Positions 1 to 44,890 of a DNA stretch of 44,890 bases are shown one piece after another. Each line of letters begins with the position of its first letter. Position 1 is the stretch's first letter. The DNA lies in assembly GCA_017473435.1 (NCBI GenBank), contig JAFULG010000074.1, forward strand, positions 1 through 44,890, written 5' to 3'. Below the pieces are notes generated by a model. The model worked only from the letters and a program-made list of their open reading frames with translations. It was not told where the DNA came from and made no database searches. The position numbers and the translations under genes were made by a program. Source of the DNA: Clostridia bacterium. GTDB lineage: Bacteria; Bacillota; Clostridia; Oscillospirales; Acutalibacteraceae.

Positions 1-16
1 ACTTCTGCAAATGAGT

Positions 17-143
17 CCGCTACCTCGTCAGCACAAACTCCGCTTATCGTTTTCCTTGCGGAAAAGCTCACCGCTCCGTTGTGCTTCCTCCTCCCCAAAA
101 AGCCTTCGGGCTTTTCGGGGTCCCCCTTAGTCCCAAACTCCGT
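17..143 (+). repeat. 127-base inverted repeat, copy 1
   Basis: This block is repeated in inverted orientation at 6843-6969. By eye the two 127-base copies differ at only about two positions. It contains an internal hairpin in which CCCCAAAAAGCC pairs with GGCTTTTCGGGG. Open frames across it give the same peptide on opposite strands at the two sites, which is what a non-coding repeat produces, so it is not treated as a gene. Function unknown. Confidence 0.85.
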
Positions 144-247
144 AATTGTCAAATTTTCTCGTCTGCCCTTTCGGTAAAGTTATTCCGACTCTCGCAGACC
201 GCTCCCGTGGTTATTTCAGCTTCGTTCGTAGGCCAAGGTTGTACGGC
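138..247 (+). repeat. 110-base direct repeat, copy 1
   Basis: The segment from CTCCGTAATTGTC to GTACGGC recurs in the same orientation and at the same length at 6630-6739, with roughly 80% identity by eye. It directly follows the 127-base element, so several repeat types are stitched together here. No coding sign. The rest of bases 1-343 holds nothing else recognisable. Confidence 0.75.
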
Positions 248-343
248 ATTACCTTTACGCAGATGTTTATTTTTGCGCTTGTCTCTCCCTTTGGAAAAGG
301 TGGCAATGCAAAGCATTGACGGAGAGGGCAAAACCCGACCTCG

Positions 344-396
344 AAAAGTATCACTTTTCATACTTTTCTGCTCAAAAAGTATCAAAATTAACATTG
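344..396 (+). repeat. 53-base AAAAGTAT module next to a promoter
   Basis: The module carries AAAAGTATCA, then CATACTTTT (inverted), then AAAAAGTATC (direct), so the middle arm could pair with either flank. A second copy lies at 7400-7452 with about 43 of 53 matching positions. Both copies end in CATTG, whose last three bases fall in the -35 region of the next gene's promoter. It could be an upstream regulatory element or a repeat carrying a promoter half. The role is inference. Confidence 0.7.
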
Positions 397-422
397 CACT
401 ACAGAATGATATACATTATAAT
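394..422 (+). promoter_or_regulatory. Promoter of the 457 membrane gene
   Basis: TTGCAC at 394-399 and TATAAT at 417-422 are separated by 17 bases. The predicted transcript starts near 429 and gives a short leader to the start at 457. Confidence 0.6.
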
Positions 423-456
423 ATAACCATAAAGTACAAAAGAAAGGGTGAAGGGC

Positions 457-1233
457 GTGAAAGTAAAAACCTTCAGAAACATATTTTTCGCCGTGGTTGC
501 AGCTTATATTGCCCTGTGGTATTTCTCCCCCGTTGCGGCTGCGGATATTCTTTTTCCGAACAAGGAAAATACAATTATTGATACAGGCGATTTTATGGCC
601 TTTGTTGTCTTCTTGCTTGCCTTCCCCTTTTTCGTCGGTGCAATTGTGTTTTTCAAGCACAACAAGCATCTTGTTATGACCAAGCTCGGCATTGCTTATT
701 TTACCCTCGGCTTTCTTGCGCTCATCATACTGCCCTATGCCGCATATCCGTCAAGAACAGAGATAACCGCAGAAACAATCACAAAGCACAACCTTATAGG
801 TCAGGTTACAAAGGTTTACCAAATTGAGGATGCAGAATCGGTAACGGTTGGCCTTGATGCAGAAACCTTCTATTCACAGCACAGATTGCCCAAAATTTAT
901 GTCGACTTTGTTTACTCTGTCAATTTCGCCGACGGCTACAGATATGACTTCGGCGGTCCGAGCGATGACAGACTGTGGAATATAATAATTGATAAGGTTG
1001 ATGAAACGGTAAAAGAAAAGGGGATTGAAAAAAAGCTTATCGGTGAGCATATTATCAAAAACGGCATTGACCCGCTTGTGTACAGCGATTATTTTACAGA
1101 CATTCTTCCCTACGAATCAAAAATCGAAACCCTGATGTACGGCCACCCCATTTCATGTGAGCCGGAATACGAATACGAGGAATACGACGAGCCCGAGGGC
1201 CCGACCTATTATAATTTTTTGTTGGGTGAGTAA
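457..1233 (+). CDS. Hypothetical membrane protein with two N-terminal helices
   Basis: I do not recognise this 258-residue protein. The N-terminus is a hydrophobic helix (about residues 7-25, possibly an uncleaved signal anchor), and two further apolar stretches occupy about residues 45-65 and 78-98. A soluble domain of about 150 residues follows, rich in aromatic and acidic residues, and the C-terminus has a Glu/Tyr-rich tail (EPEYEYEEYDEPEG) of low complexity. Two GTG starts are possible, at 448 and 457. The 457 start is preferred because GAAAGGG at 442-448 lies 8 bases upstream, whereas it would overlap the 448 start. The gene has its own promoter and sits between a repeat block and an independently promoted transporter gene, so neighbours give no functional clue. 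Confidence 0.8.
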   Translation: MKVKTFRNIFFAVVAAYIALWYFSPVAAADILFPNKENTIIDTGDFMAFVVFLLAFPFFVGAIVFFKHNKHLVMTKLGIAYFTLGFLALIILPYAAYPSRTEITAETITKHNLIGQVTKVYQIEDAESVTVGLDAETFYSQHRLPKIYVDFVYSVNFADGYRYDFGGPSDDRLWNIIIDKVDETVKEKGIEKKLIGEHIIKNGIDPLVYSDYFTDILPYESKIETLMYGHPISCEPEYEYEEYDEPEGPTYYNFLLGE

Positions 1234-1262
1234 GGAATTACTCCCTCAGCCGCCCCTGCATC

Positions 1263-1291
1263 TTGATTTTTCCAACACAATGTGCTATAAT
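1263..1291 (+). promoter_or_regulatory. Promoter of the CNNM/CorC-family gene
   Basis: TTGATT at 1263-1268 and TATAAT at 1286-1291 have a 17-base spacer. The TGC just before the -10 makes it an extended -10 promoter. Confidence 0.75.
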
Positions 1292-1354
1292 ATAAAATTG
1301 ATATATCATACGGATATATAAATACTTTTATTTTCGAAAGGAGTTCAGTCCATA

Positions 1355-2701
1355 ATGGATGACCCGGGCAGTTTAATTTTTAACATTGTTTTACTTTTCG
1401 TACTCATTTTAGTCAATGCCTTTTTCGCAATGAGCGAAATTGCAATCATTTCACTTAACGATAATATGATTGACAAGCAGGCTGAAGAGGGCAACAAAAA
1501 AGCACAGAAGGTCAAGAAGCTGACAGAAAATCCCAGCAACTTCCTTTCTACAATTCAGATCGGTGTAACCCTTGCAGGATTTCTGACATCAGCAAGCGCT
1601 TCGACAACCTTTGCTTCAATGCTTACCGATGCAATTCTTTCAATCAGTCCCTCAATGGCAAAATTCAGCGATATTATAAGCGGTGCTTCCGTTGTTATCA
1701 TCACGCTGATTATGTCCTACTTCTCCCTTGTTTTAGGCGAGCTTGCACCGAAGAGAATCGGTATGCAGAAGCCTGAGAAAATTGCCTTTGCAGTTGTGGA
1801 TGTTCTCCTTGTTGTCAAAAAGGTCTGCTCCCCCTTTGTAAAGATTCTTTCACTTTCAACCAACGCCGTTGTACGCCTCTGCGGCTTTGACCCCAACGCT
1901 AACGAAGAGGTCGTTACCGAAGAGGAAATCCTTATGATGGTTGACGTCGGTGAAGAAAAGGGTGTTATCGAAAACCTTCAGGCTGAAATGATAAACAATA
2001 TCTTTGAGTTTGACGATATCGACGTTTCTGACGTTATGACCCACAGAACGGATATGATTGCCGTTGAGGATACAGACTCACTCGAGGATGTTGTTAACCT
2101 TTCTATCGAACACGGCTATTCAAGAATCCCCGTTTTCCACGAGGACCAGGATAATATTATCGGTGTCATTTACATTAAGGATCTGCTTAAATATGTTTCA
2201 CAGGCTCTTCCCGAGGACAAAAAGCCTGCCGACGTTATGCGTCCTGCTTACTATGTCCCCTTCAGCAAAAACTGCGGTAAGCTCTTCGGTGAAATGACCG
2301 AGGAAAGAGTTCAGATGGCTGTTGTTGTTGACGAATACGGCGGCACGGCAGGTATCGTTACCATGGAGGACCTTGTTGAGGAAATTATGGGTAACATCCG
2401 TGACGAATACGACGACGAGGAAGAAGAAATCGTTGAGGAAAGCGAAAACGTTTTCACCGTAGACGGCACGGCATATATTGAAGAGGTTAACGAGCTTGTC
2501 GGTGAGGTTATCCCCGAGGGCGATTACGACACACTCGGCGGCTTTATTATAAGCCAGCTCGGCTTTCTTCCCAAGGACGGCGAGATGAATGAGGTTATTT
2601 ACGAAAACGTCAAGCTTACTATTCTCAACGTTGAGGAAAGAAGAATCGGTAAGGTGAGAGTTGAAATCACACCCACCGAAGAAACTGTATCAGAAGAGTA
2701 A
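1355..2701 (+). CDS. CNNM/CorC (HlyC/TlyC) family membrane protein
   Basis: This 448-residue protein has the usual three-part layout of the family. A CNNM (DUF21) domain with about four membrane helices spans residues 1-190 (NAFFAMSEIAIISL is the typical first helix, LVLGELAPKRIG a conserved loop). A CBS pair follows at about 200-335 (DVMTHRTDMIAVE; MAVVVDEYGGTAGIVTMEDLVEEIMG). A C-terminal CorC/HlyC domain covers about 355-440. Family members are linked to magnesium or divalent cation transport; the old name haemolysin is mostly historical. AAAGGAG at 1337-1343 lies 11 bases before the ATG. The gene has its own extended -10 promoter and a rho-independent terminator downstream, so it is probably monocistronic. 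The exact cation cannot be read from the sequence. Confidence 0.93.
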   Translation: MDDPGSLIFNIVLLFVLILVNAFFAMSEIAIISLNDNMIDKQAEEGNKKAQKVKKLTENPSNFLSTIQIGVTLAGFLTSASASTTFASMLTDAILSISPSMAKFSDIISGASVVIITLIMSYFSLVLGELAPKRIGMQKPEKIAFAVVDVLLVVKKVCSPFVKILSLSTNAVVRLCGFDPNANEEVVTEEEILMMVDVGEEKGVIENLQAEMINNIFEFDDIDVSDVMTHRTDMIAVEDTDSLEDVVNLSIEHGYSRIPVFHEDQDNIIGVIYIKDLLKYVSQALPEDKKPADVMRPAYYVPFSKNCGKLFGEMTEERVQMAVVVDEYGGTAGIVTMEDLVEEIMGNIRDEYDDEEEEIVEESENVFTVDGTAYIEEVNELVGEVIPEGDYDTLGGFIISQLGFLPKDGEMNEVIYENVKLTILNVEERRIGKVRVEITPTEETVSEE

Positions 2702-2712
2702 AGTTCTTTTGA

Positions 2713-2737
2713 TTACTTTTCTTACAAGAAAAGTAAC
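2713..2737 (+). repeat. TTACTTTT hairpin
   Basis: TTACTTTTCTT pairs perfectly with AAGAAAAGTAA around a 3-base loop, 12 bases after the 2701 stop codon. A related but longer hairpin lies at 7191-7220. Both are followed by a GCCCG-type GC-rich stretch, which suggests a dispersed family rather than a single terminator. Confidence 0.6.
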
Positions 2738-2770
2738 GCCCGACCGGCGAGGTCATAAAGCAAATATATT

Positions 2771-2801
2771 ACACCGCTTTGGAAACAAGGCGGTGTTTTT
2801 T
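2771..2801 (+). terminator. Rho-independent terminator
   Basis: ACACCGCTTT and AAGGCGGTGT form a 10-pair stem (one G-U) with a 6-base loop, followed by five further T. It terminates the CorC-family transcript. Confidence 0.85.
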
Positions 2802-2811
2802 GTGAGTTTAT

Positions 2812-2889
2812 GTAGGAGGCGACCTGTGTGTCGTCCCGTTGTCAGGCGAGGATTAAAACCTTACAAGGCAACCCCATGTGGAGCCCTAC
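2812..2889. repeat. 78-base REP-like intergenic element
   Basis: The element starts with GTAGG and ends with CCTAC. It has an internal GCGAC/GTCG hairpin and sits between a terminator and the toxin-antitoxin promoter with no coding sign. It looks like a dispersed palindromic repeat, but only this copy is in the window, so the family assignment is inference. Confidence 0.4.
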
Positions 2890-2900
2890 GCGAATATCCA

Positions 2901-2929
2901 TTGACAATATATCAATATTCTGATATAAT
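2901..2929 (+). promoter_or_regulatory. Consensus promoter of the toxin-antitoxin pair
   Basis: Perfect TTGACA at 2901-2906 and perfect TATAAT at 2924-2929 with a 17-base spacer. Confidence 0.9.
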
Positions 2930-2950
2930 ATGCATATAATAATGATATAT
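2907..2950. promoter_or_regulatory. Probable autoregulatory operator
   Basis: ATATATCA (2907-2914) is followed by TGATAT (2921-2926), forming a palindrome across the spacer and -10. A third half-site, TGATATAT, lies at 2943-2950 just before the ribosome binding site. Phd/YefM antitoxins repress their own promoters through such palindromes, so these half-sites are the likely targets. Inference from position and symmetry. Confidence 0.5.
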
Positions 2951-2961
2951 GAGGTGACATT

Positions 2962-3234
2962 ATGGCTAATATAAGACCCAGTTCCGATTTAAGAAACCAC
3001 TATAACGAAATTTCCGAGTTCTGCAACAAATATAACGAGCCCGTTTATATCACCAAAAACGGCAGAAGCGACCTTGTTGTGCTCTCCAATGCGGAGTATG
3101 AAAGGCTCCTTAACGATGACCGCCTTTACTATATGATAAAAAAGGGCTATGATGAAATGGAAAGCGGTAATGGCAGACCTGCCGAGGATGTTTTTGCAGA
3201 TATAGAAAGGAAGTTCGGATTTGAAAGCATTTAA
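2962..3234 (+). CDS. Phd/YefM-family antitoxin
   Basis: This 90-residue protein starts with the Phd/YefM fold signature: IRPSSDLRNHYNEISEFC, then PVYITKNGRSDLVVLSNAEYERL. That region normally binds DNA as a dimer, and the acidic C-terminal third (about residues 55-90) would wrap the toxin. GAGGTG lies 5 bases before the ATG. The stop overlaps the toxin gene by 14 bases, so the two are translationally coupled with the antitoxin first, as in other type II modules. It is expected to neutralise the 3221 toxin and repress the shared promoter. Confidence 0.9.
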   Translation: MANIRPSSDLRNHYNEISEFCNKYNEPVYITKNGRSDLVVLSNAEYERLLNDDRLYYMIKKGYDEMESGNGRPAEDVFADIERKFGFESI

Positions 3235-3544
3235 AGTTATTGTTCAGGAAAGTGCCGAGCTTGATTTAACCGGAATAATTGAATATATTGCAGTTGATTT
3301 GCAGGAAAAAGCTGTTGCTGTTAAGCTTTATAAAAAAATCTCGGAGGCAATAAGCTCACTTAGTGAAGCCCCCGGAAGATGTGCAGTTATTGATGCAGAG
3401 CCTTATAAGCCTATGCGTATTCGCAGACTTATAGTTGAAAACTACAGTATATTTTATTTTGTAAACAACGAAACAGAAACTGTACATATTCTCCGCATTC
3501 TCTACAACCGACGTGATTGGAAAAATCTTGTTACAACCCAATAA
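3221..3544 (+). CDS. ParE/RelE-superfamily toxin
   Basis: This 107-residue basic protein fits the RelE/ParE fold: an N-terminal strand, a helical hairpin (VQESAELDLTGIIEYIAVDLQ...AVKLYKKISEAISSLSEAP), then strands with MRIRRLIVENYSIFYFVNNETETVHILRILYNRRDW. The late IRRL...Y.IFYFV...VHILRILYNRRDW pattern is typical of the superfamily. The start is TTG, supported by AGAAAGGAAG 7 bases upstream and by coupling to the antitoxin. Members either cleave mRNA on the ribosome (RelE) or poison gyrase (ParE); the sequence does not decide which. Confidence 0.9.
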   Translation: MKAFKVIVQESAELDLTGIIEYIAVDLQEKAVAVKLYKKISEAISSLSEAPGRCAVIDAEPYKPMRIRRLIVENYSIFYFVNNETETVHILRILYNRRDWKNLVTTQ

Positions 3545-3552
3545 TTCACATA

Positions 3553-3584
3553 AAGAAATCCCCGTCATCTGACGGGGATTTCTT
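3553..3584. terminator. Bidirectional terminator
   Basis: AAGAAATCCCCGTCA and TGACGGGGATTTCTT are perfect reverse complements around a 2-base centre. The hairpin sits between the convergent toxin gene and khpA. The A/T ends of the stem supply short U tracts in both directions. Confidence 0.85.
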
Positions 3585-3586
3585 CA

Positions 3587-3820
3587 TCAATCAATTTCTA
3601 CTGAAATCTTAGTGTCGCTTCTGTTTGCAGTTGCACGCATTACGGTTCTGATAGCCTTTGCAATTCTGCCCTGCTTACCAATAACTCTACCCATATCATC
3701 CTGAGCAACATGAAGGTGGTAAACGATTACGCCTTCTTCGTTAATGTCGTCAACGTCAACAGTCACCTTTTCCGGCTCGTCAACAAGACCGGCGGCAATT
3801 GATATAAGTAAATCTTTCAA
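3587..3820 (-). CDS. khpA: KH-domain RNA-binding protein KhpA
   Basis: This 77-residue protein is a single KH domain of the YlqC/KhpA family. It begins MKDLLISIAAGLVDEPEKV and carries the RNA-binding GxxG loop in MGRVIGKQGRIAKAIRTVMRA. KhpA, usually with KhpB, binds RNA and influences cell elongation and division in Gram-positive bacteria. It lies 18 bases after rpsP, its normal neighbour. In many Firmicutes rimM, trmD and rplS follow; here transcription instead meets a terminator and an oppositely oriented toxin-antitoxin module. Confidence 0.93.
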   Translation of the reverse strand: MKDLLISIAAGLVDEPEKVTVDVDDINEEGVIVYHLHVAQDDMGRVIGKQGRIAKAIRTVMRATANRSDTKISVEID

Positions 3821-3838
3821 AGTGCTTACCTCCGAAAA

Positions 3839-4084
3839 TTATTTAAGGATGTCGCACTTTTTAAGAAGAACTTTAACTGTGTCAGTGGGCTGAGCACCGT
3901 TAGCAATCCACTTCTGTGCCTTTTCAGCATCGATCTTGATTTCTGAGGGCTCTGTCATAGGGTTGTAGGTACCGATTTCCTCGATGAAACGACCGTCACG
4001 GGGATATCTTGAATCTGCTACTACTACACGATAGAAAGGTGCCTTCTTTGCGCCCATACGGCGAAGTCTGATTTTTACTGCCAT
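3839..4084 (-). CDS. rpsP: 30S ribosomal protein S16
   Basis: An 81-residue protein with the standard S16 start [24 protein letters not shown] and the [14 protein letters not shown] motif. It binds 16S rRNA and is needed for 30S assembly. GGAGGT lies 7 bases before the ATG at 4084. A longer frame from 4099 would start on top of that ribosome binding site and is rejected. Unlike the tight khpA junction, the ffh-rpsP gap is 220 bases and contains a large palindrome. Confidence 0.97.
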
Positions 4085-4117
4085 GATAATGACCTCCAAA
4101 TAATATTTTTTTATACT

Positions 4118-4279
4118 GTAACTGCCTCTTAAATCTCAAGCGCCAATATCATCGGTATTTTTTCCGCCATTTTCGGCGAAAAATACTCGTTAATACATCA
4201 AGTATTGCCTGCGTTTTTTCGCCAATCTGACGAAAAAACTCCTCAATGATATTCACGCTCCGATTTAAAAAGCAGTTAC
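4118..4279 (-). repeat. 160-base nested palindrome between ffh and rpsP
   Basis: The outer arms are mirrored block by block: GTAACTGC (4118-4125) with GCAGTTAC (4272-4279), TTAAATC (4129) with GATTTAA (4262), AGCG (4139) with CGCT (4256), and AATATCAT (4145) with ATGATATT (4246). Inside, GGCGAAAAA (4175) pairs with TTTTTCGCC near 4215, and ATACT (4183) with AGTAT (4201). Alternative local hairpins also exist (CCGCC/GGCG at 4164-4178, TTTTTTCG/CGAAAAAA at 4214-4238). The RNA would be a long branched stem. It could be a MITE-like insertion or a structured processing or attenuation element within the operon. Confidence 0.8.
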
Positions 4280-4304
4280 TAACACTTTCGTGCCTTTAAC
4301 TTAA

Positions 4305-5675
4305 TTACATGCCGAAGCCGTTCATACCGCCCATGCCGTTCATCATTCCGGGCATATTGCGCATTCTCTTCTGCATTTTCTTTGAGGATTTGCCGTTCAT
4401 CTGCTTGAACATCTTCTGCATCTGTCTGTACTGACTGAGAAGTCTGTTAACGTCCTCAACCTGCATACCGCAGCCCGCTGCGATTCTGCGCTTACGTGAG
4501 GGGTTGATGATGTCGGGCTTTGCTCTCTCCTGAGGAGTCATTGAAAGGATGATTGCCTGAATACGGTCAAACTGCCTTTCGTCAACCTCAACCTCGTCAA
4601 GCTTCTTGCCCATACCGGGAAGCATCTTGAGAAGATCCTTGATGGGACCCATTCTTCTGACCTGCTGAAGCTGGTCAAGAAGGTCGTTAAGGTCAAACTT
4701 ATTTTTACGAAGCTTCTGCTCAAGCTCACGTGCCTTCTTTTCGTCAAGCTCCATTTCAGCCTTTTCGATAAGTGAAAGCATGTCACCCATGCCAAGGATT
4801 CGTGAAGCCATTCTGTCGGGATGGAAAACATCAAGATCTCCGAGCTTTTCGCCTGTACCGACAAACTTGATAGGCTTACCTGTAACAGCTCTTGCAGAAA
4901 GTGCCGCACCGCCTCGGGTGTCACCGTCAAGCTTTGTAAGAAGAAGACCGTCAATACCGAGTGCCTCGTTGAAGGAGGTTGCAACGTTAACTGCGTCCTG
5001 ACCTGTCATTGAGTCAACAACAAGCATAATTTCGTGAGGATGAACCTCGCTCTTTATGTTCTTAAGCTCGGTCATGAGCTCTTCGTCAACATGGAGACGA
5101 CCGGCGGTATCGAGGAAAACATAATCGTTACCGTGGTCCTTTGCATAGGCTACAGCCTGCTTTGCAATTTCAACGGGGTTGATCTGGCCCAGCTGGAATA
5201 CGGGCACGCCTGCCTTTTCGCCTACAACCTCAAGCTGCTTGATAGCCGCGGGTCTGTAAACGTCACATCCTACAAGAAGAGGTCTGTGACCCTGATTTTT
5301 AAGCATAAGTGCTAATTTTGCACTGTGAGTTGTTTTACCTGAACCCTGAAGACCGCACATCATAACAATTGTGGGAGGGTGGTTGGCGGTATTGAGCCTT
5401 GCCTTTGTTCCGCCCATGAGGTTTGTAAGCTCCTCGTTGACGATTTTGATAACCATCTGCGAGGGAGTGAGGCTTTCCATAACCTTTGCACCGATTGCTC
5501 TTTCCGTAACGTTGGCTGTAAAATCCTTTGCAACCTTGTAGTTAACGTCAGCTTCCAGAAGTGCAAGGCGAACCTCTCTCATGGCTTCCTTTACGTCAGC
5601 CTCGGTAAGTGAGCCCTTACTCTTAAGCTTTTTAAAGGCGGCTTCAAGTCTGTCTGAAAGACCTTCAAATGCCAC
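4305..5675 (-). CDS. ffh: Signal recognition particle protein Ffh
   Basis: This 456-residue SRP54 homologue has an N-terminal helical bundle (1-85), an NG GTPase domain (G1 GLQGSGKTTHSAKLA, DTAGRLHVD, TKLDG, GTGEKLGDLDVFHPDRMASR) and a methionine-rich M domain from about 325 ending in a Met/Gly tail. It binds 4.5S RNA and signal peptides and delivers ribosomes to FtsY. The GTG at 5675 gives the family start MAFEGLSDRL, with AGGAAGG 10 bases upstream. A TTG three codons earlier lies almost against that site and is rejected. It follows ylxM, its usual partner gene. Confidence 0.97.
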   Translation of the reverse strand: MAFEGLSDRLEAAFKKLKSKGSLTEADVKEAMREVRLALLEADVNYKVAKDFTANVTERAIGAKVMESLTPSQMVIKIVNEELTNLMGGTKARLNTANHPPTIVMMCGLQGSGKTTHSAKLALMLKNQGHRPLLVGCDVYRPAAIKQLEVVGEKAGVPVFQLGQINPVEIAKQAVAYAKDHGNDYVFLDTAGRLHVDEELMTELKNIKSEVHPHEIMLVVDSMTGQDAVNVATSFNEALGIDGLLLTKLDGDTRGGAALSARAVTGKPIKFVGTGEKLGDLDVFHPDRMASRILGMGDMLSLIEKAEMELDEKKARELEQKLRKNKFDLNDLLDQLQQVRRMGPIKDLLKMLPGMGKKLDEVEVDERQFDRIQAIILSMTPQERAKPDIINPSRKRRIAAGCGMQVEDVNRLLSQYRQMQKMFKQMNGKSSKKMQKRMRNMPGMMNGMGGMNGFGM

Positions 5676-5724
5676 TTGAATCAATCCTTCCTGAAGAATA
5701 TATATACCATTATATTATGGGAGT

Positions 5725-6084
5725 TTATCTTAACATCTGTGTAAGCGCAGAAATCCTTGCCGTAGCATCGTTGATTTCTCTTGAAAGAAGAGAGTTTTTG
5801 TTAACCTCATCAATAAGAGAAACAAGCTCCCTGATTTCATCAAGTCCGCTGTTGATATTCTTAAAGCGCTCCATAAGACCGAGGTGCTTTTCAAAATCAA
5901 TAAGCTGTGCCTCTGCACGCTTGATAGCATCTCTTACACCCTGACGGGTGATGCCCTCGTTTTCAGCAATTTCCGCAAGGGAAAGGTCGTCGTTATAATA
6001 ATAGCTTATGAAATCCTGCTGCTTCTGAGTAAGCATTTCGCCGTAAATGTCAAAAAGCAGAATAACATCAAGATTTTTTGCCAT
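5725..6084 (-). CDS. ylxM: YlxM-family helix-turn-helix protein
   Basis: A 119-residue UPF0122 (YlxM) protein. A sigma-70 region-4-like helix-turn-helix spans about residues 17-60 (LTQKQQDFISYYYNDDLSLAEIAENEGITRQGVRDAIKRAE), followed by helices predicted to coil. In streptococci YlxM has been linked to SRP function, and the gene almost always precedes ffh. GGAGGG lies 11 bases before the ATG. It is the first gene of the ylxM-ffh-rpsP-khpA transcript and has its own consensus promoter. Confidence 0.95.
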   Translation of the reverse strand: MAKNLDVILLFDIYGEMLTQKQQDFISYYYNDDLSLAEIAENEGITRQGVRDAIKRAEAQLIDFEKHLGLMERFKNINSGLDEIRELVSLIDEVNKNSLLSREINDATARISALTQMLR

Positions 6085-6137
6085 TTTTACTTCAACCCTC
6101 CTCGCTGTAAAGACTTTTAGCTTTACACAGCTCGGTT

Positions 6138-6166
6138 ATTATACAATATTATGGTGTAAATGTCAA
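6138..6166 (-). promoter_or_regulatory. Consensus promoter of ylxM-ffh-rpsP-khpA
   Basis: On the minus strand TTGACA (6166-6161) and TATAAT (6143-6138) are both perfect, with a 17-base spacer. They are located 54-82 bases upstream of the ylxM start, as expected for a highly expressed housekeeping operon. Confidence 0.92.
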
Positions 6167-6218
6167 TACCTTTACAGAGATTTTCCTGTTTTATTTTTTC
6201 CGTGGTGTGGCTTTTAGG

Positions 6219-6363
6219 TTCTACCCGCTCAAGCCGCGGTCTGCTTTTTTCTTTTCTTCCGTGGAGGTTGCTTTTACATTCTACCCGCTCAAGCCGCGGG
6301 GGCTGTACTTTTTCTTTTTTTACCGTGGAGATAACTTTCAAGTTCTACCCGCTCAAGCCGCGG
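6219..6363 (+). repeat. Triplicated 60-64-base unit
   Basis: A 21-base core beginning TTCTACCCGCTC and ending AGCCGCGG occurs exactly three times, at 6219-6239, 6279-6299 and 6343-6363. The spacer also repeats: a T-rich run, then CCGTGGAG or CCGTGGTG, then CTTTTA or ACTTTC. A degenerate inverted copy is at 7286-7306, again next to a CCGTGG-type sequence. Confidence 0.9.
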
Positions 6364-6629
6364 GGACTGTTATTTTGCCCGGGTCGGCAAAGTAACCAAA
6401 GCTCCCTTTTGGTCCGCCAAGGAGGTCCGCAGTGGCGGTGAATTTTTCCGCATACCTTTTGGCTGTAGGCAAGGTATGTTCTGTTTCCCTTTGTTCGTTA
6501 TATCAGGTAATTAGTACCCTACGGAAAAATTCACATTACTACAGCTCAGTTTACCGCTAAAGTTCACGCACAGCTCAGCTTAAGGGCAACTCCGTACAGT
6601 GAGTCCGCTAACCCCATCATCTCACCACA

Positions 6630-6739
6630 CTCCGTAATTGTCAGGTTTGCTCGTCTGCTCTTTCGGTACAGTCAACCCGACTCTCGCAGACCGCTCACGC
6701 GGTTGTTTTAGTTTCATCCGTCCTCCAAGGTTGTACGGC
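6630..6739 (+). repeat. 110-base direct repeat, copy 2
   Basis: Same-orientation partner of 138-247. It has the same length and conserved blocks CTCCGTAATTGTC, CTCGTCTGC, CTCTCGCAGACCGCTC and CCAAGGTTGTACGGC. Confidence 0.75.
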
Positions 6740-6842
6740 TTAAGCTCAAGGTTGGTTTAAAAAGCAAAGCAACACCCACCTAGCGGCTATCGAATGTCGG
6801 AATATACGGTAGTTAAAAGGCTGACGAGTAAATTAGACCATA

Positions 6843-6969
6843 ACGGAGTTTGGGACTAAGGGGGTCCCCGAAAAGCCCGAAGGCTTTTTGGGGAGGAGGA
6901 AGCACAACGTAGCGGTGAGCTTTTCCGCAAGGAAAACGATAAGCGGAGTTTGTGCTGACGAGGTAGCGG
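6843..6969 (-). repeat. 127-base inverted repeat, copy 2
   Basis: Reverse-complement partner of 17-143 with about two differences. Together the copies flank the 457 gene, the CorC-family gene, the toxin-antitoxin pair and the whole ylxM-ffh-rpsP-khpA operon. Confidence 0.85.
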
Positions 6970-7190
6970 TCTGTTGACGTTGAGCGGTTATTTTTTTGAG
7001 CTGTCCGTGAGCTGTATAAGTAGGGCAGACGAGGAGTAATGTGAAACTTTTCCGTAGAGTACAAGTTTGCCTTTAAATAACAGTTGGGAATATTGTCACG
7101 GTGAAGCTTAGGTAAAAGCTATAAACGGAAAATTTCACCGCCACTGCGGTCTTGTTCGTACAAGGATAATGGAATAAAAGCGCGCTTTTG

Positions 7191-7220
7191 CTTACTTTTG
7201 TCGCAACCGACAAAAGTAAG
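7191..7220. repeat. 13-pair TTACTTTT hairpin
   Basis: CTTACTTTTGTCG and CGACAAAAGTAAG are perfect reverse complements around a 4-base loop. The TTACTTTT/AAAAGTAA core matches the hairpin at 2713-2737. Confidence 0.75.
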
Positions 7221-7399
7221 TGCCGCCCGCACAGGGCAGCACGGATTTGAATACTTTATCCACGGAAACTTGTTAAAGTACAACCCTGCGGCATGAGCGG
7301 GTAGAATGTAAAATTAGCCACCACGGAATAAAACAAAAGTACAGCCTTACAGCTAAATAAAGGACAGAGTTAACATCAAAACCACACCGTGAATAAACA

Positions 7400-7452
7400 A
7401 AAAGTATCAAAATACATACTTTTTTACCCAAAAAGTATCATAATCAGCATTG
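7400..7452 (+). repeat. 53-base AAAAGTAT module, copy 2
   Basis: Matches 344-396 at about 43 of 53 positions, in the same orientation. As in copy 1, its final bases (CATTG) run into the -35 hexamer of the next promoter, although the downstream genes are unrelated. Confidence 0.7.
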
Positions 7453-7478
7453 ATTTTTTCATATTTATGCTTTAGAAT
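7450..7478 (+). promoter_or_regulatory. Promoter of the nfeD gene cluster
   Basis: TTGATT at 7450-7455 and TAGAAT at 7473-7478 have a 17-base spacer. The -35 overlaps the end of the 53-base module. Confidence 0.6.
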
Positions 7479-7511
7479 ATAGGTGTAATCCAAAACAAGG
7501 AGGTACAAAAT

Positions 7512-7940
7512 ATGAATGAGCTTTCAATTTTCTGGCTTGTAGCCGTGATTGTGCTCGGCATTGTTGAGGCTCTCACCGTGGGACTTGTGACGGTATGGTT
7601 TGCAGTCGGCGCCCTCGCCGCCCTCATTTCCTCGCTGTTCGGCGGACCCCTGTGGTTGCAGATTTTACTTTTTGTTGTTGTGACTGCTGTTACACTCATC
7701 ACAACAAGACCTCTTGTAAAAAAGTATTTCGGCAAAAACAGCCACAAGCCTACCAACGCCGATATGGTTATCGGAAAAGAGGCACAGGTCACGGAAGAAA
7801 TCAACAACCTTCAGGGCACGGGTGCAGTTAAATGCCTTGGCAAGGAATGGTCAGCCCGCAGTGCAAGCGGCGAAATCATCGCCGAGGGCGAAATTGTGAC
7901 CGCCGTTCAGATTGAAGGTGTCAAGCTGATTGTCAAGTAA
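7512..7940 (+). CDS. NfeD-like membrane protein
   Basis: A 142-residue short-form NfeD protein. Membrane helices occupy about residues 5-25 and 30-72 (WLVAVIVLGIVEALTVGLVTVWFAVGALAALI, then LWLQILLFVVVTAVTLI). A C-terminal OB-fold domain (about 85-142) has the usual IGKEAQV...GAVKCLGKEWSARSASGEIIAEGEIVTAVQIEGVKLIV pattern. NfeD proteins are paired with SPFH/stomatin proteins in membrane microdomains, and the partner is encoded two genes downstream at 8289. AGGAGG lies 7 bases before the ATG. Together with 8027 and 8289 it probably forms one transcript ending at the 9197 terminator. Confidence 0.92.
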   Translation: MNELSIFWLVAVIVLGIVEALTVGLVTVWFAVGALAALISSLFGGPLWLQILLFVVVTAVTLITTRPLVKKYFGKNSHKPTNADMVIGKEAQVTEEINNLQGTGAVKCLGKEWSARSASGEIIAEGEIVTAVQIEGVKLIVK

Positions 7941-7985
7941 GGGCCAAGGGCCAAGGGCCGAGTAGGGACACGGCGTGCCGTGTCC
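7941..7985. repeat. GGGCCAA repeat plus perfect hairpin
   Basis: GGGCCAA occurs twice and GGGCC a third time (7941-7959), immediately after the nfeD stop. GGACACGGC and GCCGTGTCC (7966-7985) then form a perfect palindrome with a 2-base centre. There is no U tract, so this is a REP-like element or processing site rather than a terminator. Confidence 0.6.
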
Positions 7986-8026
7986 TCAGAAAAGCACTAA
8001 CATAATCCCGCAAAAGGAGAATTTTT

Positions 8027-8212
8027 ATGGCAAAGGATAACAGATTTGAAAAGGTCTACTCACAAAGCACCTTAAGCGGAGCAACACAAATCTGGGTAGA
8101 TAAGGAAACAGGAGTAAACTACATTTATCACTCAAGCGGTTACGGCGGAGGTCTTACTCCCCTTCTCGACAGAGAGGGCAAGCCCGTTGTCACCCCGATT
8201 CTGAACAAGTGA
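8027..8212 (+). CDS. DUF6440-family small protein
   Basis: A 61-residue soluble protein that matches my recollection of the DUF6440 family: RFEKVYSQSTLSGATQIWVDKETGVNYIYHSSGYGGGLTPLLDREGKPV. The pattern (a ligand-like WVDKETGVNYIY strand pair, then a GGGLTPLLD loop) is usual for that family. Function unknown. AAAGGAG lies 7 bases before the ATG. It sits between nfeD and the SPFH gene, with gaps of 86 and 76 bases and no terminator, so it is probably co-expressed with the membrane-microdomain pair. Confidence 0.85.
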   Translation: MAKDNRFEKVYSQSTLSGATQIWVDKETGVNYIYHSSGYGGGLTPLLDREGKPVVTPILNK

Positions 8213-8288
8213 CCGCCAAAAAAATCCACAGTATTCAAGGCAATTATGCCTGAAAATAAAACAAAAAATTAAAAAGGAGAAAAAAATC

Positions 8289-9176
8289 ATGATCATTATT
8301 TTACCCGTATTAGCAGTTCTCGTTCTTTTAGTTCTCGTAATGAACATCCGCGTTGTTCAGCAGGCAAAGGCTGTTGTAATCGAGCGTCTCGGCGCTTATC
8401 AGACAACCTGGGGCGTTGGTCTTCACTTCAAAATCCCCTTCATTGAAAGAGCCGCAAAGACTGTTTCACTCAAGGAGCAGGTTGTTGACTTCCCCCCTCA
8501 GCCCGTTATCACAAAGGATAACGTTACAATGCAGATTGACACCGTTATCTACTTCCAGATTACTGACCCCAAGATGTACACCTACGGCGTAGAGCATCCT
8601 CTCACAGCTATTGAAAACCTCACCGCTACAACCCTTCGTAACATCATCGGTGAGCTTGAGCTTGACCAGACTCTCACCTCACGTGACATCATCAACTCAA
8701 AAATGCGTTCAATCCTTGACGAGGCAACAGATCCCTGGGGTATCAAAATCAACCGCGTTGAGCTTAAGAACATTCTTCCTCCCAAGGAAATCCAGAACGC
8801 CATGGAGAAGCAGATGAAGGCAGAGCGTGAACGCCGTGAATCAATCCTCAAGGCAGAGGGTGAAAAGAAGAGTGCTATCCTCATCGCAGAAGGTGAAAAG
8901 GAAAGCGCAATCCTGCGTGCAGACGCTCAGAAGCAGTCTCACATCCTCGAGGCAGAGGGTCAGGCAGAGGCTATTCTCAAGGTTCAGCGCGCAACTGCAG
9001 AGGGTATCAAGCTCCTCAACGAAGCAGGCGCAAGCGACGAGGTTATCAAGCTCCGCGCCCTTGAAGCCTTCACAGCAGCCGCAGACGGCAAGGCTACAAA
9101 GATTATTATCCCCTCAGAGATTCAGGGACTTGCAGGTCTCGCAACCTCCTTCAAGGAGGTTATCAGCGAGAAGTAA
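8289..9176 (+). CDS. SPFH/stomatin-family protein
   Basis: A 295-residue stomatin/QmcA-type protein. A single N-terminal membrane helix (residues 2-19) precedes the SPFH domain (about 20-175: RVVQQAKAVVIERLGAYQTTWGVGLHFKIPF, VDFPPQPVITKDNVTMQIDTVIYFQITDP). A long Ala/Glu-rich coiled coil (about 175-245, with repeated AEGEKKSAIL/AEGEKESAIL/ADAQKQSHIL units) and a short C-terminal segment follow. Such proteins oligomerise on the membrane and act as scaffolds, often with NfeD, which lies upstream here. AAAAAGGAG precedes the ATG. No protease is encoded nearby. Confidence 0.94.
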   Translation: MIIILPVLAVLVLLVLVMNIRVVQQAKAVVIERLGAYQTTWGVGLHFKIPFIERAAKTVSLKEQVVDFPPQPVITKDNVTMQIDTVIYFQITDPKMYTYGVEHPLTAIENLTATTLRNIIGELELDQTLTSRDIINSKMRSILDEATDPWGIKINRVELKNILPPKEIQNAMEKQMKAERERRESILKAEGEKKSAILIAEGEKESAILRADAQKQSHILEAEGQAEAILKVQRATAEGIKLLNEAGASDEVIKLRALEAFTAAADGKATKIIIPSEIQGLAGLATSFKEVISEK

Positions 9177-9196
9177 GCTGATATACAAAAGCGCAC

Positions 9197-9230
9197 CCCC
9201 GAGAGCAGAGATGTTCTCGGGGATTTTTTT
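9197..9230 (+). terminator. Rho-independent terminator of the SPFH transcript
   Basis: CCCCGAGA and TCTCGGGG form an 8-pair GC-rich stem, followed by A and a run of seven T. Confidence 0.9.
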
Positions 9231-9261
9231 TACACATACGGCTCATTCTACGATTCATAGG

Positions 9262-9290
9262 TTGAATTCCGCACTCTCTGCGGCTATAAT
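9262..9290 (+). promoter_or_regulatory. Promoter of the XRE regulator
   Basis: TTGAAT at 9262-9267 and TATAAT at 9285-9290 have a 17-base spacer. Initiation near 9297 would leave only about 12 bases before the ATG at 9309. Confidence 0.65.
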
Positions 9291-9308
9291 TCAGGTGAGG
9301 TGATAAAT

Positions 9309-9974
9309 ATGGATATTGCAAAAATTGGTGAATTTATAAAATCTCAACGCACCGCACAGGGCATGACACAAAAAGAGCTTGCCGAAAAAATCGGCTGTAC
9401 CGACAAGGCGGTTTCCCGTTGGGAAACAGGCAAGGGCTTACCTGATATGTCATTCATTATCCCGTTATCCGAGGAGCTGAAGGTATCTGTCAACGAGCTT
9501 CTCCGCGGTGAAAGACTTTTGTCCGAAGCAGTACCGACAGAACAGGCAGAGCTTGTAACCGAGATAATAAAAAAGAACGACGAAACCCTTTTGAAAGTAA
9601 TAGAGGTAAAGGAAAAAGACGTAAAACGTCAGACAAAAATTTCTGTCGGACTTTTGATTTTGTTTTTACTGCAGATGGTGACCTTTTTTATCGTCCCGAG
9701 CATTCTCCCCCATCAATGGTCATCAGCCGAAGTGATGCTCATACTGACGGCTGTCATTTCCGTAGGTACGGGATTTTGCAAAAGCAGACTCAAGTGGCTT
9801 TTTCCCGTTGCTGTTTCCCTTGTCTTTTTACTCGTCAACCTTTTTTACCGCACGGAGGATGGCTTCCTCGGATTTGTTGTGAGCCTTTATTTTGCTGCTG
9901 GCTCATTAGTTATCATACTTCTTTGTTCCGTGATCAAATGGCTTATAAAAAGGCTTTCAGCAAGCAATAAATAG
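9309..9974 (+). CDS. XRE-family membrane-anchored regulator
   Basis: A 221-residue protein. An N-terminal XRE helix-turn-helix occupies about residues 5-65 (IGEFIKSQRTAQGMTQKELAEKIGCTDKAVSRWETGKGLPDMSFIIPLSEELKVSVNELLRGE). A linker follows, then three or four membrane helices from about 107 to 217. This HTH-plus-membrane layout is frequent in Firmicutes regulators whose ligands are unknown. AGGTGA lies 5 bases before the ATG at 9309. A GTG at 9300 would overlap that site and is rejected. It has its own promoter and terminator, so it is monocistronic. Its target cannot be inferred; the divergent neighbour is the LCP end of the capsule operon, not a promoter. Confidence 0.88.
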   Translation: MDIAKIGEFIKSQRTAQGMTQKELAEKIGCTDKAVSRWETGKGLPDMSFIIPLSEELKVSVNELLRGERLLSEAVPTEQAELVTEIIKKNDETLLKVIEVKEKDVKRQTKISVGLLILFLLQMVTFFIVPSILPHQWSSAEVMLILTAVISVGTGFCKSRLKWLFPVAVSLVFLLVNLFYRTEDGFLGFVVSLYFAAGSLVIILLCSVIKWLIKRLSASNK

Positions 9975-9981
9975 AATTATC

Positions 9982-10015
9982 GCCCCGTAACAAAAATGTT
10001 ACGGGGCAGCTTTTT
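9982..10015 (+). terminator. Terminator between the XRE and LCP genes
   Basis: GCCCCGTAACA and TGTTACGGGGC form a perfect 11-pair stem with an AAAA loop, then AGC and five T. It faces the 3' end of the capsule operon as well, but the minus-strand U tract is poor. Confidence 0.85.
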
Positions 10016-10024
10016 ACTTGAGTC

Positions 10025-11014
10025 TTAACCCAAAGGCAGATATTCAGTTTCAAGCTTGTTTTTTATAACAGGCAGATCGGGCACAATCACAAACATACCT
10101 CTTATGCTTGCATAGTAATAGTCATTCTCGTCTCCGGGAACAACATAGGTTTTTACTTTAAGTGTAGAAAGCTTCGGTAAAAGCTTTGTTGCCAGGGATA
10201 TAATCTGTGTGTCGGACATATCCGTGGTTACCATTGAAAGGCCTTTTTTAAGAAGCTTCATCAGAGTTTCAACGTCGCTTGACTTCATCTTGTTGAACAG
10301 AGCAAGAAGCACGGTTCTCTGACGGTTTGTGCGTCCGAAGTCGTCGTCAATCTTTCTTATACGGGCATAATTGAGAGCAAGCTCACCGTCAAGGTGATTC
10401 ATTCCCGGCTCAAGGTCATAGTCATAGCATACGTAGGGCACTTCCTCTGCCGTGAGGTTTATATCAACTCCGCCTACAAGGTCGATAAGCTCAATAAATC
10501 CGTCAAAGTCAACCTCTATACCGCCGTCAACCGTTATGCCGAAATTTTCCGCAAGGGTATCATACAAAAGAGGGAAGCCACCGAAAACATAGGGGGCATT
10601 GAGTCTGTTGGCAGAATAACCGCCGGGGATATTAACGTATAAATCCCTGAGGAAGGATATAAGGGATACCTCATTGGTGGAGCTGTTGTAAGAGCAGAGA
10701 ATCATAGAGTCGCTTCGCTGTCTGCCCTCACCCGGAAGCCTGTCCTGACCTACAAGAAGAATATTAATAAGGTCTGTGTCATCGGTAAGCTCTACGCTTT
10801 CAAGCTCAATATCCTTGATTGCAACGTCACCCTCATAAGCGCCTTCGTCGGTTTCAAAGTCCTCCATCTCGGGAGCAATGGTTTCAAGAGTGGCATTATC
10901 AATCTTGCCGATTGTGCCGAATACTGTTTTGTATACTACTGCTCCTGCTCCTATTGAAAGAACAAGCACAGCCGCAATTACTGCAATAATAACTTTTTTG
11001 AAAGGCTTTTTCAT
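10025..11014 (-). CDS. LytR-CpsA-Psr (LCP) family ligase
   Basis: A 329-residue LCP protein. One N-terminal membrane helix (about 8-30) is followed by an acidic linker, and the LCP domain spans about 80-280: INILLVGQDRLPGEGRQRSDSMILCSYN, VSLISFLRDLYVNIPG, RLNAPYVFGG, GGVDINLTAEE, LDGELALNYARIRKIDDDFGRTNRQR. The arginines and aspartate of the RSD and RD motifs and the R-rich DFGRTNRQR motif fit pyrophosphate-lipid binding. LCP enzymes transfer undecaprenyl-linked glycans to peptidoglycan, the logical last step for the polymer made by this operon. AAAGGAG precedes the ATG. It is the last gene of the minus-strand run. Confidence 0.95.
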   Translation of the reverse strand: MKKPFKKVIIAVIAAVLVLSIGAGAVVYKTVFGTIGKIDNATLETIAPEMEDFETDEGAYEGDVAIKDIELESVELTDDTDLINILLVGQDRLPGEGRQRSDSMILCSYNSSTNEVSLISFLRDLYVNIPGGYSANRLNAPYVFGGFPLLYDTLAENFGITVDGGIEVDFDGFIELIDLVGGVDINLTAEEVPYVCYDYDLEPGMNHLDGELALNYARIRKIDDDFGRTNRQRTVLLALFNKMKSSDVETLMKLLKKGLSMVTTDMSDTQIISLATKLLPKLSTLKVKTYVVPGDENDYYYASIRGMFVIVPDLPVIKNKLETEYLPLG

Positions 11015-11042
11015 TTTATCCTCTCCTTTAAAATTCCGCGGA

Positions 11043-12224
11043 TTATTTTCTCCACACCAGTTTATTTACTATACCCGTGTAGCTCTGAATTATTCTTACA
11101 ACCTTCATTGAAACATTAGTGTCCGCATAGTCGGGAACGGGTACTCCCAGCTGACCCTTTTTGTTCATTTCAACTGCAGTTTCAACAGCACCGAGAAGTC
11201 CTTCCTTATCGATACCTGCAAGAATAAAGCAACCCTTTTCCATGGCCTCGGGGCGCTCCGTTGAGGTTCTTATGCAGACCGCAGGGAAGGGACAACCCTG
11301 ACTTAAGTAGAAGCTTGACTCCTCGGGAAGAGTACCGCTGTCAGATACCGTTACAAAGGAGTTCATCTGCAGACAGTTGTAATCGTGAAAGCCGAGAGGC
11401 TCATGCCTTATAACACGGCTGTCAAGCTCAAATCCGCTTTCCTCGAGGCGCTTCCTGCTTCTCGGATGGCAGGAATAAAGCACGGGCATATCGTACCTTT
11501 CCGCAAGCTCGTTAACTGCACCGAAAAGGATGTAAAAGCTCTTCTCTGTATCGATATTTTCTTCTCTGTGGGCAGAAAGAAGGATGTACCTGCCCTTTTC
11601 AAGACCGAGCCTTGAAAGGATATCAGACTGACGGATTTTATCAATATTTGCAGACAGCACCTCCGCCATGGGAGAGCCGGTTACAAATGTCCTCTCCTCG
11701 GGCAGACCGCACTGCTGAAGGTATCTTCTTGCATGCTCGGAATAGGGAAGGTTGACGTCAGAGATGATGTCAACTATTCTTCTGTTGGTTTCCTCAGGCA
11801 GACATTCATCCTTGCATCTGTTACCGGCTTCCATATGGAAAATAGGTATATGGAGCCTTTTTGCGCTTATTGCGCTCAGACAGGAGTTGGTGTCGCCGAG
11901 AATAAGCAGAGCATCAGGCTCTGTGGCCTTCATAAGCTTATAGGAGCAGTTGATTATGTTGCCGACGGTTGCACCCAGATCATCGCCTACAGCATTCATA
12001 TAAACCTCGGGCTCGTCAAGGCGCAAATCCCTGAAAAAAATTCCGTTGAGGTTGTAGTCGTAGTTCTGTCCCGTATGGGCAAGGATACAGTCAAAATATT
12101 CACGGCATTTTTTTATAACCGCCGAAAGTCTTATTATTTCAGGTCTTGTGCCTACAACGATAAGAAGCTTCAGCTTGCCGTTGTTTCTGAAGGAACAATC
12201 GCTGTAATCAAGTTTAATATCCAT
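11043..12224 (-). CDS. capG: UDP-HexNAc 2-epimerase CapG-type
   Basis: A 393-residue non-hydrolysing UDP-sugar 2-epimerase (WecB fold). Motifs: VVGTRPEIIRLSAVIKK, HTGQNYDYNLN, LLILGDTNSCLSA, HMEAGNRCKDECLPEETNRRIVD, LLSAHREENID. Directly downstream of CapE- and CapF-type genes it is best read as CapG/FnlC, which converts the 6-deoxy-talose product into UDP-N-acetyl-L-fucosamine, rather than plain WecB. ATG at 12224 is chosen because AAAGG lies 9 bases upstream; an ATG three codons earlier directly abuts that site. Its 21-base gap to capF is consistent with one operon. Confidence 0.9.
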   Translation of the reverse strand: MDIKLDYSDCSFRNNGKLKLLIVVGTRPEIIRLSAVIKKCREYFDCILAHTGQNYDYNLNGIFFRDLRLDEPEVYMNAVGDDLGATVGNIINCSYKLMKATEPDALLILGDTNSCLSAISAKRLHIPIFHMEAGNRCKDECLPEETNRRIVDIISDVNLPYSEHARRYLQQCGLPEERTFVTGSPMAEVLSANIDKIRQSDILSRLGLEKGRYILLSAHREENIDTEKSFYILFGAVNELAERYDMPVLYSCHPRSRKRLEESGFELDSRVIRHEPLGFHDYNCLQMNSFVTVSDSGTLPEESSFYLSQGCPFPAVCIRTSTERPEAMEKGCFILAGIDKEGLLGAVETAVEMNKKGQLGVPVPDYADTNVSMKVVRIIQSYTGIVNKLVWRK

Positions 12225-12245
12225 TTTTATCATCCTTTACTACGG

Positions 12246-13421
12246 TCAGTTGACCTTTTCAAAAAATGTATCGGGTCTTTCCGGGTCAAATCTTTCACTT
12301 GCCCACATAAGGGTAACAAGCTTGTCCTTATCGGAAAGGTTAACTATTCTGTGGGTGTAGCCGGGAAGCATATATATACCCTGCGGCTTGTCGCCCGACA
12401 CGGTATAGCTGATTATCTCCTCGGAGCCGACCTTTCTCATATCTATACGTGCCTCACCGTGAACAACAATAAAAATCTCCCACTTGCTGTGATGCCAATG
12501 CTCACCCTTTGTTATACCGGGAAGAGATACATTTACGCTTATCTGACCGCATTTTTCGCTTTTGATAAGCTCGGTGAAGCTTCCTCTGTTGTCCGCCGAG
12601 GGCTTATAGGTTATAACCGCCTTGTCCTCGGGAAGATAGGAAAGATAGGTTGAAAATAACTTTGTTTCAAAGGAGCCTTCGGGAATTTCCGGCATAAGAG
12701 AATTTTCCGAAAAGCTTCTGAAGGTCTTAAGAAGGCTCACAATTTCACCGAGAGTTACCTTGTGCTCCACAGGTACGGAACAGAACTTTTCGTTTACACT
12801 GCTTCTGTGCTCCTTTCCCATAAGGGCGCAAATCATTTCTTCTACAACATCATCTATATAGCAGAGAGTGAGAAGTGTGCTTTCATCGTTGACATTTATG
12901 GGTAAATCTCTTGCTGTATTATAACAGAAGGTCGCAACAGCGCTGTTATAGTTTGGTCTTGCCCATTTGCCGAAGAGGTTGGGAAAACGGTAAACGAGAG
13001 CCTTTACGTCTCTTTCCTCTGCATAAGCGAAAAGCAAATTCTCCGCCGCCTTTTTGCTTTTACCGTAGTCGCTGTCCTTAAATCTTCCTTCAAGAGTAGC
13101 CTGAATTGAGCTTGACAGCATAACGGGACAGGTGTTACCGCTTTTTTTAAGTTCATCGAGTAAAAGAGAAAGAAAGTCGCGGTTACCTTTCATAAACTCT
13201 CCGTTATTTTCGGGACGGTTTACGCCTGCAAGGTTAAAGACAAAATCTGCCTTACTGCAGTATACGGGAAGTAAGGAGCTGTCCGAGTCAACATCAAATG
13301 AGAATATCTCATCAATCTTAAGCCCGGGAAATCTTCTGTCCTTGCCGTCTTTTATGTTTTCCAGCGCAGCTACAAGGTTTTTTCCTGCAAACCCCTTTGC
13401 GCCCGTAATCAGTATATTCAT
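12246..13421 (-). CDS. capF: Bifunctional SDR-cupin reductase CapF
   Basis: A 391-residue protein with the CapF/FnlB architecture. The N-terminal SDR domain (1-250) has the GAKGFAGKNL nucleotide loop, FNLAGVNRP, and the YGKSKKAAE catalytic YxxxK. The C-terminal cupin domain (about 255-390) has a metal-ligand cluster in ITKGEHWHHSKWEIFIVV. The family acts on the CapE product in UDP-L-FucNAc synthesis: the cupin epimerises C3 and the SDR reduces C4 with NADPH. Its start overlaps the capE stop by one base (TAATG), with GAGAAGGA upstream. Confidence 0.95.
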   Translation of the reverse strand: MNILITGAKGFAGKNLVAALENIKDGKDRRFPGLKIDEIFSFDVDSDSSLLPVYCSKADFVFNLAGVNRPENNGEFMKGNRDFLSLLLDELKKSGNTCPVMLSSSIQATLEGRFKDSDYGKSKKAAENLLFAYAEERDVKALVYRFPNLFGKWARPNYNSAVATFCYNTARDLPINVNDESTLLTLCYIDDVVEEMICALMGKEHRSSVNEKFCSVPVEHKVTLGEIVSLLKTFRSFSENSLMPEIPEGSFETKLFSTYLSYLPEDKAVITYKPSADNRGSFTELIKSEKCGQISVNVSLPGITKGEHWHHSKWEIFIVVHGEARIDMRKVGSEEIISYTVSGDKPQGIYMLPGYTHRIVNLSDKDKLVTLMWASERFDPERPDTFFEKVN

Positions 13422-14467
13422 TATTCCTTCTCCGCGTTTTCAAGCTCGTTACGGACATATTCAAGCTCAAGAAGCTTTTCCTTAACCTGCTCAACGTTCA
13501 GTATGGTGGTGTTATTAGAGTTAAACTCCGTAAGGGTGTTACGGGTTGTGTCACCCTCGGAAAAATACTTGTCATAGTTAAGGGTTCTGTTATCGGCAGG
13601 CACACGGTAAAAATTACCCATATCCGTGCTCTTTGCACATTCCTCATTGGTAAGAAGGGTTTCATACATCTTTTCACCGTGACGGATACCGATTTTCTGA
13701 ATCTCTCTGTCGCTTCCGAAAAGCTCCTTGACAGCTGTAGCAAGGGTTTCAATAGTGCAGGCAGGTGCCTTCTGAACTAGAATATCACCTGATTCACCGT
13801 GCTCGAAAGCAAAAAGCACAAGGTCAACGGCTTCTTCAAGAGCCATAATAAAGCGGGTCATTGAAGGCTCGGTAACGGTAATAGGCTTACCGCTTTTAAT
13901 CTGATCAATCCACAAGGGAATAACCGAACCTCTGGAACACATAACGTTGCCGTAACGGGTACAGCAGATTTTTGTCTTTTCGGGTGAAACGGTACGTGAT
14001 TTTGCAACGATAACCTTTTCCATCATAGCCTTGGAGGTGCCCATTGCGTTTACGGGATAAGCTGCCTTATCTGTTGAAAGACCGATAAATACCTCTACCC
14101 CCTCCTCGATAGCGGCTGTAAGAACATTGTCTGTACCTATAACATTAGTCTTTACCGCTTCAAGAGGAAAAAATTCGCAGGAAGGCACCTGCTTCAAAGC
14201 TGCCGCATGGAAAATATAATTAACTCCGTGCATAGCGTTTCTCACAGAAGAGATGTCCCTTACATCACCGATATAAAACTTTATTTTGTGAGCAAACTCG
14301 GGATAGAGAAACTGATACTCATGACGCATATCGTCCTGTTTTTTTTCGTCTCTTGAAAAAATACGGATTTCACCTATATCCGTTGTAAGAAATCTTTTTA
14401 AAACAGCATTACCGAAAGAGCCGGTACCGCCGGTTATGAGTAGGGTTTTACCTGTAAACTTATTCAT
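13421..14467 (-). CDS. capE: UDP-GlcNAc 4,6-dehydratase CapE
   Basis: A 348-residue soluble short-chain dehydrogenase of the FlaA1/CapE type. The nucleotide loop is ITGGTGSFGNAVLKRF. The active-site segment LSTDKAAYPVNAMGTSKAMMEK carries the Asp-Lys and Tyr used by this subfamily, plus Met instead of Tyr in the MxxxK position. It performs the inverting dehydration and 5-epimerisation of UDP-GlcNAc, the first committed step toward UDP-L-FucNAc. GAGGTG lies 5 bases before the ATG. It forms one block with capF and capG, one base after licD. Confidence 0.95.
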   Translation of the reverse strand: MNKFTGKTLLITGGTGSFGNAVLKRFLTTDIGEIRIFSRDEKKQDDMRHEYQFLYPEFAHKIKFYIGDVRDISSVRNAMHGVNYIFHAAALKQVPSCEFFPLEAVKTNVIGTDNVLTAAIEEGVEVFIGLSTDKAAYPVNAMGTSKAMMEKVIVAKSRTVSPEKTKICCTRYGNVMCSRGSVIPLWIDQIKSGKPITVTEPSMTRFIMALEEAVDLVLFAFEHGESGDILVQKAPACTIETLATAVKELFGSDREIQKIGIRHGEKMYETLLTNEECAKSTDMGNFYRVPADNRTLNYDKYFSEGDTTRNTLTEFNSNNTTILNVEQVKEKLLELEYVRNELENAEKE

Positions 14468-14468
14468 A

Positions 14469-15281
14469 TTACACCTCTTTAAATGAGCGTTCTGTATCTA
14501 TAACATCGCAGTAATGGTGGCTTACCCTGTCCTTTTCGTCGGGCAGCTTCATATAGTCGCCGTAAAGCTGCGAAAGCAGCTCGTGATATTTATAAGGAGC
14601 CTTCACCTGTACACCTTCAAAGGTAAGATCAACATATTCACTGCACCATTCGGCAGGAAAAATCTCCCTTTTACCCCAGGCTCCGCAGTTGCTTACAAGC
14701 ATATCGCTTTCCGGAACAGCTGTAAAAAGCTTTTCCTTCATGCGGACAGCCTTCTGTCTGTCAGGCATTAGAATTTTCAAAAGCTTTCTTACTGTCTTTG
14801 TTTTAAGCTTCTGGTTGTCTATTTTAAAATCAGCAGATATTCTCAAAGTAAGAATAAGCTTTTTAAGCTCGAACAGCCTTGAATTTTTCTTCGGATAATA
14901 GTCAAGGGGGAAAATATCAATATACACACCGTGGTTTATTTTCATATCCGCAAGGGTGCTTTCAATAAAGGTTGTATCGCTGTTTCTGATTTTAGCAAAG
15001 TTGCAGGGATATTCTCTGTCGGTTTCAAAGCTCTGCAGAAAGAGATTATCAGGAAGATAAGCCTGTGCCTTCTTAAGGAAAAGCTCATAATCCGCCCTCG
15101 GCATAAGAACATCAATATCGTCGTCCCAGGGAATGAAGCCCTTATGTCTTACTGCGCCGAGAAGGGTACCTCCTGCTACAAAATATCTGAGGTCTTCCTT
15201 TTCGCAGATACGGACAAAATGCTCCAGCATCTCTTTTTCAACAATTTTAAGTTTTTCCGATACTCCTTGATTGTTTTCCAT
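14469..15281 (-). CDS. LicD-family phosphotransferase
   Basis: A 270-residue LicD/FKTN nucleotidyltransferase-fold protein. The diagnostic block is YFVAGGTLLGAVRHKGFIPWDDDIDVLMPRADY (residues about 35-67), with the WDDDID metal-binding aspartates. LicD proteins attach phosphocholine or similar phospho-substituents to cell-surface glycans. The substituent is uncertain because no choline uptake or activation genes (licABC) are visible. The start lies inside the 3' end of the flippase gene (35-base overlap), so translation is probably coupled. Confidence 0.92.
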   Translation of the reverse strand: MENNQGVSEKLKIVEKEMLEHFVRICEKEDLRYFVAGGTLLGAVRHKGFIPWDDDIDVLMPRADYELFLKKAQAYLPDNLFLQSFETDREYPCNFAKIRNSDTTFIESTLADMKINHGVYIDIFPLDYYPKKNSRLFELKKLILTLRISADFKIDNQKLKTKTVRKLLKILMPDRQKAVRMKEKLFTAVPESDMLVSNCGAWGKREIFPAEWCSEYVDLTFEGVQVKAPYKYHELLSQLYGDYMKLPDEKDRVSHHYCDVIDTERSFKEV

Positions 15282-16557
15282 ACTTTAAAATCCCCATTAA
15301 ATTTTTCGGATTAAGACCCGCTGTTAAAAGTCTGTTGATTTCTCTCATCGGTCTGAGGATGAGGTTTATAATGACATTAGTAAAAATCTGAGTAACAAGT
15401 GACGCGGCAGCTGCTCCGTTTATACCGAAGCGAGGTATAAGAATAAGGTTCAGCGCCACATTCATAATCGCACCCGAAAGGTTGATTATCCAGAGGTATT
15501 TCTGCTTTCCCTCGGCAAGTATCCATATATTTCTCACAGCTCCGAGATAAGAGAAGGTCGTATACCATACGATTATCCTTAAAGCAGGTACGCTTGCAGA
15601 AAAAGCAGAAGAATACATTATATTGACTATAAGCTCAGCAAAAACCGTAACGGCTATGCTCTGTATAAAAGAGAGATAAATTATAACTGCATAGAGCTTT
15701 TTGAGGTTCGCTTCATATTCAGGGCTTGACTTCTTTTTACATTCAAGAATTTCAGGCCTGAAGGAGTCAATAAGAGCGGCAAAGACAAAGCTTGTCATAC
15801 CTGCAACTGTCACCGCCGCAGAGTAATAGCCTACCGCCTCCTCATTTATCATAAGCTTGAGCATTATTCTGTCCGTCTGGGCGAAAATTGTAACCATCAT
15901 TGACGAAACAATATAATATCTGCTTTTTGAAAAAAGCGCCTTCGCCCTTTCAAAGGAAAAGTGAAGCCTCTGCCCCGAAAGACGGAAATAGAAGAACATC
16001 AGTGCCGCGCCTATGATGAGATAATCAAGGGCATTTGAAAGAGCAAACCAATAGACGCTCTTCCCCGTTGCAAGAAGAAAAATCTTATAGGCGCTTACTG
16101 CCGTATATGCACCGAGGAAGGTAAGGGAAGTATATTTTGAAAGGTACTTCCATTGAAACCAATACTGTATAAGCTCAAAGCTCTGAAAAATAAAAATCAG
16201 ACTGTAAAGAGCGCAGACGATAAGGGTATCTCTTTCTCCGCGGTTAGCTATGCTTACAAAGGCAACGCTTCCGCCTATACACAAAATACCCGACACAAAA
16301 TTCATAACAAGTGATGTGCCGATAATCTCACCCTCGTGGGAGGGATTTTTTACAAACTCGTTTACGAGTATACTGTTAAGCCCGAGATTCATAAGAGGCA
16401 GAAGGAACGCCGTAACCGAAGCAACATAGGTTATAAGACCGAAGTTTGAAGGTCCGAGATAACGCACCGTAATTATGCTTACAACAAGATTCAGCACCGC
16501 CTGGACTATTCTTGCCCCTATAATCCAGGAGGCATTTTTTATAATGTGCTTATTCAT
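15247..16557 (-). CDS. wzx: Wzx-type oligosaccharide flippase
   Basis: A 436-residue polytopic protein with about 12-14 apolar segments, of the polysaccharide transporter (PST/MATE-like) family. It begins with NASWIIGARIVQAVLNLVVSIITVRYLGPSNFGLITYVASV, the hallmark N-terminal region. It is expected to flip undecaprenyl-PP repeat units outward. ATG at 16557 is supported by AAAGGG 8 bases upstream; a GTG three codons earlier overlaps that site. The gene overlaps the polymerase by 8 bases upstream and licD by 35 downstream. Confidence 0.92.
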   Translation of the reverse strand: MNKHIIKNASWIIGARIVQAVLNLVVSIITVRYLGPSNFGLITYVASVTAFLLPLMNLGLNSILVNEFVKNPSHEGEIIGTSLVMNFVSGILCIGGSVAFVSIANRGERDTLIVCALYSLIFIFQSFELIQYWFQWKYLSKYTSLTFLGAYTAVSAYKIFLLATGKSVYWFALSNALDYLIIGAALMFFYFRLSGQRLHFSFERAKALFSKSRYYIVSSMMVTIFAQTDRIMLKLMINEEAVGYYSAAVTVAGMTSFVFAALIDSFRPEILECKKKSSPEYEANLKKLYAVIIYLSFIQSIAVTVFAELIVNIMYSSAFSASVPALRIIVWYTTFSYLGAVRNIWILAEGKQKYLWIINLSGAIMNVALNLILIPRFGINGAAAASLVTQIFTNVIINLILRPMREINRLLTAGLNPKNLMGILKYGKQSRSIGKT

Positions 16558-17749
16558 AATCCGCACCCTTTAACGCTTGCCGACAGCTCATATTTTTGCA
16601 AAGCAATAGGAAGGAGCCTGCAAAAAAGAATATACCGAAGCCTCCGATAAACATAGCCGATTCACCCATACCCACTATAAGCATTGAGCAGAAGCCGAAA
16701 TAATAAAACCTTGCCTTCGGATCTTCCATCGATGAAAAGCGCTTAAGTATAGCATAGAGAATAAGGCAAACAAGCACAAGCACAACCAAACCGTAAGAAA
16801 CGGCAATATCGAAATGAGTGTTGTGCATATGGGTATAGCCGACATAATCAGCCATTTCAAAATAGGAGCCGAATAAAGGATTAGCTTCTATAAGCTCAAG
16901 GGATTTTTCCCAGATGAAAATTCTCGAGTCGATTTCCTTACCCTCACTTACTGCGAAGGAGAAAATATCTCTCATAAAACTACTGTCGATAAAAGCCATA
17001 TATCCGAAGGCGAAAATGATAGGCCATAATACGCAAAGAAGCACAGCTGTTTTGCTCTTATAAAACTCCTTTAACAAAGGCAGATAAGTCAGTAAAATAA
17101 CAATTACAAAAATAATCAGAGAAAGCAGGGAATTTCTTGACTCGGTTTCACAAAGAAACCATACAGCAATGCCGAAAAGGACAAGGTGGTAGGTCTTGTT
17201 AAACCTGTTCTCAACAGTGAAAACACGGGCAAGCTCCATCATAGCAATACTCAGAAGGAACATTGCCGTTTTATTGGGGTTATCAAGACCGAAAAGAAGA
17301 TAGTCCGACAGTATGCCGTTATAAAGGGTGTTGTCCTCTCCCCTTACAAAATAAACTATAAGAAAAACAATAACCGCCGCGGAATTGAGAAAATGAATAT
17401 ATCTGCTGTAATCTTCGGTAATCTTGATTTTATAGAGAGTTACAAAGAACATCAGCGCCGATATGAACATTATATATTTTTTGAAAGGCTCAAAGCCTCC
17501 GCCGGCGCTCTTCGAAAAGCTCAATAGCAAACCCGTAAGGGAAATAATCGCTATCGAAACCAGAGCAAGATCAATTTTAGTAAAGCTGTTGAGTGATGTA
17601 AGTCCCCATAGTCCTGCTACAAGAACAAAGGACAGATAAAAGCAAAGGCTTGCTATCATACTTACACCCAGCACCTGTGCCATAAGCATGACAAAAGCAT
17701 TGAGAAATATTAACTTCAGTAATATCTCGCCTATACCCTTATCTTTCAT
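16550..17749 (-). CDS. wzy: O-antigen ligase/polymerase-like protein (Wzy)
   Basis: A 399-residue polytopic protein with about ten membrane helices, a larger extracytoplasmic loop (about residues 245-300), and the short motifs ETESRNSLLSLIIF and ...NPLFGSYFEMADYVGYTHMHNTHFDIAVSYGL. The second resembles the Wzy_C pattern (HNTHLD). It probably polymerises repeat units. Its start overlaps the upstream glycosyltransferase stop by four bases (ATGA). Sequence divergence is usual for Wzy proteins, so the call rests on topology, the HNTH motif and position next to Wzx. Confidence 0.85.
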   Translation of the reverse strand: MKDKGIGEILLKLIFLNAFVMLMAQVLGVSMIASLCFYLSFVLVAGLWGLTSLNSFTKIDLALVSIAIISLTGLLLSFSKSAGGGFEPFKKYIMFISALMFFVTLYKIKITEDYSRYIHFLNSAAVIVFLIVYFVRGEDNTLYNGILSDYLLFGLDNPNKTAMFLLSIAMMELARVFTVENRFNKTYHLVLFGIAVWFLCETESRNSLLSLIIFVIVILLTYLPLLKEFYKSKTAVLLCVLWPIIFAFGYMAFIDSSFMRDIFSFAVSEGKEIDSRIFIWEKSLELIEANPLFGSYFEMADYVGYTHMHNTHFDIAVSYGLVVLVLVCLILYAILKRFSSMEDPKARFYYFGFCSMLIVGMGESAMFIGGFGIFFFAGSFLLLCKNMSCRQALKGADYE

Positions 17750-18957
17750 AACATACTCCTGTAAAGTTCAAAATAGTTTTCAGCCATAACAGCTGATGAA
17801 TATACCTTCTGCGAAAAAGCAGAAATCTCATTTTTATTAAATCTGCCCTCTTGAGAAAGACAGATTATCTCTTTCTTTAATCCCTCAACATCTCCGAAAT
17901 CACAGAATATACTGTAATCGGGAAGAGCAATCATTTCGGGACCGCCTGCCTTAAAGCCTGCAACGGGAGTTCCGCAGCAAAGGCTTTCTGCCGCCACCAT
18001 TGAAAAGGTTTCCCTTTTACTTGTAAGCACCGTAAGGTCAGCCGAAGAATAAAGCTGTGCCAATTCCTTGGCATCCTTTACCTCGCCTATATAAATCAGG
18101 TTATCGCTGTTTGTTATTTCGCCCGATTTTTTACCCGCGACAACAAAGCGATAGCCGTCATCCTTCAGCTTTTCTGCAAGCTCGTAAATATAGTAGCCAC
18201 CCTTGGGGTGCTCCTTATCCTTGCTGAACTCTGCCGTAGCGTGGAAAATCATTTTTTCCTTTCCGCTTACATACTTTTTTCTGATGCTCTCACTATATGA
18301 GGGCGTAAATGTATCCGTATCAACGCCGTTAAAAATAACGCTGTGCTCTTTATCAGAAAGCATAGGTGACCTTTTGGCTCTGTCACAAAGCCAGGGTGAA
18401 ACGGAAACAATACGAAGATTATCAAAGCCGTCAAAGGCTTTTTTCATCCTTCGGAAGGACTCTGCCGTACCGTCACGGAAAATACTTAAGGTTTCCCTTT
18501 TATAAACGGGACAGCTGCCGCAGCCTGTAAGCCATTTTTCACATTCAAAGGCATGTCCGCAGTTTGCAGTGTACATAAATTCAGCGTGAAGAGTGATGAC
18601 CGTTCTTATATTGTTCTTTTTAAGCCATGAAACAAGCTTATATATATTAACGAAATAACCGTTTATGCACTGCAGATGCACAACGTCGGGATTTTCCTTT
18701 TTTATTCTTTTTATTATACGGCGAGTGGAAAAATAACAGCCTGCATACATAATACCTGTAAGCCTTGAAAGAAGGTTGTTGGCTTTGGCATAGATTTCTC
18801 CGCAGACCTTGCTTACACCGGGAGCAGTTATTTTTTCTCCCCTACCGTAAAGCACAACGGACTCTACACCCTTACTTAAAAGGTACTCGTGTATTTCCTT
18901 TGTGATTCTGCCGGTACTGCCTTTACCGTATACACAGTTAAGTTGCAAAACTTTCAT
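17746..18957 (-). CDS. GT4-family glycosyltransferase
   Basis: A 403-residue GT-B glycosyltransferase. The N-terminal domain opens MKVLQLNCVYGKGSTGRITKEI (acceptor-binding loop) and includes PDVVHLQCINGYF and VITLHAEFMYTANCGHAFEC. The C-terminal domain has the GT4 EX7E motif in SKRETFSMVAAESLCCGTPVAGFKAGGPEM. A cysteine-rich segment (about 134-148, ANCGHAFECEKWLTGCGSC) is typical of capsule GT4 enzymes with this N-terminus. The donor sugar is unknown. AGGAAG precedes the ATG, which lies 20 bases inside the preceding gene. Confidence 0.92.
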   Translation of the reverse strand: MKVLQLNCVYGKGSTGRITKEIHEYLLSKGVESVVLYGRGEKITAPGVSKVCGEIYAKANNLLSRLTGIMYAGCYFSTRRIIKRIKKENPDVVHLQCINGYFVNIYKLVSWLKKNNIRTVITLHAEFMYTANCGHAFECEKWLTGCGSCPVYKRETLSIFRDGTAESFRRMKKAFDGFDNLRIVSVSPWLCDRAKRSPMLSDKEHSVIFNGVDTDTFTPSYSESIRKKYVSGKEKMIFHATAEFSKDKEHPKGGYYIYELAEKLKDDGYRFVVAGKKSGEITNSDNLIYIGEVKDAKELAQLYSSADLTVLTSKRETFSMVAAESLCCGTPVAGFKAGGPEMIALPDYSIFCDFGDVEGLKKEIICLSQEGRFNKNEISAFSQKVYSSAVMAENYFELYRSML

Positions 18958-20248
18958 AATTTTCTTCCTGCTTTTGTGCCGTTTTAGTTATTGCCTTATA
19001 TAAAATACTGCTGTTATGGTCGCGGTTGTGAAATTTTTCTGCCGTCTCTCTTCCCTTTGCCGATAAGCTTTTTCTTAACTCGCCGTCAGAGAAAATCTTA
19101 AATAGCATTTCCGCAAGCTCATTTTCATCTGTTACTGTTGCCGCACAGTCATTCCTCTTAAGGTGAAGCATTGAGGAAACATAATCGGGACCGAAGGCAA
19201 ACAAGGGCACTCCCGAATAAAGGCTGTCGGCTATTTTTGTTGAAACCGAGTGCCTTACAAGCTCGGCATTTTCCTTATCAAATGCCTCTGTATGTAAAAG
19301 CACATCGGAGGAAAGAAGAGCCTTTTTAAACTCCTCACCCGTAACAAAGCCGCAAAGGTTAACTGACCTTATACCGTCAAACTCACCGAGGATTTTTTCA
19401 TCCTTTTCCGAGGTATATATGTTAAGTATTCTTTCTTTACCGTCGCCTTCGTTAAGGATGTCAAGCGTCTTTCCTATCTTTGCAATTGAAATATATCTGT
19501 TACATCTGATGTTTCCGAAATAGGACATTACTCTGCCCTCATTTTCAGGAACAACGGGAGTCAGTGAATCGTCGGCACCCGTCATAACCGTAAGACCCTC
19601 TATACCAAAATGCTCACAGTACTGCTGACGGATTTCTTCGCTTATGGCTATAAGCAGAGCTGTTTTTTCCATAAGTGCGGAGATTTTCTTTCTTAAAAGA
19701 CGGATTCTGAACCTCTCAACTGAATTTTCCGGCTGAGATACAAAATAATATTCATCGCAGATATAGCTGACGATAGGTATATTACAGTAATCAGCTATTT
19801 TAAGAGCAATATCGTAAAGGAACATACCGTCACCGGGAGCTACAAAGATACAGTCAGGCTTCTGCTTATCGAGAAAGCTTTTCATTTTACCGTTGAACCA
19901 GAAGGAAGCCTTCCACATTATCTCCCTGAGAATACGGCGGTGAGTGGTTTTATTTTTTACGTTTGTGTATACTGCCTCGTCCTCTGGCTTTTCATACATA
20001 CTCTGTTCCTTTGAAATCTTCCCGACAGGAATTTCCTCACCGGGCTTACTGAAGGTAAGAAGGGAACGGAGTATTTCCTTATCCGTAACACGGTAGTATC
20101 CGTCGCAGGCGGCAATATCGGGCAAGGTAGGATAAATATATAGCTGACAAAGCTCGTCTTTTGAAAAACCCGAAAGAAGAGAAAGTAGAGTTTTACCCAT
20201 ATTATGATAGGTCGTTATTGGGTTATGGCTTAATACAAGAAGCTTCAT
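18938..20248 (-). CDS. GT-B-fold glycosyltransferase
   Basis: A 436-residue protein with a GT-B layout. The N-terminal half opens with LVLSHNPITTYHNMGKTLLSL. The C-terminal half (about 245-400) contains SYFGNIRCNRYISIAKI, LCGFVTGEEFKKALLSSDVLLHTEAFD and SVSTKIADSLYSGVPLFAFGP, in line with GT4-like nucleotide-sugar binding. ATG at 20248 is chosen because AAAGGAG lies 5 bases upstream; a frame extending to 20263 would include that site. It probably adds one sugar of the repeat unit; specificity unknown. Confidence 0.85.
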   Translation of the reverse strand: MKLLVLSHNPITTYHNMGKTLLSLLSGFSKDELCQLYIYPTLPDIAACDGYYRVTDKEILRSLLTFSKPGEEIPVGKISKEQSMYEKPEDEAVYTNVKNKTTHRRILREIMWKASFWFNGKMKSFLDKQKPDCIFVAPGDGMFLYDIALKIADYCNIPIVSYICDEYYFVSQPENSVERFRIRLLRKKISALMEKTALLIAISEEIRQQYCEHFGIEGLTVMTGADDSLTPVVPENEGRVMSYFGNIRCNRYISIAKIGKTLDILNEGDGKERILNIYTSEKDEKILGEFDGIRSVNLCGFVTGEEFKKALLSSDVLLHTEAFDKENAELVRHSVSTKIADSLYSGVPLFAFGPDYVSSMLHLKRNDCAATVTDENELAEMLFKIFSDGELRKSLSAKGRETAEKFHNRDHNSSILYKAITKTAQKQEENYESFAT

Positions 20249-20270
20249 ACTTTCTCCTTTCATGTTTTAT

Positions 20271-21605
20271 TTAAAGATTTCTGAGAAGCTCAACTGCCTC
20301 CAACGGTGCAGCCGCAACCGCCTTAAAGCCCTCTATAACAAAGTGAGCATAATCGTTAATTCTCAGATAAGCAAAGGCAACAACTGCGTGATGCCTCATT
20401 TTTATGTGGCGTCGGGACTTTTTATCAAGCTCGGGGAAGAACTGCTGCTTATAGCGGAAAAGCTCTCTTTCACCGTCAATTTTAACCTGACCTGAAGAAA
20501 GACCTCCGTCGCCTACGTGGATGTAAGCCTTTATGTAGCAACCCTTAACGTAACAAAGTCTGCCGCCGCCGAGGATAGCCTGAAGCATAAGATAAAACTC
20601 GTCACCTATATTAATCGGAGGGAAGGCGCCGATTTTTCTGATGTATTCACTTCTGAACATAAGTGAATCTGTACCCGTAAGGTGATACATAAGGTGATAT
20701 CTCAGCAAATCCTGCTTTTCATAGCTTACAAGATTTTTTCTGATTCTCTCATCGTGGAGATTATCGTTTTCATCGTAAAGCTTAAGATCGGTTATGGAGA
20801 AATCAGCTCCCGTATGCAGCATACCTGAAAGCTGATGGCTAAGCTTACCGGAAAGATATATATCGTCATCGTCAAGGAAGGTTATATATTCTCCTTCACA
20901 AGCAAAAACACCTACGTTTCTGGTCTTTGCCGAACCGAGGTTTTCCTTGTTGACAATGAGCTTTAAAATGCCTTTTTTATAAGCTTCTTCAAAGCCTTCA
21001 ATAATTGACTTAACCTTTAAATTCCACTCGCTGTCAGCGTTATCGTCAACAACAACTATTTCATAGTTATCATAATCCTGGGATAAAACCGAGGAAATTG
21101 CTCTTGTGAGAGTTTCATCTCTTCTGTAGGTTGCAATTACAACGCTGATTTTGTTTTCCCTTGAAGCAAGCTCTGTGATAAGTCCGTTATCAGTATTATC
21201 AGCTTCAGGGATTTTCTCGCTGTCTGTTTTCTTTGAAAGAGCTTTTTTGTAAAGAATGCGCACTATAAGGCTGACCGCTGCAAAGCCTACAGCAAAAACA
21301 ACCGCAAGACCTGCGTCTTTACCTGTTTCGGAATTTACGGAAACAAGAACACTGATAAGAACACCGACAGAATCAGAAATAAGACTTTTTAATAAGGAGA
21401 GCTTATTAAAAGGAAGCTCAGGATTTTTATATACGCCCAATATAAAGCGCATCACAAATATAACAGCGGCAATAATAACCACACTTATAGTAAAGTCGCT
21501 TTTTGCGCCGCAAAAAGCACAGCAAACAAGACCGATCACCGCACAAAGCAGTAAATCAATCAGTGGTACTGTTATATTGTGTATTTTTTTTCTGGTATCC
21601 GCCAT
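20271..21605 (-). CDS. GT2 glycosyltransferase with N-terminal 4-helix membrane domain
   Basis: A 444-residue chimera. Residues 1-125 contain four membrane helices, with VMRFILGVYKNPELPFNKL between helices 2 and 3. This resembles the membrane domain that precedes FlaA1/EpsC-type dehydratases and polyprenyl-P sugar transferases (FxxGLYR-like motif), which is inference. After a polar linker, a GT2 GT-A domain starts at about 151: ISVVIATYRRDETLTRAISSVLSQDYDNYEIVVVDDN, with the DXD-type motif in TFLDDDD at about 240. It is embedded in the capsule operon, 22 bases after the next glycosyltransferase in transcription order. No initiating sugar-1-phosphate transferase is visible elsewhere in the window. 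Confidence 0.88.
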   Translation of the reverse strand: MADTRKKIHNITVPLIDLLLCAVIGLVCCAFCGAKSDFTISVVIIAAVIFVMRFILGVYKNPELPFNKLSLLKSLISDSVGVLISVLVSVNSETGKDAGLAVVFAVGFAAVSLIVRILYKKALSKKTDSEKIPEADNTDNGLITELASRENKISVVIATYRRDETLTRAISSVLSQDYDNYEIVVVDDNADSEWNLKVKSIIEGFEEAYKKGILKLIVNKENLGSAKTRNVGVFACEGEYITFLDDDDIYLSGKLSHQLSGMLHTGADFSITDLKLYDENDNLHDERIRKNLVSYEKQDLLRYHLMYHLTGTDSLMFRSEYIRKIGAFPPINIGDEFYLMLQAILGGGRLCYVKGCYIKAYIHVGDGGLSSGQVKIDGERELFRYKQQFFPELDKKSRRHIKMRHHAVVAFAYLRINDYAHFVIEGFKAVAAAPLEAVELLRNL

Positions 21606-21621
21606 CCGTTTTACCCCTATC

Positions 21622-22290
21622 TTAAAATAAAAGAGAGTTAGTATTCTCCATTATTCTGTTAAATAAATCCTTGTGTCTTGTCCTGAACTTTTTCCAGTGG
21701 TTATAGCCGTCGCCGAGAAGGTGTATGTCGCTTCCCAGAGCGTAAACCGTATCCCACTCAATATAATTCTTCAGGCTCTTTTTAACAATAATATGGCTAA
21801 GACTTTCAGCGTTAAGCTGAATGAGTGCTCCGTATTCGAGAAGTCTTTCTACCTTTTCGGAAGAATATCTGTCAGCGTGGGCAAGCACAACGGTATAGTC
21901 ACCGCTTTCGCATAAAGCACCTACACTGTCAACGAGCTTTCCCGACCAATGATTAAAGGGCATTTCCATAAGAAGTATGTTTGTGTTTTCGAGGCAGAGC
22001 TTGTCAAGGTCAGGCAGCCTTTCAATTCCTTCAAAAGCAAGAATTTCTGCTCCCGTAAGAATTTTCGGTAAGCTGTCCTTTCTTTTTTCCATAAGCCTTT
22101 CAAAGCATACCTTACGTCTTTCAAGAAAAGACCCTACATTCTCTTTTTCGCCGTAATAATGCGGTGTTGCGCAGATTATATCAACTGAAGCTTCCCTTGC
22201 AAGGGTGAGCTGTGAAAAAGAGGTTTTGCTGCCGTCACTTCCGTGGTCACAGCAAGGAAGAATATGAGCGTGAAAATCTATATTTTTCAT
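21622..22290 (-). CDS. cpsB: CpsB/YwqE-family tyrosine-protein phosphatase (PHP fold)
   Basis: A 222-residue PHP-domain phosphatase. It has the N-terminal metal motif DFHAHILPCCDHGSDG and later AHADRY (about residue 145) and GSDIHLLG (about 196). In canonical members the first motif reads HILPGxDDGA/S; here the second aspartate is histidine, a possible change at a metal-ligand position. CpsB removes phosphates from the tyrosine tail of CpsD and so tunes capsule length and amount. The start is 5 bases after the cpsD stop, with no clear ribosome binding site, which suggests translational coupling. Confidence 0.93.
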   Translation of the reverse strand: MKNIDFHAHILPCCDHGSDGSKTSFSQLTLAREASVDIICATPHYYGEKENVGSFLERRKVCFERLMEKRKDSLPKILTGAEILAFEGIERLPDLDKLCLENTNILLMEMPFNHWSGKLVDSVGALCESGDYTVVLAHADRYSSEKVERLLEYGALIQLNAESLSHIIVKKSLKNYIEWDTVYALGSDIHLLGDGYNHWKKFRTRHKDLFNRIMENTNSLLF

Positions 22291-22295
22291 TTTAC

Positions 22296-23066
22296 TTAAT
22301 TTTCGGTATTTGAATAGTAATACTTGTTTGCGTACTTACTGCCGTATCTGTAGGAATATCCGCCCTTCTTGGGGTTAACATTGTTGAGAATGAAGCCACA
22401 GATTTTACCTGCAGAGGTATCAAGTGCCTTCTGTGCCGCAGCAAGCTCACCGAGCTGTGTCTTACCTGAACTTACAACAAGAACTACACCGTCAACGTTT
22501 TTAGCAATAATCTGTGCATCTGCAACCTGGTTTACGGGAGGAGTATCAATGATGATGTAATCAAAATGATTTCTCAGGAAGGTTACAACATCCTCAAACT
22601 TTGAAGAAGCAAGAAGCTCCGAGGGATTGGGAGGTATATCACCTGCAGAAATTATGCTCAGGGGAAGCTCCTCAACCTCGTTTACATAGCAGTTGTCAAT
22701 ACCTGTAAGCAGATTACTCATGCCGTTATTACCGTGAATGCGCCAGAGCTTATGAACGTTGGGCTTACGCATATCACAGTCAATAAGCAGAGTGGATTTG
22801 CCGAGCATTGCAAAGCTTACGGCAATATTTGAAGCAGTTGTGCTCTTGCCCTCAGAGGGGTTTGCACTTGTAACGGCAAAAACCTTACCGCCTTCAGTTT
22901 CCGTTGCGGCAACGGAAAAAAGAAGGTTGGTTCTCAGCTGAATATAAGATTCCTTAACGGCAAAGGGAGAATCAGCGCCGAGGATTCTTGCGCGGTTCTT
23001 TTTTACGGCTGCTATTGAAGCTGCTCTTTCCTTGCTTGATTTTTTAGTTATCTTCTTTGTTGCCAT
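22296..23066 (-). CDS. cpsD: CpsD/CapB-family tyrosine-protein kinase
   Basis: A 256-residue BY-kinase. Walker A is SANPSEGKSTTASNIAVSFA, Walker A' is LLIDCDMRKPNVHKLW and Walker B is IIIDTPPV. The C-terminal autophosphorylation cluster is tyrosine-rich (YSYRYGSKYANKYYY). The basic N-terminus has many Lys/Ser. ATG at 23066 has AAAGGAG 8 bases upstream; the 14 extra codons in the longer frame include that site and are rejected. It needs the CpsC membrane activator, encoded immediately before it with a 23-base overlap. Confidence 0.95.
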   Translation of the reverse strand: MATKKITKKSSKERAASIAAVKKNRARILGADSPFAVKESYIQLRTNLLFSVAATETEGGKVFAVTSANPSEGKSTTASNIAVSFAMLGKSTLLIDCDMRKPNVHKLWRIHGNNGMSNLLTGIDNCYVNEVEELPLSIISAGDIPPNPSELLASSKFEDVVTFLRNHFDYIIIDTPPVNQVADAQIIAKNVDGVVLVVSSGKTQLGELAAAQKALDTSAGKICGFILNNVNPKKGGYSYRYGSKYANKYYYSNTEN

Positions 23067-23838
23067 TGAGAACTCTCCTTTCTTTTGCAATATTCCATGT
23101 GGGTGCATTTGAACCGTTATCTTCGATTGTAGGTATAGTACCTATAATGGGAAGATCGGAAATTCTTTCAATTTCTTCTGAGGTATAAATAGTTGAGTCA
23201 GCCATAAATCTGATAAGCACTAAAAACGCCATAGCTGCAGCACCGATAATAAAACCGATTATAAGATTTTTAGTAAGGCTGGGTGAGGATTTCTGAGTGG
23301 GAAGCTCGGGGCTGTCAACTATTTCAACTCCGCCGCCCTTGAATACTCGTGTGATTTCCTGACCTGCGATTGAAACGTAGGCATCAGCAACCATTTTCGA
23401 GGTCTGGGGGCTGTCCGATGTTACCTCAACCTTGATAAGCTGTGTACCCTCAATTTTTGAAACTCTTACCATTGAGCTGAGCTTCTTCTCGGTGAAATCT
23501 GAAGCATCGGGGTTTTCAGTTCTGATATTTTCAAGTACAGCGTCAACAATCTTGTTGCTTGTAAGGATGTGCTTGTAGGTTTCTGCAAGGTTTGCAGCGG
23601 CTACAAGGTCACTGTTATTGATAACACCTGTCTGATTTGACTGCAGGTTTGTATAAACGTACATAGTTGTGAAGGATTTATACATAGGAGTAATAAAAGC
23701 CTTTGTAACTACGCCCGAAGCTCCTGCGGCGATAAGGCCTGCAACTACAATCCACATTACCTTTGAAAACATCAGCTCAATTATTTCGGAAATTGTTATT
23801 TCCTGCTTGAAGTCTGAATTAAAAAATCCTCTTTTCAT
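23044..23838 (-). CDS. cpsC: CpsC/YveK-family polysaccharide co-polymerase
   Basis: A 264-residue Wzz-domain protein. Helix 1 (about residues 25-48) and helix 2 (about 188-208) bracket an extracytoplasmic domain with ...TMYVYTNLQSNQTGVINNSDLVAAANLAETYKHIL. The Pro-rich segment SPELPTQKSSPSLTKNL before helix 2 is typical. It sets chain length and activates the CpsD kinase. AAAGGAG lies 7 bases before the ATG. The start overlaps the stop of the upstream nucleotidyltransferase by four bases (ATGA), linking the capsule operon to the peptide cassette. Confidence 0.95.
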   Translation of the reverse strand: MKRGFFNSDFKQEITISEIIELMFSKVMWIVVAGLIAAGASGVVTKAFITPMYKSFTTMYVYTNLQSNQTGVINNSDLVAAANLAETYKHILTSNKIVDAVLENIRTENPDASDFTEKKLSSMVRVSKIEGTQLIKVEVTSDSPQTSKMVADAYVSIAGQEITRVFKGGGVEIVDSPELPTQKSSPSLTKNLIIGFIIGAAAMAFLVLIRFMADSTIYTSEEIERISDLPIIGTIPTIEDNGSNAPTWNIAKERRVLNGNKEDN

Positions 23839-25037
23839 TTTTCTGCTCCTTTACTTTCAGAGTAAGTTTTATCAAAACTGAAGCTTAGTCCTACATAGGC
23901 GAGGTTTTCCTCATACCTTTCAACATCAGCCTCATTAAGTTTACCTACATTGGTGATTTTTGTTTTGTGCTTTTTGTATTCGGGCAAGGCACATATAATA
24001 CGGTATAGCCAGAACAAGGGAAGAAGAAAGGGCAGCTTCCGAAGCACGGGGTACTTGTTTTTCATATCCTCTGCCGAGGGAAAAAACAGCCCGATTTTCT
24101 TATCCGTAACAGCCTTTTTACTGCTGCCGCTTTTCTGTGCATCTCTCAAAGCCGAGGAAAGCTCATTTTTTTCCGCCGAGCCGAAGCTTCCGCTGCAGAT
24201 TATCCGTTCGGAAATAAACCTTGATTTTTCGTCGAAGGTACCGTCCTCAAACCAGCAGGAAATAACCTTCAGTATATTACCGTAAAATTCCGAAAGTCCG
24301 AGCTTTTCAAGCTCATTTTCAACATAAGCTCTGTCAATATCCTCTGCACGGGTAAGAAAATATAAATCCGTAAGGTGCTTTATTCCTATTCCGCCGTCAC
24401 GGTAGTGCTTAGCAAAATGGGTGAACATATATATGAGAATATCCTCTTTGTTCATCACGTAGCAGGAGCCTTCGCTCTTTTTCGCCTTGCTCCAGCCGTC
24501 ACCGTAATAAGCAAAGTAGTCCTCGTTGTAAGAGGGTATCAGGAATTTGTGAAGCTCCAGGTGGAAATTCCCCTTGTACCAGTTATATTCGTGGTCACTT
24601 TCCTCACCGGGTGTATATCCCATAGATGTGAGAATTGCAGAAATTTTATCATACTGCGAGGGCCTTATGAGTATATCCGCATCGGTCATTGTGCGCCACT
24701 CGGGATGAGGATAAAGCTCTTTAAGCACCGTACCCTTAAGGGGCATAAAGTCCACTTTATTATCCTGAAAGCTTTCAGTAAGCTCTTTTACCGCCTTGAG
24801 CTGATACTCATGATAAATAAGATAGGTGCACGCCGTTTTTTTAAGCCTGAGTATCGATTCGTCTTTTTTATCCGCACCGCACAACAGAGCGCCTTCAAGA
24901 GCTATCGCCGCAAGGTTGTGTCCCCTTAATATACGGGAAATCTTTTTCAGATCACAGTCAGAGGAAAGAACACCGTTTTCGTTTTTCACAGCACTTCTGA
25001 CGATTGTGATAATATCCGTCATAAATCCGTCGGTCAT
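23835..25037 (-). CDS. Nucleotidyltransferase-family protein (PF14907-like)
   Basis: A 400-residue protein of the uncharacterised nucleotidyltransferase_5 group. The diagnostic block at about residues 98-125 is DFMPLKGTVLKELYPHPEWRTMTDADILI, with the DxD metal pair of the nucleotidyltransferase fold. In lasso-peptide loci this family co-occurs with HPr-kinase-like proteins, and the pseudomycoidin PsmN protein of this type adds hexoses to a phosphorylated C-terminal residue. Here the same kinase family is encoded four genes upstream. GGAGGAG precedes the ATG. The stop overlaps cpsC (ATGA), so it is both the last cassette gene and coupled to the capsule. A role in polysaccharide modification is an alternative. 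Confidence 0.85.
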   Translation of the reverse strand: MTDGFMTDIITIVRSAVKNENGVLSSDCDLKKISRILRGHNLAAIALEGALLCGADKKDESILRLKKTACTYLIYHEYQLKAVKELTESFQDNKVDFMPLKGTVLKELYPHPEWRTMTDADILIRPSQYDKISAILTSMGYTPGEESDHEYNWYKGNFHLELHKFLIPSYNEDYFAYYGDGWSKAKKSEGSCYVMNKEDILIYMFTHFAKHYRDGGIGIKHLTDLYFLTRAEDIDRAYVENELEKLGLSEFYGNILKVISCWFEDGTFDEKSRFISERIICSGSFGSAEKNELSSALRDAQKSGSSKKAVTDKKIGLFFPSAEDMKNKYPVLRKLPFLLPLFWLYRIICALPEYKKHKTKITNVGKLNEADVERYEENLAYVGLSFSFDKTYSESKGAEK

Positions 25038-25061
25038 ATTCTCTCCTCCTTCCTTCAGTCT

Positions 25062-26729
25062 TTATATTTCATATTTTATAAGGTTTATTCTGCCTTTTTC
25101 TATTTCCAGAACTCCGTCACAAAGCTCCTCGGAAACCGGTCTGTGAGTAACAATAAAGCAGGTTCTGTTTTTAAGCGTCTTTATCCTTTCCAGTACCATA
25201 CTCTCTGTACGGCTGTCGAGAGCCGAGGTAATCTCGTCGAAAAGCATTATGGGAGCACCGCTTAAAAGCGCTCTTGCGATGGCAATTCTCTGTGCCTGAC
25301 CCTCGGAAAGACCTCCGCTGTTTTCCGTTAAAACCGTATCAAGTCCGTCGGGAAGCGAGGACAGATATTCGTCCATACAGCTGACATATACAGCCTGATT
25401 TATCATCTCCTCATCGGAATCGGGATTTCCGAGAAGAAGGTTGTCGCGTATTGTTCCGCTTAAAAGCAGATTGCCCTGGGGCACGTAGGAGAAAATTCCT
25501 CTGTGCTCTTTGTTGAGGATTGTTTCACCCTCGCTGTTTCTGAGATAAAACTCACCCTCATCGGCTTTATAGATACCGAGCATAAGCTTTAACAGTGTGC
25601 TCTTGCCGATGCCCGATGAGCCTTTTATCAGAATGAAGCTGCCCTTTTCTATTTCAAAATCAGCCTTATCAAAAACCGTATCCCTGTCATAAGTAAAGCT
25701 GAGGCTACGGCAGCCGACCGTCTGTGTTTTTTCGTAAAGTCCGCGGATATCCGCAAAGCTTTCTCTTTTATCTTCCCTGATATCGAATATCTCTTTAAGT
25801 CTCTCCCAGGCGGCAATCATTGCAACATACTGAGGTATTGTTCCCGAAAGATTTGTAACGGGACTCTGAAGCTGCAGTACAAGCTGTGTAACAGCCGTAA
25901 GTCCGCCAAAGGTTGTACTGCCGTTGATAATACCGACACTGCACCACGCCAGAGCCGCAAAGGAGGCAAGATAAGACATTGAGCTTACACCGAGATTAGC
26001 AAGAATATTGATATTCTTTCTCTTCATCTGCAAAGAAAAACGCTGTCCGAGAAGAGCATCGGCACGGCCAATCACTTCCCTTTCAGCTCCCATTGCCTGA
26101 ACAACAATGAGCTTTTCAAATATCTCCTGAAAAAAAGAAGTGACAACGCCGTCAGCACTGCTGATTTTTTTATGAAGTCCCTTAAGGGAAATTCTCATAA
26201 TACCGGTAAGAGCAACCACGGCAAAGCCTGCAGCAAGTATCACAAGGGCAAAGCCTTTTTCAAGCTTCCATAAAGCGAAAAAGGAAATCGCCATTTTTAA
26301 TACCATAGAAACAAAGCCGGGAATTACATTGAAGATACCGTCGGTGAGTATTCTTATATCGTTTGAAGCGCGGTTTATAAGCTCACCGCTGTGGTAAGCC
26401 GATGCCTTACTGAAATCGGCAGAAACAACGCTTTTCATAAAATCACGCTTGAGGTCTCTGTCAACCTGACCGATAAGCCTTTCCTTAAGGAAACGGAAAA
26501 GACCGAAAAAAACAAGAATAGCAAGGATAATTCCGCCCTGTATAAGACAGGCATCGGTAAAGCTGTCTTTATCACCGCTTACTGCGGTATCAATAACGTT
26601 CCTTGAGCCTAAAGCAAAGGATACGGAAAGCGAAGCAACGGCACAGTTAGCCGCAACCATAATGAAAAGTGCAGGTATTCTGTTTTTTATCATAGAGAAA
26701 ATCTGCAGAATACTGCTTTTTTGCTTCAC
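25062..26729 (-). CDS. ABC exporter, fused permease and ATPase
   Basis: A 555-residue type IV ABC half-transporter. The N-terminal membrane domain has six helices within about 1-300. The nucleotide-binding domain spans about 330-550: Walker A IKGSSGIGKSTLLKL, Q-loop FSYVPQGNLLL, signature GGLSEGQAQRIAIARAL (LSEGQ instead of LSGGQ), Walker B IMLFDEITSALD, switch VTHR. There is no N-terminal C39 peptidase domain, so a leader would have to be removed by another protein. The start is GTG with GGAGG 9 bases upstream. It lies 3 bases after the peptidase-like gene, consistent with export of a modified peptide; a lipid or glycan substrate is possible. Confidence 0.92.
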   Translation of the reverse strand: MKQKSSILQIFSMIKNRIPALFIMVAANCAVASLSVSFALGSRNVIDTAVSGDKDSFTDACLIQGGIILAILVFFGLFRFLKERLIGQVDRDLKRDFMKSVVSADFSKASAYHSGELINRASNDIRILTDGIFNVIPGFVSMVLKMAISFFALWKLEKGFALVILAAGFAVVALTGIMRISLKGLHKKISSADGVVTSFFQEIFEKLIVVQAMGAEREVIGRADALLGQRFSLQMKRKNINILANLGVSSMSYLASFAALAWCSVGIINGSTTFGGLTAVTQLVLQLQSPVTNLSGTIPQYVAMIAAWERLKEIFDIREDKRESFADIRGLYEKTQTVGCRSLSFTYDRDTVFDKADFEIEKGSFILIKGSSGIGKSTLLKLMLGIYKADEGEFYLRNSEGETILNKEHRGIFSYVPQGNLLLSGTIRDNLLLGNPDSDEEMINQAVYVSCMDEYLSSLPDGLDTVLTENSGGLSEGQAQRIAIARALLSGAPIMLFDEITSALDSRTESMVLERIKTLKNRTCFIVTHRPVSEELCDGVLEIEKGRINLIKYEI

Positions 26730-26732
26730 CTT

Positions 26733-27170
26733 TCAGTTCCTCCCCTTTAAAATTCTGCGTATTTTGTTTATAAGCCTTCTTAATATTCTTCTTAAGCTTA
26801 TATAAGCAAGATAAGGCCTTGATTTCATCTTTTTTTCGCCGTAGCATCTGCCCCTTCTTTCAAAGGAGGTAACTACGCCTATAAGCTGTTCATATTTTAT
26901 ATTCGTTTCACGGTAAAGCTGATTGTCACCTATTATCTCCAGAGTCTCGCCCACACGTACAACGCGGTGAAGCACAAAGGAACCGTCATCTCTTCTGAAA
27001 AAAACAATATCGTTTTTTCTGACCTCGCCCTTTACGGGGCTTAACGTAACGGTATCTCTCCCCTGTCTGAACAAAGGCAGCATACTTTCTCCCGACGGAG
27101 AAAAGGTAACTGCTTCACCGGAGGAAAGACTCTCTTCTATCACAGAGATTATATCAGCAAAACGGGTCAT
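26733..27170 (-). CDS. S24/S26 signal-peptidase-like protein
   Basis: A 145-residue protein with the catalytic serine motif FSPSGESMLPLF (Ser29), then GEVRKNDIVFFRRDDGSFVLHRVVRV and GDNQLYRE. His68 in the LHRV motif replaces the usual lysine, as in SipW/Sec11-type Ser-His peptidases. It lacks the membrane helix expected of a signal peptidase. The C-terminus (about 115-145) is a strongly basic amphipathic helix that could hold it to the membrane. ATG at 27170 is 4 bases after the pqqD-like stop; a TTG four codons earlier is an alternative, and neither has a strong ribosome binding site. Position suggests processing of the peptide. Confidence 0.8.
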   Translation of the reverse strand: MTRFADIISVIEESLSSGEAVTFSPSGESMLPLFRQGRDTVTLSPVKGEVRKNDIVFFRRDDGSFVLHRVVRVGETLEIIGDNQLYRETNIKYEQLIGVVTSFERRGRCYGEKKMKSRPYLAYISLRRILRRLINKIRRILKGRN

Positions 27171-27174
27171 CTTA

Positions 27175-27432
27175 TTATTCAAGGAAACCGGACTCCTTCA
27201 GCTTATCTGTAAATTCACCTACGCACTTTTCAGCCGTAGCTCTTTCAACCTCATACTCTTCAAGAAGAGCCTCGACAAGCTCGTCACAGGCTACCTCCTG
27301 CTCAAGCTTTTTCCAAAGAAAAGCACCTGTACCGTTAAGAGTAATCATACTGTCAAAGTTAAGTCCACCCTCGGGAATCACAACAGTTTCGCCTGCAATA
27401 CTGCGAAGAACATATCCACTTTTAATTTTCAT
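27175..27432 (-). CDS. PqqD-family peptide-binding protein
   Basis: An 85-residue PqqD/RRE-type protein: SGYVLRSIAGETVVIPEGG, then FDSMITLNGTGAFLWKKLE and an Asp/Glu-rich helical C-terminus (DELVEALLEEYEVERATAEKCVGEFTDKLKESGFL). This is the standalone form found in RiPP clusters, where it binds the leader peptide and presents it to modification enzymes (lasso B1 proteins use the same fold). ATG at 27432 is preferred because AAAGG lies 9 bases upstream. It overlaps the end of the kinase-like gene by 11 bases, so translation is coupled. Confidence 0.9.
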   Translation of the reverse strand: MKIKSGYVLRSIAGETVVIPEGGLNFDSMITLNGTGAFLWKKLEQEVACDELVEALLEEYEVERATAEKCVGEFTDKLKESGFLE

Positions 27433-28138
27433 ATATATCATCCTTTTTAAATCGGGTCATTGCCTCTTTTGAAACAAATGCCGCCTCTTTATCCGTATTG
27501 CACCTTAACAGCCATACAGGTACCTCTGTAAGTAGGTCTGAAAGCAGCTGAGTAAGCTTTAATCTCAGCTCGCTGCTGTGAGGTCTTACTGTCTGATTAA
27601 GAATTGCAAAAAGGGCTTTTCTGCCCTTTAAGGGGACAATCGAATTATCCTTATTTCTTTCAACTACCGCAATGCCGCCCAAGGGCACACGAAGATTTAC
27701 GTTAAGGTTGGTTTTGCCGCTCCAGGGCGTACCGTAAGCGTACCATACGCCATCCTCAGACCTTAATGCCGGCTTATCGTCGTTAAGAATAAAAGCTCCT
27801 TCAAAATTCTCGCACCAAAGCCTTGTATGGGTTGATTTGCCCGTACCGCTGGGCGCTGTAAAAAGATAAGCCTTACCCTCATAAACAACGGCAGAGGAAT
27901 GAAGAAGCATACCGTCAAAATTCAGCAGCTTATTGTAAAAATCAGCTCCCGTTCTCATATATTCGGCGCTGTCAGGGCCTACAAGCTCCTCGGGAACGAC
28001 CTTTGAAAACCTTTCACCGTCAACAGCTATATCACAGCTGTCGCTATGGTCACATTCAAATTTTTCTGCCTGCTTCTCTGTTTTGCCGAAGGTGTCCATA
28101 CGAACCGTCAGACCGGCAATTTTATAAGTTTTAAGCAT
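27422..28138 (-). CDS. HPr-kinase-like (HprK-fold) protein
   Basis: A 238-residue protein. The C-terminal two thirds match the HPrK-type P-loop: LLHSSAVVYEGKAYLFTAPSGTGKSTHTRLW (about residues 77-107), ILNDDKPALR and WYAYGTPWSGKTNLNVN. It lacks the N-terminal domain of true HPr kinase/phosphorylase. Related proteins in lasso clusters (for example paeninodin) phosphorylate the precursor's C-terminal serine. ATG at 28138 has GGAAGGAG about 5 bases upstream; a start 45 bases earlier lacks one. It is the first enzyme gene after the small precursor-like gene, separated by a strong hairpin. Phosphorylation of the peptide is inference. Confidence 0.88.
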   Translation of the reverse strand: MLKTYKIAGLTVRMDTFGKTEKQAEKFECDHSDSCDIAVDGERFSKVVPEELVGPDSAEYMRTGADFYNKLLNFDGMLLHSSAVVYEGKAYLFTAPSGTGKSTHTRLWCENFEGAFILNDDKPALRSEDGVWYAYGTPWSGKTNLNVNLRVPLGGIAVVERNKDNSIVPLKGRKALFAILNQTVRPHSSELRLKLTQLLSDLLTEVPVWLLRCNTDKEAAFVSKEAMTRFKKDDIYEN

Positions 28139-28231
28139 ACGGACTCCTTCCTTTTTCTTGCTCAGAAAAGGCTTTATTTTCATAAAAGCTTTTCTCAGAA
28201 AGATAAATCACCCTGTTTAAAAACCGACGAT

Positions 28232-28257
28232 TCCCGGACGGCTTGCGCCGTCCGGGA
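28232..28257 (-). terminator. GC-rich hairpin after the precursor-like gene
   Basis: TCCCGGACGGC and GCCGTCCGGGA form a perfect 11-pair stem with a 4-base loop, just after the 28268 stop. On the minus strand no U tract follows directly (a T run appears about 8 bases later). It fits a partial terminator or mRNA-stabilising stem that would raise precursor over enzyme expression. Confidence 0.7.
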
Positions 28258-28267
28258 GAAAACTAAG

Positions 28268-28387
28268 TTAGATGATTACGCCTTCGTCGGGATCGATGGG
28301 ATCAAGAACGCCTGTGCTGTCGTTCATAACGTCTTCCATCTCGAACTTTTCTACTGTGATTTCGGGATTTTCAAAAGTCTTTTTCAT
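28268..28387 (-). CDS. 39-residue RiPP-precursor-like peptide
   Basis: This small gene has GGAGGTG ending 7 bases before its ATG. The peptide starts MKKTFENPEITVEKF, followed by EMEDVM, and ends in NDSTGVLDPIDPDEGVII. The (Y/F)xxP near the N-terminus plus spaced acidic and hydrophobic residues resemble the leader motif bound by PqqD/B1 proteins in lasso clusters. The C-terminal half is Asp/Pro-rich, without cysteine, and has one Ser and one Thr in DSTG as candidate phosphorylation sites. It lies directly before the kinase, PqqD, peptidase and exporter genes on the same strand. It could be a modified peptide or a small structural protein; function is inference. Confidence 0.75.
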   Translation of the reverse strand: MKKTFENPEITVEKFEMEDVMNDSTGVLDPIDPDEGVII

Positions 28388-28432
28388 TCTGTTTCACCTC
28401 CATTTTACGTATTTATATTGAAATACTTATTT

Positions 28433-31400
28433 TTATTTCTGAAGAAGATGGTCTTCGGCAGCAATCTGGTAAACGAGGAATGCTTTTGCAAGAGCCTTCA
28501 TTTCAGCTGCAATATTATTTCCGAGAACTCTTCTTACATAATCGTGTGCACTGTCTGTGAAGATCTGGCTGTAGTGGTCATTGCCCTGTGCATCCTTGTA
28601 GTAAACTACAACTGCGAATGCATCTCTGAGATCCTTTGCAGAAACACCGCCGAGAACTGTACGGTAGCAGTTGATACCTGCTGATGCGCTGTTATCTGCG
28701 TCGTAAGCGAGCTGTGCTATGTGAGCATTTTCTACTGTAAGCTCTGCGTATGCGTTGTATTCGCTTTCGTTCCAGTAAAGAACCTTCATTTCGGTTGCAC
28801 CGGCGATTGCTTCGCTCTGTACATCGAAGTAGAAGTTATGTCTGATGTTACCTGCGAAGGTAAGTGATGAACCTGACTTTACGAATGCTGTATCGTTTGT
28901 AAGAGCGAACTTGGAGCTGTCAAACTCGGGAAGAGCCTGAATAAGCTCATCGCTGTAGTTAACAACCTGAAGCTCTTTTGCCATCCAGCTGTTCATAAGA
29001 GTATCTGTCTTATACTTGAAGTGAAGCTGAGCTGCTGCACCGTAGTTCATAAGAGTTGCGGCAAGGGTCTTCATTGTTTCAGCATATACTGCATTCTCGT
29101 CAAGAACTGCCTGGCAGTAGATAACGGGGCTGAATACACAGGATTCTGTGTAAACTACTGTGCCGTCATTGAGAACTACGTAAGCAACAGCAACCTGATT
29201 GTCAATCATGTTCTTTGCAGGGATACCGTCGCTCTCGCCGTAGTAATAACCGTTGTCACTACGCTGTGCAAGATCTCTTACATGGTAAGGTGCTGTTGTG
29301 ATATCGTGTACATCAGTGCTATTATACTCTTCTTCGCTCCAGATGAGAAGACCTGTTGAGGAAATTCTTCCGGCAAATTCTGTAAAGTCATAATAGTAAC
29401 GGATCTTGATGATATCTCTGAAGAGGAGTGAACGTCCGGCAAGGTATTCCTTTTCTTCCTTTTCACCTTCGGTGATTGTAAGTGTACCGTCTGCAACAGT
29501 TACGTTGTAGTTCTTGTCAGCTGTGTAGGAAGCTGTGATAGCGTATTCGCCAACCTCTTCGCCCTCTTCACGGCTGATGATGATACCGAGGTCGTCGCCT
29601 TCAACAAGACCTTCTACGGTGTATGTGAATGCGGGATCTGCTGCACCTTCAACCTTTTCAGCGTCATCAACGGTAATTGTTACATCCTTGGGAAGAATTG
29701 TAAGAGTACCGCGGCTGAGGTCTGTGATGTAGTTTTCAGCAACACATACAGTTGCGATTTCATAGATGCCTGCATCTGTGGGAAGCTCGCCGTTGATTAC
29801 AACGCCTGCATTGCCGTACTGTGCAATGTGACCGGCAATCTTGTTAAGAGCATTCTTAACGTTTGCGTTTTCAACCTTAGCTGCAAGCTGACTGAACTCG
29901 TCAGCAAGGTTAGCTGCTGTGTAATCCTTTACGGGAATGAGGTCAACGATGTTCTTCATATCTTCGGGGAAGATGATGTTTACATTGCCCTCTGAGTAGA
30001 TAGCTGCGAGGTAATCTGTAGCTACTGCTGAAGATGTATCAGCAAAGTGGCCCTTACCGTCGTAGGTTACTGTTGTGTCGATAACGTCGAAGTCAAGGAG
30101 TGTCTTTGTGATTACAAGAACGCCCTGCTTGCTGCCCATGCCGAGGAGCTTACCGTCTTCGTCACGCTTTACAAAGTCAGCGATTACTGTGTAAGTACCT
30201 GCATTTGTGGGAGCAACTGTGCTGTTGTACATTTCAAAGTCGCCTTCAACGCCGATGTATCTGATTGTCATTTCACCGCCGTTTGCAAGGTTACCGCTCA
30301 TATCGTAAGCAACTGCTTCAACAGCCTTGGGTGTTCCGTCATATTCTCTGAGGAACTTGCCGTTTTCGTTAGCGTCAACGAATTCTACAGTGTAAGCTTC
30401 GGGAACGATGATGTAGGAACGGATGATGGGCTTTGCTACATAGGTGATTGCATCAATGTCATTTGTATAAGCAACCTCTGTGTATGCACCGATTGATGCT
30501 GAAGCTTCCTTTGAAAGGTAGATAACATCATCAGCGTTGATACCTGCAAAGATTGTGCCGACTGTTACGTTTTCAGCAGCTGCTGTTGCGCCGAAGTCGA
30601 ATGCCTTTGCTTTTTCAACTGTAAATACTGCGTTTTCGTCAACCTGGTTCCAGCTGAGGGTTGTTGTCTGTACGTCGGGAACAATTACAAGAACGCCTGC
30701 GTCAATTGAGGGGATGTAATCGGGCTCGCAAACGATAGCTGCAACAAGGTATGCGCCTACATCTGTGAGTTCTGCATTATCCTTGAAGGTAAGAGTTGTA
30801 CCTTCGGGTAATGCCTTGAGGTTTTCAATAAGAACTGCGATTTCCTCGTTCTCGATATTTGCTGCGTCAAGAAGCTGTTCAACCTTTTCGATTACGGGAA
30901 GAGCCTCAAAGAGCTTAACGCCGTTTTCGTATGCTTCGGGGATGTACTTCTTGAAGAGATTGTCAAGTCTTTCGGGGAAGTCAACATTAGCTGTGCCTGA
31001 AAGGGTAACGATCTGATCGTCAACCTTAATACCTGATGTGATGATGATGAACTCATCAATTTCCTCAGGAGAAGCTGTAACGTTGAGAGTCTTGGGCTCA
31101 CCGTCGTAAACCTTTACAGCGGACTCAACTGCTACTTCGCTTTCAGCGGGAAGGATTGCGATAGCGGCAACATTCATACCAACGCGTACATAGTCACCGT
31201 TTTCGTTTGTTTCGGCATAGGTTGCGATAGCTGAGTATGCACCTGCATGAACGGGAGCTTCCTTACTGTTGTAGGTTGTGCCATCGTTCATAACGCCGTA
31301 GTAGTGAATTGAAATGTTTTCTGAGGGAAGAGCTTCGCCTGCCATTGAAACTGCTTCAGCCTCAACTGACTTCTCTGTACCGTCATAGGTGAACATAAAG

Positions 31401-34400
31401 CCGTTATTGTTGTTTTCGTCAACGAAGTTAACTGTTGCTGTTTCGGGAGCAAGAACAAATGCTCTTACAATGGGAACTGCATAGAACAGCTCATTACCCC
31501 AGTCAAGCATATAAGCAAGCTCTGCATAAGCACCTGCCTGAGCAACAGGCTCTCTTGATGTGATAACCTCACCGTTGAGGTTTACACCTACAAATACGTG
31601 TTCAACCTCTTCCTTTGCAAGTGCAAAGTCTTCATCGCTGAGGTCGTTCTGAACAACTGTTGCGCAAAGATCGTATTCGCCGCTGAGAACTGCAGGAAGA
31701 GTGATGATACCGTTTTCATCGTTGATGATCCAGTCAAGCTCAACCTGAGTAGCGTTGGGAGTGATTACAAGGTAGCCTACATCAGCTGATGTTTCGTAGT
31801 TACCGTCAGCAGTAACTGCACCTACAATGTAAACACCGATATTTGAGGGAACAAGGTCACCGTTAACCTTGATTCTGAGGTTGGGAAGCTCAAGGCCTTC
31901 TGCGATTGATTCAAGAGCCTGGATGAGGCTGTTTACGGTTTCACTGCTGAAGCCAAGTCCGTCAAGAAGCTCGTCGCCGAGGTTTGCAATCTTTGAAAGT
32001 GATTCTGAAAGCTCCTGAAGGCTCATTTCACCGCTGAAATATTCACCGAGCTTACCGGGAAGTCTGAGCTGAACATAACCTTCGAGGTCGTTTTCAACGT
32101 CAACGCCGATAACAAAGTCGATTGTATTGATGCCTTCGGGATCAGTTACGGGATCAATGTTGATGTCGCTGCCGAATGCTGCAACCTGCGAGTTGATTGT
32201 AACGCTTGAGGGAGCCTTTTCAATCTCGAGGGCTACAGTCTTTTCGCAAGGTCTGTAGTCATCGTTACCTGCAAATGCAAGAACTGCTTCGTAGCTGCCT
32301 ACGTCAAGACCTGCAACCTTTGTCTTGCAGATGATTTCGCCTTCGGTTTCAGTGCCTTCTGACATAAGAACTGCTTCAAATGCCTTTACAACGTCTTCAC
32401 CTGAAGCACCGTACTTAACTGCTGCTGAATCAAGAGAAGCGATTTCAGCAATCTTTCTTGTATCCTTGATTGTAACTGTTGTTTCTGTTTCGCCGATAAG
32501 CCACTTTGCATCCTTATAGCTTACCTTGATTCTTTCTGTTGAACCGTCACCGTTTGAACCGAATTCTCTTGCACCGTAGTACTTAAGGTATTCAGCGTTC
32601 TTGTAGTCATTCTTGAGATCGTCAAGAGTAACTTCCTTGATTTCCTCGCCTACTTCAAGCCAGAGCTCTGAAAGGGGAAGAGAAATCTTCTGACCGGGAA
32701 TTTCGATTGAACCGATTGAGAATGAGGGAATTTCGATATCAAGAGTAGTAGCCTCTCTTGCAAGATATGTAACCTTGATTTCAGCATCGTCTTCTCTTGC
32801 GGGAGCGTTTACTGCTGCGTCATAAATAACCTTTACATCGGGAGCTTCTGCACCTGATCTGAAGGGAACCTTTGCATCCTCAGCAAGGTCAAACTTTGCA
32901 GGAACACTTGTAACTGTTACTGTGTAGTTTACGTGCTCTGCAGCAACAAACTGAGCTGTTGCAGCTGTGCTGTTATATGAAAGGGGAAGAGTAACTGCAG
33001 TGTTGTCATCACCTGCTACAACGATTGATTCAATAGCGTAGCCTGCTGCAGGTGTAGCCTTTACTGTGTAGTTTACGTTACCTACAACCTCAAAGCTTGT
33101 GCCTGCCTTACCGTTGAAGAGAACCTGTGCACCGTCGGAAACGATAGTAACATATGTCTTTTCGGGAACGTCAGTTACTTCGATGTTGTTAAGAACAAGC
33201 TGTGCGGGCTTATAGCTTTCGCTACCGTCATAAGTGATTGTAACATCAACATAGGACTTACCGTCTGCTTCTTCAACCTCGCCTACTGTAAGGATATAAT
33301 CTGCATCTGCAAGCTCCTCACCGTCTGCGATAACCTTTACCTTAAGAGCTTCTGTAAGAACTGACTTAAGCTGATCTTCACTTAAGAATCTTACAGCCTC
33401 TGTAAGATCTGCTGTTTCAATAGAGGTTGCAGTTCTGGGATCAACAAGCACGATTTTTGCTGATGCTGATACATCCTGATACCGAATACCGTCGTTGTCG
33501 TAGCTGATTGTAACGTTTACCGTTGTGCCGTCAGCAACATCCTTAAGAGCAACTTCCTTACCGTTTACTGTGTACTTGATTGAGTGGCCTGCACCGTAAA
33601 CAGCCATAAAGTCGGGAGCTGCGGATACGATAAGAGCATCGAATACTTCCTTATCTGTGGGAACCTTTGCGCTGTACTTGCCGTTAACGCCGTCGTACTT
33701 ATCAAATACAACTGTATCGTCTGTAAGGTTGATAGCGGCTGTGCCGTAAACAACCTCAACGGTGTACTTGCCGTCTGTTACAGTTCTGAAGCTTGTCTTT
33801 GCGTTGATTGATTCAAGAGCTGTAGCGTCGATATTATGGTATGTAACTGCGCCGTTTACCTTGTTGCCTGCAGCATCCTTAACGATGATGTCAGCAACAT
33901 ATTCCTTTGAAAGAACATTGGGTGTAACAACGATAGTATAATCTGTCTTTTCTCTGTAAAGGCCGTTCTTTTCAGCAGTAATGTCTGCGCCTGCCTTTAC
34001 CTGAGTCTTTGAATCAAGACCGCTGATTGTTACGTTGTAGCTTGTGTCAATAACTGTAAGAGTTACTTCATTTGAAACGATTTCACCGTACTTTGCGTCA
34101 GAGTACTTGATTCTGATTTTTTCAGAACCCTTCTGACCGAAGTTATGAGTGATACCGTTAATATTAACTGAAAGGCTATCGTTGATATTCTTCCAACCGA
34201 GATCACCGATAGAAAGACCAACGGGCTTGTATTCGATTGTTACATCGGAAGCCTTGAGGTCTGCAGGAACGGATGAGCCGTAAACTGCGTTGAATACAAG
34301 AGCCTTAAGCTTTGCATCGTCATCTCTGCCGTAGCAGTAGTTGATTGTGCCGTCCTTTGCTGTGATTGAGCCGTTTGCTTCATAGGTAACCTTTACGGTG

Positions 34401-37400
34401 TAGTTTTCGCCGTCACCGCAGGTAAGAGTTACGGTTGCAGTCTTGCTGTTATAGGAAACAGCGGAAGCTACGTTTTCGCCTGAAGCATTGAGAACCTCAA
34501 CCTTGCTTACAACCTTACTCTTTGCAGGAGCAACTGTAATTGTTACAGCGCTGTTACCCTGAACGGAAGCGGAGCTTGTAAGAGTTGTGCCGTTGATCTT
34601 AACTGTGCCGTCAGCTGTTGCACCGTCGAGAGTGAAGTTACAGGGCTGAACCTTAGCAGAAACGGTAACTGTGAAGTTAATTGTCTTTGCCTTGTAGCTT
34701 GAGTTACCTGCGAAGGTGATTGTACCGCTTACCTCTGTGGGAACTTCCTTAACCGTGGGAAGCTGTGCTTCGTCAAGAGCAAGCTCATAGGAAAGACCGT
34801 TGGGGTTAACGATGTTATTTGTGATAGCACTCTTGATTTCGTCGGGAGTATTATAGCTGATTGTTTCAGAAATAGCGTTGAATGCGATACCGCAGTCATT
34901 TCTTGAATCAGTAAGAGTAATTGTAACTACCTTTGTGAAAGCGGGATACTTACCGTTTTCGGGAATTGTTACCTGGATGCTTTCTGTATCTGTACCCTTT
35001 GCTTCTACTTCAGTACCGAAGTATGCTTTGAAAACACCGTTCCAGAGAGCACCGAATTCAGCATAACCTGCCAAAGCACCTGCTATACCGTTATGGTGGA
35101 ACTTAACTGTTGCATTCATATCTGCAACGCCGAGAGCTGACTTAACAGCTGCTTCTGTTGCAGCAACAAAATCATCGTTTACTTCGCTTGTGGGATTATA
35201 AGGAACAACTGCATCCTCTTTGATAGCAGGATTGAACTTCTTGAGTTCAACTGTTACGTTGTATGAGGGAGCTGCTGTATCGAGAGCGTCGCCTGCACCG
35301 TTAATCTTATTGATTGTAACTGTGTGGCTTCTTGTTGTGATGTTTTCAGCCTTATCGTTAACCTTGATAAAGTCGATGTATTCATCATCTGCAGGAGTTA
35401 CTGTGAAGGTTGCAACACCGTTTTCGATAACGGGAGTTACACCTGTGAAGCTTGCATCCTTGATTTCGCCGTAGAGCTCTACCTCGAATTCAGCGGAAGC
35501 AGCCTTATAAAGGTCTGTTTCGTCAGCTGTTGCAGTTACAGCAACCTTTGTTGTACCGCCCTGAACGGGAAGTGCGATTTCGCCGAGTTCAAATGAAACT
35601 GCAGCGCCGGATGTAGCATTAATGTTAGCGGAAAGATATTCTGTAATCTTTTCTGCAGTTGCGTCTGCGGAAGAAGCAAGGTTCATCTTAAGCTCTTCGG
35701 GAACATTGATTGTTGCAGTACCGCGGTCATAAGTGATAACGATTGTTTCGTCGAGGGTAACAGCAGGATATCTGTCTGTTGCCTTTGCTTTGATTGTTAC
35801 GGGGATCTTTGCGCCTTCAACAAGGTCAGCCTTGTCAGCTGTTGTTGTGATTTCAACATCGTCAACTGTTGCTACGCCTACTGACTTTGCTACGTCAACA
35901 ACGGAGCTGAAGATTGAACCCTTGATTGTGTCAAATTCTGCACCTGCAACATAGCTGATTTCCTTGTCGGAGCCGAGGCTTACGAGCGCTCTTTCAGCAA
36001 ATTCAACAGCAACTGTGTGTTCCTTTGCTTCTGTAGCGGGAGCGAAGGTGTGGTAGAAGTAGGTTTCGCAGCCACTGTATGTTACATCATTGGAAATTTC
36101 AACACCGTCAACCTTGATTGACTTGATATAATATGAATCTATCTGGGGATAAACATTAAACTCATATTCGCCTGCGAAGAAATTATCTTTTTCTATTTTA
36201 CCTGTACCTGATTCAGACAGCTGTAAAATCTCGGCACCATCTTTATATGCGATAATATCACCGATATGAGCAACAGGAATCTTATTGCCTTCTGCATCTG
36301 TTTCAATACCATGAGCGATAAAAGTAAGCTTACCGGGAGTTTCAAGGAGCTTGAAGCTGATTTCAGCTGTGCCGGAAGTAGCCTTGAGTGAGTTTGTGGC
36401 TGCTACCTCGTAGGAAACAACAGCCTTTGCAGTTTTGCCGATAGCTGTGGGAAGACCTGTGATATCGGTAACGGTTACTGCACCGCCGTTTGTTGAGAAA
36501 GCCTTTGCAGCCTTTTCAATAGCTTCAGCCTTGTTCTTGAATTCGATTACAGCGTCAGAAACGTTTACTGTAGCGTCTGCTCTGCCGTCAACGAGGTTGA
36601 TTTCGGTTTCGATTACTGAGCTGTCATAAATGCTGTTTGCAGCGTAGGTGATTCTTACCTTTTCAGTTTTACCACTTTCGTATGAGAAATCAGCACTGAA
36701 GGCTTTCATACCGGTGGGGTCTGAACCGATAGCATACCAAGCACTACCTATACCAATGACAGATGTTGATTTGTATTCAATTTTAACATCATTTACAGTA
36801 AGGCCTGCAGGGATTGAAGCACCTGAGTTAACAACAGCGTCAAAGATGGCCTTTTCGCTTGTTTCCTTCGACTGACCTATGATAAAGGGAATTTCGAGAA
36901 CGCCCTCATTCTTTACAAGACCGCTCTTTGCAAAGGTAACATTAACTGTGTAGTTACCTTCATTTTCAACGTTGAATGTGTATGTTACTGAACGGTTGTC
37001 ACCGTATTTAAGTTCAGCACCTTCAACAGCTGAAACATAGTAGCCTGCATCGGGAGTTGCAACAACAGTTACTTCACCCTTGAAGGCATGAACTGATGAG
37101 CCTGTTTCACCGTTAACTGTTACTGTACCGCCTGCGTTCTGTGTAACATTGATTGTTGCAGGAGCAACTTCGTTTGTGATATTAACAGCCTTGGTTACAG
37201 TAGCTGTGGTAAGGGTCTTATATGTTGTATCCTTAAGAGCTGCTGTATAAGTAACTGTAACGTCAGTTGCTTCGTTTACGGGAAGATCTTTAATAGCAGG
37301 TGAACATTCATAAGAGAATGTATAATCGTCTGCTGTAAGACCGGGAATGCTGAATGCTGCCTTGATAGCTGCATCAACATCCTGTTTTGTTGTAAGAGCA

Positions 37401-38233
37401 GGGATATCCGCTACAACGGGAGTATACTTTGCTCTGCCGTCTATAAGTTTGATTTCAGCTTCAACAAATGAGGTGTTGTAACCTTCATAACCTTCCTTAA
37501 GGCTGATTCTTACAGTTTCTGTCTTTCCACTTTCATAAGTGAAATCTTTAGCGAAACTGGGATAAAGCTTTAAAATGCCATCATCAACATAATCCAATGC
37601 TTCCCACTTATCTGCATATCCGGCAACTGCTGTTTTGTATGTGATTGTAACATCATTTACAGTAAGACCTGCAGGAATTGATTTAGCTGTATCAATAACA
37701 GCAGCAAAAATCTTTGCTTCAGTTGTAGCTTTATCTTCGCCGATTATGTAAGGAACTTCAAGTACACCTGTTTTCTTTTCAAGCTTACTGTCTTTTGCAG
37801 CAGTTGAATAGAAACAAGTTGTGAATGAATCCAAAGCTTTAGTAAAGCTCCAATCTGTAATAGAAGCCTTCTTGGAAACCCAAACTTTATATTCTGTATT
37901 ATCAGTAAGGGTTACTGCTTCTCCGGCATTTTCATCGTTTTTATACACATGGATTTCTGCAGTTTCTGGTACTGAACCTGTGCTGCAATAATATCCTTTA
38001 TATACTCTACCTTCGTTAGGCTCAATGTCATAATGCTTACGAAGCAGTGTGTACATATCGCCCCTTGTGAGAGGCTTGTCTACGTCGATATTAAGAACGA
38101 GGCCGGAATCGCCTGCAGCATAACTAAAATAATGTCCACCGGCAGATCTGCTTTCTGCGAACACCGACATAGGAATCATCGTAAAGAGCATGAGTGCCGC
38201 CAAGAAAATACTCAGCGCTTTTTTGATTTTCAT
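28433..38233 (-). CDS. Giant secreted repeat protein with MBG-type domains
   Basis: A single frame encodes 3266 residues. The signal peptide is IKKALSIFLAALMLFTMIPMSVFA (1-26). Then come about seven diverged units of 200-500 residues beginning near residues 155, 440, 750, 1005, 1295, 1505 and 1785 (units 1 and 2 share PAGLTVNDV and ESGKTE). MBG-type repeats follow (YDGT at about 2280 and 2630, KVYDGEP at about 2375, TYDGKG at about 2725, MBG_2 at about 2850). The last 340 residues (2930-3266) hold a duplicated 150-residue domain. There is no LPXTG motif, C-terminal membrane helix or enzymatic domain. ATG at 38233 has AAAGGTGG 10 bases upstream. It is probably an adhesin or surface scaffold. 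Confidence 0.9.
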   Translation of the reverse strand: MKIKKALSIFLAALMLFTMIPMSVFAESRSAGGHYFSYAAGDSGLVLNIDVDKPLTRGDMYTLLRKHYDIEPNEGRVYKGYYCSTGSVPETAEIHVYKNDENAGEAVTLTDNTEYKVWVSKKASITDWSFTKALDSFTTCFYSTAAKDSKLEKKTGVLEVPYIIGEDKATTEAKIFAAVIDTAKSIPAGLTVNDVTITYKTAVAGYADKWEALDYVDDGILKLYPSFAKDFTYESGKTETVRISLKEGYEGYNTSFVEAEIKLIDGRAKYTPVVADIPALTTKQDVDAAIKAAFSIPGLTADDYTFSYECSPAIKDLPVNEATDVTVTYTAALKDTTYKTLTTATVTKAVNITNEVAPATINVTQNAGGTVTVNGETGSSVHAFKGEVTVVATPDAGYYVSAVEGAELKYGDNRSVTYTFNVENEGNYTVNVTFAKSGLVKNEGVLEIPFIIGQSKETSEKAIFDAVVNSGASIPAGLTVNDVKIEYKSTSVIGIGSAWYAIGSDPTGMKAFSADFSYESGKTEKVRITYAANSIYDSSVIETEINLVDGRADATVNVSDAVIEFKNKAEAIEKAAKAFSTNGGAVTVTDITGLPTAIGKTAKAVVSYEVAATNSLKATSGTAEISFKLLETPGKLTFIAHGIETDAEGNKIPVAHIGDIIAYKDGAEILQLSESGTGKIEKDNFFAGEYEFNVYPQIDSYYIKSIKVDGVEISNDVTYSGCETYFYHTFAPATEAKEHTVAVEFAERALVSLGSDKEISYVAGAEFDTIKGSIFSSVVDVAKSVGVATVDDVEITTTADKADLVEGAKIPVTIKAKATDRYPAVTLDETIVITYDRGTATINVPEELKMNLASSADATAEKITEYLSANINATSGAAVSFELGEIALPVQGGTTKVAVTATADETDLYKAASAEFEVELYGEIKDASFTGVTPVIENGVATFTVTPADDEYIDFIKVNDKAENITTRSHTVTINKINGAGDALDTAAPSYNVTVELKKFNPAIKEDAVVPYNPTSEVNDDFVAATEAAVKSALGVADMNATVKFHHNGIAGALAGYAEFGALWNGVFKAYFGTEVEAKGTDTESIQVTIPENGKYPAFTKVVTITLTDSRNDCGIAFNAISETISYNTPDEIKSAITNNIVNPNGLSYELALDEAQLPTVKEVPTEVSGTITFAGNSSYKAKTINFTVTVSAKVQPCNFTLDGATADGTVKINGTTLTSSASVQGNSAVTITVAPAKSKVVSKVEVLNASGENVASAVSYNSKTATVTLTCGDGENYTVKVTYEANGSITAKDGTINYCYGRDDDAKLKALVFNAVYGSSVPADLKASDVTIEYKPVGLSIGDLGWKNINDSLSVNINGITHNFGQKGSEKIRIKYSDAKYGEIVSNEVTLTVIDTSYNVTISGLDSKTQVKAGADITAEKNGLYREKTDYTIVVTPNVLSKEYVADIIVKDAAGNKVNGAVTYHNIDATALESINAKTSFRTVTDGKYTVEVVYGTAAINLTDDTVVFDKYDGVNGKYSAKVPTDKEVFDALIVSAAPDFMAVYGAGHSIKYTVNGKEVALKDVADGTTVNVTISYDNDGIRYQDVSASAKIVLVDPRTATSIETADLTEAVRFLSEDQLKSVLTEALKVKVIADGEELADADYILTVGEVEEADGKSYVDVTITYDGSESYKPAQLVLNNIEVTDVPEKTYVTIVSDGAQVLFNGKAGTSFEVVGNVNYTVKATPAAGYAIESIVVAGDDNTAVTLPLSYNSTAATAQFVAAEHVNYTVTVTSVPAKFDLAEDAKVPFRSGAEAPDVKVIYDAAVNAPAREDDAEIKVTYLAREATTLDIEIPSFSIGSIEIPGQKISLPLSELWLEVGEEIKEVTLDDLKNDYKNAEYLKYYGAREFGSNGDGSTERIKVSYKDAKWLIGETETTVTIKDTRKIAEIASLDSAAVKYGASGEDVVKAFEAVLMSEGTETEGEIICKTKVAGLDVGSYEAVLAFAGNDDYRPCEKTVALEIEKAPSSVTINSQVAAFGSDINIDPVTDPEGINTIDFVIGVDVENDLEGYVQLRLPGKLGEYFSGEMSLQELSESLSKIANLGDELLDGLGFSSETVNSLIQALESIAEGLELPNLRIKVNGDLVPSNIGVYIVGAVTADGNYETSADVGYLVITPNATQVELDWIINDENGIITLPAVLSGEYDLCATVVQNDLSDEDFALAKEEVEHVFVGVNLNGEVITSREPVAQAGAYAELAYMLDWGNELFYAVPIVRAFVLAPETATVNFVDENNNNGFMFTYDGTEKSVEAEAVSMAGEALPSENISIHYYGVMNDGTTYNSKEAPVHAGAYSAIATYAETNENGDYVRVGMNVAAIAILPAESEVAVESAVKVYDGEPKTLNVTASPEEIDEFIIITSGIKVDDQIVTLSGTANVDFPERLDNLFKKYIPEAYENGVKLFEALPVIEKVEQLLDAANIENEEIAVLIENLKALPEGTTLTFKDNAELTDVGAYLVAAIVCEPDYIPSIDAGVLVIVPDVQTTTLSWNQVDENAVFTVEKAKAFDFGATAAAENVTVGTIFAGINADDVIYLSKEASASIGAYTEVAYTNDIDAITYVAKPIIRSYIIVPEAYTVEFVDANENGKFLREYDGTPKAVEAVAYDMSGNLANGGEMTIRYIGVEGDFEMYNSTVAPTNAGTYTVIADFVKRDEDGKLLGMGSKQGVLVITKTLLDFDVIDTTVTYDGKGHFADTSSAVATDYLAAIYSEGNVNIIFPEDMKNIVDLIPVKDYTAANLADEFSQLAAKVENANVKNALNKIAGHIAQYGNAGVVINGELPTDAGIYEIATVCVAENYITDLSRGTLTILPKDVTITVDDAEKVEGAADPAFTYTVEGLVEGDDLGIIISREEGEEVGEYAITASYTADKNYNVTVADGTLTITEGEKEEKEYLAGRSLLFRDIIKIRYYYDFTEFAGRISSTGLLIWSEEEYNSTDVHDITTAPYHVRDLAQRSDNGYYYGESDGIPAKNMIDNQVAVAYVVLNDGTVVYTESCVFSPVIYCQAVLDENAVYAETMKTLAATLMNYGAAAQLHFKYKTDTLMNSWMAKELQVVNYSDELIQALPEFDSSKFALTNDTAFVKSGSSLTFAGNIRHNFYFDVQSEAIAGATEMKVLYWNESEYNAYAELTVENAHIAQLAYDADNSASAGINCYRTVLGGVSAKDLRDAFAVVVYYKDAQGNDHYSQIFTDSAHDYVRRVLGNNIAAEMKALAKAFLVYQIAAEDHLLQK

Positions 38234-38370
38234 TTTTTGTTTTCCACCTTTCATAATATTGTTTTTTGCCGTGTATATAAACTCCCGAAACGGGAACAGA
38301 TTCCGTTTTTTCTCCTCCCTTTTTCTTCAGCGTTCCCCCCAAAAGGGCAGACCACCTCATAGTCTTAGTA

Positions 38371-38399
38371 ATTATAACACTAATGATTTATTTGTTCAA
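38371..38399 (-). promoter_or_regulatory. Promoter of the giant secreted protein
   Basis: On the minus strand TTGAAC (38399-38394) and TATAAT (38376-38371) have a 17-base spacer, with TGT before the -10. The leader is about 130 bases. No strong terminator separates this transcript from the peptide cassette, so read-through is possible. Confidence 0.75.
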
Positions 38400-38532
38400 G
38401 AGAATTATCAAAAAAACTGCACGATTTATTAATATAGTATACATATTTTTTTAATGTTTTTGACGAATAAACTAAAAAAGAAAAATAGGTGTGGTGATTT
38501 CATCAATTCCGCAGGAATTGTATCACGTTATC

Positions 38533-38561
38533 TTGTGTTTAATATAATTGTATGCTATAAT
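38533..38561 (+). promoter_or_regulatory. Promoter of the RhuM-family gene
   Basis: TTGTGT at 38533-38538 and TATAAT at 38556-38561 have a 17-base spacer and an extended -10 TGC. Initiation near 38568 rules out the upstream frame start at 38454. Confidence 0.7.
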
Positions 38562-38591
38562 TCCCCTATAATCAAAACCGAGGATGAGCTT

Positions 38592-39575
38592 ATGAATACG
38601 GAAAATAGTATGGTAATTTTTAAAACCGATGACAATCAGATAGCTGTTGATGTTCGCTTTTATGATGAATCTGTGTGGCTCACGTTAGATCAGATGTCAG
38701 CTCTTTTTGAAAGGGATAAATCTACAATTTCAAGGCATATTAAAAATGTGTTTGCCGAGGGTGAACTTGAAAGAAATTCAGTTGTTGCAAATTTTGCAAC
38801 AACTGCCGCAGACGGCAAAGAATATCAGGTTGACTATTATAACCTTGATGTGATTATTTCCGTCGGTTACCGTGTGAAATCACAGCGAGGCGTTCAGTTC
38901 AGACAGTGGGCAACAAAGCGTCTTAACGAATACATCCGCAAGGGCTTCACAATGGATGATGAAAGGCTTAAAAGCTTAGGCGGTGGCGGATATTTCAAGG
39001 AGCTTTTGGAAAGAATCCGTGACATCCGTGCATCTGAAAAGGTCTTTTACCGTCAGATTTTGGACATCTATGCCACAAGCATAGACTATGACCCCCGTGC
39101 AGAAATCTCCGTTGATTTTTTCAAAAAGGTACAGAACAAAATTCACTATGCCGTTCACGGACAGACTGCCGCAGAGGTTATATACAACCGTGCCGACAGC
39201 GAAAAAGAGTTTATGGGGCTTACCTCATTCAAGGGAAGCAGACCGCATCTCAGTGATGCAAAAATCGGCAAAAACTATCTTGATGAAAAAGAGCTTCGTT
39301 CCCTCGGTCAGTTGGTTTCCGGTTATCTTGACTTTGCCGAAAGACAGGCAGAGCGTGAGCAGACAATGACAATGAAGGATTGGTCAGAGCATTTGGACCG
39401 TATTCTTACGATGTCAGGCGAACAGCTTCTTACTGGTGCAGGCAGTATTTCACAGGCTCAGGCAATCGACAAGGCGACAGAGGAATACAAAAAGTATCAG
39501 CAAAAAACCTTAAGTCAGGTCGAGAAGGATTATCTTGATACTATTAAAATGATAGAGGATAAAACCTCCAACTAA
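38592..39575 (+). CDS. Virulence RhuM-family protein
   Basis: A 327-residue protein of the RhuM family. The N-terminal half has VDVRFYDESVWLTLDQMSALFERDKSTISRHIKNVFAEGEL (a helix-turn-helix-like segment) and YNLDVIISVGYRVKSQRGVQFRQWATKRLNEYIRKGF, the family signature. The C-terminal half (about 140-327) is helical and charged. The name derives from a Salmonella island gene; the biochemical function is unknown, and homologues frequent phage, island and restriction-modification loci. ATG at 38592 agrees with the promoter just upstream, with a weak GAGGA before it. It is a stand-alone gene divergent from the giant protein. Confidence 0.9.
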   Translation: MNTENSMVIFKTDDNQIAVDVRFYDESVWLTLDQMSALFERDKSTISRHIKNVFAEGELERNSVVANFATTAADGKEYQVDYYNLDVIISVGYRVKSQRGVQFRQWATKRLNEYIRKGFTMDDERLKSLGGGGYFKELLERIRDIRASEKVFYRQILDIYATSIDYDPRAEISVDFFKKVQNKIHYAVHGQTAAEVIYNRADSEKEFMGLTSFKGSRPHLSDAKIGKNYLDEKELRSLGQLVSGYLDFAERQAEREQTMTMKDWSEHLDRILTMSGEQLLTGAGSISQAQAIDKATEEYKKYQQKTLSQVEKDYLDTIKMIEDKTSN

Positions 39576-39625
39576 AATTTACCTATTTACTGCTCTCTAC
39601 GCGAGGGTAGTTTTGCTTTGTAAAC

Positions 39626-39659
39626 AAAAAATCTCCACCGACTTTTTCATCGGTGGAGA
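39626..39659 (-). terminator. Terminator of the sigma-like gene
   Basis: TCTCCACCGA and TCGGTGGAGA form a 10-pair stem. On the minus strand it is followed by a run of six T, immediately after the 39664 stop. It may also help end the convergent RhuM transcript. Confidence 0.85.
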
Positions 39660-39663
39660 AATC

Positions 39664-40467
39664 TTATACGGTAGTTTTCAATTGTGATTTTATCTTTTTG
39701 AGTTTCTTACCAACAGCACTGTGAGTTTTATAACCTAACTTTTTCGCAATTTCCTCTTGAGTGTAGCCTTGAATGTGTAGCAAAAGAATTTTTCTGTCCT
39801 CGTCAGGCAAGGCACCGATTACTGCTTTTGCTTCGGCAATATCAAAGGCATCTTCTGCAGGATATTTCTCATCAACATCAGACATCGACACAACCTGTGT
39901 CTTTGTTCTGATATGGTTCCACTTGCGGTTAAAGTCTTGCTTCGGGTAATTATGCTTGCGGTTTGAAAAATCCTCGTGGGTAAGATTACTGTCAACGGTT
40001 TCTGCAATCTCACCAAAAGCCATCGCATCCATAAGGTCGCTCATTCTTTGATTAAGAAACTCATCCGCCGCACCAGGCTCAAGAAACAGTTCGGGGCGAT
40101 GTTCAATTGCACCTGCAAGGATCTCTTCAATAGCATCAGGATTCTGCTCGGCAAGGTCATATATTATCTCCGAAACATATATGCCGTTATTATCACGCAG
40201 CACCGACAAAGGGCTGTCTTTTCCATAAGCGGCAGGGTCATATTTCAGACCTTTTTCTCTTGCTAAACCGTTCCAAGCCGCACCGTGAATTTCTCTTATT
40301 CTACCCATATGCTCCTGGTCTTCGAGGGAGATTGTTCCGTTTTCATAATCTTCATCACTGTGCCGCCGACGAGCAGAAAAATCATCTTTCAAAAAGTTCA
40401 GGCGGTACTCTTCAGCGGTATGTTCCTTGCCGACACCGAGAAGCTCAAGCAAAATTTCTTTGTCCAT
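39664..40467 (-). CDS. Sigma-70 region-4-like regulatory protein
   Basis: A 267-residue acidic protein. The C-terminal 55 residues are a sigma-70 region 4-type helix-turn-helix: ALPDEDRKILLLHIQGYTQEEIAKKLGYKTHSAVGKKLKKIKSQL. The first 190 residues are helical and not recognised. No region 2 is visible, so it is not an ordinary sigma factor; such proteins occur in integrative elements and phages as transcription activators. The gene is a single unit with its own terminator. A TATAAT-like -10 lies just upstream (near 40496-40501, minus strand), but I cannot place a good -35. Confidence 0.75.
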   Translation of the reverse strand: MDKEILLELLGVGKEHTAEEYRLNFLKDDFSARRRHSDEDYENGTISLEDQEHMGRIREIHGAAWNGLAREKGLKYDPAAYGKDSPLSVLRDNNGIYVSEIIYDLAEQNPDAIEEILAGAIEHRPELFLEPGAADEFLNQRMSDLMDAMAFGEIAETVDSNLTHEDFSNRKHNYPKQDFNRKWNHIRTKTQVVSMSDVDEKYPAEDAFDIAEAKAVIGALPDEDRKILLLHIQGYTQEEIAKKLGYKTHSAVGKKLKKIKSQLKTTV

Positions 40468-40672
40468 AGTTTTACCTTACCTTGTCCTTTTTGCTTTTAT
40501 TATACATTTTTCGTTTGTCGAAAAGGGGTGAAAGTTGGTGGAGAGGAGTGTGATTTTGAATTCTTACATTGTTGATTTTTAGGATATTATATTGGAAATA
40601 ATGTTAAAAGAGTATCAAAAGAATACATTTCCACAAACATTTTTAGTTTGTAAAAAAGCTATGCTCCTTTTC

Positions 40673-43600
40673 TTATTTTCGAGTAACTTTATAATACGGT
40701 CCATCATCACTAACTTCAATTCGATACCTTGCAATCCATTTAACCCTCTTAAAAGCATCAAGAATCTTTCTGTTTTCATTAGTGAATGGTACTTTCAGTC
40801 TTGTTCGGGGCATAAGAATTTTTGCTACATCATTTAAATTCATTTTTCCTAAAAACTCACAAGCCTTTTCTTTTTCTAATTTTTCAATAATAGATTCAAA
40901 TAATTTAATTTTATCACCAAGCGATAATTCAGTATCAGAAAAAAGATCATCTTTGAGTTCGCCATCTCCATTTCTAACAAATTCTGCCGTTTTGTCCAAA
41001 TCAGATTTAATTTGAGCTAATATTAAATTTCTAACCTCAACATTTTCAGAATTATAAGTTACACATAGTTCCTCTAAATCATTAATAGCAAAATTGTTCC
41101 TCAGTATAGCTGTTTTTACTCTCTCTGAAACATTTAAATTCTTTATGCTTATCGGATTCTTTATACTACTAATTATTTCAATTTTTTTATCATCATTAAT
41201 GGTAGAACTTAAAACATAGTTAATTTCCGAAACAGGAGCATTTTCCAATTTGATGAGCTTTACGTATTCAGAAATGTTTTTCTCAATAAACCAATTTATA
41301 CAATCGGGATACTCCTCTCTAATAAACTGAATCGTTTTCGAATTGAAATCTATTAATTCTTTATCGATAAGCTTTTGCATTTTATTTTGTGATATACTTA
41401 AATAATTGAACTCTTTTCTCTTAATGCCAAGGGTGGAAAGAATTTGGATATATCTTTCATCGTCTAATGAATCATTTACAATTATCTCTTTATAAAACCT
41501 TGATTTTGTTTTTTGGTCATAAGGAATAGCAGATAAATCTTGGAAACCTGAAAAATCAATAGTTCTGCCTAAGTCAAAGTTGTTGATATATTCAATCAAA
41601 TTTTCGTCAATTTCATTAACGTGAACAAAATAATATAAAATATTCTCTTCATTTGGCATAATATTTCTTAAGTTAAAAATTGATTTCCAGATATCTTTAC
41701 AGGTTATATCGCAAATTTTAAATATTCTGGTTGTTAAACGATTGATGTATTCAATCTTTAACTCTTTAGAAACAGTAGCACTATTCAAAATTGACAGGGC
41801 AGCTTTTTCATCATCATCTATTTTTGTATTATAGATTTCTAAATAAACCTGCAAGAACTCACTCAGATTTTTAGTAATATAATTGTGTAATGGCGTTGCA
41901 TTATCCGAAAAAATGTACGAATAACAGTTGTGTTTAACATCTTTAATATTAAAAAATATACTCAGTATTAATTTTATGTTATACATATTGATTTCGTACA
42001 AAGAGCCTTCGTACACTTGCTTTATATAAGATTTTGAACTTCTGGAATCGATTCTTTTTAATTTAATATCTAACAATTTGAAGGATGTTATAAACTTATT
42101 AATATTCACTTCATCGTCTTCAATAAAGCCATATTTTTCAGATACAAATTTTTTCAAACAACCGTCATAATTGATTTGCATAATTAAATTTTCATCGAGA
42201 AGCAACAATATCTTTTTTGAAAAGTTCAGTAAAATATCTTTGTTAAAATTATTATTGTATAATTCACTAAACAAACTTGGCCACTGTTCCATTATTACTT
42301 TTAATGAATTTTCTTTCATTATGTAATCAAAGCAAATTCTAATGAAATCATAATTTTTTGTGTCTTTAATCTGTTTAATTAAAGCATTTCTTTTAGGAAC
42401 TATACTATCATCTTTGCTTTCATCTGTTGAAAGCAAATAATCGAACAACTGATAATTTAATGCCTCCTTTTTACCAAAGTCATTAGCACTGAGATTATGT
42501 AAAACTTTTTTGGGATCATCAAGTAAATGTGCGGAACTTAAAGGAGAACGATCGCTCACACTTCTCACAAAAAGCTTATCATTTCTTGAAATATCATTTG
42601 AATAGAAATAAGAAATATAGTCAGGATATGTTTTATCAATATAACCATCACGAATAAGGTATATCAAAAGTGGGAAATGTGAAAAATTATTAACTTCCTT
42701 GTATTTATCATAGCTTTGCTCTATATCAAGATCTATTGTACCTTCGTTAAAAAAATCAGCAACAAATCCACTGTCTGATAAAAGCTTAACAAAGTCTTTT
42801 GGAAATAAATTCTTGTATATTATCATTGCAAGCATTTTATTATAATCGGGATTTATTTCCTCAAGAGTTTCGTAATAAATAAAAAATTCATTGCAGATAT
42901 TTTTAATTATTCGCATATCATCAATATATAATGAAATTTTTCTGAGAAATTCAGGTTCAATTTTATTTTTATAACTTTTACTGTTATTGAAAATTCTCAA
43001 GAAAACATTAAAAGAATTGGAGAAACTGACAACAGGTATTACAGGAATAATGAAATCGAAAAACTTGGTTCTGTCCTTAGGTGAAAAGATATCATCCCTC
43101 AAGAGATAAAAGAACTTTATCTGATTCTTTTTTCTGGAAGTGTATAATTGAGGGAACTTTTCCATCAAATAAGAATCCATACTATCTTGTACCTTAGCAA
43201 ACTTTCTGTTTTTGAGTTCAAGTTTGATTTTTGAGTTCAAAAGAACATTTAATTCTCTTAACTGAACATAAATATAGTTATTATCAAAACGATCAAGGTC
43301 TTCAAAGACAATAGCATCTGCTTTTGTATGACGTAATAAGTAAAGCATTTCGTTAAGGTGCTTGTCAAAATGCGAATCTTCTTTATCTTCAAATACCTCA
43401 ATTTCGTTACCCTTGACATTTAATTTCTTTAAAATGTGCTTGGTTTTTTGTGCTCTTACAACAAAATTTGTAATAACAAAAGATAAAATCACAACAACAA
43501 GCCCGCTCAAAAAATAAGCCTCAGGCTTTGATGTTAAAGGAAGAATCTTATTCAAAAAATCAAGATTAAATACTGTTCCCGTGAAACTGTTCCACTGTGT

Positions 43601-44176
43601 TCCGAATACTAAATGCAAAACAGCAAGAGCCCAGGTTGTTATTATCGCCGAAATCAAAAAAACATCTTTTCGTTTGATATCTTCTTTTGTAGAGAAAAAA
43701 GTCTGAGGAATATTTTTCTTGGGGATTTGATGAATAAGATGGTTTATAATTTTACCTTCAAGCAAGGTTTCCGATTCTTTATCCGATAAGCTCTCCTCAT
43801 TTTCGTTCTCCATTCTGATTCCCTGCGGATCAACAACCAATTTAGGATCATATACCACGGGTATCTCAGAAGGAGCACGTGAAATCTCCTTATTCTGAAA
43901 AGATGCCAATGATATTTTTATAAAGTTTTTTTCAGGATGATTCTTTTCATATGTTGCCAACACACTTGTCTTACCCGAACCGAGAGGTCCGGAAATTGCA
44001 ACATTATTTACATCTGAATTATCAAAAGCATAGTCTATCGCTTTTGAATAAATATTGTCCTTGGCACTGTCAATAGGTGTTAGCTTCTGAAATGCAATTT
44101 GATGAGTTTTGTTCGGAACAACTTTTTTAACTGCCTCCAATCTATTGTTGCGCAGTTTCATTCTTGATTTTTTCAT
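40673..44176 (-). CDS. YobI-like P-loop NTPase
   Basis: A 1167-residue protein resembling the Bacillus YobI P-loop NTPase family (KAP-like). The N-terminal motif FQKLTPIDSAKDNIYSKAIDYAF precedes Walker A AISGPLGSGKTSVLATYE (about residues 58-75). Two membrane helices lie at about 170-190 and 217-240. Walker B-like ADAIVFEDLDRFDN is at about 286-299, and a long helical C-terminal region (400-1167) has no recognised domain. The gene is visibly more AT-rich than the rest of the window, with AAT/AAA/ATA codons dominating, which suggests transfer. GAAGGA lies about 6 bases before the ATG. Large membrane-bound NTPases of this kind are candidate phage-defence effectors; that is inference. Confidence 0.85.
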   Translation of the reverse strand: MKKSRMKLRNNRLEAVKKVVPNKTHQIAFQKLTPIDSAKDNIYSKAIDYAFDNSDVNNVAISGPLGSGKTSVLATYEKNHPEKNFIKISLASFQNKEISRAPSEIPVVYDPKLVVDPQGIRMENENEESLSDKESETLLEGKIINHLIHQIPKKNIPQTFFSTKEDIKRKDVFLISAIITTWALAVLHLVFGTQWNSFTGTVFNLDFLNKILPLTSKPEAYFLSGLVVVILSFVITNFVVRAQKTKHILKKLNVKGNEIEVFEDKEDSHFDKHLNEMLYLLRHTKADAIVFEDLDRFDNNYIYVQLRELNVLLNSKIKLELKNRKFAKVQDSMDSYLMEKFPQLYTSRKKNQIKFFYLLRDDIFSPKDRTKFFDFIIPVIPVVSFSNSFNVFLRIFNNSKSYKNKIEPEFLRKISLYIDDMRIIKNICNEFFIYYETLEEINPDYNKMLAMIIYKNLFPKDFVKLLSDSGFVADFFNEGTIDLDIEQSYDKYKEVNNFSHFPLLIYLIRDGYIDKTYPDYISYFYSNDISRNDKLFVRSVSDRSPLSSAHLLDDPKKVLHNLSANDFGKKEALNYQLFDYLLSTDESKDDSIVPKRNALIKQIKDTKNYDFIRICFDYIMKENSLKVIMEQWPSLFSELYNNNFNKDILLNFSKKILLLLDENLIMQINYDGCLKKFVSEKYGFIEDDEVNINKFITSFKLLDIKLKRIDSRSSKSYIKQVYEGSLYEINMYNIKLILSIFFNIKDVKHNCYSYIFSDNATPLHNYITKNLSEFLQVYLEIYNTKIDDDEKAALSILNSATVSKELKIEYINRLTTRIFKICDITCKDIWKSIFNLRNIMPNEENILYYFVHVNEIDENLIEYINNFDLGRTIDFSGFQDLSAIPYDQKTKSRFYKEIIVNDSLDDERYIQILSTLGIKRKEFNYLSISQNKMQKLIDKELIDFNSKTIQFIREEYPDCINWFIEKNISEYVKLIKLENAPVSEINYVLSSTINDDKKIEIISSIKNPISIKNLNVSERVKTAILRNNFAINDLEELCVTYNSENVEVRNLILAQIKSDLDKTAEFVRNGDGELKDDLFSDTELSLGDKIKLFESIIEKLEKEKACEFLGKMNLNDVAKILMPRTRLKVPFTNENRKILDAFKRVKWIARYRIEVSDDGPYYKVTRK

Positions 44177-44401
44177 ATTTTTCCTTCTTTCTTATCACTT
44201 ATTTGCAAAATGAATTTTTAACGCCTTCGCGTATTATCGATGTGATAACACCTTGAGAAACATTAAAAAAACTAAATTATCCTTCATAAGTTTAATTCCT
44301 TGTTTTTGAGATAAGTAACAGAAAAAAATAATTTTTTGTCGTATTTTGCGATTTATTATTCTTTTACTTGTATCAGCGTACAAAAAATGCGTGCATATTA
44401 C

Positions 44402-44429
44402 ACTATAAAAATTATCACTGTTTTTTCAA
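44402..44429 (-). promoter_or_regulatory. Possible promoter of the YobI-like gene
   Basis: On the minus strand TTGAAA (44429-44424) and TATAGT (44407-44402) have a 16-base spacer. The leader would be about 220 bases. In such AT-rich DNA chance matches are common. Confidence 0.35.
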
Positions 44430-44450
44430 CGACCCTTTAGCTTTAAACCA

Positions 44451-44487
44451 AAAAAATTAAAGAGCTGTCACTCTTTCGTGCGACAGC
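44451..44487 (-). terminator. Possible minus-strand terminator
   Basis: GCTGTC (44487-44482) pairs with GACAGC (44469-44464), with partial extension inward. A T-rich run follows on the minus strand (44456-44451). It would end a transcript coming from the right-hand edge. Confidence 0.45.
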
Positions 44488-44593
44488 CCGATTTCAAGCA
44501 TTTCTTTATCAAATTTTACACCGCAACAACATTTGATGTGTTGCTTACGCTCTGTGTTACAAGCAGACTTTTCTTTGCATAGTGCTTGCATGA

Positions 44594-44890
44594 AAGTCGG
44601 TACTGATAACCAGACTCCACAACGATTGTTTTCATATTGCTATGGAAAGCACAGGCGTTTATTGGAGACCTGTTTACGAGGCTATTGAGGAATATTCTCC
44701 GTATTATGAATCTATCATCGTAGCAAATGCTCATCACATGAGAAACATACCCGGCAGAAAAACAGATGTTAAAGATGCTGAATGGATTGCTACTCTTTTA
44801 CAGCACGGTTTACTTGAAGCTTCTTTTGTCCCCGAAAGAACAATCCGAGATTTAAGAGAGTTTTCAAGAACCTACAAAAATGCTGTAAAT
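44594..44890 (+). pseudogene. IS110-family transposase fragment
   Basis: The frame from about 44594 to the window end encodes HIAMESTGVYWRPVYEAIEE, then VANAHHMRNIPGRKTDVKDAEWIATLLQHGLLEASFVPERTIRDLREFSR, the central part of an IS110 DEDD transposase (MESTG glutamate and TDVKDA aspartate motif). The N-terminal DVHK-type aspartate segment is missing: the same frame has a stop at 44591-44593 and no other frame supplies it within the preceding 130 bases. The 3' end runs off the window. The ATG at 44642 has no ribosome binding site and would start mid-domain. It is probably a 5'-truncated remnant; an intact copy with a frameshift is less likely. Confidence 0.85.

Follow-up and report, generated by a model that had tools for sequence, protein, structure and literature searches.

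The closest described relative of the locus considered here comes from Paenibacillus where, according to Popov et al. (May 2026; PMC13381572), a six-function gene set makes linear polyphosphorylated peptides (LPPs). The set comprises a precursor, an HprK-like kinase, a PqqD-type recognition element (RRE), a SipW-like peptidase, an MsbA-like exporter and an NTP-transferase, and the evidence presented includes phosphorylation of Ser residues, leader cleavage of the SpI type and a crystal structure of the RRE with its leader. Deletion of the NTP-transferase gene left the detectable products unchanged, and even for Paenibacillus neither the finished LPP nor what it does has been established (PMC13381572). 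PqqD, HprK-type kinase and nucleotidyltransferase families also occur in the clusters of paeninodin-type lasso peptides and in lasso clusters of the rumen (PMC7533575). Unlike those clusters, the present locus has a SpI-type peptidase, and no B2 protease or C cyclase was found in its genome; the term "signal peptidase" is absent from PMC7533575. Distant similarity, of both the kinase and the PqqD protein, leads to ScmC and ScmD of the SynChlorMet system and to HprK-related kinase A of NCBIfam, all scores falling far below the NCBIfam cut-offs for ScmC, ScmD and HprK_rel_A.

The locus lies within 44,890 nucleotides of DNA from a Clostridia bacterium with relatives among the clostridia of the gut (the window). 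A sequence-only reading had presented it as an undescribed cassette for a lasso-less, phosphorylated RiPP with a 39-residue peptide as its substrate, and had proposed checking whether the small gene is always adjacent. The linear, probably phosphorylated RiPP and its 39-residue substrate stood up, being backed by genome co-occurrence and, more weakly, by the pairing of a Phe leader with loss of an RRE Asp; constant adjacency did not, nor did "undescribed", as the same six functions had already been named LPP by Popov et al. (PMC13381572). Judged by its genes, the window carries a clostridial variant of the known LPP gene set. New here are the co-occurrence of precursor and kinase, the dispersal of precursors and their pairing with large secreted proteins; the main text of PMC13381572 contains no word beginning with clostrid, orphan, secreted or surface.

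Organization of the Cassette

All six ORFs were recovered on the minus strand. The precursor gene (LppA-like; 28268..28387), preceded by a Shine-Dalgarno-like GGAGG, encodes a peptide of 39 aa with the leader motif FENPEITVEKFEMEDVM, a candidate phosphorylation site at Ser24 and the acidic tail DPIDPDEGVII. It is followed by genes for an HprK-like peptide kinase (LppK-like; 27422..28138), a PqqD-type RRE (LppB-like; 27175..27441; PF05402, 1.7e-17), a leader peptidase resembling SipW/archaeal-type signal peptidases (LppS-like; 26733..27182; PF00717, 1.1e-7), an MsbA-like ABC exporter (LppD-like; 25062..26729; PF00005 and PF00664), and a PF14907 nucleotidyltransferase (LppN-like; 23835..25037; 1.5e-43). 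The overlaps claimed earlier were also found, the kinase and PqqD genes sharing 20 nt and the PqqD and peptidase genes 8 nt. The kinase ORF could begin as far upstream as 28183; the ATG at 28138 is favored because of its AAGGAG. Family-profile scans found no peptidase domain in the exporter, a sequence search at E ≤ 1 linked the PF14907 protein to no solved structure, and no radical SAM family was detected among the window genes scanned.

The LPP core set of a SpI-like peptidase, a discrete RRE, an HprK-like kinase, an NTP-transferase and an MsbA-like exporter is thus present in the window, and the gene order is that of the construct listed for Paenibacillus alginolyticus, lppA-K-B-S-D-N. The two loci (for Paenibacillus, PMC13381572) also have in common a capsule-type locus, an aromatic-xxP leader, a Ser/His peptidase and a linear product, predicted for the window from its genes alone. 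The downstream exopolysaccharide or wall-polymer locus (10025..23838, minus strand) encodes Wzz, CpsD-like and CpsB proteins, glycosyltransferases, Wzy_C, a flippase-type protein, LicD, epimerases and a LytR-CpsA-Psr protein.

Kinase, Peptidase, and Recognition Element

The kinase had no Pfam match at E ≤ 0.1, and its NCBIfam matches were all below cut-off (ScmC, 25.5 bits of 125; HprK_rel_A, 16.2 of 200). The motifs GxGKSTH and NDDKP are nevertheless conserved in most of 20 aligned kinase sequences. Among solved structures, the kinase profile gave no match above noise. The kinase tree split off a second group, mostly kinases of approximately 285 aa associated with Cys-rich peptides, and left the nearest neighbors of the window kinase unresolved.

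The reading of the fourth gene as a Ser-His peptidase was borne out by the invariance of Ser33, His72 and Asp86 in all 18 aligned sequences, that of the window included. Compared with S29, H68 and D93 of LppS, as given for the LPP cluster, the Ser-His spacing is 39 residues in both proteins, and Asp86 would be the putative counterpart of D93. A profile of the peptidase matched solved signal peptidases weakly, the best value being 0.0067.

With the PqqD protein, a profile of 18 sequences matched the solved chains of LppB (9x8z; 5.8e-7, 33.0 bits) and of the lasso B1 proteins TbiB1 (5v1u; 6.7e-11, 45.7 bits) and PbaB1 (9x90; 1.9e-6, 31.4 bits); as a lone query, the window protein matched LppB at 0.0094, ranked under a designed repeat protein. 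Its Cys73 occupies a column in which 79 of the 94 PqqD proteins aligned, the window's included, carry Asp; the Asp it lacks is the one that contacts the leader Tyr in LppB (PMC13381572). The window leader has Phe where Tyr is usual. A Phe leader and loss of the RRE Asp coincide in the window, L091 and L118, which are close relatives, and Tyr and Asp occur together at 22 loci (one-sided p 0.02-0.03); exceptions are Tyr without Asp in L092, L119, L133 and L093, and Phe with Asp in L074. The combination of a Phe leader and an RRE without the Asp contact is a naturally occurring test case for RRE specificity.

The Precursor Family

Motif scans near the kinase overlooked many precursors, and profile searching took their place. 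When 25625 small ORFs were searched at E ≤ 0.01, 83 matched, and none did after the same ORFs had been reversed. A profile of 21 precursors, the window peptide included, matched that peptide at E 1.1e-12, its only match at E ≤ 0.01 in the window's genome. Among 69 distinct precursors, the leader columns hold Y (91%) or F (6%) at +1, P at +4 (94%) and F at +11 (90%), the conservation of P and F being partly built in because seeds were chosen partly by motif, followed by D at +15 (80%), V/I at +16 (85%) and S at +20 (77%). The clostridial consensus is YxxPxxxxxxFxxxDVIxxS, which in the window reads FENPEITVEKFEMEDVMNDS. Core sequences vary among precursors.

Neither the window peptide nor its relatives matched the published LPP leader consensus, YxxPxVLxHQxIxFETxxS, or the motif Px9Fx[T/A]: six residues separate P from F in the clostridial leaders, compared with nine in the LPP consensus. 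Run against solved chains, the precursor profile gave chance matches only and missed the LppA leader. It is on account of this difference in leaders that the window is termed LPP-like. The phosphorylated S3 of LppA lies 15 residues past the leader Pro (PMC13381572), and the candidate Ser24 of the window, in the column that is Ser in 77% of precursors, lies 16 residues past it.

Co-occurrence of Precursor and Kinase

Across 120 genomes of the family, all 30 precursor-positive genomes were also kinase-positive (p 4e-13), kinase homologs being present in 56 of the 120; with 295 genomes of the order, this held for 57 of 63 (p 1e-31). The kinase-positive counts include the second kinase group, which is the only one in G018, and G344 was counted on contig-end fragments only. 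No precursor match was obtained in 26 of the 56 kinase-positive genomes of the family, nor in 30 of the 87 found order-wide. Six order genomes had precursors without a kinase match, the peptidase being present in two (G190 and G383) and absent from four; G362, an 81%-complete genome, had eight precursor matches and neither kinase nor peptidase.

Constant adjacency of the small gene failed as a rule: of 93 cassette loci, only 22 had a recognizable precursor on the strand of the kinase and no more than 1.5 kb from it. Precursor genes, up to nine matches in a single genome, are often far from the cassette, and mining confined to its vicinity overlooks many of them in these bacteria.

Pairing With Large Secreted Proteins

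The gene 45 nt upstream of the peptide gene (28433..38254, minus strand) encodes a giant secreted protein of 3273 aa with a signal-like start and an MBG_2 domain. Its C-terminal domain (28436..29005, minus strand), where no Pfam match was found, belongs to a type that recurs among the proteins whose genes precede those of precursors. A same-strand ORF of at least 300 aa lay no more than 400 nt upstream of 64 of the 73 non-redundant testable precursors, and 47 of these 64 had a signal-like start; the upstream ORF was signal-like in 49 of 78 cases, whereas among control genes 267 of 2127 were (p 7e-24). The Paenibacillus LPP cluster differs from the clostridial loci, in which precursors lie beside large, mostly secreted proteins and often away from the cassette.

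At two other loci, the last nine residues of the local precursor reappear in an adjoining S-layer-homology protein. Segments of at least seven residues common to a precursor and a protein of the same locus were found in 2 of 83 cases (permuted mean 0.05, maximum 1). A general rule of tail sharing was rejected, since at least five shared residues occurred in four precursors against a permuted mean of 4.4. No twin of the window peptide's tail was found in its own genome, and two further matches carried two mismatches each.

A peptide gene situated behind that of a giant secreted protein, in an arrangement recurring in many related genomes, hints at a task at the cell surface. Taken with the presence of several precursors in some genomes and of the kinase in nearly all precursor-positive ones, this arrangement provides a clue to the role of LPPs and turns an unknown RiPP into a testable question of surface biology.

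Proposed Pathway and Alternative Explanations

The window probably holds an LPP-like RiPP cassette that matures the 39-residue peptide, with a functional tie to the secreted protein. This reading draws on observed gene content, homology, co-occurrence among genomes, the secreted-protein pairing and the weaker Phe/Asp-loss pairing; phosphorylation, cleavage and export are probable by analogy with Popov et al. (PMC13381572). The PqqD protein would grip the aromatic-xxP motif of the precursor, the kinase would add one or more phosphates to the conserved Ser24, and the signal-peptidase-like enzyme would then cut off the leader. The phospho-Ser may in addition receive a nucleotidyl or sugar-phosphate moiety from the PF14907 enzyme, and the MsbA-like pump would export the product. 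If tied to the protein encoded just before it, the finished phosphopeptide would most likely work at the surface, in concert with that protein and with the polysaccharide that the downstream locus produces. This surface role is a tentative proposal of ours, held at somewhat less than even confidence. An extension that we regard as speculative and rather unlikely is that LPP-like peptides, made post-translationally, connect large surface proteins to the wall or to a polysaccharide. Such a peptide would be joined to an envelope polymer through its phospho-Ser end, which the PF14907 enzyme may have lengthened, and its C-terminal tail, acidic/aromatic in character, would dock the C-terminal domain of the large protein encoded beside it. 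Lipoproteins and SLH-domain proteins with tails of that type would be alternative anchors for the dock, and one cassette would mature several dispersed precursors. If true, this would represent sortase-independent, RiPP-based placement of proteins on the Gram-positive surface.

Many RiPPs are antimicrobials, and the dedicated exporter together with the variable core sequences would suit a bacteriocin or signaling peptide acting on other cells; the pairing of precursor genes with large, mostly secreted proteins, the proximity of the window precursor to a polysaccharide locus and the multiplicity of precursors within single genomes make such a role distinctly unlikely. Improbable to much the same degree is modification of something else by the cassette, such as a surface protein or polysaccharide intermediate, with the small ORF a by-stander or regulatory. 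It would account for the 71 of 93 cassette loci in which no precursor was recognizable up to 1.5 kb from the kinase, and for the small lipoprotein-like proteins with Ser/Thr-rich linkers encoded directly before the kinase at, for example, L054, L060 and L094, but it is at odds with the genome-level co-occurrence, the RRE-type leader motif and conserved Ser of the precursors, the Phe/Asp-loss pairing with PqqD, and the experimental precedent of LppA (PMC13381572). Descent from a lasso-peptide cluster that lost B2 and C, suggested by the PqqD, HprK and NTP-transferase families that lasso clusters contain as well (PMC13381572 and PMC7533575), was rejected as highly implausible. The absence of both proteins, claimed earlier for the window, extends to its genome (2.56 Mb, 96.9% complete): PF13471 was unmatched at E ≤ 0.001, and the one PF00733 match (41 residues) sits in GMP synthase (PF00958, 1.4e-35). 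From the genes alone, the cassette has no dedicated macrolactam cyclase. Among the 295 genomes of the order, PF13471 reached its cut-off in eight, of which G127 alone (26 bits, at the cut-off) was kinase-positive; at E ≤ 0.001 it matched in 45, five of them kinase-positive.

A Hairpin Between Peptide and Kinase Genes

The sequence-only reading was silent on two relevant neighbors, the 3273-aa secreted protein and a GC-rich hairpin (28231..28258, minus strand) between the peptide stop and the kinase start. A 76-nt stretch containing the hairpin has a folding energy of -28.7 kcal/mol (z -4.5), and a U-run starts several nt past the stem. A looser custom script scored it as terminator-like, yet the standard terminator scan does not list it, and its reading as a plain terminator was dropped for that reason; the hairpin may be a partial terminator or a stabilizer of the mRNA.

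Cassette Genes and Relation to Published Peptides

The six minus-strand genes of the cassette (23835..28387) were confirmed where the sequence-only reading had placed them. Pfam assigned PqqD (1.7e-17), Peptidase_S24 (1.1e-7) and PF14907 (1.5e-43) to the products of the PqqD, peptidase and nucleotidyltransferase-family genes, respectively, and membrane and ATPase domains, with no peptidase domain, to the ABC exporter; neither Pfam nor NCBIfam gave an above-cut-off assignment for the kinase or the 39-residue peptide (28268..28387). The proposed absence of the lasso B2 and C proteins also extends to the window's own genome (G000; 2.56 Mb, 96.9% complete), which has no match to PF13471 and a single PF00733 match, inside GMP synthase. 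The cassette heads a polysaccharide locus, since genes for Wzz, a CpsD-like kinase, CpsB, glycosyltransferases, a flippase-type protein, Wzy_C, LicD, epimerases and LytR-CpsA-Psr stand downstream of it. With a LicD-family gene at 14469-15281 (PF04991, 8.8e-54), the polymer may be phosphate-decorated.

The cassette had been thought undescribed, a view that is superseded by Popov et al. (Nat Commun 2026; PMC13381572), where the same six functions already occur. Linear polyphosphorylated peptides (LPPs) are defined there, together with their makers LppA, K, B, S, D, and N and their capsule loci. LppK puts several phosphates on core Ser3, LppS (Ser29/His68/Asp93) removes the leader with LppB assisting, the crystal structure of LppB with the leader is 9X8Z, and the leader Tyr is hydrogen-bonded by LppB Asp70 (PMC13381572). 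The window's functions match in the order listed for that paper's construct, and the Pro-to-Ser distance is nearly equal (15 in LppA, 16 in clostridial precursors), but the clostridial leaders depart from the published consensus YxxPxVLxHQxIxFETxxS (PMC13381572) owing to their P-to-F spacing; hence, they are termed LPP-like rather than LPPs. HPr kinase, PqqD and nucleotidyltransferase genes are also reported alongside rumen lasso clusters (PMC7533575). Judged by titles and abstract openings, none of the papers among the matches listed (at most 20 per search) from the open-licence PMC literature deals with clostridial LPPs or with a pairing of LPP-like precursors and surface proteins. The cassette enzymes have been known since May 2026; new are the precursor type, its dispersed precursors, and their link to large, mostly secreted proteins.

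Precursor Family and Its Distribution

Kinase relatives were present in 56 of 120 family genomes, from which 60 stretches were fetched, and named loci were taken as the best 80 of at least 578 matches; precursors were gathered by profile, with 40 stretches added later, nearly all around distant matches. The profile, trained on its own matches, gave 83 hits, 77 of which differ from one another in their final 25 residues, and none against reversed ORFs. Across 69 distinct leaders, conservation was 91% for Y (F, 6%), 94% for P(+4), 90% for F(+11), 80% for D(+15), 85% for V/I(+16), and 77% for S(+20); P and F were fixed by the motif that picked the first seeds, and Ser lies outside that motif.

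Whether a small gene always adjoins the cassette, as the sequence-only reading had asked, can be answered in the negative. The kinase group to which the window belongs was represented by 128 loci (48 family and 80 named, the best of at least 578, some in both), and in 93 of these PqqD and/or the peptidase lay near the kinase. The fetched DNA of 31 of these 93 held a precursor, and in 22 it lay no more than 1.5 kb from the kinase. One of the remaining 35 loci held a precursor. Precursors were often distant or on other contigs, with nine matches in genome G073, eight in G087, and five in G075.

Evidence on the Peptide as the Probable Substrate

The suggestion that the peptide is the cassette's substrate gains support from genome co-occurrence, leader-RRE pairing, and the LPP precedent of Popov et al. 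Using a 21-sequence precursor profile (A2), precursors were found at E<=0.01 in 30 of 120 family genomes, all 30 kinase-positive (p 4e-13), and at E<=0.001 in 63 of 295 order genomes, 57 of them among the 87 kinase-positive ones (p 1e-31); because the genomes are related, these p values overstate the association, and genome draws were assumed identical across repeated searches, the same handles recurring. For 55 of the 57, the kinase falls in the same group as the window's, with a best E below 1e-50. Six order genomes (G182, G190, G225, G353, G362, and G383) had a precursor and no kinase match, two of which (G190, G383) encode the peptidase, and the profile found no precursor in 26 of 56 family and 30 of 87 order kinase-positive genomes.

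When the LppB Asp70 column was mapped onto the PqqD set by sequence alignment, Asp occupied it in 79 of 94 sequences. A Phe leader accompanies a non-Asp residue in the window (Cys) and in loci L091 (Ala) and L118 (Ser), and a Tyr leader accompanies Asp in 22 loci, several being near-duplicates and one from a second kinase group. Tyr with non-Asp occurs in L092, L119, L133, and also L093 (peptide sub-threshold), and L074, with Phe and Asp, counts against the pairing. The one-sided p is 0.02-0.03; the Phe cases are close relatives and, therefore, represent few independent events.

Pairing With Large Secreted Proteins

Immediately before the window's peptide is encoded a secreted protein of 3273 aa (28433..38254, minus strand) with an MBG_2 domain (Pfam); the peptide starts 45 nt past its stop. 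Divergent from the gene for this large protein is one of the RhuM family (38454-39575; PF13310, 1.3e-110), and a large YobI-like P-loop NTPase of 1167 aa is encoded at 40673-44176 (PF20693, 9.5e-104).

Reducing the 83 matches to 78 non-duplicates left 73 with >400 nt of upstream sequence, and 64 of these had a same-strand ORF of >=300 aa within 400 nt upstream (56 different ORFs), 46 of the 64 lying within 46 nt of it. A crude signal test was passed by 47 of the 64 upstream ORFs, some others being clipped by a stretch or contig end. With duplicates kept, a secreted-like ORF preceded 49 of 78 precursors; for control genes drawn from that DNA, the figure was 267 of 2127 (p 7e-24). By the author's reading, a few upstream genes resemble housekeeping enzymes (L196, L197, L203). 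A few C-terminal domain types recur in 43 of 58 upstream proteins (none in 15) versus 23 of 1397 other ORFs >=250 aa, counts which show recurrence rather than an independent test, the profiles having been seeded from upstream proteins. One type, A5, was detected in 23 of 120 genomes, 19 of them kinase-positive (p 1.4e-4); the window's own genome is not among the 23. Of eight upstream proteins searched with Pfam, three gave nothing, and the others had List_Bact/InlB-type repeats or a PKD-like or transglutaminase domain.

A strong hairpin separates peptide and kinase in all seven cassette loci folded (stretch z -3.9 to -6.6), which were hand-picked among loci whose precursor directly precedes the kinase. 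A loose script placed terminator-like hairpins after 46 of the 83 precursors, compared with 67 of 286 control ORFs and 9 of 300 intra-ORF points; a standard terminator scan, which requires a U-run adjoining the stem, did not list that of the window. Such hairpins would fit high expression of surface protein and peptide with lower expression of the enzymes.

Shared Tails and a Possible Adaptor Role

In L118 and L102, the precursor's last nine residues are repeated in an adjacent secreted protein. The repeat forms the extreme C-terminus of that protein in L118 and stands 37 residues short of the C-terminus in L102, and in each locus the two coding copies show four synonymous and zero non-synonymous differences; the window itself shows no such twin. 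Both of these proteins have SLH domains, as do the corresponding neighbors in L137 and L169: in all four loci, a protein that combines SLH domains with linkers and a short acidic/aromatic tail is encoded beside the cassette (L102, 9048-9935; L118, 7936-9075; L137, 8711-9985; L169, 8643-9791). By a rule defined after examples had been seen, acidic-aromatic tails are commoner in small secreted-like proteins when these are encoded close to a precursor or kinase (12 of 95) than when they are distant (15 of 437; p 9e-4), and a lipobox-like motif is present in 5 of the 12. Given the shared tails, SLH neighbors, and acidic-aromatic small proteins, LPP-like peptides might serve as adaptors, the phosphopeptide linking envelope polymer with surface protein.

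Other Hosts and Systems

The cassette may extend beyond Bacillota, since the records of kinase-PqqD-peptidase loci L117, L133, L138, and L139 are titled as planctomycete, Lentisphaeria, Planctomycetales, and Thermoguttaceae MAGs; these may instead be mis-binned. Kinases of a second group, most of them ~285 aa long (family loci L077, L080-L084, L087, L089, and L090), often occur with PqqD and Cys-rich peptides (that of L090 begins MKKKYESPKIIFESFKLSSSIAAGC) and mostly without a signal-peptidase gene; this group appears to be a RiPP-like family of its own. Adjoining the LPP-like cassette of L041 are a radical SAM/SPASM protein (5646-7016) and a small Cys-rich peptide ORF ending near 5573, which together appear to form a radical-SAM RiPP system of their own.
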